Shown here: positions 1 through 64,000 of the stretch, piece by piece
Layout: the number at the start of each line of letters is the position of its first letter
Numbering within the stretch: position 1 is the first letter of the stretch
Source of the DNA: Tribonema minus
Lineage: Eukaryota > Sar > Xanthophyceae > Tribonematales > Tribonemataceae
Direction: 5' to 3'
Assembly (NCBI GenBank): GCA_017506865.1
Contig: JAFCMP010000518.1
Coordinates: 682,001 to 746,000, forward strand
DNA: 64,000 nt
Made by a program: the position numbers and the translations under genes
The notes under the pieces: generated by a model
What the model was told of the DNA's origin: nothing
Database searches by the model: none
The model's input: only the letters and a program-made list of their open reading frames with translations

Positions 1-1994
1 GGCAGGCCGGATGCTCCTTCGGAGCTTCTGAAGCTAGTACCAGTGAAGGTACTTGTAGCACACCATTCACTACTGTTGTCAGCGCCTGCTTTACGTGTCA
101 AGATGTCGCCATGGTCAATTGTGGCAGTTCTGTCATGCCTTTATCTCAGGTGCTCAGCATGCAACAATTCATGTGTCCCTTGAAGTGTACCAGGGCCTGC
201 CGTTTTCAGGTCTGCCTTGTGGCAGATACAGTGCAGTGCCGCCATAGCTTGTTCTTCATCATCGTGAATGTGGCAATATTGCTATGCTTTTACTGTCATT
301 CAGTCCACCATGTGTGCTGGATGGCCATCCGTTGCCACACAATGGCTTCAGTGTCACCATGCCGTATTCTTCATCAAACAATTATTTATGATATCCACCC
401 ACTCGCAGTGGGCTGTTTTCACTGCAATCTCGGTGTAGACACTTCATCATGGCTCCTCCATCCGTTGCCACATTCAATGTAGGTAGTCACAAGTGTATCC
501 TGTATGCAAATTGAATAGAAAGCCCACGACTGGATGCACTGCAACTGGCTGCGAATCGTGGAGCCAAAAGGGCTGTTTTGCCATCTTGTAGAGGCATTCT
601 GTCGTGAAGCGGCATCTTCGCGTGCATTAGGATGATAGTTGCATGTCTTGGTGGTAGCACGCCTTGGGTGGCAAGGGCTCAATTGGAGAGTTGAGCTCGT
701 ATCTTGCTACAAGTCACCTCAAGGTAGATGGCAGTGCTCAGCTCATGCTGCCGTCATGTGCTTATTGGTTTGTAATCAGAGACACCTGCAATACCTTGCT
801 ATAAGCCTTAGCGCCTTGCTGCTGCTTGCATTCGCCGACCATGAAGGTCCATGTGGGCTGAGTTAGGGCCGCCATCCCCTTTCTCACGGCACTGCAGGAG
901 TTAGCTGGGTCGAGGTAGGAGCTTGGTGAGGTGTCGCCAAAACACAACAACACAGTAGCTACACACACACATCAGGAGACTGGCGCACCCCAGTTCCCAC
1001 AATTCCAGTCAAGACCTGATGCCTCTGATAGGCTACTGAGCGGAGAGCTGTAGTAGTAGCTAGTGAGTGTGTGCTGGGTTGGTGCCACATTGTCTGAAGT
1101 GTCCAATTTGGGCACCGCTGCTTGAGGTGTGAACTTGTTTGTGTCCCACTGAGATTGTACCATGGGGTACTGATGATGAAACGAGCCATAAGAACAGGTG
1201 CAACCACTGGTTGTTGTCAGGAGGCATCTGGCAGTGTCATTTGAGGTAACTGCAACAGCTTCCAGTACTCTTGAATCAGTCATCTTAGAGCTGGAGCAGA
1301 GCTGAGGATATCCAACCCTACACAACACATACCTACAGCCTCCAGGGGCATAAACAGGTAGCTATGCTACTTGTGTTGCTGACCATCATTCATCTTCTGT
1401 ACTTCTGCTGTTATTTCACTTTGCCCACCTGCCTTTCGTTGCTGAATCACTTGTGCTAACTCTGACTGACTGTATGGCAAGCACCCATCAGTTGTGATCA
1501 TGGAGCCCAGGCACACGTATACGCAATGGCATCGAGGATAAGACCTCGGCATTGCTGCAAAAGTTGCTGATGTGCCAGTTTGACGGAGGCTAGCGCTAGC
1601 TAGCAGTGCATCACATTAGGTGCCGATGCTGAGTTAATGACTGCCTCTGGCGCTTGCCTTGTGGGTCATGTTCACTTGCGCTTGAGGGCGGGAATCTTCA
1701 CTTTTGCTTTGAGGGCGGGAACCATTCAAACCATGTAGCAACCGTGTAACGGACGATCGAGCAACATATTGGGCGTTTGCGCTGATGAGCACTGACCCAG
1801 CAAGGACTAAGAGTGTACATACCCATACTGTTCACGATCCTTCTATGCTTTGATGATCAGCAGGAAAGTACTTGTAAACACTCGACACCAGCGATGACGG
1901 CACCAGCGGCCAGCATACACAGTAGTGGCAGGGCAAGAGCAAACAGAGTCAACAGCAAAAGATATCGTCGCCGCGGCCAGATGCAAATTTCAAG

Positions 1995-2414
1995 GCCTCG
2001 CTCCGCCCGAACGCAACCCTGAGAGCTCAAATGCAACCGAGGCACTTGTGCTATAGTGAGGTCTGTCAAGACGCGCAAACTATTGAAGTTGGGCAGTAAT
2101 AGGTGGTTGGCTTAACTTGGACGCACCTGCCAGCTTCTTGCTTGTTGCAGTTGAGGTTGACTGAGCCGTGATGTTGCACTTTCAGCAGTGACATTGGAGT
2201 TGAACTTAGCCTGAAGTTCCAAAGTTTAACCATCACCATTGGAGTATGACATCACAGCAGGATCATTATCAACTTCAACACAAGCGATAAGCCAGCAGGT
2301 GCCATTGACATGGGGCTACAACGTGATATTACCCAACTTCAAGAAAACTTGTGCCTGCCACAATGGTCTCAGTTGCATGTTGGCTTGCAGGTTTGCGTTG
2401 GGGCAGAGCGAGGC
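1995..2414. repeat. Inverted repeat pair, about 50-60 bp arms
   Basis: The sequence GGCCTCGCTCCGCCCGAACG near 1995 returns in reverse complement near 2400 with a few mismatches. The similarity continues outward for about 50 bp. The arms enclose roughly 300 bp without a visible coding region. It could be a small foldback element or the edges of two opposed copies of one repeat. Confidence 0.4.
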
Positions 2415-2687
2415 CTGAACGCAGGGTGCTTACCATATGTGAGCGAACGCGCGACGGCACACACACTGCCTCCATTGAGCTCTGACCAGGTCGCAAGCAG
2501 CACAAGGGCAACGCTGCTGTGTCGCTTCAGTGAGAGACAAGGCACATATATGTATACCCAGATAGTATTACCCCTTCTGGCGCGCTGAGTTGATAATTTG
2601 TCTGCAAACATCATGTCATTGAGGGGACGCCTGTTGCCGCATAGCTCAGCTACGTCGAGCCTTGTGGGCATCACGCGCGGGAATGGA

Positions 2688-2777
2688 GGCAACTCACTGC
2701 GGCAATAAAAAGACATGACACTGCGGCACCATGAAGGCAACTCACTGCGGCAAGAAAAAGACATGACACTCGGCACC
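2688..2777. repeat. Tandem duplication, two ~45-bp units
   Basis: Two adjacent copies share the core GGCAACTCACTGCGGCAA followed by an A-rich stretch and AGACATGACACT. They differ by a few bases. Confidence 0.75.
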
Positions 2778-3339
2778 AGTCTTGGAAAGGGTATATAGCA
2801 CCAAAAGCAAGCATGCTCATGGATCAGGTCACTGGACTGGATGGGTCTGCCTGCCTACCGAAGAATTACTGCTCCGCCTGGCATTGACAGCCGCTTAACC
2901 CCGACATTAAAGTGTATTCAATGCAAGAAATATCCCTTGCCCAAAGGTGAAGCTGCCCCAGGAATGGACCGCAACGGAGGCTATGTGAACTCTGACAATG
3001 GGATGGGATGAATCGCTGTACTTCAAAGCACTGCCAGCTGGAAAGGAATGGGGAACGCTTCTACCAGCTTGGCGTCATGGAAGCCTCAGCCGGCAAAGCG
3101 CAGCAGCGGCTCTACAACCAGCCGTAGCTGTCCCGGCCCAACCCGCTCTCTTTCAAGCTGAAGGCGGCACATCTCGCAGAAAGGAAGGGGGGGGGGGGGG
3201 CGGGCAGCATGAGGCTGTATGATGTCCGGACAGTAGTGTCACAGCTGGACACGCGCAATACCAGCGAGCTGCTTTGCTTGCCCAACTCTACCGCACGCAA
3301 AGCTCAGCTCAAGAATCCAAGTTGCCTAGCGCTGCGACC

Positions 3340-6300
3340 CTAGGCAACTGGCGCCATGGTCGGTGCGACCGTGGCGCTGGGGGCGCTGGACGGCGCGGCG
3401 GAGGGCGCAGCAGAGGGCGCAGCAGAGGGGCTCAGCGTCATGGCAATTTTGGCGGGACACTTATCGGTGGGGTCATGGGCAGAGGCCGTGTAGACGCACT
3501 GCAGCAGCGTGCGCAGCGGCGTGCCGAGCGTCAGGGCGTCGCAGCCATCCGGGAGGGCCTGTGAGGGGGCAGTGGTGGCGCGGTTGAGTGTCAGAGCCTC
3601 TTTCGCATGCAGCGCGCTCAGCTGCTGCTGTGGACAAGATTTCAAATTTCGGGCCAATGTGAATATGCAAATGCGCAGTGACTGCAGCAGCAAGCGCAGC
3701 AGCGCGCAGGGCGTCAGGGCGCCGCAGTGGTCCGGGAGGGCATGTCAGCGGGCAACGATGATGGGGGTTGTGATGAGAGGTCACAATGCTCGCTGCATGA
3801 TGCTGCGGGGCTAGTATTGTCGACATCGTCGAGCAGAGCGTTGGTGCCCGCAATTTCAATAGTGGCAGGACGTGCGGCTGTCCGGCAGTGCCTGCCCCTG
3901 GGCGCGCATATGATATCTGTATAGAAAAACTGTGAGAGGTCCTATGGCGTGCACCTCGCCACTGCGCATGCCAGTGGTACAGACAGTGTCAGCACTAGGA
4001 TGGGGCGGCTTGCACACGCACTGCAGCAGTGCCCAACAGAAACTCTACGAATCTTGAGTCTGTGCCATCGACAGACTGAGCCAGTCTTGCAGATGGCGCG
4101 CCGCTACTGATGCTGCGGGCTACAAGAGTCGCATCTGGTTGAAATAGTGGTGCCCAACCCAAATCTTACAAAGATCACATTCATCCACCAGCACCTGCCA
4201 AAGATTTAGAGGGCGGCCACGGCTTGTGGCCGTGTGCTTCTGTATGTGCAGAGAGCAAACTTGCTGCAGTAAGCGCAAGGCTTTGGGCATTCCATACATG
4301 ACATGGTGGCACTCTACCTACTGCTAGTGCTGCTGCCGCTGCTGCTGCTGCTGCGCTGCTGCTGCTGCTGTGCTGCTGCTGCGCTACCATTCCTGCTGCT
4401 GCTGCTGCTGCTGCGCGAGCGCTGCTGCCTGCTGCTGAGCACACAAATATCTTGATTTGAACATGACACAAGCGCACATCTTGCTTGCATCGCTCAGTCC
4501 GGCGCTGCCGTCCGGGAACGCGTGACATGCGCAATCACGAGGCCAGCCAAAATGAACTTCCAGTTGGTGGTACGGGCGCATTCAATTTGTTGGGGAATGG
4601 TATGTACTGACATACAAGTACCTGAGCGAGAATTAATGAACAGTACAAAGGCAGACGTAGGTGTACCACCCTTGGCGGCTCTCGCGTCAGGCTGCTGTAC
4701 GCCTCACGCTGCAGCTTGCTCAGCAAACTTGAAGTTGTCCTGCGTGCCGCGTCTTCAAGTTGAAGTTGAGCACAGGCCTAGCGTCTCAGTTAGCGCTGGC
4801 CGGACGCTACGACTAAATGTTTACACATAGGGCACGAGACTAAACGTGATCACAGATGTGTACGACGACAACTGCTATCTTCCATGTTTGAAAATAACTG
4901 CTCAAAACCCATCTGGGGTCTGTTTGCGTCGTCCGCCTCCCCCACACCAAAAGCCCCTTCCCCCTCCCCACTCGCGTCAAAGCCCTGTACGTCATGACTA
5001 GCGCCAGCAACGCCGTCTTACAGGCACCGCCTTGAATGGCTCTCACCTGCTGTTGCGCCTCGCAAAGCTTCAGCGTGCAGCTGCGGTGCTCTGGGTCGTG
5101 CAGTCCACGCCCTTTAACTACCCCTATTAGTACCCCCCTACGTGTACCCCTAACCTAGCCCACTTGGGTCTGGCGACCTCATGAATGACTCACAGATCGC
5201 TTGCCGGATACTACCATGGCCGGCTTGAAGTTGAGTGTCTCTCACCTGCTGGTACGCCTCGAGCTCCAGCGCGCAGCTGCGGTTCTCGGGGTCAAGGAGC
5301 GGAATGAAAACCTTGTAGTCAATGCCCATGAAGCACTTCAAGCACGCGGCGTCCGCAAAGCAGCCTAGCATCGGCGCCATACAGAGGCCATCGCACCACA
5401 GCGGCGCTGCGCACTCGGTGGAGAAGTCGTAGAGAAGGCTGCCCTTTGAGGCGTCGCAGCCCTTTGGAAATGCCTGCAAACGCGTGTGCATCGGAGAGGC
5501 AGAAGCATCGTAATGAGAGGGGGCATCAGCGGCACTCCCGCAGTACTTCAAGTAGGTGAAATTGCAGAGCAGGCTGCCGTTGCAGCCCTCTGAGATGTCT
5601 GCGAACGCATGCGCATTGTAACGGCAAAAACATCGTAATGGGAGGAGGCACGACACCACAGCGGCACTGTAACTGTACAGTGATGTCGTAGCGCAACCCT
5701 CAGCCCATGTCTGCCAACTTATGTGCATGGTGAATTTTTAAGCCGAGTGAGGAAGCACCGACAAGCGTGTGGAATGAGAAGCAGCAGGTGAAGTCCCGCA
5801 TTGGCTGAGGGCAATTGGCGCAACACAGGTCCTTGTACCTTGGAAACAGTATGCACACTTGCGCGGGCCTAATCCTAACCCTAACCTCAACCCTAATCCT
5901 AGCCCTACGCACACGCAGACGGCTGGCCGATGCCATCCTCAGCGAAGTCCAGCCTGCGTGCTTGCAGCGGCGTGGCGAGCTGGTGGTGTGACTCAAGCTG
6001 TCAGTGAGTAGCGGTGGCCGTCGATGCCTTACGTATACTCTCCCCACACCATCAAGAGCGCATGCTCATGACGATTTTGAAATGATTTCACCACCCATCG
6101 TGCTGGGCTGCTACGCAACGACGCTCGGCGCTTCGAAATCGCATGCGTCCTTATCAGACTCCTCATGACACCTATTGTAGCCTCAAAAGCGCGCGTTTAG
6201 CAAACTTACGGGGCAGGCTGTCTCTGACGATCACACAGTGCCTCTCACAACGCGCTCGAGACGTCATGTTCATGCCGAAGCGATGGACCACATTAGCACA

Positions 6301-6881
6301 AATCCTCACCCTAATCCTAATCCTAACCCCAACCCTAACCGACGAGATGGACCACAGATGGACCATATTGGCGACCGTGCAGCGCTGCTGCACAAGAATT
6401 ACCACCGCTCTGCACGTCAGTGATTCATCTTGGAACTCGGTCAGGATGTGATAGCCAATGTTCGACAGGCACGTTTCGCGAGCCGCCGCATGCTTGAAGA
6501 TAAGCCGCTCTCTCCATACTGTCACAGCCTCGACAATGCATGTCTGTGGAGCTTTTTGATTGAATCTGGAGCGACTTCAGGTTAGACAGTGTCACGCACC
6601 GTGCCAGGCTGGTACGCGTCGATGACCGTTGCGGTGCACATGGGCGACTTGGCGTTGAACATGGGCAGCGCGGCAAAGTTGATGTTCATGAGGCACGTCT
6701 CGCACGCCGCGTCCTTGAAGCACGCGTTCTGCGTCGCCTCGCAGCCGCCCGCAGCGAGGGCGCGCCGCTCAGCAGGCTGCTGCTGCGAGGCCCGCAGGTG
6801 AAGGGCCGCGACGCAGGGCAAGCAGGAGAGGAGCGCGGCGCCGGTCGCCGCGGCAGCAGCAGCAGCGGCAGAAGCGCGCAT
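3340..6881 (-). CDS. Secreted cysteine-rich repeat protein, three exons
   Basis: Exons read 6881-6600, 5473-5246 and 3558-3340, all joined in phase 0 with GT-AG borders, giving about 242 aa. The protein starts MRASAAAA, followed by a hydrophobic stretch ending near LPCVAAL, a likely signal peptide. Two repeats follow, each with the pattern CFxDAAC-x2-C and ending in AYQ (VIDAYQPGT, ELEAYQQ). The next exon opens each time with (F/L)P(K/D)GCDA, which supports the joins. The tail is a run of Ser-Ala-Pro triplets before a TAG stop, as in wall-anchored or glycosylated proteins. I do not recognise the family. Function is unknown; a secreted or surface protein with disulphide-linked repeats is inferred. 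Introns contain decayed copies of the exons and two TTAGGG-like tracts. A small further exon in the 1.7-kb second intron cannot be excluded. Confidence 0.65.
3683..3742 (-). pseudogene. Decayed copy of the last exon of the Cys-rich gene
   Basis: On the minus strand this stretch repeats the start of the real last exon (CCCTCCCGGA, then a GACGCCCTGACGC block, then CTGCTGCAG) with many differences and without the AG acceptor. It lies just upstream of the true exon in the sense of transcription. Confidence 0.55.
4320..4440. repeat. CTG/CAG trinucleotide repeat
   Basis: Several interrupted runs of CTG (CAG on the minus strand) lie inside the second intron of the Cys-rich gene. The poly-Gln, poly-Ala and poly-Ser frames it creates are not taken as genes. 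Confidence 0.85.
5047..5102 (-). pseudogene. Relic of the 3' part of exon 2, with donor site
   Basis: The minus strand reads DPEHRSCTLKL and then AQQQ followed by GTGAGA, matching DPENRSCALEL, AYQQ and the donor of the real exon 2 at 5246. The rest of the exon is missing, so this is an orphan copy of an exon end downstream of the real one. Confidence 0.65.
5530..5745 (-). pseudogene. Two decayed tandem copies of intron end plus exon 2 start
   Basis: Upstream of exon 2 (5473) the intron-exon border occurs twice more with a period of roughly 120 bp. One copy gives EGCNGSLLCNF, the other EGCATTSLYSY, against KGCDASKGSLLYDF in the true exon. Each is preceded by a similar tract ending in a CAG-like acceptor (CAGACATC, CAGACATGG). 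The copies lose similarity after 40-60 bp. Confidence 0.65.
5868..5906 (-). repeat. Degenerate TTAGGG tract in intron 1
   Basis: The plus strand reads CCTAATCCTAACCCTAACC and similar units. On the sense (minus) strand of the host gene this is (TTAGGG)n-like. Confidence 0.85.
6301..6340 (-). repeat. Degenerate TTAGGG tract in intron 1
   Basis: The plus strand reads repeated CCTAA/CCCTAA units. The G-rich strand is the sense strand of the surrounding gene. Confidence 0.85.
6420..6530 (-). pseudogene. Decayed copy of exon 1 of the Cys-rich gene
   Basis: The minus strand encodes IFKHAAARETCLSNI, which lines up with CFKDAACETCLMNI of exon 1 at 6600-6881, and loses similarity further on. It lies downstream of the real exon 1 in the intron. 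Confidence 0.55.
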
Positions 6882-8040
6882 TGCTGAGTGCGCGCGTCTC
6901 GGCTGCAGACAGCAGAGAGAGGGTTGCAGGACGCAGAGGTTGAATCTCACTGGTAGTTGGGATCCCCAGCGAGCTAGATGGTGTCAGATGCGAGTGAACA
7001 GCGGCGAGTCGCCAGAGGGCAAGCCGCACAGAAGTGCAGCAGTTGCCGCCGTAGCAGCTGCAGCGGCGCAAGTTTGTTGAGCGCATAGACGGCAGAGCTG
7101 TGAGTTCAAATAGGCTGTACTTTGATTGTAACGCGCCAAGGATCGCAACTCTATATACTTCGAAGTATGCGATTTGTGATGTACCAGTTAAGAACTTGAA
7201 AAACAGCGATATTGTTTTTGCCGGAGGCAAGCCAGAATCTTCCGTCGACCTCACGACAAGTGCAATTCCGACCGCCACTACGTGCAGTCATGCCGCTGGC
7301 CGTAGTGAAAGCTGTGCCAGGCGCGGCGCAACTTTCAGCAACCTGTGCGGCACTCAACAGCAGTCTCTGCTGGAGGTCACTTTCGCCCTTCGTGAGTGTA
7401 GCGCTCATTGATGACGGTGCTTTGATGGTGGAGCGCCGTAAAATCTGCCTCCAATTGACATATCAGGAGCAGAAAAGCATCGAAGCAACGCAGAGGGTAA
7501 CCACTGGTGCTGTAGCGGTAGCAAATCTGCATCGGCCTATATCTTAGAATATCAGGCGTGATATTGGTGCTGCGTATATGGCTTACCTGGCGAACCTGAT
7601 GCGGTGGAGTGAGGCGCCTTTTGGCGGCAAGCGGTCGCTGGTTGCAGCTGTATCGTATCAACAATGGTGGTCGTGTGTCGGTGTTTGTGTGTTTGTGTCT
7701 GAGAAAATTCCAGAAAATGTCAGTCGGCGGGACGCTGTCCACGCGACGTCAGCGGCGGCAACGGCAGCGCCGGAAGCGGCGGCTCCGACGGCGGCAGCAG
7801 CGGCGGCTGCAGCGGCTAGTGCACTCGTGCGTCACGACATATGCCATCTAGTGCACTCGCGCGCCGCGGCTCCGGCGGCGGCAGCAGCGGCGGCGGGAGG
7901 CGAGCACTGACCCTTCCCAGCCCCCGCGGATGCTGCCCATGTCGCGCTGTTTGCAGCAGCTGGTCCACTCGCGCGCCGTGGCCATGGACGCGCTGCTGCC
8001 GCCATCGGCACAGGCCATGCATGGGCAACAGGCACGCGCA

Positions 8041-8078
<38 letters not shown>

Positions 8079-8756
8079 AGCGCCGGAAACACACACAATG
8101 AAAATCGAAAAACACACAACGAAAAACACACAATGGAGCACGCCATTTGCCAGGAACACCCAAACACTAATGCTGAAGCAAACTGCCTAAGGCAAGTGAC
8201 CAGCTGCAGTGCTGCTGCTACTGGCCTTGCTGATAGTGCTCTCAAGATTGTGCCCCATGAAGCCACATGTGCCTGAACCAATGTCAAAACACTGCTTTCA
8301 ACCACGTCATTGCTGTTCAATGCTGTATCGCTCACCAAACGCACTCAGGTACTACTAAGCCTGTGTGTGGTGGTTGCTGCTGTGCTGCCGTATTTGCCGC
8401 TGCAAGATCGTCTTTCGGGCTGGTGCTGGAAACTAAGGCAGGTCGCAATCGTACACGCACATTCATCCACAAATATGCGATGTTCCACGCTGAAGCTGTT
8501 CGTATTATGAAGCTCACTGCCGCTTGCGTGACGCGCTTCCTTGAGAGTGTGATGCCTGAACTGTTCCTGGTGTGCGATGCTCCATATTGTGCAGCGTGCG
8601 GTCCGCAGGAAAAGGCCTCAGCTCCTAGCTTCGTAGCACACGTTGCGGGCTCGCATGCCAGCACTGCGATTGCTCAAGCAACAAGTTTGCAAGCAATGCC
8701 TTGCAGCAAGAGTATGGTACTGACTGGTTGCTGGCACTGCACCCAACAACAGGCGG
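6882..8756. other. Upstream region with GGC-rich triplet repeats
   Basis: No gene is recognised. The part from about 7740 to 8090 is rich in GGC/GCG triplets, including a nearly pure (GGC)n run at 8039-8081, which produces poly-Ala, poly-Gly and poly-Arg frames on both strands. The 6.9-7.2 kb part would hold the promoter of the minus-strand Cys-rich gene, but no core motif stands out. Confidence 0.5.
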
Positions 8757-8918
8757 ATGCCGGCGCGCCTTGCAGCGATGGCGCTGATGGCGGCAGCACG
8801 AAGGCTGCCACAAGCACGCGCTCTGTCTACGCTGGCGGTCGTGGGCGGTGGGGCTGCGGGCTACTTTGGAGCCATCGAAGCAGCGGTGACGCAGAGCCTG
8901 TCAGTCATCATCCTTGAG
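8757..8918 (+). CDS. First exon of a HI0933-type FAD-binding protein (fragment)
   Basis: The exon starts at ATG 8757, or in frame at 8778 (MALMAAARR). An Ala/Arg-rich leader like an organelle targeting peptide is followed by LAVVGGGAAGYFGAIEAA and VIILE. This is the Rossmann dinucleotide-binding start (GxGxxG, then an acidic residue at the end of the second strand) of the HI0933/YhiN flavoprotein family. The exon would end at CTTGAG before GCAAGC, a GC-type donor. The next family motif (KVRISGGGRCN) was not found downstream, and a minus-strand gene lies there instead. It is probably a gene fragment; a long first intron is the alternative. Confidence 0.5.
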
Positions 8919-8993
8919 GCAAGCATTGCGTGTGTGCTCATAGCACAGCTGGCAACTTCAGTGTAACAGCATCTCTTTTTGAGACATTAAACC

Positions 8994-9138
8994 GCAGTCG
9001 CAAGCGCTGTGTACACATGGCCTCATCAGTGCACTGCAGCTTGCGGAACCTGTGCTTGCAACTAACATCCTGTCCGCTCGCGCCGCCACACCGCAAACGC
9101 AAGCGCTGCATACATTGAGGCCAGTGTGTGCTGAGCTA
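8994..9138 (-). repeat. Tandem duplication over the end of the 9-kb minus gene
   Basis: The segment 9092-9138 (CGCAAACGCAAGCGCTGCAT) recurs at 8994-9043 (CGCAGTCGCAAGCGCTGTGT) with the following bases also alike. The lower copy is a decayed duplicate of the last exon. Confidence 0.6.
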
Positions 9139-9409
9139 GCGTTGGGCCGAGTAGCGGATTTGCAGCTTTTATCTGCGCCTCCGTGAAGCTCTGCAGGCTC
9201 CGACCAGCGCTCCGCGCGGGGGGGCACTTGAACCCCCCTCCCGCCCCCCCCCCTGCCCCCCCCTCCTCCCCCCCTCCATTTACCTCCAGGGGGTCCGACC
9301 CCTCGAGCTCCTTGACGAGGGCTAGGCGGTCGCGCGCGCCGAGGTCAAAGAGGCGGTGCAGCTCGCGCTGCGCGGCGGGCGGCAGCGGCATGAGCGGCAG
9401 CTTCGCCGC
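9062..9409 (-). CDS. Last two exons of an unidentified gene
   Basis: Exon A (9409-9284, 42 codons) follows a GACGCAG acceptor and ends PLE before GTAAATGG. It encodes PPAAQRELHRLFDLGARDRL followed by VKELEGSD. Exon B (9190-9062, 43 codons with TAG stop) follows CTGCAG and encodes SFTEAQIKAANPLLGP. Both exons are in phase 0. The intron between them holds long C/G runs. I do not recognise the family, and no upstream exon is certain; a stretch near 9655-9745 is possible. Both exons have decayed copies next to them, at 9480-9565 and 8994-9043. Confidence 0.4.
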   Translation of the reverse strand, partial: AAKLPLMPLPPAAQRELHRLFDLGARDRLALVKELEGSDPLEVNGGGEEGGAGGGAGGGFKCPPARSAGRSLQSFTEAQIKAANPLLGPTLAQHTLASMYAALAFAVWRRERTGC

Positions 9410-9479
9410 CTGCGTCGCGGCAGCAAGCAAAAGCGGGGGATGGTACGGATTACCGCAATACTGAGAATTGAAGTTACTG

Positions 9480-9565
9480 TTCAGGATGGATGTGAATGTA
9501 GCGCGTGCGCCGAGGTCGAAGAGGCGGCGCAGCTCGCGCTGCGGCATGCGGTTGCTCAAACTCAA
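9480..9565 (-). pseudogene. Decayed copy of exon A of the 9-kb gene
   Basis: The minus strand reads PQRELRRLFDLGARA, matching AQRELHRLFDLGARD of exon A, and then diverges. It lies upstream of the real exon in the sense of transcription. Confidence 0.6.
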
Positions 9566-10486
9566 CGTCTTGTTGAAGTTGTTTGAAGTTCAAACAGAGA
9601 GAGCGAGAGAGAGTGAGAGTGCCAGCAATTGAGAGGGGGGCTGAGCAGGAGCCATGGAAAGGGGCGTGATAGACATGCTGGAGGCGAGGCTGGACGCCCT
9701 TCTGCAGAAGGATTGGCTGGCGGTTGGCTTCGATGTACAAGGCATCTCTGAAGCAGGTGAAGCCCCTTTCTTGTATACGCTACGACTCACACACATGTAT
9801 TACAATGACATATTTCTCATCACTCGCAGAACGCGCCAGGTGTACAATTACAGCGGTTGGCCTGTGTTTTCAGCAGTGTGCTGCTCTGATTTTGCAGTGC
9901 TTGCTGCTGGTTGGGGCTTCTCGCGTGGTGACCTGCTACCCGTCGCACTGCTGGCTCTGAATGTTGTGATTGCTGGTACATGACAGGCGCCGGCTGCTAC
10001 TGCTGACCAAGCTGAAATGCACTGCGCAGGCATAGAGGCTGTAGCCCGCTACCTACTCACAATGCTGCTGCTCATTCTGCGTGTGCTGCAACACAGTGCC
10101 CTACATAAAACACCACTATGGTAGTGGCCAGCACACACTGTTTTTGAGCAAAAATCACCTATTATTACATTGCACACGCCTATGCGGTAAGATGCACTGA
10201 ATGACAATGATGTTGACCAAAAGCCGTCTATCTCTCGTCACTGGAATGTCGCTTTGCACATGCGCATGTGCCATCGGCGTTCACATGGATCGTGTTCAGG
10301 AAGAAGCCTCAGCGCGCTTGTCATCTGGCGCCAGTGATCTCATGCGTATCTCCGCCTCAACACGTTCTTGCAGCTGCAGTAAACTGCCTGCCACTGCGCA
10401 GTGTCTGCGGCACGAAGTACTGCCCACGTGACCTCCATGTGTCAGTAGCTCAACTATAGCTCACATAACCTGCGCACGCTCCATCG
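9566..10486. other. Intergenic, one possible exon
   Basis: The plus strand of 9653-9754 could encode MERGVIDMLEARLDALLQ and end in a GAAGCAG/GTGAAG donor. The minus strand of the same stretch is also open, so neither is called. Near 9563-9596 lies a cluster of TTGAAGTT units. Nothing else is seen. Confidence 0.35.
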
Positions 10487-12049
10487 ATGGCAGATGGAGA
10501 ACAATCCGCAGCAGACCTCCCGGCAACCACCGCGGAGCTGAACGCCATAAAGCGGGCCCTCTACTTCTTCCCGTTGCCACCCAAGGTCAGTGGCCTGCGC
10601 TGCCTGCGCGCGGCCGCCAAGACCCTGGAGCAGAGGCTGGAGGCACTGGACAGCGCGCTGAAGGCTGGGCACAAGCACAAGCGGCTGTGCGTGCCCGTAA
10701 CGGCAGCGGCAGCAGTGCTCAACGACAGCGACCTGCTGGCGCGCATCATGCGCTACCTACCCGGCGGCCACTGGATCTACGTGGCGCCCGTAAGCCGCAC
10801 CGTAGGGGCCGCGTACATGGCGCACGTCGTGAGCACGTACGGCATCGCGCAGCTGTTTCTGACCACCGAGCAGGCAGTCTTACAGACTACCGAAACACTG
10901 TTCCAGGCCGTCTTTGAGTACGCATTCGATCGAGAAATCGAGTACATGTCGCAGTACCTCGGCAGGCTAGCAGGGGAGTCCGGTGCTTTCCATGTGGTGC
11001 ACGATATGTGCAACTGGGGCCTGCGCCTCACCTACCACGTGCTCATCGGCGCAGCGCGTCACTGCGACCTGAGCCTCCTCCAAAGCATTTACGACGATGA
11101 AATTCTCGACATAGGCCGCATCACGCCGCGCGAGTGGTGCAGGGTGGCGCTGGCGCTCGCGGCCAGCGGCGACGACGACTTCGCGCTTACGTGGCTGTCG
11201 CAGCAGCGCCGCTGCCGCGCGCGTTGGCCGCGCTACCTGCTCGCCGCCATGTGCTACAGCGCCGCGTTCAACGGTCACCTCGCGACGCTGCAGTACCTGC
11301 TGCACCCGCGCCGCGGCATTGCGGTTTTCGGGCCGTTCGAATCACCCCCATTGGAGGTTGGTGATGACTCAGACAGTCATGACTCGGACTCTGACTCGGG
11401 CGGCGACGCGCTCGACGAGCTGCTCGCAGAGGCGCGGTGGCCGGTTAACTTCAACGGCGCCGGGTTTAACAGGCAGTTCACGCTGAAGCTGATGGACAAG
11501 GCCGCCGGCAGCGGCAGCATTGAGGTGCTGGATTGGCTCACAGAGGAGGGCTTTGAGTTCTCGCACAACACCATGCCCTACGCCGCGCGCCACGGCCACG
11601 TAGCGGCGCTGCAGTGGCTCAGGCGGCAGGACTGCCCGCACAACATGGAGGATGTGTACGAGGCCGCGGTGACCAGCCACTTTGCGACCCCGGCTCTGAT
11701 GCAGTGGATCAGAACGTACGGCGGCGGCGACTGGACACCGTACGGTCTGAACGGGATGCTCAGGTTTGCGATGATATATCACAAGCATCCGGCAGTGGCA
11801 GAGTGGTTGCGCGCCCAGGGGGCGGAGTGGCCCGATACCCTGTTTCACATGTTCTACGGGTACTTGAACCGCAATGACATATTCTCTCCGCCTCGTGTGG
11901 AGATGATCGCGTGGGCTGCTTCCAAGGGCTGCCCTTGGGGTACCTGGGCAGGGTATGAATGTCACACGCTCTCTTCCGAGTCGCATTCGCCCAATGCGCA
12001 GCAGCTGCTGCACGAGGTGGGCTGCCCCTGCAAGTGTCCTCGTCAGTAG
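10487..12049 (+). CDS. Ankyrin-like repeat protein with F-box-like N-terminus
   Basis: A single open frame of 520 aa without introns, from MADGEQSAAD to a TAG stop. Residues about 1-60 are charged and helical (LRAAAKTLEQRLEALDSAL). Residues about 75-110 (LNDSDLLARIMRYLPGG, then VAPVSRT) resemble an F-box-like helix pair. The rest carries divergent ankyrin-type units: SAAFNGHLATLQYLL, AAGSGSIEVLDWLTEEG, AARHGHVAALQWLRRQDCP, WAASKGCPWG. A Ser-Asp-rich acidic loop (DDSDSHDSDSDS) interrupts the array near residue 290. The type is common in stramenopiles and giant viruses; the target protein is unknown. A role as substrate adaptor is an inference from the layout only. Other starts are possible, but this ATG begins the open frame. 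Confidence 0.75.
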   Translation: MADGEQSAADLPATTAELNAIKRALYFFPLPPKVSGLRCLRAAAKTLEQRLEALDSALKAGHKHKRLCVPVTAAAAVLNDSDLLARIMRYLPGGHWIYVAPVSRTVGAAYMAHVVSTYGIAQLFLTTEQAVLQTTETLFQAVFEYAFDREIEYMSQYLGRLAGESGAFHVVHDMCNWGLRLTYHVLIGAARHCDLSLLQSIYDDEILDIGRITPREWCRVALALAASGDDDFALTWLSQQRRCRARWPRYLLAAMCYSAAFNGHLATLQYLLHPRRGIAVFGPFESPPLEVGDDSDSHDSDSDSGGDALDELLAEARWPVNFNGAGFNRQFTLKLMDKAAGSGSIEVLDWLTEEGFEFSHNTMPYAARHGHVAALQWLRRQDCPHNMEDVYEAAVTSHFATPALMQWIRTYGGGDWTPYGLNGMLRFAMIYHKHPAVAEWLRAQGAEWPDTLFHMFYGYLNRNDIFSPPRVEMIAWAASKGCPWGTWAGYECHTLSSESHSPNAQQLLHEVGCPCKCPRQ

Positions 12050-12090
12050 GAGGGCATGTTTGGAGCAGAGTCAGGGCTACAGACACTCAA

Positions 12091-12133
12091 GGGGGTGAAG
12101 GTTGAGGTTAGATGTGGGGTAAGGGTTGGGGTG
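12091..12133 (+). repeat. Degenerate TTAGGG tract just after a stop codon
   Basis: GGTTGAGGTTAG and GGGGTAAGGGTTGGGG units lie about 40 bp past the stop of the ankyrin-like gene, probably in its 3' UTR, with the G-rich strand as sense. Confidence 0.6.
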
Positions 12134-12408
12134 TGCGGGTATCTTTCGTGGACAGCCTTGTAATGAACACCGCAGAGCGACGCACATGCGATGTGTGGAT
12201 GAGTGAGGCGTTGCCTTTACTCTCAGAAGCGTGTGCTTCCGCTTGCGAAACTTGCCCCTGTGGCTGCCTGCTGCGTGTTGTACATACATTCAACATGTAT
12301 AGACGTACCATGCATGGTCGTAAAAAAGTTGTTCTCTCCATATTGAGCGCTTGTTATATGCATCGATGGGGTTGTGTACCAATGATGATTTCGGTGCTGC
12401 ACATTACT

Positions 12409-12865
12409 GTTGTGTACTTTTTATTGATTCTCGCTCAAGGCGCGAAAAAGCCCAGATGGTGGATGCGCATGGACTTGCAACCAGAATCTACATGTGTGCT
12501 TGTGAACACCTTGAAAGTGTCTCAATGCGCACTGCCGATCACTTCTGTTGTGTACTTTTATTATATTCCACTTGTGGCTGACTGTTGTGTACTTTTTATT
12601 AATTCTCGCTCAGGGCGCGAAAAAGCCCAGATGATTGGCATCTAGCTGTAAGGAATCTACATGTCGTATGACAGTCTGAAAGTGTCGCAACGACAACCAC
12701 TCAAACGCCGCCACCGCCAAATGGCATCTCGGGGTCCTCCCCTACGTCCTCCTCCATGTGCCCCCCCCCCCTGGATTCTGCCATGTGTGTCATGACACGG
12801 CCAGAGTACGCCATGTGGAGCGCTGTTGTGTACTTCAACCAGCAAGAATTTCAGTGGCAGTGGCT
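12409..12865 (-). mobile_element. Stack of LINE family C 3' tails (minus)
   Basis: Read on the minus strand, several 5'-truncated tails follow each other head to tail. Each ends in the tail motif GCGAGAATTAATAAAAAGTA followed by CACAAC. Boundaries (the motif GTTGTGTAC on the plus strand) lie at 12409, 12547, 12584 and 12825. The best copy, 12584-12824, matches the 3' ends at 37.8-38.8 kb over about 240 bp, including a G run and the block GCATCTCGGGGTCC. The others are shorter or more diverged. There are no intact reading frames. Confidence 0.7.
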
Positions 12866-13604
12866 GTGTACTTCAACCAGTAGGAATTTTAGCGGCTTCT
12901 GGCTGGACAGTGCATATCATAATATTCAGGCTCTTTCATCTCAAACTTTGTCGTCGACTCGTGGCGATTGCATTGCTATGCTGCTGACTTCATGCGCTAC
13001 AGGTGCCACACACTATCAAAATCAATGCGATAGTGGTAGAATCTACAGTAAACCCAAGTCCATGAGAACAAGCAGCAACATGAAAGCGCGCAATTCTGAA
13101 TGTGCACAGGTGCATGAACACGCGCTGCAGCTGTCATGAGAATGGCTAGCGCCAACCTGACGCAGTGTCATATGCGGCAGCAGTTGCTTAAGCCACACAC
13201 TAATCAAGCCAATGGCATCTCAGGAATGTTGCTGCTCTCAGCACTAGTGCCACAGCGAGCACATTGTATGTCAGACGCACTCAATTACTGTCATAATTTA
13301 ATGCTCGCTTAGAGCGAAAAGGCCCAGATGGTAGATGTCTGATGGTAGATGTTCAGCTTGCACCCAGAATCAACAATGTCACGTCTTTATGGAAACTAGA
13401 AACTGTCTAAAAATGGGCACTGAGATGACGATGATCATAATGACAAAGCCAAGTGGCATCTCAAACTTTTTGAGATGCTTTACTGCAGCCGTTTCTCCGC
13501 GGATCTGACAATGTATCAGCCATGTATCAGCCATTGCCATGGTGGTGAACTTTTCACAACCTCAACTTGAACTTATGATGTGATCTCATGAGGAAACACG
13601 TGGT
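12866..13604. other. Intergenic with an old LINE C tail
   Basis: The segment 13295-13470 repeats the LINE C tail on the minus strand in strongly decayed form (GCTCGCTTAGAGCGAAAAGG, then CAAGTGGCATCTCAAA). Nothing else is recognised. Confidence 0.5.
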
Positions 13605-14909
13605 GTGGCCACCATGGACGGCAGGTTCTTCACAGCTGATTGCTTGGAGCTGCGTCCGGTGCCAGCTCATTTCATTCTGGCTTTCCTCCGTCCAACCCTC
13701 ATGATCAGGAGCACATGCCGCGCTTTCCACAGTGCTGTTGACACTCATGAGGCCAAGAAGAAACACCAGACTGTGGTCACCGATGCTGTAGCCAGCATCA
13801 GCCTCATTCAGTGGGCGGTGCGCAACGGCTTGGACCCGGAGCTTGCGCAGGCATCACGCATCAGCTGCGGCTACCTCGAAGGGGTGCGCTCGCTGCGCAC
13901 GCTGTACGAGCTGCCCTTGAACATGCTGCAAGCCAACCGGGCTGCCAGGGGAGGGCACCTCACGATGCTCCAGTGTATGCGAGAAAACAGATGTCCCATG
14001 GACGAGCTCACCTGCGCTGCGGCCGCAGAAGGAAGTCATCTGGAGGTGGCGCAGTGGCTTCGCAGTACCGCCGGCTGCCGATGGGATGCGGAGATTTGCA
14101 GGAAAGTCGCAGCGGGCGGGCACCTTAAGGTGCTGTAGTGGGTTGTTGACAACTACTGTCTTTGCGAGGAGGATACGGGCTGGGAGGCCGCCCGGCGTGG
14201 GGACCTTGTCATGCTACAGTGGGTTTATGACAACGGTTGCCCGTTGGGCACATCCACGTGCTCGGGGACGGCCAGCCACGGGCACTTGGGTGTGTTACAG
14301 TGGGCACGAGCCATAGGCTGCGGATGGGACGAGGAGACATGCGACAGAGCCGCATTGGGGGGACATCTAGAGGTGCTCCAGTGGGCGCGAGCCAATGGGT
14401 GCCCGTGGCACGAGCGAACGTGCATGGTGGCGGCTTTTAACGGGCACCTGGAATTACTTCAGTGGGCTCGTCTCTCTGGGTGCCCATGGAACGAGGAGAC
14501 GTGCTTTGTTGCTGCGCAGAACGGCTACCTTGACGTCCTGCAGTGGGCACGGGCTCACAAGTGCCCGTGGGACCCATGGACCTGTGCTGAGGCAGCGACC
14601 AACGGACACTTTGGCGTGCTGCAATGGGCACGTGCTCATGGGTGCCCATGGGACGAGCGCACATGCCATGGCGCAGCAATGGGCGGGCATCTCGAGATCC
14701 TGCAGTGGGCGCGAGCCAACAATTGTCCATGGAACGCCTACACCTGCACACGCGCCGCAGTACGTGGGCACCTCGAAGTGCTGCAGTGGGCACGAGCGAA
14801 CGGGTGCCCATGGGATAGCCAAACTTGTCACTTCGCCCGCCACGGCAAACACATGGGGTTGCTTGCGTGGGCTCCCGCCAACGGGTGCCCAAGCGACGTG
14901 GAGACATGA
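13605..14909 (+). pseudogene. Ankyrin-like repeat gene with an internal TAG
   Basis: The reading frame runs from MATMDGRFFTAD to TGA at 14907-14909, about 434 codons without introns. It has one in-frame TAG at 14136-14138, where the repeat has CAG (VLQWV becomes VL-stop-WV). The N-terminus has the F-box-like segment ILAFLRPTLMIRSTCRAF, shared nearly word for word with the gene at 32740. Twelve 27-residue units of the form GGHLEVLQWARANGCPWDE follow. Apart from the one stop the frame is open on both sides, so this is a young pseudogene, a sequencing error or a null allele. The last unit (LLAWAPANGCPSDVET) is cut short compared with its relatives. Confidence 0.75.
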
Positions 14910-16247
14910 TGCAGGTGGACCGTATACAGGGGCACCGCAACGTGGTGCAGGACAACAGGCGACATCGCAATGCCAAGTGGCTTGGTGAACACCCAGGTAA
15001 TCCAAGAGACTGGGCAACAATTTTTAGCAACCGCTTCTGTGCCAATACTGAGCTGCTCTTTCATCATCCTGGCAATCGGGTCTTGTGAGGTTAGCCATGC
15101 AGAAAACTCGTGCTGATGTCAAGGTCACAACATGAGTAGGTTCTGTTCAGAAAAGCAGTAAAGTGTGTTTGAGCAGCAGTGCACGTACATGCAGGCATAA
15201 ATTGTCAGACATGATGCAACAAGCACATTTGCGCAACCTGCTTCTTGCAAGAAATACAAATTCCACTGGTTGACCTGCAATCGCAAGAGCTTGTAGCTAC
15301 TCCAGCTTCTTGTTTGTGCAGCCAGCACACAGGTACTTTGGGTAATAATCTGCTGCTTCAGTGCAATGACGCACCAGCCAAACTGGTACAAAGCACGTCT
15401 CGCCATGAACATTACAGCAGCCAATCAGAACCATTTCCTTCCGCAGATCCGCTTTCACAGTCTGAACCTCTGTCCTACCTGCTGGTTGTGCAGGACCAGT
15501 CGGCACAAGGGGAGGGCAGGTTGCCGGCATGGCTTCTGCAGCCGTGCGCGGTCACACAGAGCTGGACCTGGCAATGCTGAGGCGGGCAGCTGTACATATT
15601 GCCACTGGGTCGCCATGGTGGGGACCCTGAAGGCGCAGGTAATGATTACAAGATTGTACGCTAGAACACGTGCTCGTTGATGCAATTCATTGCGGCGGAT
15701 ATAATCAACCAGCAGTGTTTATGCTGCAGCTCCTCATGAAAGTAACTGGTTGAATTTATTGACAATGCAGCGCGTGGTGACGACACGAGTGCCAAACAAT
15801 ACTGCCATTAGCTCCACAGTCAGTGCCTGGCGCAGCTCTGGCGGCTGAACCCCGGCCATTGCACCATCCAGATTTGTGCCCCGTTGGTTCCGTCGTTTGC
15901 ACCACAAATGCATATGCATGGTGCATATGTCAAACAACAATAGCTACAGACTACAGCCCACATATAATGTGAGATGCTATACGTAGTACATTCAGGGTGA
16001 AGGACAGCAATACTTCAAATATGTATTTAAAAAAATTCGTGAACGGGGGTACCCGTAGCACTCATCAGCAATCAAAGCCTCGCAGCATACTGTTCAGGAC
16101 ATTCCAATGGGGGGACCTCACAAAATACGAACTCGCGTACACCAACAAGTGGCAAAACCTGCATCTCGTAAAGTCAGGCTAATGGCCTCGTGTATGATGT
16201 GAAGCTGGAACTCAGCGCTAGCTGCGCTACATGTGTGTCATTGCTGT

Positions 16248-16366
16248 GCTCAGTGAGCCTGCATGCATGACTATATTAATGCAGGAACACTGTATGAGCT
16301 CTCAGTGAGCCTGCATGTATGACCATTTTACTATTTGATGCAGGAATCATCAATACTGTGTGAGCT
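16248..16366. repeat. Tandem duplication, two ~58-bp units
   Basis: CAGTGAGCCTGCATG, then TATGACYAT, ATGCAGGAA and TGTATGAGCTC or TGTGTGAGCTC, occur twice in a row. Confidence 0.65.
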
Positions 16367-17955
16367 CATGTCATACTGCTGAGTCGAACAACAGCATTTC
16401 TGAGTTGTATGGCTATGAGGGCACGTCTTACTATCACCTACATATGGCAATGCATCATATGTCATGTGAAGCACACAGTGTCTCTTACCTGCTGCTGCGG
16501 CTGCAGTGAGGGTTGAGGTTAGGGCAATGGTTTGCTGCAGCTGCCAAGCTTCATCTTGTGCGAACCTTTCATTAATGCTGGCAGTGTCAAACTTTCTCCT
16601 ATCACACTCTCAATGCAAATACTGCTCTTTAGCAGGTCAACAAATGTGTGAGTGTGAATTCTGGTACAGGGTATTTGGCTCTTGATGCATTTTCTGACAT
16701 TTTACAATAGGCAAACGATCATTGGTGTACGTACAGTAGTACTGGCAGTAGATGTGCATGACAGCAGACTTTAGAGCATAGAAGTATTTAACGTTACCGG
16801 CCATACACAGTTGGCGTTCAGCAGGTGCTGCCGCCACCCACAATTCACCTGCATGCCTTGGCCACCATTGATAATATAATAATGCATGCGGAGTGCATTT
16901 GCGGGTGACACTACTACATGACACCTCTACACTTCGACCCTGACACAAGCATGAACCTACATTCGTGCAATGCTGTGTGGCCCATGCCAAAAAGGTGGGC
17001 GCATCATGGCCACTCCATCGTACGCCGTAGTACGCGCGCACCACACAGGGCTGGAGCCAGACAGCTGCACATCTCCCTACAATGGATTCATGTGCTGCGC
17101 TCAACAGGTACATTATGATACTGTAGTGCCAACCGCATTCTTGATTGCTCGTGCAGCTGACTGGTCTGTTTGTGGCACAATCACCAGCATGTCACTGGTG
17201 GCGCTCGTCATCACCTACTAGTCATAGTATGGGATACCCAGTGATATTGTGCATCGCCATGCAGATGTTGCTAGATGTGCATCATGCCGCCTGTGGATGC
17301 TTTCTGTTTGCATGCCATGACTACAACACACCTATACTAACTGTGCTCCGGCTGCTTGCAGCTTTAGCCAGTATAGCATACCAGCAGTAGTGCAATTGCA
17401 TGATCACCAAAAATAGTTCACAAGCTCTGGCGCCTGAGCTGGTGTAGAGCACTGCAATGGTGAAGGCGGCCTGATTGCTTTGTGCTTTGCACTGCTAGGC
17501 TGGTATTGTAGCACATCAAACAATGCTCTTAACGTGAGTCAGAGTCAGTGTACCTCATCCACATGCAGTGCTTGTTTGGCCGAACTCAATGCATATACTG
17601 AGAATCATAGTGTTGCAGCACGCTTGTTGTTGAACAAAATCAAGTTAGACTTATGAGGCCTGTGGTAAAGTATGCTGCTTTAATCAGCATATTGAACCAT
17701 GTTCCACCTGCCATAGCACATTACGCGATAGTGCTGCTCTACTTGTGCGTTGCCGTAATGAGTGATTAGTGAAGCTTAGTGTTAAGCATCGCTGAATGCA
17801 CTTGTCATCTTCTTCAAATCAATGCTGATGTGCCGTGTTTCGTAGCACTGTTATATGAAGCTGCCACTAAATCGTTGCCTGCTCGCAAAGTGAGTCAGAC
17901 AAGCCTTGTCAGCGCGACTATTGTAAGAGAATGAGGGCCCCAGTTATGTCTTTGA

Positions 17956-17958
<3 letters not shown>

Positions 17959-17987
<29 letters not shown>
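17959..17987. repeat. (CT)n microsatellite
   Basis: About fourteen uninterrupted CT units. Confidence 0.95.
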
Positions 17988-17990
<3 letters not shown>

Positions 17991-20900
17991 ACTGCGGCAT
18001 TTGCAGATATTCGTGGCTGCATGCATCACTCAAACATCGACAGGTGAGCTCATGGCACACTGTTGTTGCTTGCCAATGGGATGAGGTGACGGACTGTGAC
18101 GTGTTTACTGACTCCAACTCCAGCTCCAACAGAGATTGCTCCGAGATTCTCACAGTGTCTGCTGTGCCGATGCAGCCGAATCGCATGCGGAAATACAACT
18201 TACGCCATAGTAATACCCTAATACTTTTAGTTTGCACATCGAAAGAACGTGTGCTGCACTCTCCCTAACTTTCCAGCATCCGGCGTGCAAACCAGTATGT
18301 AGTCTGCGATTCTGAGTCAGGGCATGAGCAAGCACATATGGTTATGACGGCAGTGCTGAGTGCATCACCAGTTCCATCATGAAGCGGGTGGTTGGTTTCC
18401 AGAACCGCCTGTACAATTTCTGCATAGTGGCACATACACAAACGTACCAGATTGTGTGCTAACACCAAGTATCTCCAGATATGCCTTGCACTCAATCAGG
18501 TTGCCAATCGTGCACTTTGCATGCCCGCAAGCGGTGACATAATCTTTTTCATGTCAACCACAGGCAAGGTTGGCCCCTCAAGCAGATTGCTCAATTCGCC
18601 TATGGTCTTGTTGTGGCGGTGGGTAAAGCCTGCATCTGATTACAAGTCTGGTGAAATCAGTGATAGTAGATACCTCACTTTGCATTGAAGCCAATCTTGA
18701 GGTAGATGATCATACAAAGACACATGCACATGAGAGCCTCGCAGGTAGCCGTGCAGGATAAGCTCGAGACAATCATCATGATGACTAAGTAGCGTTGGCA
18801 ATTGCTCCATAAGTGGCCTACAATGTGTACCTGCTGCACAGTCTTGGGGTCTGTTGTCATTTTCAACTTGAATGTGCACTTCAATGTTATGGTGAATGGC
18901 ATCCTACAACCTTGCCTTCAAGTTGGGCATGCTATAGAAACACCAACTGTTGAGTGACATATGTGCTCTTACTAGTAGATGGTACTGCTGCATGATCTCA
19001 AAGAAACACAAAGCACTTCAGGGTGAACATATTCTTGGAACTACACTTTAAAAAGTGATGTACCTCGTCAGGTAGAGCTACGTGTGTGAAGCTGTTGGTT
19101 TTGTGATCGGGAGGTGGACGCCATCTTCAGTTGTGACACTTTTTTGCGGATGCCCGAACAGGCACGCAAGAGCCATTTCTGAAGTTGCAACTACAGGAGT
19201 TACAAAGATACACAGTACACTATAGTACATTGACGAGGCATTGATGAGGCATTGTCTACACAGCTCCATCGGCTTCACATACACACTGCATGCTTGGAAC
19301 ACTGGCGATATAGATGTCTGGTTTGCGTTGTGCAGCAGTATCAGTACTATACCTCCCAAATTCATACGCTGCAATTTCAGCTGTCAGTTTGCGTACGTCT
19401 ATCCTATACTGTATAGGTGCTGGCAAACTTTGACATTTTACTGGCAGACTTGCGTATGCACAGTGACCTGGCCAGCTTTTATGTAGCAGCGCTGCAGCGC
19501 TGCCTAGGTGTGCTCGTTATTTTCGAGCTGGAGTTCAAACGGTTTGTGACCACTGGTGGCACATTTGATGGTGCACTCACTGGTCCACTCCTGTGAAAAT
19601 TCACGTCTCTCCCGCAGGCAGCTGCACATCAGGGACATTTCAAGCTGCAATCTTAACAATGGCGGAGCCACTGGCACCCTATTAGGGTTGGGGGTAGGGT
19701 CAACGCATGCTGCATGTGCGCCCAGGGAATGGGTATACACTTAAGTACTTGATGGTGTCAGTGCGCTCAGTTTTGCGAAGCCTTGTACGTGCATGGAGGG
19801 GTTGGCAAAACGATGCGGCCTTCAAGGAATAGCAAGCCCACTGCCCATGTAAACATGACACTAGTGACGAGCGAACTGTGCTCCCCCCTCCCCGCAGCTG
19901 ACCTTGCGCAGGTTGTCGAAGATCAGGCGGCCCTCGCAGACGCCCTGCACGATGGCCGCAAAGTCGTCCGTGAGCAGCACCATATCCGCGGCGTCGCTGG
20001 CAATGCTTGAGCCGGAGGACATTGCAATGCCCACGTCCGCATTGCGCAGCGCTGGCGAGTCGTTGACGCCATCGCCTGTCACGCCCACCCTGCACGCGGG
20101 AGCAAGGTGTAGCGGTGTCAGCCGCACAGCTCGCACGCGTGCAGCAGCAATGACCTGCCGTGATGTTGCGGTTTGGGCTACCCGAGGCTAGGTTTGTGCG
20201 GCTGCAAGCAGCGTGCCAGTGACCACAACTGTGCAGTTCACACTACCCAAGGCAAGATGTGTGCAGCTCAAGCAGCATGCAAACGCAGTCAGTACGTGAA
20301 GAAGTATAACATTGTCTGAAAGTACGGGCCTGCGCGCTGTCGTCTGTAGCATAGCTCAGCCAAGAGAAGCTGGCTGGCTGGGCTTTTTCAATGTGTACGC
20401 GCTGACTCAGCAGGTGATTATGATACTACTACATGCATCACACAATACGGAAACAACGGAATAGATTGTGACGAGACAAAACAGGAAAGGCGCGGCATCT
20501 TTGTAGCATGGGCACGGGTGAATGGCATCAATTGCCTGACGACAAGTGCAGCCTCGTCTGAAGCGCCCCGCGCATATGAGTCAAATGCTACTGAGGCGGA
20601 TTGGCAGCTCTGCATTCCACAGATACGCTGTGCACTAACGCACATACCCGTATATGTGACATGCGTCTTTAAACTGTCACCCACACAACCAGTTTACATA
20701 AACATGTAGGGGCTTTACTTACATAACCAGTTTACATTCACATGCTGCAGCTTTGGAGGGTTGCAGCCTTTGAGTGGAAGCTGGCGGAGCACTGGTGAAA
20801 GGCTCATTAGCGCGTGACTCCCATGCCTTGAACGCTTACAAGCTTGCAGCACGCCAGTGTGATAACAACAGCACTGATGGACCTAGGCCGACAGTTGCGC

Positions 20901-21739
20901 AATGGTGCCAACCTGCGGATGACACTCAACTGCATTGCGCAGTCAGAGCTCAGCAAATCTTGAGGTCGTTCCCCATAGACGAACGCTACCCGTCAGCGCT
21001 GCATCTAGGGTAGATCCTCCAAGTGCAACCTTGAATCGTTGTGCTCTTATCTCATGCGCTCAGAACCGCAACTTTATGTGTGTGGCTTGTGGAGCCAACT
21101 ACATAAACACATGACAACTTCAAGGCGAAGTTTCCATGACGCACCTGTCGCCGCGCTTGGCCGCCTCTTTGACGAGCAGCAGCTTCTGCTCCGGCATGGC
21201 GCGCGCAAACACGAGCTCGCGGTGCGACAGCACAAAGTCCCAGCCCTCTGCCGACAGTGCATTCGCCTCATCCCCTACCAGCACCATGGCAGTGCTCGCC
21301 CCCCCGTGAAACTGCGACTGCAAGTTCAAGTTGGAGGGTGAACCGGCTTTGGCGCCGCTGTTGCAGCCCACAACAGCTGTGACAGAGGGAGCCGCTGTAG
21401 CTGCAGGCACAGCAATGGCAGAGGGAGCTGCAGGCTCGGTGGCGCGTATGAAGCGTGATGCTGTGTCGGGGTTTTCGGGGCCGGTGATGATGCCGACGTC
21501 GCGCGCAATGGCAACCGCAGTGGCGGGCGCGTCGCCAGTGACCTGCAGCGTTTGCAGCAGTTACCGTCAGTTGAGCTGATGTGAAATAACAGTATAATAA
21601 CTGTTGGTGGCGGCTGAGGTGCAGGGGAGAATAATAGTGATGGGGTTTCATGGCTGCGAATCGTCCAGAGGCACGCGCGGCTGGTGGGCACCATAAGTAT
21701 TGCCTGTCACTAGTGAATACTAGTGTACAGCCGGTTGTC

Positions 21740-21905
21740 ATCGCAGCGACTGCAGAGGCGCAGGGGAAGCCCAACTTGAACTTGAACTTGAAGCATTGTG
21801 GCGTTGTGGGCTGAGCACAATTGGCAGGTACTGCTGACGGGCACCACAGGGAAGGCAGTGGCTAGGGGTGGGGGGAGGTCGCCGGCCACCCTGAAGTCCG
21901 CTGCA
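21740..21905 (-). pseudogene. Decayed copy of ATPase exon 6
   Basis: Upstream of exon 6 in the sense of transcription, the minus strand reads VAGDLPPPLATAFP after a CATTGCAG acceptor, parallel to VTGDAPATAVAIA of the real exon. The copy even contains the same CAAGTTCAAGTT-type insert that the real exon carries as SNLNLQ. Confidence 0.5.
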
Positions 21906-22795
21906 ATGGAAGATTGGGGACACTCCACATTGGATATTTGCACGCTGGCGGGCCGCAGAGCAGCTGGGCCATTGAGGGAACTGGCCAGCCCGTCAGATTG
22001 CACCAGGTTGCGGAAATATCAGTTCTCTATATGTGCAATTCAACTAGCACATGCATGTACTTCAAGTAGCGCTTGCAGTTGCAACGTCTACCAGCGAGTT
22101 GACACTATGCTTTACAGCATTTTCTCGTGACGGTGTGTGCTTGCCCCAAAACAGAACTCTTTGCAAGCCATCCACTGGACGTGTGCGTCTGCACGCTGGC
22201 TTGGGTCAATAAACCTTGGCTGCCCACTCTGCACTGGCTCAGCATCACTAGCATGCAGCAGCTGCAACTGCGTCACCAAATTAAAGTAAGCCGCATGCTT
22301 CCCTCTTGAGGCGCGAAGTTGGCAACTCCTTTGCAAACCGACGGGCACTGGATGCCTATGTACACTCTGCATAAGCAGACCAGTATTAGAGATGAACTGG
22401 TGACAGGGTTAGGGCGAGAGATGACGCAAGCCGCCCATGATGTGGATGCCCGGTGCAACGGCTCTATAGAAAGCCAACAGCAATCAGCAGTGCGCTGTTG
22501 ATTCATACAGTACACGCCAGCGATCCTGCTGCCGCGGACACGATGCCGGCGCCTCTTCAGAGTTCCCTGAACCGTCGTGATTGAGGGCTGAGCATCCACG
22601 TGATCACTGCCAGTGAGCACGTGAACCAAATGTATGGGCGCACTCAGTTCTGATGAGGAACAACATCATGATAATTGTTAAGAAGCTATCTCAAGTTCAA
22701 AATAGAGGAGTAAAATCAATCTACGCACACGCATCTGTATCAGAGCCAAGCTAAGGCACTGTGTGTGACAGCGCAGGCACCCATGAAGTCGCCGC

Positions 22796-22814
22796 AAACC
22801 CTAAACCCTAACCC
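22796..22814 (-). repeat. TTAGGG-like tract in ATPase intron
   Basis: The plus strand reads AAACCCTAAACCCTAACCC; the sense strand is G-rich. A short opposite-strand GGGTTAGGG lies at about 22405 in the same intron. Confidence 0.85.
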
Positions 22815-25077
22815 TTGCGCTGATCTAACGCCGTTGATGAGGACCATCGCGCGGGGAGGCTTAAGTAGGCCGCACTGGCAGGCAAAGCAGCGAAGGCTGC
22901 AGCAACGCACTCTCACCATGGCGACCTTGATGCCGGCGCGACGCAAGCTCGCCACTGCGCTGCGCACGCGTGGCCGCGGCGGGTCTGAAACCGCCACGCA
23001 CGCCACCAGCGTCAGCCCGCGCACCGGGAAGTTGGGCTCCAGGCTACCCGAAAACTCCTAGCCCTCCGGAAAGTCCGCAGCGCTCAGAGACGCGTTCTCA
23101 GCCAGCGCCACCACGCGCTGCCCGCGTCGCGCCGCGGCGTCCACCGCAGCGGCGACGGCAGCGCGCACGGCGCCCGTCATCGGCGCTGGCTGCGACGCGG
23201 CGTCGGTAGCGGCGGCGGGGTAATAGGATGTGCACGCTTCTAGAATGCGTTCAGGGGCGCCCTTGACCAGCACCGCCAGCGGCGGGGAGGCGGGGGCGGG
23301 GGCGGGCGCGCCGTCGCTGCACAGGCGCACCACGGCGCACGCCGTCTTTGCGGTGGAGGAGAAGGGCAGCAGGGCCTCGTGGCGATACGCGCCCAGAAGG
23401 GGCTGCGCGGCGCCCAGGGAGTGCGCCCAGTTGAGCAGCGCCACGTCGACGCCGTTGCTGCCGGCTGCCGCCATTGCGCCGCTGCCGTCGCTGCCAGGGC
23501 TTTGCGCATGACCTCCTTGAAGTTGTTGCTCATGTTGAGGTTGCTGTTCCGCGGCGTCGTCATCATCCAGAAAGACGGTGCGGCGCGGCGGCACCTGACG
23601 CGCGGGCGCCGGCGAGTCCTGTCGCAGCAGCTGCGACTGATTGCACAGCGTTGCCACGCGCAGCAGCGGGGCGAAGGCGGCCGCAGCGGTGCCGCCCTCG
23701 GCGACGCGTTTGCTGATCCCAGCGGGCGTCACGGTTGCGGCGTTCGTGGCGTCATTGCCGCTGCTGTTGCTGCTGGTTTCAGCGGCGCCGGCGGTGATGA
23801 TGCTGCAGACGGTCATCTGGTTGCACGTAAGGGTGCCGGTCTTGTCGGTGGCGATGAGGGACACAGAGCCCAGGGTCTCAATCGTTCCGAGGCGCTTCAG
23901 CAGGACGCGGTGCTTGTGGCAGAGCCTGCAAGGAGTGGGCAAAGGGCAATCGAGCTCAGAGGTGCGTGGAAATGAATGAAAAGACCGTGAAGCTCTGGCT
24001 GACAAGGTACCGTTAGCACATGGGTGATGCGTACCACCAGTACCGTCGGCCGTTGCCATCGCTTGCAGAGTTTTCTCAACCAGTGACACAGGGAGCAATC
24101 CGCGCAGCAAGCTTGTAAGGTGTAAATCGAGGCGTGGGTGCTCGGTGTGCAAAACTTTGGCAGGCCACGCTGCAGTAGGCCGAAGCAGTAAGGTCCAGCA
24201 GCCAATGAGAGTGCTCTTGAAGACACGTGAGTGCAGAAGGTGGAACATGTAACGCTCAGACGCGCGGTGTCTGATGTCTGCTGCAAGGAAGTTGCCTTTG
24301 CGGTGCACAGCAAGCACACAGGTGAATAAGCTGAACAGGTGCTATGCACGCAGCGTAACAGTGGTCAAAGTTGATTCAGTGAAGTTTGTCGCGTATGTGC
24401 GGCAGCACAAATCAGCCAAGCATGGCACCTGTGTGTCGCTGCTGCAGCGTTGTCATAAGCGACTCGCTGCGCGACTGAGTTGAGGAGGTCTTTGCACGGC
24501 ATGCATTGAAGCCACATTTGAACGAATGCATGCAATTAAAGTCGTGTACTCTTCGCAGTACAGACACCAGTAAATCAATCAATAGGTTATCGCGTCTTTG
24601 TCGCGCTTCGTGGCTCATCTGCATACATCTGCTTGCGTCAAGAAGGACATCAAGCAATTGCTCACGCTTTGTGAGAACACCAATTTAATCTGCGTAGCAC
24701 CGCGCACAGCAACGGATCTTACAAGGCAGGTTCCAGTCGCACTACACACTGCCTCTACCTGATTGCGGCACTGACCGCACCATGCTCACCGGCTTCTAAG
24801 TGGCATTTCAAACACAACAACACTAGACCCTTGCTGATGCCAATAAGAATGGCTTTCTGAATCTGGACAGCCACAGGAAGGTAGGCTGAAAATTCCACTA
24901 CGCTCTGCCCGCTCCTGTTAATAATGATGACTAGACGTCACCATCCTATTAGCGTTTTGAACACGTTGACGGCTTGCTGACGCTGATGAGATTAGCTCTG
25001 CAAGCTTGTGCAGCCACAAGAGATTTGGCGCCAAATGCTGCCCTGACCTGCCTGTTTGCAACAATGAGGCGCCGCCG

Positions 25078-25112
25078 AACCTAACCCTAACCCTGACCCT
25101 TCACCCAAACCT
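25078..25112 (-). repeat. TTAGGG-like tract in ATPase intron
   Basis: CCTAACCCTAACCCTGACCC on the plus strand; the sense strand is G-rich. Confidence 0.85.
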
Positions 25113-25980
25113 TGTGTGCAAGACAACTCGGGCAGTTGCTCAAGCTGACAAGACCGACTTCACAATAGTCTACAACCTTAGAACAACACCACCTCAGACG
25201 TCAACTTGAAGTCCGCACACCTGTTTGCCACAATGACCAGCCCCATGCTCACCGCCAGCGGCAGGCCATCCGGTATGTATGCGACGACCACACCTATCGT
25301 GTTCGACAGCATGGTGACCAGGCTCATGAAGCCGGGGTGGCGCACATTCAGGTATGCGCTCCACCAGACGACCACGCCGGCGCCGGTGACCACTGCGAGC
25401 CCCGCGATGATGCGCACAAAGCGCTCAATCTCTATTTGCAGCGTGGTCGCACCGGACTCCGTGCTGGCGAGCACGGCGATCTTGGACAGCTGGTTGTCGG
25501 CGCCAGAGGCAATGACAATGCCGACGCCTTCGCCCTCGACCACGTTGGTGCCCATCAGCAGCGTGTTGGATGCCTGCGCGGCGGCGGCAGAGGGGGGGTA
25601 AGGGCGGCGCAGCACGTGAGGGCGCAGCATTACAGTGCTGGTGAGGGTGACTTCAGGACTCGAGTGATTGCATTGAAATGAAGTTAGATATTGTAGAGCT
25701 CTGGGTGACAAAATGTGGGGCGACCAGCTAACATGTACCACGAGCATCACTGATTGCTGACGAATTCGGCCGCGAGTCATACTTGTGAGCATGCTTGTAC
25801 GCAAAGGCTGAGTTTGATAGTCAACTCTTCCGTTGCATGTCGTGGAAACCCGAGTAGTCTGTCGTTTGTGCACTTTGTTCGCTTGTATGCTGGCGAGTCA
25901 CAGCTGTCACTAGCACAAACACCATGCTTCCAAAAGGAGCAGCCACCATCACGGATGCCATACCACATGCTGCAGCGGCA

Positions 25981-26010
25981 CCCAAACCTAACCCTGACCC
26001 TAAACTCTTA
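25981..26010 (-). repeat. TTAGGG-like tract in ATPase intron
   Basis: CCCAAACCTAACCCTGACCC on the plus strand; the sense strand is G-rich. Confidence 0.8.
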
Positions 26011-27856
26011 GGTTGCCGACACAAGCATCATGTGAATCATAGGCATCTGGTGCCCCTCACCTCGCGGAAGCACTGCTTACTCAGCATGGTGTTGGAGCAT
26101 AAGTAAGACCTACAGTACTCTGCATAACGCCGGTCTGAAAGAGGCAGCAGCAGCTAGCACAGAAGTAGACGCAGCGGTACCTGAACGCCATGCGCGATCT
26201 GCCAGTGGCGCGTGGGCAGAAAACACCGTCACAGCGACGTGACGCTACGTTATGTGCAAGCAAGCGCTGCATCCAAAACCCTGCCCCCAGCACTTGTTTC
26301 TTTCTCCAGTAGGCTCAGACATGATCGCACCCACCCAAGAGACAGAGGCGCGCGGCATTGTAACCCTCGCTTACCATGATGCACTGTGCGAAGGCCCCGC
26401 GGACGACCGCACAGTCTGAGCAGGCATGAAACGCCAATAACGGTCAACTGTGTGCCGACAGTCAGTTCACCACGGCGCACCGCACCTGCAGCAGTGAGGT
26501 CCCGTCGTGCGCGCGCTCCGCGGTGGCGCGCACGGGCTCCGCCTCGCCCGTGAGCATGCTCTTGTCCACCTTGAGCCCGGCGGCGCGGGTCACGCGCAGG
26601 TCCGCAGGCACGCTGCAGCCCGTCTGCACCAGCACCACGTCGCCCACCACGAGCTCCGCTGTGGGCACGCGCGTGGGGGCGCCGCCGCGCAGCGCCAGGC
26701 ACTCCGAGGGTATAAGGGTGTTGAAGTTGGCCAGCACGCGCGCTGCGTTCAGGTCCTGAGGGTAATGGTCCAGGAGCAGGGTGGCTGGTTAGGGGCGTGC
26801 TCGCGAGTGCTACGCGCTTGTGGCAGGTGGAAGGGGCGGAACGCTCAGAGTCCTTGCAAGCTGTGAGGCTTGATATCATACTTCGAAGTATCACATGTAT
26901 GTTCATAATCATGTTCACGTCGCTTTTGGACACACTGGCACTGTTTGACACGCGGCCAAATTATACGTAAATGACAATGAGCACGGTTATTGTGGAAGGC
27001 ATTGGCGGCTAACCACACCTTGTCGCGTAGACCTCGACGATCTTTCAAAACGTTCCCATGAGCAATGCGCTTTCACAGCATGACTTGACTCTGAATTGTT
27101 TACTCCAAGGCGGGCCCTGGGTGACGACCCAGACACGCGCGGCCAACAGGCGCGCGCGCAGAAAACAGCGCAGCTGCGACGAATGCACAAGTGAAATTGG
27201 ACACGAGTTGCGTGAGCTTGCCTGATGGAGTTGCAGCAACCCAGAGAGCAAGATGACCACAACCAGCACCACCGCTAGCGCCAGGCTGTACACATCCGTG
27301 GGCGGCACCCCAAATGGCCGCCAGGCAAGGAAAACCATAAGCGCAGCCACCCACAGCAGCGGCGAGAAGCCTGTGACGAAGCACAAGATCAGGGTTTAGC
27401 ACAACATGATCGCATTCTTCTACCAGCCAGTTCTTGTGAAACAGCACGTTTTGGACCGCAAGTCTTGTTGCTGACAGGGCATTAGCCTACTGAGAGGTAT
27501 TACGTGCCTACTGAGCTATTCAGTGCAGGCCTGCATGCAGCGTACGGCAAGAGCAGCCAGTGGGTGCTTGTGTATGAAGCAACAGAGCGGCACAAAATTG
27601 AGCCTTGCAAACGGTTAGCCCAACTTGCCTGTGAAGAAGCACCGCAGGCACCGCAGCCATAGGGGGCGGTGCGAGGAGGGGGGACGACGTTGGGGCCATG
27701 AGCATCCAGCCGGGCTGCTGCGGCCTCTGAGGACAGGCCGGTGGTGGCATGCGTGAGAAGCCGGTCAGCGAGCTCGGCGACTGTGAGCAGGTGGAAGTTC
27801 TGTAGCTCCAGCTGGTACTTGGCCAGGTCTTCTGGACTGGCGGCCAGCCCGCTGCG

Positions 27857-28562
27857 CTGCGCGCATGGGCAGGAGCGTCGGCAGCAGCGAAGATAGAGGT
27901 GGCAGCATCAATTAACATTACTTGTGAAGAAGCAGGCAGCAGAAGCCAGCAGAAGCAGCAAAAGGAGTGTGTTTAGCGTTGCCCAGCAAGAGGCGGCAGC
28001 GCAGCCAGACGGCAAAGCAGCAGCAGCCGCGCAAACAGCAGCAGCGCCCGCATCGCGCATACTCTACCGTAGAAAGCGCCGTTGCGCCGACCGGCCTTCA
28101 GCTGCTACAATAAAGACACACGCGCCGTGTGCACGTGCACGCACTTGACTTGCATGAAGCGCAGGAATACGCATGCGCCACAAGCAGCAGAAGCAGCAGC
28201 AGCAGCGGCAGCGGCAGCCCAAGCAGCGTAGCGAGTAGTGTTCACACAGGCAAGCCATGGCAATCACCAACAGCACAGCTGACCAGAGCTAGACGCTCAT
28301 CATCCCGTAATGTGCGCTCACCAGTCTTGCTGACAAGGTGGTCAGCTCTTGCTGCCCCTCTGTGTAGGCTTCTCCCAAGGTGAGTTCCACATCATATCTG
28401 CCACCAGACAAGGACCCACGCTGCAGCTTCTGAGTGTCGTCACCATCCTCATCCCCGCCCACACTCGCGCCCCGCCACGTGACCGCCCTGGGATACCGCA
28501 CTGGGCCTGTCGGCAGCATGACGGCCCAGCCTTGGTGGCGAACACCGGTACCCCGAACGATG
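27857..28562. other. Between ATPase and LINE A; no gene recognised
   Basis: It would hold the ATPase 5' exon and promoter, but no start is evident. CAG-rich triplets occur at 27920-28230. A minus-strand open frame at 28290-28560 (for example RGSLSGGRYDVELTLGEAY) has protein-like composition, but I cannot place it. Confidence 0.35.
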
Positions 28563-30069
28563 AAAAATATCACCGACTTCAAGGGGTGGCGAGGCCCCGG
28601 TGACGCTACTAGCACATCAGCAGGTACGCGTGCATCTGCGGCTGGGGAGCGGCGGCTTTGGCGTGCTGGGCGCGGCGCCACGTGCATGTGCCGCATTTGC
28701 TGCGCGTACCCTCGAGTGCATGGGACCGGCACTGGCGGCGTTTCCAGTGGCGGCACGCAGCCGCGTCCTAGAGCACGCCCGCTACGGCTTCACCTTCACT
28801 CAGATAGCTACCTGCCTGCAGCAGCTGCGCAGCGGCAGCGATGATGCCGCAGCGGCCCTCGCACTGCTCCTGCCCTCGGTCTGGTACCAGGACTGGCGCC
28901 AGGACGACGGCGCGTGGCAGGCACTGCGCGATCTGCTGCAACGGGCAGGCGGAGCTGCGGGGCTGGGCATGCGGACTCGCGCCGGCGCGCGCCGCGCTGC
29001 GCCAGCGGCGGCGCGCGAGCCAGGCTCCGCCCAGGCCCCGCCGGCCGCCGTGCTGCCGCGGCGTCAAGCCGCGCTATCACGGGTGCTAGACGCAGCGCTC
29101 GCCGCCACGCAGCTGCGCCGGCTTGAAGCAGCAAATGCGTTGGAAGCAGTCGCGGCGTGGCGCAGCGGTGCCTCTAAGGGGGCCATGGGTTTCTTGGCAC
29201 AACTGCCGAGCACTGACCCAGCGGAGACCATGTCGCCGCCGGAATTCCGCGAGACGCTGCGGCGCCACCTGGGCGTGGAGCGCCCCGCCTCCGCTGCGAC
29301 GCGGTGCCCCAAGTGTCATAAAACAGTGGAGTCAGGTGCCCACCTGCGCCGCTGCACACAAGGGCTCAACGTCACGCGACACAACTTGCTCGCAGACGCG
29401 CTTTTTCAGCTGCTCAAGCAGGTGGCCCACCTCCGCGGTCTCGACCGGGACACCCTTGCCCCCTTCCGCCGCTACGCGGCGCGCCACGGGTTCAACAAGT
29501 TCATGGACATCGTCTTCGGCAGCAACCAGATCTGCCTTCCAGTCCCTAAAGTGCAGCCGAGCGCTGACGCGGTAGCGGCAGGCCGGTGCACTAAACTGCG
29601 CGGCGGCTTTGAAGTAGCTTGTTGCATAGACGTCACCATACGTGACAGCTCATGTCCCTCCCGCCTCCGTCAGGCTCAGGGGGGCGCGCGCGATGTGCAG
29701 CGCGTGCTTGAATCGGCTTCGCAGGAAAAGATAGACACATACGTAGTCTCAGGGGCCCTGGACCCCACTACACACACCCTATTTTCCGCAGCCTTTGACC
29801 ACTTCGGCGCTATGTCATGCGACACACAAGCGCTGCTACACGCACTCGCCGAGCAGAGCTCGCAGGGCAGCTACAATCTCGCGCAGCGCGTTGCCTTCTG
29901 GCGCCGCCGCACCTCCCTCGCGCTACAGCGCGCGCTCACACGGGTCGTGATCGACAACTGGAACGCAGTCATTGCCCCTGATGGCGACGTCAGTGCTTAC
30001 CGCCGCATTGCACTGTTGCAAGTGCCGCGGCCCTCGCCGGCCAGCGCCGAACCGCCGGCCCCTCCGTAG
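28563..30069 (+). mobile_element. LINE family A, 5'-truncated, RLE-type endonuclease end
   Basis: A long frame, open to a TAG at 30067-30069, encodes only the last third of a LINE ORF2-like protein. It begins near the thumb (VHLRLGSGGFGVLGA, the conserved GGFG-type motif). It then has a zinc knuckle CPKCHKTVESGAHLRRC (29301-29355), an RHN motif directly after it, and the acidic CIDVTIRDS (about 29620-29646) of the restriction-like endonuclease. The C-terminal helical part resembles LINE B. The reverse transcriptase core is missing, so it is a dead 5'-truncated copy. The 3' end is probably within about 70 bp after the stop; no poly-A tail is seen. Confidence 0.7.
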
Positions 30070-32115
30070 ATTTAGTTATTGCCCGATTATCGTGTGCTCA
30101 ACCCATGCGGTCCAGGACATAATATACAACTTCAAGTGCGCATGCTCGAAGTTCGCCAAACACGCAACAAAACACAGGGGTTGAGTGGCACTCAACCAGA
30201 GTCATTGCAGCCACGCTTCGGGAGCGCGCGCAAGCAACGACCTGAGTTCCTAACAGCATCACTATCACTACCCAACTGCATCACTCCCCCCCCAGACAGC
30301 AGCCGCGTGCTGAAAGCTCCCGCAGAAAGCCTCGCGCCTCACAGCCGCCCGAAAGAGCCTTGGACGAAAGGCACAAACATACAACGCGACTCATCTAGTG
30401 TGCCGCGAGCACGCGTTTTTGCCTTCTCCCTCCGCAGCAATCAAATCGCAGGCCAACAGATCAATCGCAGGCCAACTGCAGCAGCAGCGGGCGGCGGCGC
30501 AACACATGCAGCAGCACAGAAGTGTGAGGGAACAATCGACCACAAAATTACATTCAACTGGATCAACCTGAGCATTCAACCGCACCAATTGTCACCACGT
30601 GAATGCAGGCTGAGGTCAGCAGTCAGCACTATGCAGCCAGATCAAAACTTTGCCAGGCAGCAGTGCACACAACTGTCGCACGACAAGGTAAACCATTTGC
30701 ATTGTTGCATTGCTCCACACACTGTGAGTCATGGCATGGCGACAGCATTCAACGGTAGCACAAACTCTGAATGCACATGCCAGCACTTGGGTTCTATGAA
30801 TTTGAGCAAGTTGAACTTGCTCGCACCATAACAGAATCTTTTTGTGTGTCAGCCTGTAATTGTGGACAATTTTATCTCCTAGGGCCGCTGCTTCTGCTGC
30901 CGAGCTCTATTAAGGCATGCAGGACAACAGCGGGTACTCTGGCAGCTGGTATCACATGATACCAGCCTTCATGATGTGCTAACAAAGTAAAGCATTTTGC
31001 GGCAGCTCACTTCGCCTGCTTTGTCTGACTTCCTAGACGTGTTGCTGCCCGATGTGCTGCACTGCGCAATGGCTCCCTGGCATAACCTGCAGCGCAGCAA
31101 AAACATAACGGCGCAGTAAATTTTTCACACCGGTGGCCATTGAGCGTGTTCATGTGGGCATGCATGCATTTATGTACGCCTGATACCCGCTCTGTGTTTG
31201 AGATGCTATATACACAGGCGGCAATCATTTACGCCAATGTAATGTCGCCCCACTGGCGGCATATCGGCGGCATAGCTTTGTGCTTTGATGTGTGGCGGCA
31301 GCTGTGACCGCAGCAGCCGCAGTCGCGCGGCAGCTTGTTGCACAGCACACAATGACGGCAGCTACCTTGCGTTACATACTGAAAGGCATGCATGCATGCG
31401 TGTCAGAAACATACAAGTGGCACATACACTTGTGTGCACACTGTGGCATGCGCAGCTTCACTTACTGCTCACTCTTATTCAGAGGTTCTTCTTCAGCCAT
31501 CAGCTACTGGTAGACAGAAGTGTCTATTGCGGTGTAGTGAAGAACTCGCGCATGCTCAACAGTCGCCTGCTGGCAAGGTTCTGCAACACGACAACGATGC
31601 TTTCCCGCCTCCCAGATACCTATGGCAGTTTTGCAGTACAGTATGCGGTACAGACGGAGTGCCACCGTGAGTGGCTGGTTTAAAGGCCTGATCCAGCTTT
31701 AGTGACGAAATGCGCTTCTTAAAATATAAAGACAGAGCTGCGGTCCGCTACATAGTATGCAAGAGCAGACTCAGGTCGCTATATGTGCCGAAGCAGGCTC
31801 TGCTCTAGGCAAATTACTCGTGCTACATGCAAGCATCTCTCTGACCATGCGTGAGTAGTACGTATTAAGCAGGTGCCGGCATTTCCATCGAGCCGTCAAC
31901 TCCCCAGCAGCTTCTTTCGAGCGCTTGCCTGACATCAGCTGACACCCAACTTGACAAATGGCATGCCTGTTGAGCATTGCACCATCGTGAAACGCAAGTC
32001 CGACTCCAGTCGATGTGCATTGATACTTTGTGCACTGTTACAGTAGGCAGAACTGTCGATTGACGAGCAACTCAATGCAAGGCCTTTTTTGTCATTGAAC
32101 AGGGAGGTGCGTACT
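30070..32115. other. No gene recognised
   Basis: Open frames are short and without similarity. GC content drops after about 30.5 kb compared with the LINE. A small palindrome-like cluster AGCAAGTTGAACTTGCTCGC lies near 30800-30822. Confidence 0.45.
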
Positions 32116-32461
32116 GTACATTGTACGGACGGCTGGGCAAGCAGACAAGACTTTTTGTCAAGGAGTTGGCAATGCATTCAGCACTGTGCTCAGGGGGGGG
32201 GAAGGCAGATGTGTTACGCAAGGCCGGGTTAGCTAAGCGTCAGATCCTCATTGAGCTGAGCATATCGCTGGCGCGGGAGTTGGCGGAGCGCGTCATGGCG
32301 TACACACGCGGAGCGCGAACGCTGGGCTGTGTTGCAGCGCCGGTATCCAAGCTCCTAGGGCACAGCGCAGACTAGGCTGCTGCGTTGACGCAAGCTTTTC
32401 GATTGCATAGGCAACCCGGCCTCCCTTGGGCTTTTATAAATACAAGTCCATACGTACATTG
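32116..32461 (+). mobile_element. LINE family B, short 5'-truncated copy with 8-bp target duplication
   Basis: The copy (32124-32453) encodes the last 80 or so residues of LINE B (FVKELAMHSALCSGGGKADV, then LLGHSA) and its 3' UTR ending TATAAATACAAGTCCATAC. It is nearly identical to the 3' end at 47503 on the minus strand. GTACATTG flanks it on both sides (32116-32123 and 32454-32461), the mark of target-primed insertion. There is no poly-A tail. Confidence 0.85.
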
Positions 32462-32739
32462 AACAGGCGACCAGCAATCCATTCAAAGTTTGCATGGTTC
32501 ACCTCCTCTGCTCTTCGTTTGTGTCTTGCTGAGCTCATCTTCATGGTCACGTCAAGTCCACTTGGACTGCTGCGGCTCTCTGTAATTGACAAGGCCCCGG
32601 AACGTCATGCGGCGCGAGGAGCCAAGGGTTGAGAGGGAACATTTGTTCATGAACGTTCGTCTCAGGAATCCAGGAAGAACTTCAAGTTATTGTGCTGCTC
32701 ATCGTGATCACAAGTCAGCCCAAGCTTGCAAAGGCAGCG

Positions 32740-34095
32740 ATGGAAGCTGTGCATCCAATTCTTGACCCGATGCTGGCTCAATACATACTGGCGTTCATTC
32801 GCCCATCTCTTATGATCAGAAGCACATGCCGCCACTTCAGCAGCGTCGTCACCGAGGCTCAGGAAGGAAAGCAGCCGTACACTGTGGCTGCAGATGCTGC
32901 CGTAAGCTCACAGCTGATTCAATGGGCACATCGCCACGGTATGTCTCCGGAGCTGGCGCAGGATTCGTGCGTGCGCTACGGCGACCTCCGCGGCCTGCGC
33001 CGGCTTCGCTCACAATTCGACCTGCTACTGAGCGTGAGGCACAGTCGCATCGCTGCCCGGGGCGGACATCTGGAGCTTCTACAGTGGCTGGAGCAGAACG
33101 GCTGCCCCTGGGACGAGCTGACGTGCTCACATGCTGCGGCCGGAGGGCATCTGCACGTGCTGCAGTGGGCACCTGCGAACGGCTGTCCCTGGAACGAGGA
33201 TACTTGCTCACGAGCTGCGGCCGGAGGGCATCTGCACGTGCTGCAGTGGGCTCGTGCCAACGGGTGCCCTTGGGACAAGCTGACCTGCAGGGAGGCTGCA
33301 GGCGGGGGGTACCTGCACATGCTGCAGTGGGCTCGTGCCAACGGATGCCCCTGGGGTGCAGACACGTATTCATCTGCTGCACGCAAAGGGCACTTCCAGG
33401 TGTTGCACTGGGCTCACGCCAACAGGTGCCCCCGAGACGAACGCCTGTGCAATAGTGCCGCCGTCGGTGGGCATCTGCACGTGCTGCAGTGGGCCCGCGC
33501 CAACGGTTGGCCTTGGGACGAGAGCGTATGCAGTCTTGCTGCGATCGGCGGACACCTCGAGGTGCTGCAGTGGGCCCGCAACAACGGCTGTCCTTGGGAC
33601 AACCGTACGTGCGAACTCGCTGCAGAGCGAGGGCACCTAGAGGTGCTGCAGTGGGCTCGTGCAAATGGGTGTCCATGGGATAATCGGACATGCTGCGCAG
33701 CCGCAAGTAACGGCCATCTGGAAACTCTTCAGTGGGCTCGTGCGAACGGGTGCCCATGGCCTTCGTCAGTATGCAACACCGCTGCAGAGAACGGCCATCT
33801 AGAGACCCTTGAGTGGGCCCGTGCGAATGGGTGCCCATGGAACGAGGACACATGCAGCGGGGCGGCAGGCAGAGGCCAGTTGGAGACCCTTAGATGGGCC
33901 CGTGCAAACGGGTGCCCCTACGACGAGGATACATGTGCCCAGGCGGCAGGCCACGGCCACTTGGAGCTGCTCCAGTGGGCACGCGCCAACGGATGCCCCT
34001 GGGACAAGCGGACAAGCAGAGAAGCAGCGCGCAATTGTCACATCACGGTCCTGAAGTGGGCACTAGCCAATGGGTGCCCACCGCATCGTTCGTGA
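32740..34095 (+). CDS. Ankyrin-like repeat protein, intact
   Basis: I place the start at ATG 32740 (MEAVHPILDPMLAQ), which lines up with the relative at 13605; the frame is also open from 32692. The protein has about 451 aa and no intron. The N-terminus has the F-box-like segment ILAFIRPSLMIRSTCRHF. Thirteen units of 27 residues follow from about residue 105, such as GGHLHVLQWARANGCPWDK, with the Cys-Pro-Trp core and a second Cys. The end is shortened (LANGCPPHRS). Units near the middle are almost identical at the DNA level, a sign of recent unit gain or conversion. Binding of partner proteins through the array is inferred from the family type. Confidence 0.85.
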   Translation: MEAVHPILDPMLAQYILAFIRPSLMIRSTCRHFSSVVTEAQEGKQPYTVAADAAVSSQLIQWAHRHGMSPELAQDSCVRYGDLRGLRRLRSQFDLLLSVRHSRIAARGGHLELLQWLEQNGCPWDELTCSHAAAGGHLHVLQWAPANGCPWNEDTCSRAAAGGHLHVLQWARANGCPWDKLTCREAAGGGYLHMLQWARANGCPWGADTYSSAARKGHFQVLHWAHANRCPRDERLCNSAAVGGHLHVLQWARANGWPWDESVCSLAAIGGHLEVLQWARNNGCPWDNRTCELAAERGHLEVLQWARANGCPWDNRTCCAAASNGHLETLQWARANGCPWPSSVCNTAAENGHLETLEWARANGCPWNEDTCSGAAGRGQLETLRWARANGCPYDEDTCAQAAGHGHLELLQWARANGCPWDKRTSREAARNCHITVLKWALANGCPPHRS

Positions 34096-37000
34096 CTCAG
34101 AGGCACTGGCAGGTGAGCACCGTACACTATATGTCTTGCAGGTTGAATGCAGTGAATGCGTGGCATTAATGCGACGGTTGCCCTAAGGCTGGCATACATC
34201 GCATCAGGTGTGTCCAAGTTTCTTATGTACAGCAGTATGTGCACGGTGCAGAATTGGCAGATTTGCCACTGCTCCTGGTTTCACTCCAAGACTTCCTTCG
34301 GTGTTTTGCTACCGCTGCTAGTACTGTAACAGTATGCAGTCTGCCTTGTGGGCTGACTAGAATCATTGCCGTAATGGTTGCCCCCACTGACATGGAAAGT
34401 TTTTTTGCTGCTTTTCATGACTTGCCAGTCTGACCATGCCAGTTTACTCAATGACATCTCAGATTGTTGCAGGCTAGGTAGTGTGTGAACACTCAACGCC
34501 AACCCTGCACCTGTATTGTAATAACTTTTGACTAGGACTGGCAATAGTCAAGTAGTACCAGTTGCACTGTACAGGGCAGCTGACTGTCAACATATTACTA
34601 CCGTAGTGACTGCCAATCAATCTGTTCCAGCCTCTCTCTCATCTGTGTGATCATCTGTCCTATACCCTGCTTGTCTCCTGCTGTGCAGCGTGCGGAAAAC
34701 GCGGAGTCCCGCATTAGTCGATGGGCATCATCCCTAGGAAAGCGCTTAGTCGGGGAGGGGCAGACTGCAGCTGCTCACATGGAGCTGAATTTGCTGCAAC
34801 TGCAAAGTGCCAAGTGGACCAATGCGCAGGTAACGCAAACGCAAAGCTGTACTTTTCACCATGTTGACTCTAGAGCACACTTACACAAACAATGCTTCCC
34901 TTACAGCAGCGTCGCCTCTGTGCGGCACTCTTCAGCAACCGTGGGGATTGGACATTTTTGTGATTGAACAAGACTCTGTACCTGTCAGCATTCTGAATTG
35001 ATATTCTGTAGAATCTGGTGTTATTCATCAGAAAACTGTAGTCTAATGATGATAGTTCTACTCCTGATCAGCTGTTGTGTGTGTGTCACGCAATGAGGTG
35101 AATGCAGGTATGTTCACCTCTGCATTTATCAACTCAATCGGCTGAAGTCTTTGCATGACATCACCAGTGCATCACGAAAAAGAAGCTTTGCCACGTACTA
35201 CATGCACAATCGTCAATGCAGCAGCAGCCTCAAGTCACTGGCCTCCGGAGCATACATGAAGCCACTGCACAGCATGTAGCAGCCTCTCTGTACACTCTAG
35301 TATCCACACACACTGTGATGACCTCTTCAAGAGTCAAAATAAGTACGCATCCACCTCGAGGTGCTTGCAGTATGCGTGTCAACAACTTGAAGTCAATGGA
35401 TGACACAGGAACATATATGTGTTGTTCCACCAAGATCTATAGGGTAGGCAGATGAGCAAGATGGGGTGCACGCTGTTATTTTATTCATAATTTGAAAATG
35501 CACTTTGTCCTTACACAAACGCAAACAGGACCAGGTGCTCATATGCGTATTGCTCTGAACGCACAAGCTAACCTCATGAGCAGTGCTTATACCCTTCAGA
35601 CTTGTGTGAGGAACCAGCACTGCATCTGCATAACGATGTCAGCAGCAACCTGAGGACAATGAAGGCTCAACATGACCTGCAAATGATACACTCTTCACTC
35701 TGGCTAGAATGGGAGGAATTTGCTGCACAATGTCATGGTTTGTCTCATTCTGGGTGCTCCAAAGACTTCAACTGTTCAATGTTGTGTCGTCGTGTGCGAT
35801 CACCTCATTGAAGAGTGCTCTGAAGGATATGACTCTGTCTGGCGCATGTAGGTCGCCACCATGCCACCTTGACACCTGGAAATCTGTAGCAACCTGTATT
35901 GCCAAAACACTCATGTGCACGTTGTTGTTGCTGGCTAAGTGTAACGGAGGATCTCGTGGTGACATCAGTCTTCTCAGACTTTTCTGATGCAATATTTGCA
36001 TGCCTGCAGGGCAGGCAAGAGCCATAAGCAGTTGCAACTACAAGTGTCAGCAGGTCAGAGAGGTTAGCCGTTCCACCCATCGTGTGGACCAGCCTTGGAT
36101 TTTGCAGAGGACTACACGGTTTTGTTGTGGACCTCTCGTGTACACATGTTTGCCTAAGATATCGAGGTGTATTAGAGTCTACATAATGTGATCCTGCTTG
36201 TCTAAAGATACTTGCTGCAGAGCCTCGCGCCATTGGGTACTTGTCAAAGTTACACTTTACATATCTCCTTTCAAGCTGCCAGGTGTGCTCGGCTTCTTTG
36301 GCGCTGCAAGGCCAACTTCTTAGATGATCATTATTGGTTGTCGTCCATATTCCACACACTCATGTTGCCCTTCATCTGCAGGCAACAGTACCCCCAAGCG
36401 CTTAGCGACATTATGATAGAATGTTCAACTCACAACAACATTGAGCTCACAGTTTATGGTGCTGCAAAATGAGGATTGGGCATGTGTCTCACTTCTGATG
36501 CAAAGCCTCGCAAGTGTGCTATTCAAACCCAAAGGAATAACATGAAGCCAAGAGTGACGCTTGCGTACTCTCAACATTCAGGAGTACCAACTGCTGGCTT
36601 GAGGCTATATTGTGCCAGCTTGGGAAGGCAGGCACAACTAGCTCGTTTGTATCACTACTAGTATCGGTCTTGACAGTTTTGCACGCTTTTCACCGATGCT
36701 TTGCATACTTTGCTCATTGCAGGCGCCAGTTAGCATACCATGAACTTGCAACGCTGTACCATAGCCTAGCAAGCTTTCAGCGGGCCCGGATGCGCTCAGC
36801 TCTCTACCATAGCACATGCTCCATGATCCACACGTCAGTCAGGGTCAAAGTATCGTGACTAACATGTAAGCAATGTTTGGTTGTTCATCTGCAGGCGGCC
36901 AAATCACGGGGGGCATCAGAACTGCATCAACTTTCATCAGGGGGGGGACGAGCCACTTCAAAGGAGCATAAGTACGTGTGCAGAGCTGCCACCACCTACA

Positions 37001-37789
37001 TATATAGATGTGTCTGAAGCAGCCATCCCTCCGCTGTTGTGTTGCACGAGGTGGCATGACCGACTACTAGCATTGTGCGTATGCTATGCATGCGCAAATC
37101 AGAGTACGGTTACTGTGAGATGGGAGCTGCATAACAATGCAGTTCCTGAAGCGACAGCAGAACATTCCTGGAACTCTTCTTTTAGTGGAGTGTCATCTCA
37201 GAGAGCCTCTACATTGATTTAACACACACACCTACTAGCAGAGCTACAGCTGACGAGGCGGCAAGCCCAGCCGCCGAAATAGCTTCCCTTGCCCCCAAGG
37301 CAACCTCCTGCACCAAGTCCCCGACTCTGGCCAGCTAAATGTGAGTGCTGTACACCATACATTCTGGTCTCTGGTTCTGAATGTTGCTCTGCCGTACAAG
37401 CTCGCCATGGCCTGTACCACCCGGCCCCTGGCATGCCTGCTTTGTGTGCATAGTGTCCAGGGCCACGTTTTTGCTTGCTCAACTGTTACGTGCACATATG
37501 ATAAGCTGGTTTGCTCTGATGATGATGCTCAGAGCATGACGTAGGGTGCCTTGATTTACGGTGCAACAGTGGCAGCAGCTATGTTTGCGTCGGTTTGCCT
37601 GCCTCCTACCTTGCATCTTTAAACCAAAGACAGGTAAGAATGCATGGTCGCGCCAAGTATGATACAGAGGTATGTCAGCGCATGCAGCAAATACATCAGG
37701 ATGTCCACAGCGCTGGCCATTGGGATGTACAAACCAGTCCGCATGACATATGTTACCAGTCAGCAGCTGGACACTTGCGAGAAGCAGAC
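34096..37789. other. Possible exons of an unidentified plus-strand gene
   Basis: Some pieces have exon-like borders and composition. One is 34689-34829 after CTGTGCAG and before GTAACG (RAENAESRISRWASSLGKRL). Others are near 35657-35745 (SSLWLEWEEFAAQCH) and near 36722-36850 after CATTGCAG (RQLAYHELATLYHSLASFQ). I cannot join them or name a family; a coiled-coil protein is possible. The remainder is AT-rich, intron-like or intergenic. Confidence 0.25.
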
Positions 37790-38830
37790 GTACAACTTCC
37801 ACATGGCGTACTCTGGCCGTGTCATGACACACATGGCAGAATCCAGGGGGGGGGGGCACATGGAGGAGGACGTAGGGGAGGATCCCAAGATGCCATTTGG
37901 CGGCGGCGGCGTTTGAGTGGTTGTCGGTGAGACTCTTTCAGAAGTCACACGACATACAGGTTTCGTACAGCAGCATCAAGTTAGACCATCATCTGGGCTT
38001 TTTCGCGCCCTGAGCGAGAATGAATAAAAATTACAACTTTGGGGGGGGGGCACATGGAGGAGGACGTAGGGGAGGACCCCGAGATGCCATTTGGCGGCGG
38101 CGGCGTTTGAGTGGTTGTCGTTGCGACACTTTCATACTGTCATACGACATGTAGATTTTTTACGGCTAGATGCCAATCATCTGGGCTTTTTCGCGCCCTG
38201 AGCGAGAATTAACAAAAAGTACAACTTTGCCGACGCCTTCCCGGTGACCGGCTACGACGACCCGACACGCCACCTACCGCTCATGGTGGACGTTACCTGC
38301 TTCGAGGCACAGGTGGCGTCGCGGGCGGCGAAGACTGCAGCAGACCCTGAGCGATGCTGCCGCGCCAGGAGGCCGCCAAGAGTACCCACTATTCTGGTCA
38401 TTATGATCAGAATTGCTACAAACTTGCCACTTTGGCAATAGGGTCATTTGGCAGCATCGGGGAGCAGGGGCGGAAGCTGCTGGAGGCTGTGGCGACGGAG
38501 TATGCCAGCAGGATGTCAGTGCCCGGAGGAGCGCGCCCTGAAGCTCTCAAGGGCATCGCCCTGGCGCGCTTACGCTCGGCACTGTCGGCAGCGCTCCACA
38601 TGGCGTACTCTGGCCGTGTCATGACACACATGGCAGAATCCAGGGGGGGGGGGCACATGGAGGAGGACGTAGGGAGGACCCCGAGATGCCATTTGGCGGC
38701 GGTGGCGTTTGAGTGGTTGTCGTTGCGACACTTTCAGACTGTCATACGGCATGTAGATTTCTTACAGCTAGATGTCAATCATCTGGGCTTTTTCGCGCCC
38801 TGAGCGAGAATTAATAAAAAGTACAACTTT
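37790..38830 (+). mobile_element. LINE family C, three truncated copies head to tail
   Basis: Copies lie at 37799-38040, 38041-38228 and 38229-38830. Each ends in GGGCTTTTTCGCGCCC, TGAGCGAGAATKAA and an A-rich tail to ACAACTTT. The next copy starts directly behind it. The first follows a GTACAACTT (37790-37798) in unique sequence. The longest copy encodes the end of an RLE-type LINE protein (LPLMVDVTCFEAQVASRAAK, then SFGSIGEQGRKLLEA) in a broken frame. All three share a G run and the block CACATGGAGGAGGACGTAGG. Copies on the other strand lie at 12.4-12.9 kb. Confidence 0.75.
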
Positions 38831-39111
38831 GCACCTCCATGGGGCAGAGCATGCTTTGCAAAGCTTTCAATATGCTGAAGTGTGCCGGTGACTCCGTAGC
38901 ATGTATGCTCGTCCATGGGGGTCAAGTGACCTGCATATGACTGTCGCAAATAGACAATATGAGAGTGCCGCTGCCTCCATTCACAGTGGTCAGATCTGTG
39001 GAGAGTAAACTTCTGCAAACCTCAAGTTGCAGTTCCTGTTGAAGCTGCCTTGCATCTTTGTCTTGCTTGTGTGTGTTGTGTTGGCGTCCTTGGAGTACAC
39101 ACGGCGCATCT
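38831..39111. other. Region upstream of the BtuF-like gene
   Basis: About 280 bp between the LINE C stack and the ATG at 39112. It must hold the promoter or be 5' UTR; no motif stands out. Confidence 0.4.
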
Positions 39112-42100
39112 ATGGCGCCACCGCAGATCCGCATCGCGTCTTTGCTTCCGTCACTGACAGAGGTGGTTGCGTGCATCCCCAGCCTACGCAACTCGCTGGT
39201 TGCGGTCACTCACGAGGTCAGTGGATTCCTGCTGCTGACACAGTGATTGATCATGGTCATCATGTAAGCTGCACCCTTGTTCCGTTCTGTGCATCCTGCG
39301 TGCACCTTGCAAGTCTGATTCACTCATCAACATCAAGCTCGTTGTAAGAACAAATTTAATCATGAAACATCACGCCCCTGAAACTCTGATACACCGCACC
39401 GCACTGCGGTTGCAGTTCTGCTCTCTCAGCCTTGCAACGTTGAGTGCAAACCTCAAGCTGGATGCTGACATCATCGCCACGCTCCTGAAGCCCGGCTATA
39501 CATTGCACTGCTGTTGCACTGCATCTTGCATTCTGCTTTGCCGCAGTGTGACTACCCACCCGAGGTAGTCGAGAGGTGCACACGCATCACCACCAGCCAC
39601 ATCAATCCGGCGAAGTTGACGCAGGCGGAAATTGACAAAAGGGTCAAAGGATCTCTCGCTGTGGGCCATAGCCTGTATGGCATCGATCAGGTCTGTATGT
39701 ATGATCAGTGTTTGCATGTGTAAGCCAATGTGCAGAGCTCTCATGTGCCACTTGACGGTATGACAAGTGAGTGCACTGCGCGCATCCATTACATCTAAAT
39801 CACGAGATGTTGGTGACACATGCTACACATGTTACGTGGCAAGAGTGCATATGAATCAAGCTTTGAGAACAGTGATCATCGAAGCACGCGAGTGCTCAAT
39901 ACAGTTCAAGCATTAGTGCTAGGTACTGGCTGCATGCAGCATAGCCAGGGTCTTGCTGCCTATTTAAGCATACAAACTCACCAGATATGTATGATGATGG
40001 ACTCTACGGGACGTGCGGCAGTTGCACCGCTGGGTTGCAGCATGGGAAGGGACATTGTTGTGTGTTGAGCATTGCTGAGCACTGTGTGCGCAATACCTCA
40101 ACTTTGAAGTGAATGCTGTGTGTGATATATACTTCTTTTTGAAGTATGCAGATTAGCTGAGCCAGCAGAGCAGGCGGTGTTCATGAGTATCCTTTCCTTG
40201 CCCTAACTTCACTGAGCATTGTGATTTTGCTCCTGAACATGATCCTTTGTTGTGAAGCAGCACACAAGCAGAAGCTGCTTCCGGCATGGCGGCCATCTTG
40301 TGCTGTACTGATTTCATTTGGGCAACTGGTTCTTTGACCAGCGGCAGCAAAAGGAACCGAAGGCAACTATTGAAGTCGCAGTGTCAAACAATTCAACCAC
40401 TGCGCTTGCAAGAATGTCGGTGCATACGGCAGCATACCTCTTGAATTGCATTGCTGACATTCGTGTCGCTGATTGCTTCTGCAGGATCAGATGCATGAGG
40501 CCCTTTCAGTTGTGGTGCTGAAGCAGGCCCTGCGATGCGTGTTCCATGAAATGTTGCTGGTTACATGCAGAATACGTCTATTAGTCGTTTTTCATGAATG
40601 AATTAGTTCAGAAATACCCAAAGGCACCATTGCTCGCTGCTGCGGGATAAACTGCGGGAGGCGGACCCGACTGTGGTGCTGATGCAGACCCTGTCATAGA
40701 TATGCTCTGCAGTGTCACTTCATACACAACCTTTTCTGTTGTTGACACACGTACCTACTGTTGCTCGCTGCTGCAGGATAAACTGCGGGAGGCGGACCCA
40801 ACTGTGGTATTGACGCAGGCGCTGTGCGACGTGTGTGCTGTGTCATATCCGATTGTGGTTGGGGTGTGTGCGCGGGTACTGGGGGACCACCCGCGTGTTA
40901 TCAGCATAGGTAAGCGCTGTAACCCTCAGCTTAGGGTTTTGAGGGTTAGGTTCAGCTTAGTATTAGATTGGGTGCCCCACCAATGCACAACAGATGGCCC
41001 GCCTGCAATATGCACGTCTATTCGGTGGCAGATCTCATACGGCTTGCACTACATAGTGTCAAAGTAGAGCGTTGGCGGGTTGGCGGCATACGTTAAGAAG
41101 CTTTTAGATTTTGGGATGAGCATTAGGGTTGGGGGTATGCTGGTTTTATTAAATTCTGAGTGTGTTTTGCGTGGAGACTTGTGCGGAGGAGGACCTCAAG
41201 CCTTCAGTCTACATGTATTGAGACCTGATGTGGAGGAGCTCAACGGCTCTGGTTGATCTGAAAGAACAGACGAGGTATGTTGTTGCCCGTATGTTGGCCT
41301 GTTGGTATTCACAAAGGCGCGTTGATCGTCTGGCATTGACCCTGTGCTGACACTTGACTCTTCGTTGATGATTTTGTTACCTGTTTGATTGTATCATTCA
41401 GCTTTCAAATGCAGGCAATGCATCTCCACTTGTCAGCTCACCCAATGTGCAGAATTTGTCCGATCGTCATCTCACTGTGTGCTCCCCCCCATTCTCATGT
41501 TCACCTGCAGAGCCAACCTGTCTCTCGGACGTCATAGCGAGTGTTAGAACAGTGGGCAGGGAGTGTGGAGCAGAGGAGGAAGCTGATGAGGTAGCCAGGG
41601 GGCTGGAAGCGGGCTTTGAGAAGATCAAGGCAGCGGTGAAAGGGCTGCCACGGCCAAAGGTCGCGTTTCTGGAGTGGACAGGTGAAGTGGTTACGCTCCT
41701 GGTACTTCAAGTTGAAGATTGTTAGGCACGACTCACCTATACTGCTCACATCGGTGTGCCGGTGAGTTGAGCGTTGCTGTTGTGTGTCAAGGACTGGAGG
41801 GTCACTCAGCAGAAAGGGGAGTCATGAGTAACAGTGACAGTTTCAGTTTCAGAGTGACGGTTCCACCAGGCGCTGCGCCGGGGGTCACGGCAAAACAGAT
41901 GATTTAAAGCCGTGCAAAGCACTGTAATGCCAGCACTGAGACAGGACCCACGTCCTAGACTTCTCCTGTTTTCTGTGGCATGGTTGCAGTGCCATAGGTC
42001 TGCAATGTATGCGTGTCCCCAACGGTTCAGAATTGGATCCTGGCCTGCAGAAATCGACACGCGCTCAATTCATTCATGCCGCATGCATTGGGGTCCCGCA

Positions 42101-44676
42101 CCGTAACTTGTGAGCATGCCTCAGATTCTAGCTGGCCACACCTCGTAAACAAGTGCTCTCTGTTTCTGCCTTTCACCATTTGCAGATCCCCTGTTCCACG
42201 CTGTTCCCGGTGGCATTATTGCAGTGTCCGATCCTCACCTGATGGACAGATGTACCACACATGAACTGCTCAATGGTAAACGGCAAGATTGACACTTGCT
42301 GTTGCGCGCCTCAAACCTTCGCAGCCAAGCTCATGCAATGTACGCGATTCCTGCAATTTGCTGTTGGCAGATCCCCTATTCAATGGAGGCCATTGGGTGC
42401 CTGACTTGCTGGACATAGCGGGTGCTGACTATAGGCTTGCCAAGACAAAGGAGCGATCAAGTGAGTCGGCCATTTTGCCACACTGCAAAGTGCAGCTGGT
42501 CATGATACATCACGTCAATACTCAACATTGCTCAAATGTTCAGACTGAAGTCAGTTGTTACTCAAGTCTACGCAACTCACAGAGGACCCTTTTTGTAAGC
42601 AATTGATCATGTCTAGTGCAGCAATTCAAGTTTGATAGTACGGCAAGTGCGTTTATCAGTGAGTCATAGCGTCTTGACAGGACTCTAAGGGTTGTGCACT
42701 TTTGCACGTTTGTCTATCATTAGTCAAACATCTGTATGTTCCTCTGATGTTCAAAGCATGTTCGCTTGCTACCTGCCTGGCCCTCAAGTGCAACTATGGC
42801 CATTGCGCTATTTTGCATTTAGATGGGAGTCAGCGCAGGCATAAAGCGGACTTGTATGGTCCGCATGTTCTGAGCTACATCTGGTGCTCAGTACGTGTGA
42901 TTCGGGTGCTTAACAAGGGCTGTTTTGCATCAGTGCTCGGCAGCTGCTGTTCTGAATCTGTTGCTCTGAATTTCGGGCTAGGGTAGGCGACCGGTACTCT
43001 TCCGTCTAGCACTGATGTTGGCACTGCTTCATGTTGTCTCCTATTGCTGCAGTCCAGATGATCAGCAAGGGCTGTTTTGCATCAGTGCTCGGCAGCTGCT
43101 GTTCTCAATGAGGTCCTTTGGAATTTGCGTTGGGTAAGCGAACGGTGCTCTTGCATCAAGCACTGATATTGTAGCTGCTTCATGTCGTCTCCGATTGCTG
43201 CTGCAGTCCAGATCACACCAGAAACCTTGGCAGCTAGCGATCCTGACATCATACTGGTAGCGCCCTGTGGATTTGACTCTACAAGGGCCCATGATGATGC
43301 CCAACACCTGTGGCAACACGACTGGTGGACACAGCTGAGGGCAGTGAGGGATGGCAAGGTGTACGCCATGGATGGCAACGCGTACTATGCAAGGTCAGCT
43401 GCTGCACCTTAAGTGTGGAGTGCTATACTATACATGAATTGCAGCAGTTGCTAGTTGGATATGTGAATGCAAAGTGAGCTGCAGCATCTGACGTATACAT
43501 AGAGTGCTCTGCTTGCGATGGCAGGGATGTGTAAGTCTGCACGACGCGGTCTGATAGGCTGCAGATCATGCATCATGTTCTTGTGGATGAAGCCCTGTGA
43601 TGTTGTAGCTGAGCCCTGTGACAGCGGCTTGATGAGGGCACAGTGAGCGCCTCATGTATGCTTCCAGGGATTAGGGTTGGTACGTATATGTAGCGGCAGC
43701 GTTCATTGCGGTGGCTTGCTTGCCTGGGTCAGCATGTGAAATTTGATTAGGTGCGGAACATGGTTGTTCAAGTCAGGATGCAGAGTTACGGTTGGGGCTA
43801 GGGTGAGAGTGAGGAGTGGGGCTAAAGTCATAAGTGGTGGCACAAACTGACGCTCAGCCATTTGGTCGGCAGGCAGCGCTTCAAGTCTCAGATGAAATGT
43901 GGTGCTTGCACTCAGGCTCTCCTCCAGATCGCGAGCCATACGGGTGTTATATTCACCCCAAGTCAACTCAGAACGATCCGTTCCACTTCGGAGAGACACT
44001 GCAGCAGGGTATGGCATGCACCTGCGCACTGTTTCCCCATTCTGACAGCACCACATCCGTTCAGTGCCGGTGGCGCATTGTCGAGCAGTGGCACTTCTGA
44101 GTTGCCTCCTTGCCAGATGGTGAGCGCTGACAACGTCGCATCATGTTTGTGCCGGTGGCGCATTGCCGAGCAGTGGCACTATATACAGAACAGCAGTAGG
44201 GCGTTCCAGGCACTGGGTCCTGGCAACGTATGACCATGAGCGCTGATGGCAAACATCCCGAGTACTGACAGCATGAATTGTTGTGACTGCAGGAAGGGTA
44301 GGGTCTTTTTGAGGGGCAAGGGTAGAGTCAGAGCTCCAAATGATGTGCTCTGCGACATTGTGCGACTGTGTTCCACTGCGCCATTGGAACAGGCCGGGAC
44401 TCCTGCTGCTGCAAGAGCGCTGCATCATAGCAAGATCTGAGCACTGCCATCCATAACTGTTGTAACTGTATTCTGCACAGGCCGGGACCCAGGCTGCTGC
44501 AGGGTTGTGGCATCATAGCTCGCCTGATTCATGGCAAAAGTGTAGGGCAAACCCTGGGTGAAGAGCTGGCACCACGGCACTGGAAGCAGGTGCAGGCACC
44601 CTCTGCAGCGCAGCTACAAGCAAAAGCGGATGCCGCAGCTGATGGGGCAGCGGACGCCATTGTGAGCAGTGCTTGA
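39112..44676 (+). CDS. BtuF-like cobalamin-binding-type protein, seven exons
   Basis: Exons: 39112-39216, 39547-39690, 40777-40909, 41511-41681, 42371-42460, 43207-43393, 44481-44676; all borders are GT-AG and phases agree, giving 341 aa. It matches bacterial cobalamin-binding proteins of the BtuF/COG0614 type from end to end: RIASLLPSLTEVVACI, VTHECDYPPEV, SLYGID, LTQALCDVCAVSYP, VAFLEWTGDPLFNGGHWVPD, APCGFD, YAMDGNAYYARPGPRL. No signal peptide is seen, so it is likely intracellular. The ligand is inferred from the family: cobalamin or another corrinoid or metal chelate. It is not evidently the algal uptake protein CBA1. Alternative end: exon 7 could splice at 44662 (ATT/GTGAGC) in phase 0 to the open exon at 45045. 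Introns contain decayed exon copies and TTAGGG-like tracts. Confidence 0.85.
40484..40700 (+). pseudogene. Two decayed copies of exon 3 of the BtuF-like gene
   Basis: The true exon 3 begins CTGCTGCAG/GATAAACTGC at 40777. At 40631-40700 the same intron end and first 50 bases recur, but the acceptor reads GCGG instead of GCAG and a TAG follows soon. At 40484-40555 a more diverged copy still encodes EALSVVVLKQAL, against EADPTVVLTQAL. Confidence 0.8.
40921..41138 (+). repeat. Two TTAGGG-like tracts in intron 3
   Basis: Tracts at 40921-40952 (CTTAGGGTTTTGAGGGTTAG) and 41121-41138 (CATTAGGGTTGGGGG); the G-rich strand is sense. Confidence 0.75.
42178..42250 (+). pseudogene. Probable decayed copy of exon 5
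   Basis: TTTGCAGATCCCCTGTTCCA resembles the start of real exon 5 (GGCAGATCCCCTATTCAATG); similarity fades within 40-50 bp. Confidence 0.45.
42913..43206 (+). repeat. Duplicated end of intron 5 with relic start of exon 6
   Basis: The stretch from GGCTGTTTTGCATCAGTGCT through the acceptor TTGCTGCAGTCCAGAT occurs twice, about 150 bp apart (from 42919 and from 43070). Only the second acceptor leads into the real exon 6 at 43207; the first leads into a few bases of exon and then decayed sequence. Confidence 0.8.
43667..43815 (+). repeat. Two TTAGGG-like tracts in intron 6
   Basis: Tracts at 43667-43680 (GGGATTAGGGTTGG) and 43785-43815 (GGTTGGGGCTAGGGTGAG). Sense strand is G-rich. Confidence 0.65.
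44390..44433 (+). pseudogene. Decayed copy of exon 7
   Basis: AGGCCGGGACTCCTGCTGCT followed by GCATCATAGC parallels the start of exon 7 at 44479 (AGGCCGGGACCCAGGCTGCT, GCATCATAGC). Confidence 0.6.
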
Positions 44677-45044
44677 GGTTGGAGCTGAAAATTAAGGTGA
44701 GGCACACCAATGCTCATTATGTGTCAACATGAAGTGCTGATGGCTAATCCAATTGGTCTCAACTGTTGGCTGACGCGCTTGGCTGATGCGCCGCGTGATT
44801 GATTGTCCCCCTTGCAGTCACGTGTAGAAGCCGCAAGTATGCACCCTTGTCTTCAGTCTTATCAGTTGCCCCAGCAGCCTTATGCTATGTTCCTGCACAT
44901 GTCACTTTTTATAACCACACTGTCAACTCAAGCGCTCATAGCATGGAAGAAACAAGCCACCTAATGCTGATGACAGAACGCGTGTCTAACGCAGTGCCCG
45001 TTGATACGCCTCTGTTTGTGCGCGTGGTGTGTGTCGATTGACAG

Positions 45045-45296
45045 GTTTGCCAAGATGGCGTGCACAGCGGCTCAATCGACTCAGCGCAGTTCCGGTGCAT
45101 GCAATCCGGCACATCATGGCACATTACCAACTGGAGCGACCGGAGACCTGACAGTGTGTCAAAGGGCTGGCGATCTAGGGCCAGGGCTGCTGCCTTTGCG
45201 ACACGCAGTCGTGATCACTTTTCAGTTGGGGTCCGGCAAGAGCTGAACTTGGTGCAGGCCTTTGTGATGATCAGAGCTACGGCACAGCAGCTGTGA
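45045..45296 (+). CDS. Candidate terminal exon, unidentified
   Basis: After GATTGACAG an open stretch of 84 codons runs to TGA. It encodes HITNWSDRRPDSVSKGWRSR and FATRSRDHFSVGVRQEL, which looks like real protein. It is in phase 0 and could be the last exon of the BtuF-like gene through an alternative donor at 44662, or belong to another gene. A 30-bp tandem duplication (GATCAGAGCTACGGCACAGC twice) spans the stop. Confidence 0.35.
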   Translation, partial: VCQDGVHSGSIDSAQFRCMQSGTSWHITNWSDRRPDSVSKGWRSRARAAAFATRSRDHFSVGVRQELNLVQAFVMIRATAQQL

Positions 45297-46382
45297 CGAT
45301 CAGAGCTACGGCACAGCAGCGCAGCAGGCCATGTGCGACTCAGATTCCATGTACATGAGATACTGAGCGATAGGCAGCCTTGAAGTTAAGGCCCTATGTG
45401 CCATGCCATTGCAGCATTACCATGGTCTCATCATGTATGTACCGAGTAAATATACATTATTTCACTACATGTGGACTCCTCTCAAGGCACCCCGGATCAT
45501 TGTGCCATCTGCCACAGGCATGTCCTTGCACTCTGCTCACCTGCCATAACGTGTCATTGTTCTCAACATACTGCACACCGAGTGTGAGTCTTGAGTGCGG
45601 CTGCTCACGAATCTGAACTGTTGCTTCTTGACGCAAGTACTCAGCTGAGCATGTGACAATCTGCTTACAGTTCAACAAGAGCAAATCATGCTTGTATCGT
45701 CAAGGACAATAAGTTGATGCTGGTATCTTGTGTGCTACTGCTTGCAGTATAACGTCAGTGTATGTGCATTTGTCTGAGCCTCGGTCGGTTTGTGCTTCTG
45801 TGCTGTCACAGTCTTCACGGTGTCTATGGCGCTAAACCCCCAATCACCTTGTATCCTGACTCAAACACTGCTGGTCTGGCACCTTGCAAGGCTTGCGTGG
45901 CCTTTTTATGGAGGGACACCTGACTATTGTGATGTTACCACAAACATGTTCCCCCCTACAAGTTACTGCAACAACAAGTGCTGCTCCGTGTGCACAGAGT
46001 TGGAATTTGTATAATATATATACATTCATGACACACACAATTGCAGCTGTTGTGGCCGCGAGCACATGGCATGCTCACAGCCCAACCGCCGCAAAAGCAA
46101 GTATGTCTATGCTGCTGTACACCACGAGTACTCTATCTACAGACCTTGACTCTAGAGGGTCCCATCAGACATACGTGCACTTGTATCCCTGTGATTGCCC
46201 GCACACACTCCGTTATAAACCACATGTATGCGCTGCACAAGCCCCCGCGCACAAAGTCAATGTGGCCCAATTTCGAGTAATGGGGGGGCTCGCCACAGAA
46301 ACACAAAGTTCAACGTATCGCAGGCTGCAGCATCTACATAGCTGATGTCACTGCGCAATCCCCTGTGTCAACTGGTCGTCGG
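45297..46382. other. Intergenic
   Basis: No gene recognised. The sequence is AT-rich, with TATA-like runs near 46010-46022. Confidence 0.4.
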
Positions 46383-47219
46383 TTACGTGCTGGACTCTTC
46401 CTCCTGGCCACTGGACTGGCCCCTCGCTGTGCCACCAGCATGACCCATCATCTTGGCTGCCTGTGGAACGAGAATGAAGAACAACAGGAGCACTGTGAGT
46501 ATGTGTGCGTTGAGGCACACTGTTGCAAGTAGGAGCATAGCAAGGCCTGCAAAGTGCAACAGGAGTTAGGCCAGGAATATGTACAACATTGGCATGACAA
46601 TAAGGCATGCAGGTAGATCATGCGCCACCAACCAGCAACGTGCGCACTGCACTACACGTCATGAGAATGGCGCAGCATACAAATGAAAAAACGGCGCAGG
46701 ATGCTTGCACACAAGTGTGCACTATGGCCTGTTCAGAGTTCCTGCTAGATGCGAGCTAACGGCTGTCACCACACAATCTAGTGCAGTTGCAGCACGTGAC
46801 ATCAGCAAACAACACAGGCTCCAACATACTTCAAAGTAACTGTACACAGTGGACCGAAGTGTTCAGACAAAGCTGCTGCGCATTGCGGGCCATGCTTCAG
46901 CAATGTAAGGCTGACAACATGATGTGCTCTTGCACCTCACTGCAAGAGCAGAAGACATGATAATTTATGCGCGTCAAGCGGTATACTTCGTAGTGGTGTG
47001 CTCAGCACACAGTTCATCACATTAGACAGAACACAAGTAACCGCCTGTGCGCTATATTATGAATTGGACAGTTATGGTACACTTCCGTTACAGTACAGCA
47101 CTGACCTCATGCACTTCTTCGCTGGACGGCTCGCCGGGCACGTTTGACTTGGCCTGGCTCATGATGCTGCCAGCCTGGGACATGTCGCGAACGTGGGGGA
47201 CATCACCCTCACCAGTGCT
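46383..47219 (-). CDS. Last two exons of an unidentified small hydrophilic protein
   Basis: Exon 47219-47106 follows TTTGCAG and ends before GTCAGTGC; exon 46460-46383 follows CCACAG and ends in TAA. Both are in phase 0. Together they encode 38 and 25 residues rich in Gly, Ser, Gln and Glu (STGEGDVPHVRDMSQAGSIM; AAKMMGHAGGTARGQSSGQE). No family is recognised. The upstream exons are not visible; a LINE end lies 280 bp upstream and may have cut the gene. Confidence 0.45.
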
Positions 47220-47502
47220 CTGCAAAGCAAAGCCATGACAAAAAGTGACAAAAGCAGAATCGGGGTCAGCATTGCAATGGGCCATGGGCTCATGCAGTAG
47301 ATACGATTTCTTGATGTCAGAAGACAGTACTGCTGCATCAAGATGTGGGATAGATGGTCAAATCAGTCAGGAATACGCACAAACAAGCACGTGAGGTTTT
47401 GTAGCGAATGCCGTGTACAACAGCAGATGACGAATTTTGATGTTGCACGCATTGCAGATGCTGCTGGCAAACCATTCAGAGCAGCATACTATGCACGTGC
47501 AC

Positions 47503-49666
47503 GTATGGACTTGTATTTATAAAGGCCCAAGGGACGCCGGGTTGCCTATGCAATCGAAAAGCCTGCGTCAACGCAGCAGCCTAGGCTGCGCTGTGCCCTA
47601 GGAGCTTGGATACCGGCGCTGCAACACGGCCCAGCATTCGCGCTCCGCGTGTGTACGCCATGACGCGCTCCGCCAACTCCCGCGCCAGCGATATGCTCAG
47701 CTCAATGAGGATCTGACGCTTAGCTAACCCGGCCTTGCGCAACACATCTGCCTTCCCCCCCCCTGAGCACAGTGCTGAGTGCATTGCCAACTCCTTAACA
47801 AAAAGGCTTTGCTTGCCCAGCCGTCCGTACGACTCCTGCACGAACGGCACAAAAGCCCAAGATGACGTCAAGGTGCCGGTGTGGTGCTTGACCTTCGCGT
47901 CCTCCCCCACCCCAGCAGCATAGCCGTCCCGTGTTCGAGGCATTTGTTTTGCCTGTCAGGTACGAGCTCGCTGTGGGTGCGCACACTTGTGTCTAGCACT
48001 ATTCCCTTGTTACGGTATGCACTGCTAAAGTGCAGACACCCTGGGTCAACGACTGTGTCCGCCCGATACCCCGGTACCTTGAAGACGCTAGCGTCCTCAT
48101 TGCGGACAATAGAGACATGGTGCTGTCTCAAGATGCGCTGCAGGCACCGCTTTTGGGCAGTGTGTGTCGCGTTGTGCCCCCGTATGTGCTGGCTGGGGCA
48201 GCTGATCGCATGCGTGGAGGTGGGGCTCACGTCACTGCACCGCCATGGGCACACCTCGCCCTGTATGCCCCACCCGTCTATGAAGATCGCAACCAAAATC
48301 ATCATGGCTGCTGCCATACTGGACATGGGCGCCGCACCCGGGCGGTCATTGGCAGCGGGTGGCACGCTCATCCACGCCATTGCCCCGGACGCACGCTCGC
48401 TGCGCAGCTGCGCCAGGATCCGCGCGCTAGCCTGTTGGCGGCGGCGGCTGCCAGTGGTGTCGCGCGAGTCACCAACAAGTGCAGCCTGCGTCGGCTTGCC
48501 CACGGCACCAGCCGAGGCAGCCTCTAGATCCTTCACCAGGCAATCCTCGCATTGACGTCGAAGAACATTTGAAAGGCCGGCTTGTAGTCCGTGCGTGAAG
48601 TGACCGCGCCGGCGGCAGGGCACTACCTTCCTGCAGATCTCGTCAGCATAGGCCTCCCAATCGTCGTCGTCGTCCTCCTGCCCGCCGCTGCAGCTGCTTT
48701 CTTCCGCGCTAGTTTGTGTTTTAGCGGGCGTGGAAGGGGCAGCCGCGGCAGCGGCTTGAGGGCCAGGTACGGTTGCTGCCGCAGCGGCCTCCTCGGCGCC
48801 AGGCACAATGCCGTGGGTGTGTGGGGCTGGCTCAGTGGTCACCGTCTCCGTGACGGCAGTTGCGGCGTAGATCGCTTGCACCGCAGTGGGGAGCGTCGAC
48901 GCTGCGGCCGTCGTATCTGCTGCCCACCGTAGCAACGATGCTGGGAGCTGCTCGGCCACAGCTGTGCGTGATTTTTCGCCGCCATCAGCTGTCAGCGCTC
49001 GCGTAGAGCGCCGCACGGCCTCGATGATTGGCGGCAGTCCCTGGTCCTCGCGTGTTGCGCATTAGTGCTGCGCGAACCAGGTGACTGCGCCGTGTTCGTC
49101 AGTGCCGAGCCTCAGGGCCCCTGCTGCCACAGTGGCATGAATTATTGCCGGCCGCAGTGTTGTGCATGCCTGGGCCGTGTATGCGGCTGGTGCCAGTAGC
49201 CCCAAAAGCGGCATGCCCAGACCACCTCGTCGCTCCGGCAACCGCGACGCCCGCAGTGGCACTGCGATGTCCGTGAGTTCTGGCGGGCCCATGCGCGGCA
49301 ATACCAGCACGCTGCCACTGCTGGCTTCCTCATTGTCACCAGCAGTGCAGGCGGCCAGCAGGTGTGACTTCATGGCTGCCGCGGTAGCGCAGCCGTGCAG
49401 GTGCAGCATGCGTTCGAGCGTCCATGCACAGAACCCGTCAAACGCGTGCAACCATGTCTCACTCAAAGCCGTGTCAACGACCCGAGCTAAGAAGCCCATG
49501 CGCTTCGTCAGTGACCTGCGCAGAATGAACTGTGCTGCCTGTAGGTGATGCCGCGCCATTCCAGCTAGCTGCCACGACAATCGCCATGTCCCTGCGTCAA
49601 CAAGATGCTTGCTCATGGCAGCATGCACATAGGCTGGGTGCCCTACCGGTACCCCGACCGACGTAA
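47503..49666 (-). mobile_element. LINE family B, 3' half
   Basis: It continues the LINE that starts beyond 64000 on the minus strand. It encodes the part after the reverse transcriptase core, then the RLE endonuclease: a zinc knuckle with CPWRC and an H-C pair, GHNATHT at the RHN position (48130-48260), ADTVVDPG and GIVLDTSV (about 47970-48060). It ends with FVKELAMHSALCSGGGKADV. The 3' UTR ends at 47503 in TATAAATACAAGTCCATAC. The coding part has several frame changes, so this copy is dead. The 382-codon frame on 47868-49016 is the longest piece. A poly-Ala/Glu-Asp-rich linker precedes the endonuclease. Confidence 0.75.
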
Positions 49667-50032
49667 TAACAGAATGATGCTATTCTCAAGCGTGGTGGTA
49701 GCAAGCAGCAGGTAGAGATCCAAGGGTGATCAAGTCCCAGAAAGCCCAACCCTCTATTTGCCCCCACAGCTACAGCCCCATGCTGCAGCCCTCTCCAAGC
49801 TACACTACTGTCAATGCAATCCCAATGCACAGCGAATCCGCTATGCCACAATCTACTACCTTGCAAGCTGCCGCTACAGCTCCCCCAAGGCTCTGAACCA
49901 AGCATTCAAAGCAAAGCATTTTGCAGTTTCAGAACCTTTCAGAACTGGCCACAGAACTGGCCGAGAATCTTCAGGAACTATCCCTGCTGTCTAGCAATTT
50001 CCTGTGTGCAACTTGAAAGCTCAATCCTAACA
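49667..50032 (-). repeat. 3' LTR of the chromovirus
   Basis: 366 bp; on the plus strand it runs from TAACAGAATG to CAATCCTAACA. It differs from the other LTR by about four substitutions and one 10-bp length difference. Confidence 0.92.
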
Positions 50033-50789
50033 GTCGCCCCCACTACAACGGTGCTCGTCCCGAGCACCAATGTTGTAGTACACAGTGCAATGCACAAAGC
50101 CCCCCCCCACAGTAACCCCCCCCACTGATCAGTTGAACTTAGGCCAAATGCCTCCTGTGACCTGTGCAGCAGAGTACTATGCATTCGCAGGCTAATGCGC
50201 AGAAGCACAGGTGTGACAAACAACTGCGCCTCGCCGTATGCCTGTCACAACTGCTATGACCCCCCCCCCTCGGTTCAGGCGGCCCCGCCTGCCTGAATCT
50301 TCTTGAGAGCATTGATCCTGTCGTTCGTGCTGAACAAGAACCACGCATCCTTGCTCGCATCAATCGCTAACGTGTAGTTGTTAAGCAAGAGCGGCACTTC
50401 GCGCGCCCGCGGCTCGCCAAAGAAATACACCCGAGTAGTGCCGCGCTTCGTGCGCCGGCTTGGCTTCCCCCCGCGGTCGCCTGCGAGGGCACAAACGCCC
50501 CTGCGTATGATGCCTTCGCACCACTGGAGACGCTCGCCATCCTTGTTGTCCGGAAAGTGCCACCGCATAAGGACGCGCACCCCGATCATCTCTGTGCTGC
50601 GCATCATCTCGAAAGATGGGCAGTCTCTGAGTTGCAATACCCCCGCTGGTAGTCTATACCTACCCCCAGCTAAGGTGACAAGTGGGCCGCCCTCATGCGT
50701 ACGCTCGCGCGCCTGCCTGACGCGCCCTTGCACCACCCTGGTGCCAGCATCATCAATATCGACCCCCGCTACAGTTGCTGTATGCCAGT

Positions 50790-51450
50790 ACTCCGCCGTT
50801 GCATGCTCGCATGCATCTAGCATATTGGCATCCTCCCAGCTATCTGCAATGTGGTCGCCTTCCCACCGCACCAGGTACTGTAGTGAGCCTGGCCGGCCTT
50901 TGCGATCCCGTAGGACTCTATGCCCCACTACCGCCTCTACCCCATGTCGATCAGATGCCCATGTGACATCATCTGCTGTGAGCGAAGCCGGTGCTGGCGC
51001 CGCGAGTGGATTGCGACTGAGGAGGTACTGGGCGTATCCGCCTGGTAATCCTTGCGGCTTACTTTGCTACCACCCGGATCACGACACCGCTTTGTGCGCC
51101 ACGTGGACACACGCGTTGGCCCGCCCGCCCCGTCAATGAGCAGTACATTAGATTGCACCAGCTCCTTTCCCGCATAGATAGGCCCCACTGCTAGAACCTT
51201 GTAGGGCCCCGCCCACAAGTCCAGCAGCTTCTTGCTGAGAACTGCTTTCCACCCCTCGCCAAACAGCTCCCGCGATTCCGCCTTGTGTGTTGATGGTGGG
51301 GAGTAAACCCACACCAAATCCCCCCGTTCCGCCTCATTGCGCAAGTTGAACGTGTCGGCTAGCTTGGCGTTGTTGCGCACAATGCGCTCACGCTTCAGCT
51401 CTGAGCGCCAGGACACCAGCTCGAACGCAGCTCTCTGCCGCGCTTGCATA
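50790..51450 (-). CDS. Chromovirus integrase tail: GPY/F and chromodomain
   Basis: This part follows the integrase core. It contains the GPY/F signature LWAGPYKVLAVG (about 51190-51225) and, downstream, a chromodomain-like segment (SLQYLVRWEGDHIADSWEDA, about 50800-50900) with the aromatic residues typical of histone-methyl readers. In chromoviruses this domain directs insertion to heterochromatin or related marks. A Lys/Arg-containing tail of unknown role continues to about 50280. Confidence 0.8.
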
Positions 51451-51459
51451 TCATGTACT

Positions 51460-52180
51460 ATGGCCCCAAAACCGTGTGTAGAGCCACCTTAGGCTCCCGC
51501 CCCATCACCAACATGAATGGTGAAAATCCCGTGGACTGATTGACATGAGAGTTGTGCGCAAAAGCAACGTGCTTAAGCCACTTGTCCCAGTCGCTATGTG
51601 ACTCGCTGACCGCCATTGCCAGCATCTGTGCCAGCGTGCGCATGAAGCGCTCCACCCTGCCGTTGCACTGTGGGTGGTACGCGGTCGTGTAGAGTTTCCT
51701 GATGCCCATGGCGCGGTACACCTCCCGCGCTACATCCGCCGTGTACTGGCTGCCTCTGTCACTGAGCAGACTGTGGGGCATGCCGTATAGAGTGCTGAAC
51801 TCGTCTACCAGTAGCTCCGCTGCCGTGACTGCCGTCTTTTCCCCAGCCCTGACCGCGTACAACGACACGTGGCCTGTAAGTAGGCAGATGAATACGTGTA
51901 TGTACATATACCCCTCCTTGGATAACGGCAATGGGCCGAAGACGTCTGTTGAGACCGTGTGAAAGGCATGCGGCGGCAGCTCCCTGTAGATGGTGGGCAT
52001 GCTGCTGCGCTTGCCGCCCTTGCGTGCTTGACATGGCAGGCAGTGCTCTGCCCAGAATGTGGCATCGCCTGACCAGCCCGGCCACCAGCCATGTCTCTGC
52101 ACTAACTCCATTGTGCGCCGAACCCCCTGGTGTCCCGCCCACACCTCACCATGTAGGCAATGCAGAACTGGATTCCGCAG
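51460..52180 (-). CDS. Chromovirus integrase core
   Basis: An HHCC zinc-binding start (GHQGVRRTMELVQRHGWWPG, then CLPCQARK) is followed by the DDE core: STDVFGPLP, LLSDRGSQYTAD and NGRVERFMRTL. The spacing fits Ty3/Gypsy integrases, which join the cDNA to host DNA. Confidence 0.88.
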
Positions 52181-52449
52181 CGCCTTTGGTATCACCAAAA
52201 TGGGTGAACCAGCGCCCCCAAGCATGCTCATGTCATTGTGACATAGCAGCTTTGCGCCCCCAGCCCACTCCATGCTGCAAGCTGCGCGGTGCTGTTTCAC
52301 CTGCGACTGCAGTGCTTTGTCAATTGGCAACTGCTGCGCGTCCGCCAAATGCGCCATCATGGCTGCGCAAAATGCGTCCGCGTCTTGTGCTGCCCGCCAA
52401 TCCGCCGTAGACATGTCGCCAAGCGGCTGTGCCTCCGGGCCTTCTAGTA

Positions 52450-53110
52450 TATCCGCCTCCGTGGCGACTTGCGCAGCGCCAGAGCACTGCGCCGCCGCGC
52501 TGTTGGTGCCGCTGAGCTGCGCTGCACCGAAGTACCGCGCTGCCGAGCCGCCAGTCGTGCTGCTGGGATGCGCTGCGCCAGGGCGCTGCGCGGCCGCGCC
52601 GTCGGTGTCGCCAAGCTGCGCGGCGCCGGAGCGCTGCGCTGCTGCGTCATTGCTGCTGGGTCTGTCGCTGGCCGGCGCTGCGCCGGAGCGCCGCGCTGCC
52701 GTGTCCGGAATGTTGTCAAGCGGCACTGCGCCTGAGCGCTGCGCCGCCAAACTGCCATGGGCGCCGCTGGCTTGCGCAGCGCCGAAGCGCCGCGCCGCCG
52801 CGTCGTGAGTGCTGTCAAGCGGCACTGCGCCTGAGCGCTGCGCCGCCGAACTGCCAATGGTGCCGCTGGCTTGCGCAGCGCCGAAGCGCCGCGCTGCCGC
52901 GTCGTGAATGCTGTCAAGCGGCACTGCGCCTGAGCGCTGCGCCGCCGAACTGCCAATGGTGCCGCTGGCTTGCGCAGCGCCGGAGCGCCGCGCTGCCGCG
53001 TCGTGAATGCTGTCAAGCGGCACTGCGCCTGAGCGCTGCGCCGCCGAACTGCCAATGGTGCCGCTGGCTTGCGCAGCGCCGAAGCGCCCCGCCGCCGCGT
53101 CACCTACTGC
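52450..53110 (-). repeat. 33-residue repeat array between RNase H and integrase
   Basis: A 99-bp unit encodes AAQASGTIGSSAAQRSGAVP followed by LDSIHDAAARR. About four units are nearly identical at 52710-53100; more diverged ones continue to about 52450. It belongs to the same repeat family as the array at 58.5-59.6 kb. The stretch 53110-53780 is a further Ala/Thr-rich linker. Confidence 0.85.
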
Positions 53111-53789
53111 CTTGAGCTTGGCTACAGCAGCCATACCCGCCTCTTGTCCCCCCTCTGCCGCTGCCGAATGCGCTGTAGCTGTCATGGCCGCGGGAGCCTC
53201 AGCCCCCCGTGCTGTATCATACCACCTCACCCGTTTAGTCACAGCGGCAGCGGTGCTGCTCGCTGCTGCAGTATAAGGGTGTGCCGCTGTGGCAGTCGTT
53301 GACTTGGCTGCTGCTGCTGCGCTGAGCGCTGCTGCGGCAGTGTTGACTGTTTGCTTGGCGGTCACGGCGGGTGCAGCACTTTCATGCCGCGCCGCCGCTG
53401 CCGCACCCTGCACACCGCCACCAAGTGCGCCCTCACTCGCACCCGCCACTCCCCCCAGCGCTGGTGCCAGGCTGGCTGGTGCCGCATAAGCACCGCCGCG
53501 AGTCACCACATGCATGTGGGTAACTCCGGGGCGCTCTGCGCCGCCGATGCGCTTGTTGAATCGCGACCAGTCCCCCAGTCGGGATGCCGCTGAGCCATGC
53601 GCGCCAACATTGCCGTCGCCGTCGTCGCTGTCAAGTTCCTTGCACGTGTGTATCTTAGTGCACAGATCTTCCAACATGCGTGCCGCCACTCGGCACATGG
53701 CATCGTGTCGTTGTGGGTCCGCGCTGACTCTGACAGTGTATGCCTCCAGCAGCTCATCTGCAGCCTCCTCGGCCGCATCTGCTGCTGTA

Positions 53790-55120
53790 GAGGGCATAGG
53801 GTTCCGGCTGAACCCATCTGCATTGCCGTTGCGCTCCCCTGCTTTGTACCTGATGGTGTGTGGGAAAGCCCCTAGGAATTCAAACCAGCGCGCAAGTTGC
53901 GCTGTCTTGTCCTTGCAGCTCTCCAGCCACAACAGTGCCCTGTGATCTGTGTCGATGACGAAGGGGGTGCCCCACAAGATGTGTCTGAACTTCTTGACGC
54001 CGAACACTACCGCCCCCGCCTCCAAATCTGTGGTTGTCCAGCTCTTCTGATGCTTGAGCGTTGCCCGGCTGGCAAACGCTATGGGATGCTCGACCCCGCG
54101 CACATCTGACTGCGACACTACTGCGCCAAACCCGAGCTTGGACGCGTCTGTTGCTAGGATGAAAGGACGTTCGCCGCTGGCTGCGGCCACATGATCAGGG
54201 TAGACCATAAGTGCATGAAGTGAAGTGCCATGCTGACCTCCTCGATGGCGGCCAACTCAGCAGCGCTCATCACAAACGGCACGTCTTTTGACATGCGCGC
54301 CGTCAGCGGCGCTATCACCTCCGCCATGTTCTTCACAAACCGCCGATAGTAGTTGGCCAGCCCTACCCAGCTCCGAAGAGCCAACAAGTCCTCGGGTATG
54401 GGCATGTCCAACAATGCTGAAACCTTTTCTGGGTCAGGCCGAATGCCGTTGGTCTCCACTATGTGACCCAGGAATTTGATGCGTGTGCATCCAATGTGCA
54501 TCTTTGCCGGAGCCAGCTTGATGCCGTGCTTGCGCATTCTCTCCATTAGCGCTTGGAGGTCTGCTATGTGGGTGTCGACGTCCGGGGAGTGCACTATGAC
54601 GTCATCAATGAACGACTGCACTCTGTCTAGCCCCTGTAGCACTATCTCCATGAGCCGCGTGAAGTGCCCAGGAGCGCCAGCTGCGCCCTGCGGGCACCTT
54701 GTCCACTCGTATAAGCCGAATGACGTTGCCATGGCGGTCAGCGGAATTGTTGACTGATCGATTGCCGACACAAAGAAGGCTCCGCTGATGTCTATGCCCA
54801 GAAATTTCTGGGCGCCGCCTAGCGCATTGAAGATGTCCTCAATCATGGGGATCGGGACCTTTGGGATGATGCTCATTGCGTTGAGCCGCCTGTAGTTGAC
54901 CGTTATGCGCGCCGTGCCGTCAGGTTTCATCACCCCGCCAACCGGTGAGCTCCATTCTGACTGTGACGGTCTGATGATGCCCGCCGCGAGCAGCTTGTCC
55001 ACCTCAACCCGGATGAGCGCTGTCATCTGTGGGCTGTAACGGTATGGCCGATCTGCTACGGGGTGAGCGCTGTCTTGTAGTACTATGCGAAATGGGAGGG
55101 TTTGCAGTACCCTAGGTCCC
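53790..55120 (-). CDS. Chromovirus reverse transcriptase and RNase H
   Basis: RT motifs of the Ty3/Gypsy type: SEWSSPVGGVMKPDG, RITVNYRRLNAM, the catalytic FIDDVIVHSPD (about 54590-54615) and FLGHIVETNGI. RNase H follows with LATDASKLGFGAVV and DTDHRALLWL. It copies the element's RNA into DNA. Confidence 0.9.
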
Positions 55121-55129
55121 ACTTGTCCT

Positions 55130-56180
55130 TGCTGAAGTCTGCTGCGTAGTGCTGCAGTGAGATGATTAGGCGGGCGACCTGATCTGCCATCCAGCCCTCG
55201 ATCTCCACATTGACCTTGAGCAGGTGTGGCAGCAGCACCCGCCGTGCATGCTCCAAGATCTCCTGCACCGCAGGATCCCTGCTCACCGCCTCCCCCAGAG
55301 GAGCTTCTAACTTTTCTGCAGGCGGCGCTTGGCCAAACAGGCCTAACGACCACCCACAGTGCAATAGTGTTGCTGCCTGAGCAGCGTCCCCCGTGACCTC
55401 TACCCCTAGGGCTGCCGCGGCGGTAGCTATCATTGCGATGCAAGCTTGTTTCCGCACCGCCGGCGTGGGTACTGGCGCCAGCTTGGCGTGCAGCCGTCGC
55501 CGGAGCGTCGCGCGCGCAGCCTCTGCCTCCGCCTCCGTGCGCTTGCGCTTGCCGTTTGTTGCTATATCTGGTTGATCCGTTGAAGTTGCGGTTGCCCCTG
55601 CTGCTGACTCGTCAAGCGCTCGAAGCTCTTTCTGCCAGAGCTTGAGGCAGTTGAAGTTGAAGTTGAGCTCATCTGCCCCTTCGCCGCCAAAGTTGTGGCT
55701 GCGCGCGCTTTGTGAGCTGCACGCATCCGCCCAATGTCTGCTAGAGCTAACCGCTCCAGCCGTTCGGCTGTATCTGCAGCCGTGCCGTTCATGTTGAACC
55801 CTCGGCGCTGTCGAATGTGCGCTCTGAATTCTGCTACTGGCTCCACTGTGCCTGCAGCAGCGTTGTTGCCGGCAGCTCGCTCGTCGATGTAGCGTTGCTG
55901 CTGTGTCAAGAGCAAAGTGCCCCAGCAAGTGCTGTAAGCTGCCGCCTACTTAGGGCAGTGCTCAGCTAGGGCTGCTAATGCGAGCTTCACATCCACCGCC
56001 GCCTCCACCACCGCTGGCGACTGCTGTAACTCACGTGCTGCAGCAACGCGCCGCACCTGCACCGCCTGCAGTTGCGCGTCCTGCGCATCTAGCTCTTCCG
56101 CTATGTCAGCGTGTGAGGTTGATGCCGTTGAGCCTCTGCGCTGCTGCTGCGACCCCACCAGGTGCAGTGCGCCCGCTCTG
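55130..56180 (-). other. Linker between methyltransferase and RT
   Basis: Ala/Arg/Glu-rich coding sequence with KRKRTEAEAEAARATLRRR, a nuclear-localisation-like and coiled-coil-like stretch. It also has the NFNFN peptide produced by an AAGTTGAAGTTGAAGTTG run (about 55648-55668). No known domain is recognised. The end (YAADFSKDKWDLGYC) resembles the usual lead-in to Ty3/Gypsy RT. Confidence 0.5.
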
Positions 56181-56189
56181 AACAGAGCT

Positions 56190-57250
56190 TCCCAGACGTA
56201 GTGAGCCATGCGCGGCGGTACCGCATTTGCCAGCATTTGCATATTGGCTTTGCGATCGCCGCACTGTGGCTCTGGCCAGTTGTACGTAGAGAACGTGCTG
56301 ACCGCCAGTAACTCCCCCCATGTGAGATGCGTTGCCGCCGCCACCTCATCTGGGTCCTCTGTTGCGTTTGCAGGGTTGTGTCATAAGGAGCCGGTTGTGC
56401 TGTCTGACCCTACGTGCGGTTGCCGCCATACTGATCCTCTCAGCGTGGGGCATGGCTGCGTTGTATCTAAAATCTCTGGCGCTTTGGTGTTGCGCGCGCA
56501 AAAACGAAAACATGGGCGGTCATACGCGCTGATGGCGTCAGCAACGCTCTGATATCCCTCCACCCCTTTTTCCGCAGCAAGAAGTGCTCTCAGCCGCTCG
56601 TGCACCCCCCGCCAATCCGCTTTGTCATCACGCGCAAGCTCGCCGCCACCCAGGCGGCCACGTGTGAACATGAGGAACACACGGCGCCGCTTTGTAGGCA
56701 GGCCGCAGTCGTTGCCACTGATGACGTTGTGGCTGTGGTCAAACCCTAAGCCCTGAGCTAGGTCTAGAGTCCGCTGGAACTCAGGTGTGCTCAGGAATCC
56801 CACCACGTTCTCCAATAGCACCATGCGCACTGTGCTGACCGCCGCTGAGACCTGCAGCATGCTGATGATGCACTGTATGCCCTTCTGAGAGCATCGTTTG
56901 CCTGACATGCTGAAGTCAGTGCATGGGGGTCCACCGCTGGAGACTTCAACCCCAAGTCGGCGTGCCTCCGCTATGATGTGCAGTTGAGCGCTGCGGTCGT
57001 TGATGTTAGCAGGCATTACTGTAGTGCCGCAGTGGTTGCTGGCAAACAGTTTGCACGCCCGCTCGCTGATGTCTGACGCCAGCACTGTGTGCACAAACGG
57101 TTTTGCGCCCTCGCTGAGCCCCCCTGCACCACAAAAGAGTTCCATGGCTTTGGGCTTAAGGAGGTTGCTGAGCAGTGGACTGCCGAACTCGTCGCAGCTG
57201 CGCTCAGAAATTGGCGTGTCCTCCATCGCGAGAGCACGGCCAATGGACTG
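56190..57250 (-). CDS. Cytosine-5 DNA methyltransferase domain in the chromovirus
   Basis: The domain carries the ordered motifs of C5-MTases: motif I MELFCGAGGLSEG (about 57105-57145, AdoMet binding), motif IV with the catalytic Cys in GGPPCTDFSMSGK (about 56900-56935), motif VI LLENVVGF, motif VIII PTKRRRVFL (about 56675-56705) and motif X ANAVPPRMA (about 56200-56235). Motif I to motif X spans about 300 residues, typical of a compact bacterial-type or DNMT catalytic domain. The stretch before motif X would hold the target recognition part. It lies between protease and reverse transcriptase in the pol order. Expected activity is transfer of a methyl group from AdoMet to cytosine C5 in DNA. 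Host C5-MTase genes and retroelement-borne ones reported from charophyte and dinoflagellate lineages are the nearest known parallels. Confidence 0.9.
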
Positions 57251-57399
57251 GCCGGGCCGCAAATCAATGTCCCCGCCCAGTGAACGTAGCACCACTGGCG
57301 CCGCCCCCGTAGGCGTAAGCCCCACTGTGATGCGGTCCGCCTGTAGACCACCATGGTCCACGCAAACCTCCACTGACATGTCTTTCACTGTGCCAGGAT

Positions 57400-58080
57400 C
57401 GCCTGGTTTTCACTGTGCCAGGATCGCCTGGTTGAACTGGTGTTTTGCCATCTTCATGGCATATGCGTAGTGAGACCCATCTGTCTCGGTCGCCGTTAAC
57501 ATGCGCGGTGCGTGCAACTACTGCGCGCCAGTGCTCCGTCGGGTCGCCGCCGTCCCTCACGCGCAGCACTGGCACAGTCGGGCCGCCGTCGCACTGTGCC
57601 TGCCACGTTTTGGGCCCCGGTAGAAACTCTATGTCGATGATGCCGGGCTTTTCGCCGAGCCGTTGGTTGATGTTATGTAAGCCAATCACATCCCCCCCAA
57701 GCAGCATGGATGCCCCAAGATTGGGCACCACTAGGAAGATCTATGCCAGCTTCACTGGTGTGCGGCCCACCGCCACAAACGTGATGTGAAGTAGCACCGC
57801 CTTACGCACCTTTGTGCGCTGCCTTGATGTGTCGAACCCCGCTAATATGTGCGGGTGCTCCATTTCGAAGACTGCATCTGCGTGAATGGCGCGCTGATGC
57901 AGGAGCCGCTTGATCTGCGCCTCATCAATGCACGACGCTCCACACCCTGAGTCGTACGACCCATCCTTAATCTGTACAGGTGGCTCTATACCGCCGCGCC
58001 GCCTGTCCACCGAACAGTTGAACTGCATTTTGATACCGCCGTGGCATGTGAGGTGCCCCGGCTGCAGTCCACGTTGCTGC
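57400..58080 (-). CDS. Chromovirus aspartic protease region
   Basis: YDSGCGASCIDEAQI (about 57920-57960) has the D-S/T-G active site of retropepsins. The later LGASMLLGGDVIGLHN (about 57680-57720) matches the hydrophobic ILGxD segment near the end of such proteases. It would cut the polyprotein. A short tandem repeat of ACTGTGCCAGGATCGCCTGG lies at 57395-57435. Confidence 0.75.
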
Positions 58081-58539
58081 CACTGTGATGAGCCATTGCG
58101 CTGCTCGCGCATGCTCTGCATTTCTGCCGCGTGCAGGCAGTTGAAGTTGCGATCAGCGTCCGTTAACAGGTCGTCCCTGCTGTAGTCGCTGTTGCGCGCT
58201 GTGGTAACTGAAAACTGATTGGAATCCGCCACCGGTGGTTCTGGTTCCTCAGGGGTGTAGTCCTTCCAGAAGTCAACACGCGCCGCCCGCGTAACTTCCC
58301 CGCCATCCTCACAGTCTGAGTCGCCATAATCGCTGTCGCTCTCATCCCCGCCATCGACATCTGTCATAGTTGTGTCGTCGGTGATGTAGCCCTTTGCTGC
58401 ATACTCTCCCCCCCCTAAGCAAGGAGAAGTGCACTCCTGTGCAGCTGTGTCTGAACGCCGCAAGTTCAAGTTCAAGTCCGGGCAGCCAGCCGCTGTATTC
58501 ACCGCAACATGTGCCGAAGCGCACTGCTGCGCTGCTGAG

Positions 58540-59640
58540 CCGCCGAGAGTGCCGTTGGGCTGCGCTGCGCCTGAGCGCTGCGCTGCCGCCGCATCATTGC
58601 TGCTGCTAAGCGGCGCTGCGCCGTGGCGCCGCGCTGCTGAGCCGCCGATGTTGTCACGAGGCTGCGCGGCGCCGAAGCGCTGCGCTGCGTCGTCGTTGCT
58701 GCTGCCAAGCGGCACTGCGCCGAAGCGCTGCGCCGCTGAGCCGCCGATGTTGTCACGAGGCTGCGCTGCGCCGAAGCGCTGCGCTGCCGCGTCGCTGTTG
58801 CTGCCAAGCGGCACTGCGCCGAAGCGCTGCGCCGCTGAGCCGCCGATGTTGTCGCGAGGCTGCGCTGCGCCGAAGCGCTGCGCTGCCGCGTCGCTGTTGC
58901 TGCCAAGCGGCACTGCGCCGAAGCGCTGCGCCGCTGAGCCGCCGATGTTGTCACGAGGCTGCACTGCGCCGAAGCGCTGCGCTGCCGCGTCGCTGTTGCT
59001 GCCAAGTGGCACTGCGCCGAAGCGCTGCGCCGCTGAGCCGCCGATGTTGTCACGAGGCTGCGCTGCGCCGAAGCGCTGCGCTGCCGCGTCATTGCTGTTG
59101 CCAAGCGGCGTTGCGCCGAAGCGCTGCGCCGCTGAGCCGCCGATGTTGTCACGAGGCTGCGCTGCGCCGAAGCGCTGCGCTGCCGCGTCGCTGTTGCTGC
59201 CAAGCGGCACTGCGCCGAAGCGCTGCGCCGCTGAGCCGCCGATGTTTTCACGAGGCTGCGTTGCGCCGAAGCGCTGCGCTGCCGCGTCGCTGTTGCTGCC
59301 AAGCGGCACTGCGCCGAAGCGCTGCGCCGCTGAGCCGCCGATGTTGTCACGAGGCTGCGCTGCGCCGAAGCGCTGCGCTGCCGCGTCGCTGTTGCTGCCA
59401 AGTGGCACTGCGCCGAAGCGCTGCGCCGCTGAGCCGCCGATGTTGTCACGAAGCTGCACTGCGCCGAAGCGCTGCGCTGCCGCGTCATTGCTGTTGCCAA
59501 GCGGCGCTGCGCCGAAGCGCTGCGCTGCTGAGCCGCCGATGTTGTCACGAGGCTGCGCGGCGCCTAAGCGCTGCGCTGCCGCTTCGTTGCTGCTGCCAAG
59601 CGGCGCTACACCGAAGCGCTGCGCGGCTGAGCAGCCGATA
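58540..59640 (-). repeat. 33-residue repeat array upstream of the protease
   Basis: About ten to eleven 99-bp units, each encoding AAQPRDNIGGSAAQRFGAVP followed by LGSNSDAAAQRFG or close variants. The units are nearly identical in DNA, which indicates recent expansion. The array creates long false frames on both strands. Confidence 0.92.
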
Positions 59641-60436
59641 GTGCTCAGCTCCATGTTGAACTTCGCAGGTGCAGGCGCAACGCGGGTAGCGCTGCAATCC
59701 ACACCCGTGCCTGATGCCGTGCCCGCGGCCGCCCCCGCGGTGCCACGATATCGCACATCCCGTTGCGATGGAGGGGGTGGGGACGTGGTGCCAATAGCAC
59801 AATCGTCCACACCCGTGCTTGACGCAGTGCTGCTAGCCCCTGCTGCAACACCACGCCGCACATTACTCCTGGGTGCAGTGCCAGCAGTCCCCGTGGCCGC
59901 CGCGCTACCACACCCCTCGTCTGGTGCAGTGTCGGCAGCCGCGGCAGCGGCTACTGAGTCACTGCACTCTGCGCCTGTCAGTGAGTTCTGTCCTGATGTG
60001 ACGCTTGTGTTGGCATGCATGCGCGGTGCAGCTGTGCTGCACTCTACGCTCATCATTGCACCAGATGGTGTCAAGGTGCCTGCATCATGCAGTTCATTCA
60101 TGATGCCTGTGTGGTGCTGCATGGTGTGAGGTGCAGTCAATGTAGATTCTGCTTTGTTCAAGTTGTTGAAGTTGAAGTTCACACTCTGCAACACCGAGTT
60201 CTGCGTGTCTGCTCTAGTTGGTAACAGTTTTAGTTGCTCAGCGGCCGTGAGGGCTTTTGTGCTACTTAGCCGCTGCGTTGTTGACGGCGGCACAATGTTC
60301 CGCTCGTCTGCGTTGGTTGTTAACAGATTGAGTTGCGCAACGGCTTGTGAAGTCGCTACACTATCTACCTGCTGCGTTGATGTCGTTGGCATTGGGTTAG
60401 GCGCTGCTGCATCAGTTATGGCCACCTGCGCGGCTT

Positions 60437-61288
60437 TTACTTCAACACTGCCTTGTCGTACACGCCCCCTGCTGCGCTGCGCCCTTTGCGCCGGCGCAGG
60501 TGGTTGTGTGCCAATACCTTCCCGATCTGCTTCCCCAGGGTCGGGACAATCCCCTGGGTGGCACCCCTATGGGCCCATCGTTCGAAGTTTCTCATTAATC
60601 CAAGCTGTGACATGGCGCGGCCTAGTGTTTTTGTCCATTGCATTCCACTCTTCTTCAACTTCTGAGTGTTGTTAAAGTGGACGAGATTCTTAGCGCCTTG
60701 GCCCCCCTTACTCCTGGACATGTCATTGTTGGTGGCATTGTACGCTTTCGGGCAGTCACGCCAGGTGTGGCCGAGAACTGTGCAATTGGCGCATACAAAT
60801 TCAGGCTTGCCACCTGGCTGTACTTGATGCATTTTTAGACCCTTGCCCTGATCCTTCTCTCTCTTGGGGGCCAAATGCCGCTGTGAGTCAGGGAAGGGAT
60901 GCCACCTAACGGCTTGATGGTTGGTAGCATGCTTCGTCTCATCCCGTACTTCATTGACAATGTCAAGTGCTGTCATGCGGCCTTGTGCGTAGGCGTCACT
61001 GCTCGAGATGTTTTCCATGAATTGAAGTAGACCTTGGAAAGTGTTCGAGAAAAACTTGACTGCGATCGCTTCGAAGAAGGGCCGCATTTGACGGTACGGG
61101 TCGTTCTCAGAAGTGAATGCCTCAGCGATGTTGACTGCGCTAGCATATTGGCTGATGGCATCCTCCACGCTCGTGCCTTCGGGGACAGTGAACTGCTCCA
61201 ATGCTTGTGAGTACTGGTCAGGGTTCCCCTTGTGCAATACCTCTGCAATTTCAACTTCAACTTTCTTTAGCAAAATTGAGTCAGGCAT
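60437..61288 (-). CDS. Chromovirus gag with CCHC knuckle
   Basis: It begins MPDSILLKKVEVEIAEV just after the primer site and includes a helical capsid-like part (about 180 residues) and the zinc knuckle CANCTVLGHTWRDC (CX2CX4HX4C, about 60750-60800). It packages the RNA in virus-like particles. The region 59640-60437 between gag and the array is Ala/Ser/Thr-rich with NFNFNNLN and gives no domain match by eye. Confidence 0.85.
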   Translation of the reverse strand: MPDSILLKKVEVEIAEVLHKGNPDQYSQALEQFTVPEGTSVEDAISQYASAVNIAEAFTSENDPYRQMRPFFEAIAVKFFSNTFQGLLQFMENISSSDAYAQGRMTALDIVNEVRDETKHATNHQAVRWHPFPDSQRHLAPKREKDQGKGLKMHQVQPGGKPEFVCANCTVLGHTWRDCPKAYNATNNDMSRSKGGQGAKNLVHFNNTQKLKKSGMQWTKTLGRAMSQLGLMRNFERWAHRGATQGIVPTLGKQIGKVLAHNHLRRRKGRSAAGGVYDKAVLK

Positions 61289-61307
61289 ACCCTCAGACTC
61301 CTCCAAC

Positions 61308-61663
61308 TAACAGAATGATGCTATTCTCAAGCGTTGTGGTAGCAAGCAGCAGGTAGAGATCCAAGGGTGATCAAGTCCCAGAAAGCCCAACCCTCTATTT
61401 GCCCCCACAGCTACAGCCCCATGCTGCAGCCCTCTCCAAGCTACACTACTGTCAATGCAACCCCAATGCACAGCGAATCCGCTATGCCGCAATCTACTAC
61501 CTTGCAAGCTGCCGCTACAGCTCCCCCAAGGCTCTGAACCAAGCATTCAAAGCAAAGCATTTTGTAGTTCCAGAACTGGCCACAGAACTGGCCGAGAATC
61601 TTCAGGAACTATCCCTGCTGTCTAGCAATTTCCTGTGTGCAACTTGAAAGCTCAATCCTAACA
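61308..61663 (-). repeat. 5' LTR of the chromovirus
   Basis: 356 bp, same ends as the 3' LTR (TAACAGAATG to CAATCCTAACA on the plus strand). The target duplication GTAA follows at 61664-61667. Confidence 0.92.
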
Positions 61664-64000
61664 GTAAAGCCCTGACTGGATTCTGGCATGGTGGCGTCCA
61701 CAAACGGTATGTCAAGGGCGCGCAGGCGTGCTCTGGCCGCTTCATCAAACACTGTGCCGCGCATGGCAATGGCCAGCGATTTGTCTGGTCGAACGCGTAG
61801 GCCCCCTGCCGCCAGCCGGCGGATCACCTCTGCCACCCCAGCGGCCGCTGCATCGTCGAAATAGGCAGCTTGCAGCACGTTGAGGTCATCCAGGAAAGCG
61901 CAGTGCGGGGCTGGCGGTTCCGCTGTGCTGTGGCCGTAGGCCGGCATACTGCCGGGCGTCGCATTCACTCCATCAGGGTAGAAGAGTGGGAAGACCGCTG
62001 CCACTGCAAAGTACAGCGGCCCTAGAGGGTCCCCTTGCTGGCACCCTAGGTGGGAGCAGATAATGCGAGCTTCACCGTTCACCTCCACTCGCATCTCTGG
62101 GGCAGTGTCACCACAGTATACGGACTCAAAGTGCGGGAGCAGCTCCGGACAGAAGAGCATAAGCCCCCGCACAATGGCGGCGCGATCCACACTGTTAAAT
62201 GCGTTCTCACAGTTCAGCTGGATTGTGGTGCCATACAGCTCGTGCCACACGCGCGCGCGCGCTGCCACATGCTCGACGCCAGACCGGTATCCTACGCCAA
62301 ACTGCGACATGGAGGCCAGCAGCCCCGATATCTTGCCCTTGACACTCCATGCCGCTGTGGACCCGAGGAGTCTGCGCCAGACACTGGAGCAGGCGATCGG
62401 ACGCCGCTTCTATCCTATGCCTGAGAGGGCCGCGGCGCGGAGAAGCCGTTGCGATTGCTCCGGCAGCAGTTCGGGCTCAACAAGCAGCGTCGTGAACACC
62501 TTGGCCAGGTGATGGGCGAATGCCGGTTCCATCACATCCGATTCTGAATCACCAGCTAGTCCTGGCGAGGCACTGCCCACGGGGCGGGTGGCTGCTTTCA
62601 CTGGTGCACCAGGCCCAGCGGCCATCAAGAGGTGTTCATAACGTAGGCCGTCCAGCCCTCCTGCCTTCCCCGCTCCTGCTACGGACAAGGTCGACAGTAT
62701 GTCTGTCGCCTCCACCTCGAGGCGCCGTCCGGCTGCGCTGGCAGCATCCTCAGGCCTATCGCTGTGATCATGCGCCTGACCCGAATTGAGGACAGGACTG
62801 CCGCTGCCAGCGGGCCCGGCGGTCGTTGCCACCCCTGCGCTGTGCAAGCACTGGCAGTGCCGCCGGGCGTCGCGTACCAGGCCGCGCACTTGCTCCATTG
62901 GCATATCGACTACCCCCGGCCGGGTGCCAGTTTCAGGGTGCTTTGCTGCCAGCACCTGTGCCGTGACCTCGTCTGCTGGGGCGCATGCTTCACGCGCCTC
63001 TAGTCGTGCGGCAGCCAGGCCTACCCCCCGTCGCTTGCCTGAGAGGGCAGCGCATGCTGTTTGCTGCCTGGAGTCCGCCGCCGTCCAGTCGGCATCGAAG
63101 TTCGTTTGTGCCGACGCCGTAGCTGCGTTGTTTGGTTTAGGGGCCCGCAGCGCCGCTGCTGCTGACAGCGTCTTTCTCAGTAGCTCTGCGAAGTCGCCAG
63201 ACAGCAACGCTGCCAGCCGGGCCGCAGGCGGCATACCGGTTCCCTCCGGTTGCCCACCAAAGGCCATTGCTGCTAGCAGGTGCAGCAGCCTGTAGCCGCG
63301 CTGCACTAGAGTCTGAGAAACCTGATGTGCAAACGCCCCGGCACCATGGTGGAGGCGCACCCGTGCCGCCTCACGTGCACTGTCTGTGGCGTCCGCCAGT
63401 AGTCGTGTGGCGTGCTCCACTAGCCGTGCTCACTGGGTGCACTGCAGCTGAGTGCGGAAGGGGTTGGCAGTCGTGGTGAGCCGCAGCAGCAGTAGATCCG
63501 CCTCATTGGTCTGGTCAAGTGCGTGGACGACCGAGGGCGTCGAGAGGTCCCAAGCCAGGGATGCTCGTGCCTGGGGCTTTGAGGGCCTGCCACTGGTGGT
63601 GGTGGTCGGGGGGGGCGGTGACACGGCATCGTCCGGCGGGTCCACGTCCATGTCCACCCACCCCACGGCCGTCCCGTGGGGGGGGCTGCTGTCCTGCAGC
63701 CTCAGGCTGTCAGACTGAGTGCGGCTGCCGGCGCTGCCAGGCGGTGCCGCAGCAGCTGCCGTTCGGCGCCGGCGTTGCGCGCCGGTTGCCGTGGCCGCCG
63801 GGCGTTTCTTGCTGGACTTTGAGTTGGCAGCGCCACTAGCCGGCACCGCCGGTGGCTTTGGAGGTGTCGCTGCGGCAGCCCCCGCCGCCGCGGCCGCGCC
63901 GTCGCTACCCGCACCCCCGCCCTCGGACTGGCCCGGGGGTACTGCCGGGCGTGCGCGCGTGGGGGCGCTTCCATTCCGTCGACACGTGTGGCATGGCGAG
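61664..64000 (-). mobile_element. LINE family B, 5' part, running off the window
   Basis: Read from 64000 downward: a Pro/Ala/Ser-rich N-terminal part, a helical region with many Ala, then the non-LTR reverse transcriptase. RT motifs are AGKAGGLDGLRYEHLL (about 62650), LNCENAFNSVDRAAI, GCQQGDPLGPLYFAVA (about 62005-62055) and the catalytic FLDDLNV (about 61880-61900). The chromovirus sits directly before the GVPVG motif that follows the RT core. The frame changes at least once near 63420, so this copy is not intact. The 5' end lies outside. Confidence 0.8.

Follow-up and report, generated by a model that had tools for sequence, protein, structure and literature searches.

The window, a 64,000-nucleotide stretch of Tribonema minus contig JAFCMP010000518.1, contains on its minus strand, from 49667 to 61663, a Ty3/Gypsy-type LTR element with a cytosine-5 methyltransferase (C5 MTase) inside its polyprotein. 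This confirms the first observation of a sequence-only reading of the same DNA. In the sense direction the order is gag-like region, protease motif, C5 MTase, reverse transcriptase (RT), RNase H, integrase and chromodomain; the features below are all on the minus strand. The 5' LTR (356 nt, 61308–61663) and the 3' LTR (366 nt, 49667–50032) align over 368 columns with 354 identities, 4 mismatches and 10 gap columns, and the 4-bp target-site duplication GTAA lies outside them on the left (49663–49666) and right (61664–61667), as the reading had claimed. The two LTRs, the short target duplication and the pol order RT-RNase H-integrase are those of Ty3/Gypsy elements. Both LTRs start TGTTAGG and end CTGTTA; the TG start fits, and the terminal CA that is usual (not defining) in this group is absent, but the borders, including the left duplication, are set by the empty site described below. 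A candidate primer-binding site (TGGAGGAGTC), to which no tRNA was matched, lies two bases past the 5' LTR. Adjoining the 3' LTR, a purine-rich, G-rich stretch (50033–50046), identified by reading, is a candidate polypurine tract.

The gag-like frame (60440–61306), which had no match in a Pfam scan, carries a putative CCHC zinc knuckle (CANCTVLGHTWRDC). The protease-like segment (57660–57960) owes its assignment solely to a D-S-G motif; Pfam gave no protease match either in the window copy or in family C. An in-frame repeat array of 48/51-nt units (58486–59775) also lies in the polyprotein. On the other side of the MTase are the RT (54457–54927; PF00078 RVT_1, 4.4e-22), RNase H (53864–54172; PF17917 RT_RNaseH, 1.3e-31), a second repeat array with 99-nt spacing in the RNase H/integrase interval (52596–53192), the zinc-binding and core regions of the integrase (51671–52192; PF17921 Integrase_H2C2, 3.8e-15, and PF00665 rve, 4e-10), its C-terminal part (50940–51488) and the chromodomain (50785–50940; PF00385 Chromo, 8e-8). 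The element had been called a chromovirus. A chromodomain following the integrase, together with a presumed GPY/F motif, read by eye as WAGPYKV in the window frame and HGPYSI in family C, speaks for that label, which extends as far as these two traits and not to a clade placement.

The MTase domain spans 56156–57181, with a match to PF00145 (7.5e-20) across 56660–57148, so that one element does hold both MTase and chromodomain, as had been proposed. The reading's account of the MTase motifs needs one correction, on their frame: motifs I (ELFCGAGG), IV (GGPPC), VI (LENV) and VIII (CGLPTKRRR) share one frame, but motif X (ANAVPP), identified by reading, lies beyond an in-frame stop at 56381–56383. 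The MTase frame of the window copy is therefore interrupted, and this copy is decayed. In the family A copy C550 the frame continues through motif X, and in copy C517 it passes the window's stop site and terminates ahead of motif X. Modelled with AlphaFold2, the window MTase had pLDDT of at least 90 in 15 of its first 17 blocks of ten residues and below 50 in the C-terminal part, the model covering the catalytic half well but not the target-recognition part. When this model was used for a fold search, MET1, DNMT2 and DNMT1 ranked together (E 2e-13 to 4e-13). The model's alignment was built from MTase homologues, so this agreement adds no independent evidence to the match by sequence. By family profile, motifs (I, IV, VI, VIII and X) and modelled fold the domain is a C5 cytosine methyltransferase, predicted to transfer methyl groups to cytosine.

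The LTR element is nested within a non-LTR retrotransposon, and joining the flanks restores one open frame. The interrupted target comprises an RT part (61668–64000, running past the window end; RVT_1 1e-5, below the curated cut-off; 97.7% identity to locus L058) and a 3' continuation (49065–49662) recognised from flank joining and genome copies. The joined flanks were matched over their full length, at 99%, in all 40 scored genome copies. L058, in which an MTase and a non-LTR RT share one 2,033-aa frame, had suggested that the target was a non-LTR element with an MTase of its own. We rejected this because four frames in the 5.5 kb beyond the window (L065) had no Pfam match at 0.05, MTase included, and because L058 is a copy of Gypsy family D broken by the same non-LTR element as in the window (96.7–97.7% identity).

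Further copies with the same domain order, for which a search had been proposed, were found: C551 runs from protease to chromodomain and C550 from MTase to chromodomain. In C551 (family C) the protease-MTase-RT-RNase H portion (2,211 aa) and the integrase-chromodomain portion (725 aa) form a single frame of 2,936 aa, and an open frame of this length is present at 6 loci. Pfam also detected the chromodomain in a family A copy (L069, 3.8e-8) and in family C (L071, 2e-7). The genome search gave at least 120 MTase matches, and an MTase lies 0.9–3.0 kb upstream on the same strand in 67 of 82 related RT loci, with none found upstream in the other 15. At least 191 distinct MTase-domain loci were counted in the genome, a figure that includes at least 4 loci outside these elements and for which the adjoining RT was checked for part of the loci. 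Misassembly, in which a host or bacterial MTase gene is joined to an LTR element as a chance neighbour, had been named beforehand as the outcome that would overturn the reading. The only point in its favour is that the window copy has broken frames. It is refuted by the recurrence of the domain order; the intact empty site also counts against it, as do C551, C4, C23, C8 and C89, in each of which MTase and RT share one long frame. We give it practically no credence. What did change is the picture of a single element, since several of the genome's Gypsy lineages contain MTases, in the order protease-MTase-RT in group 1 and MTase-protease-RT in group 2. Elements of group 2 terminate in a Tudor-like domain, with PTM_DIR17_Tudor matches (4.1e-5 in family G, 0.049 in E) that do not reach the curated cut-off.

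Catalytic motifs are retained in families A, B and C. The PPC of motif IV is kept in A, B, C, D, G, H and I, and all ten sequences (nine families) of our retrotransposon MTase profile A3 retain the cysteine and ENV. Motif IV has changed to APC in E, to SSC in F and to TRC in K and L. In the abundant subfamily J the domain persists (87 bits against A3), and 50 of 56 RT rows in the J class show it upstream, but the cysteine-bearing loop of motif IV is gone, so catalysis would not be needed in every lineage. Such retention, with the erosion of motif IV in E, F, K and L, would suit a mainly non-catalytic role of the MTase in Pol, with catalysis dispensable: it would bind DNA or RNA or act structurally, for instance by keeping hold of the template or primer or by competing with methylation by the host. 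We consider this unlikely given the conservation of PPC and of the cysteine and ENV in the families listed above; moreover a cysteine and ENV are retained in K and L, the sister subfamilies of J, and the domain call in J depends on our home-made profile because Pfam scores it below cut-off (E=0.006). The substitution pattern indicates that the MTase is under constraint: dN/dS was 0.10–0.30 in five of seven pairs (A/B 0.19, B/B 0.10, C/C' 0.30, E/F 0.20, D/G 0.21), with dS near saturation, and the remaining two pairs were saturated and gave no value. For the RT, dN/dS in A/B was 0.19, and pN/pS was lower in the RT than in the MTase in E/F and D/G.

Transitions at CpG sites exceeded those at other C/G sites 1.5–5.6-fold in four family A pairs. 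The same ratio was 1.25 and 1.47 in two comparisons of the non-LTR element and scattered from 1.4 to 3.1 in pairs of families C, D, H and I and a virus-neighbour pair; this excess is weak and the counts are small. Nor is the element depleted of CpG: its observed/expected ratio was 0.91, against 0.78 for the remainder of the window.

Against PDB, the group 1 MTase profile had DNMT2 as its best solved match with DNMT1 close behind, and bacterial enzymes also matched; the window protein alone matched DNMT1 best. No DNMT3-named chain occurred in 50 distinct PDB sequences at E <= 1 in the profile search, nor did DNMT3 appear among the 50 fold matches listed. Pfam scans of the frames detected none of the BAH or RFTS companion domains characteristic of DNMT1/MET1/CMT. 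In trees built without a DNMT3 row, the retrotransposon MTases were not placed with DNMT2, and a relationship of the MTase domain with DNMT1 was not rejected (p-AU 0.293). The host DNMT comparison took in DNMT2 (L024) and the MTases L021–L023 and left out the possible host genes C97, C538 and C544. As DNMT2 is a tRNA methyltransferase, its rank in the profile search raises RNA as the substrate instead of DNA, either element RNA or the tRNA primer, and de Mendoza et al. raise RNA methylation for SymbioLINE-Dnmt (PMC5890265). We regard this as quite improbable, since DNMT1 is a close second there and first for the window protein, MET1, DNMT2 and DNMT1 are level in the fold search, and the trees do not group the retrotransposon MTases with DNMT2. 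For a stramenopile host the sequence-only reading had expected a capture independent of those in charophytes and dinoflagellates. This is likely because the profile's matches were to DNMT2, DNMT1 and bacterial enzymes, with no DNMT3-named chain among them, and because the host has rbcL fragments that we read as red-type, presumably those of a red-plastid alga, and an 18S at C259 that we read as stramenopile-like. Three LHC proteins had best matches of mixed kinds in a comparison with solved structures and pointed to no species.

No close donor of the MTase was seen among the viral-contig, phage and prokaryote searches. Group 1 MTases matched 56 loci on viral contigs at 21–30% identity, 379 phage records, all below 60% identity (the best-placed at 27%), and 216 prokaryotic loci, 80 of which were kept (the best-scoring 33% identical, one partial match 38%); for group 2, 110 pattern matches on viral contigs yielded 0 confirmed relatives. 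RT and MTase trees were concordant at group level. The correctly framed retrotransposon MTases all fell on one side of a branch in two trees (support 94/87, and 87/72 without J), which suggests, with moderate support and not firmly, a clade of all the retrotransposon MTases. Several independent captures, with group 1, group 2 and the I/J group each acquiring the domain separately, would account for the two domain orders and for I_L037 and J_L210, whose long branches meet each other in the tree; the common branch, moderate as its support is, counts against this history, which we view as possible but on the doubtful side.

Retrotransposon-borne DNMTs were already known, as the sequence-only reading noted (PMC5890265). 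The closest architectural precedent, KnitGypsy-Dnmt3 of Klebsormidium nitens, is likewise an LTR Gypsy element whose Pol polyprotein includes a DNMT domain; it is present in several copies and shows purifying selection (Ka/Ks < 0.2). It differs in its DNMT3-type MTase and a repeat structure described as that of a DIRS element (PMC5890265), whereas the elements here have no DNMT3-named match and have ordinary LTRs with a target duplication; the chromodomain present here is unmentioned in the KnitGypsy passages of that source, and here several Gypsy lineages bear MTases. SymbioDIRS-Dnmt3 and SymbioLINE-Dnmt of Symbiodinium resemble our elements as high-copy retrotransposon C5-MTases with coexisting domain orders, but they are DIRS (tyrosine recombinase) and LINE elements with DNMT3 or orphan MTases, in contrast to LTR elements with a DDE-type integrase (PMC5890265). 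DIRS elements with a Dam-like adenine methyltransferase also carry an MTase as an accessory retroelement domain, although that enzyme is adenine-specific, unrelated to C5-MTases and in another element class (PMC5890265, PMC6338049). Stramenopile Gypsy elements with C-terminal chromatin readers, chromodomain or Tudor, are described in the brown alga Ectocarpus, including chromodomain Gypsy elements outside the chromoviruses; the accessible portion of that account mentions no C5-MTase in them, and has an N4C/N6A MTase in a Sola1 DNA transposon instead (PMC12477816). Measured against the available text on retrotransposon-borne DNMTs, the extensive presence of the MTase in several Gypsy lineages here is new (PMC5890265).

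How such a domain might serve the element can be approached from its precedents: the same source reports de novo CG methylation in yeast by SymbioDIRS-Dnmt3 MTases, and no activity in yeast for KnitGypsy-Dnmt3, a result its authors judged inconclusive (PMC5890265). We give about an even chance to a model in which the MTase of this chromodomain Ty3/Gypsy element, placed between protease and RT, acts on the element's own new DNA copies, the chromodomain steers the integrase, and the domain is old. The MTase would be released with, or remain attached to, the RT/integrase in the particle or nucleus, and would methylate new copies and perhaps the neighbourhood of the insertion; the chromodomain would direct the integrase toward marked chromatin. 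New copies would then land in, and resemble, silent chromatin, being less harmful and not treated as foreign. The domain itself would be an old acquisition, its source a gene of prokaryotic type or an early DNMT-like one, and would have passed down with pol through several Gypsy lineages of the host. More tentatively, and at somewhat less than even confidence, a single entry of a prokaryotic-type C5-MTase into Ty3/Gypsy Pol may predate the divergence of the host's main Gypsy lineages. Inherited vertically, the domain would then belong to the core of Pol in almost the entire Gypsy radiation, its order rearranged in one branch and the domain catalytically dead yet retained in another; it would hence be a permanent feature of retrotransposition in this alga, alongside chromodomain or Tudor-like readers.

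Cytosine methylation is usually a host weapon against transposons. Here the transposons themselves encode an MTase at scale, beside readers of chromatin marks. The system offers many young, near-identical copies, an enzyme that is not DNMT3-like, two domain orders and a natural cysteine-less subfamily, and these features therefore make the question of why retroelements keep DNA methyltransferases testable through methylation across subfamily copies.

The cytosine methyltransferase (MTase) lies within an LTR retrotransposon on the minus strand of the window (G000:C515:682001-746000 within the 158-Mb assembly), at positions 49667-61663. The LTRs at its two ends, 366 and 356 nt long, are identical in 354 of 368 aligned columns, and a GTAA target duplication flanks the element. 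The domains recognised by Pfam run from MTase through reverse transcriptase (RT), RNase H and integrase to the chromodomain, which bears out the sequence-only reading of an MTase inside a chromodomain-bearing LTR element. As for the protease-MTase-RT order proposed in that reading, the MTase and RT were recovered by Pfam, and in this copy the protease (PR), like the gag zinc knuckle, was recognised by motifs only. With frames broken between protease and MTase and again inside the MTase, whose motif X lies beyond an in-frame stop, the copy is decayed. Two arrays of related 48/51-nt units, in frame within the polyprotein, were also noted (58486-59775 and 52596-53192). Elsewhere in the window there are frames with ankyrin repeats and one for a P-type cation ATPase (10487-12046, 14211-14906 and 32692-34092, plus strand; 23061-24317, minus strand).

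The flanks of the element belong to a non-LTR retrotransposon that runs in the same direction. Removal in silico of the element and one GTAA restored an open RT frame of this retrotransposon, and the 520-nt joined sequence matched end to end at 99% in all 40 genome copies scored (of 583 candidates). Since the joined flanks give an open frame and match every scored copy over their full length, the element borders are correct and the insertion is genuine. The non-LTR element (L065:656-1504, an extracted genome stretch, and window 61668-64000), present in at least 40 copies that are 99% identical, carries upstream of its RT a stretch that appeared OTU-like by eye (GNCLIHTALHGIGS), for which Pfam gave no match at 0.05. 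On contig C218 (L058:1-4300) it has inserted into a Gypsy copy of family D, within the protease region, and a single open frame spans both.

The window MTase as genome query gave at least 120 matches (118 of 369 candidates scored) and the Pfam PF00145 search at least 123 (out of 378 candidates), which merged to at least 191 distinct loci. At least four of these lie outside such elements, namely a DNMT2-like locus at C523 and three MTases at C223 and C181. The latter (L021 and L022 on C223, L023 on C181) are uninterrupted frames of 367-390 aa; L022 and L023 are nearly identical to each other, the frame adjoining L021 resembles a virus-type nucleotide kinase by eye, and the loci are possibly endogenous giant-virus DNA. 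The family C RT used as query returned 152 matches. For MTase-RT pairing we took its 94 listed rows at ≥50% identity, merged into 82 loci, together with 101 of the 120 window-MTase rows; of the other 19, 16 fell in the 26-31% class and three were fragments from C212, and 56 RT rows of the 37-40% class were handled separately as the J class. An MTase was found 0.9-3.0 kb upstream on the same strand at 67 of 82 RT loci, and such an RT downstream at 66 of 83 MTase loci. This recurrence, together with the intact empty site in the scored copies, refutes the alternative that the MTase was joined to the element by misassembly. In the J class an MTase-like domain precedes the RT in 50 of 56 rows (using 69 of 142 rows of the J-domain search). 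No upstream MTase domain was found at 15 of the 82 RT loci and six of the 56 J-class loci, and no Gypsy lineage wholly lacking the domain was met among the loci reached by the RT query. In both C272 and C292 an MTase match (plus strand) and a J-class RT (minus strand) lie 4.8 kb apart, perhaps a shared nested arrangement.

Group 1, comprising families A (window, C550 and C517), B (C212 and C516) and C (C551 and others), has the order PR-MTase-RT-RNase H-integrase. The chromodomain was seen in A (window, C550) and C (C551), and the family B stretch taken ends before that point. In C551 the complete order, from PR to chromodomain, occupies one 2,936-aa frame; further copies of the same order thus exist, and the original observation holds and reaches further than first described. 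Group 2 (families D to H) has the order MTase-PR-RT-RNase H-integrase, in a single frame in D, E, F and G and in broken frames in the H copy read. Across both groups the protease was matched by Pfam only in D, below cut-off, and by motif in the others. The C-terminal end, read in E and G, is Tudor-like (0.049 and 4.1e-5, respectively, both below cut-off), and this weak match in group 2 elements L208 and L209 (G000:C4, C8) recalls the Tudor Gypsy of Ectocarpus. Group I (C312, C212) has MTase, RT and integrase in broken frames. Group J (C33; L210:1796-2806, that is G000:C33:6796-7806) shows a PR-like motif, an MTase-like domain and RT; the domain scores 87 bits to our retrotransposon MTase profile and only 0.006 to PF00145, and lacks the loop of motif IV that would carry the catalytic cysteine. 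It is abundant, with at least 142 rows in the genome search. Its sister subfamilies K (L213) and L (L214), 180 nt each read, keep a cysteine as 'TRC' and also keep ENV.

Motifs I, IV, VI, VIII and X are kept in families A, B and C, the second C sequence stopping before motif X. Between diverged copies the MTase dN/dS was 0.19, 0.10, 0.30, 0.20 and 0.21 in five of seven pairs, the remaining two (A/B6 and G/H) being saturated; RT dN/dS for A/B was 0.19. In E/F and D/G pN/pS was lower in RT than in MTase, and the MTase is therefore the faster-evolving domain there. The best match of the window protein alone was DNMT1 (7e-7), and the group 1 profile matched DNMT2 (7.4e-13), DNMT1 (1.7e-10) and M.HaeIII (8.2e-10), with no chain named DNMT3 among its 50 matches. 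A predicted structure, for which 25 prokaryotic/viral homologues were combined with the window sequence, had a mean pLDDT of 74 and returned MET1, DNMT2 and DNMT1 first in a fold search.

In MTase trees groups 1 and 2 were each well supported, and all correctly framed retrotransposon MTases came together with moderate support, 94/87 in the first tree (which holds J and an out-of-frame row, A_L003) and 87/72 in the second (which omits both). Their nearest outside rows were alphaproteobacterial, Latescibacterota and one viral contig (94/83; 89/78), among 28 prokaryotic and 10 viral rows picked, with bias, by similarity to group 1, in trees without DNMT3, DNMT5, DNMT6, ChloroDNMT and most host enzymes. 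A grouping of group 1 with DNMT1 was not rejected (p-AU 0.293). The RT tree, with one piece per copy, gave A-C (100/100), D-H (100/100) and I with J (97/97), three groups that agree with the MTase trees; inside group 2 the two disagree on weak branches. The I-J grouping in the MTase trees could reflect long-branch joining.

We also compared transitions at CpG with those at other C/G sites between copy pairs. The ratio was 2.6, 3.35, 1.5 and 5.64 in four family A pairs, 1.43 and 2.62 in C, 1.7 and 3.08 in D, 2.86 in H, 1.48 and 1.93 in I, 2.04 for L022/L023, and 1.25 and 1.47 in two non-LTR comparisons. CpG observed/expected was 0.91 in the element versus 0.78 for the window outside it. These values are compatible with CpG methylation, are no proof of it, and are not specific to MTase-bearing elements.

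The host 18S (1012 bits to RF01960) we take to be stramenopile-like, and the rbcL fragments in its nuclear contigs are presumably red-type. The LHC family gave 92 matches; of three proteins, one was nearest fucoxanthin proteins and two nearest a multi-domain LHCI protein. Retrotransposon-borne MTases as a kind are already known: PMC5890265 describes, for dinoflagellates and a charophyte, DNMTs carried by elements of the LINE, DIRS and Gypsy types, and PMC12344493 restates these and describes orphan DNMTs. PMC9998398, which deals with the DNMTs of microeukaryotes, cites de Mendoza et al. and in the excerpted text describes no retrotransposon-borne DNMT. Brown alga Gypsy elements with chromodomain and Tudor are reported in PMC12477816, whose excerpted text mentions no C5-MTase in them. 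A general statement in the accessible part of PMC6338049, on DAM- and DCM-encoding Ty3/Gypsy and DIRS retrotransposons with stramenopiles among the hosts, counts against novelty. We recognised no report of a Gypsy element with both C5-MTase and chromodomain in the portions consulted of the open-licence literature. The mechanism of the MTase in the element is one that we infer; this case is set apart from the known ones by its host lineage, enzyme class and reader domains, by the swap in domain order and by a subfamily without the catalytic cysteine.
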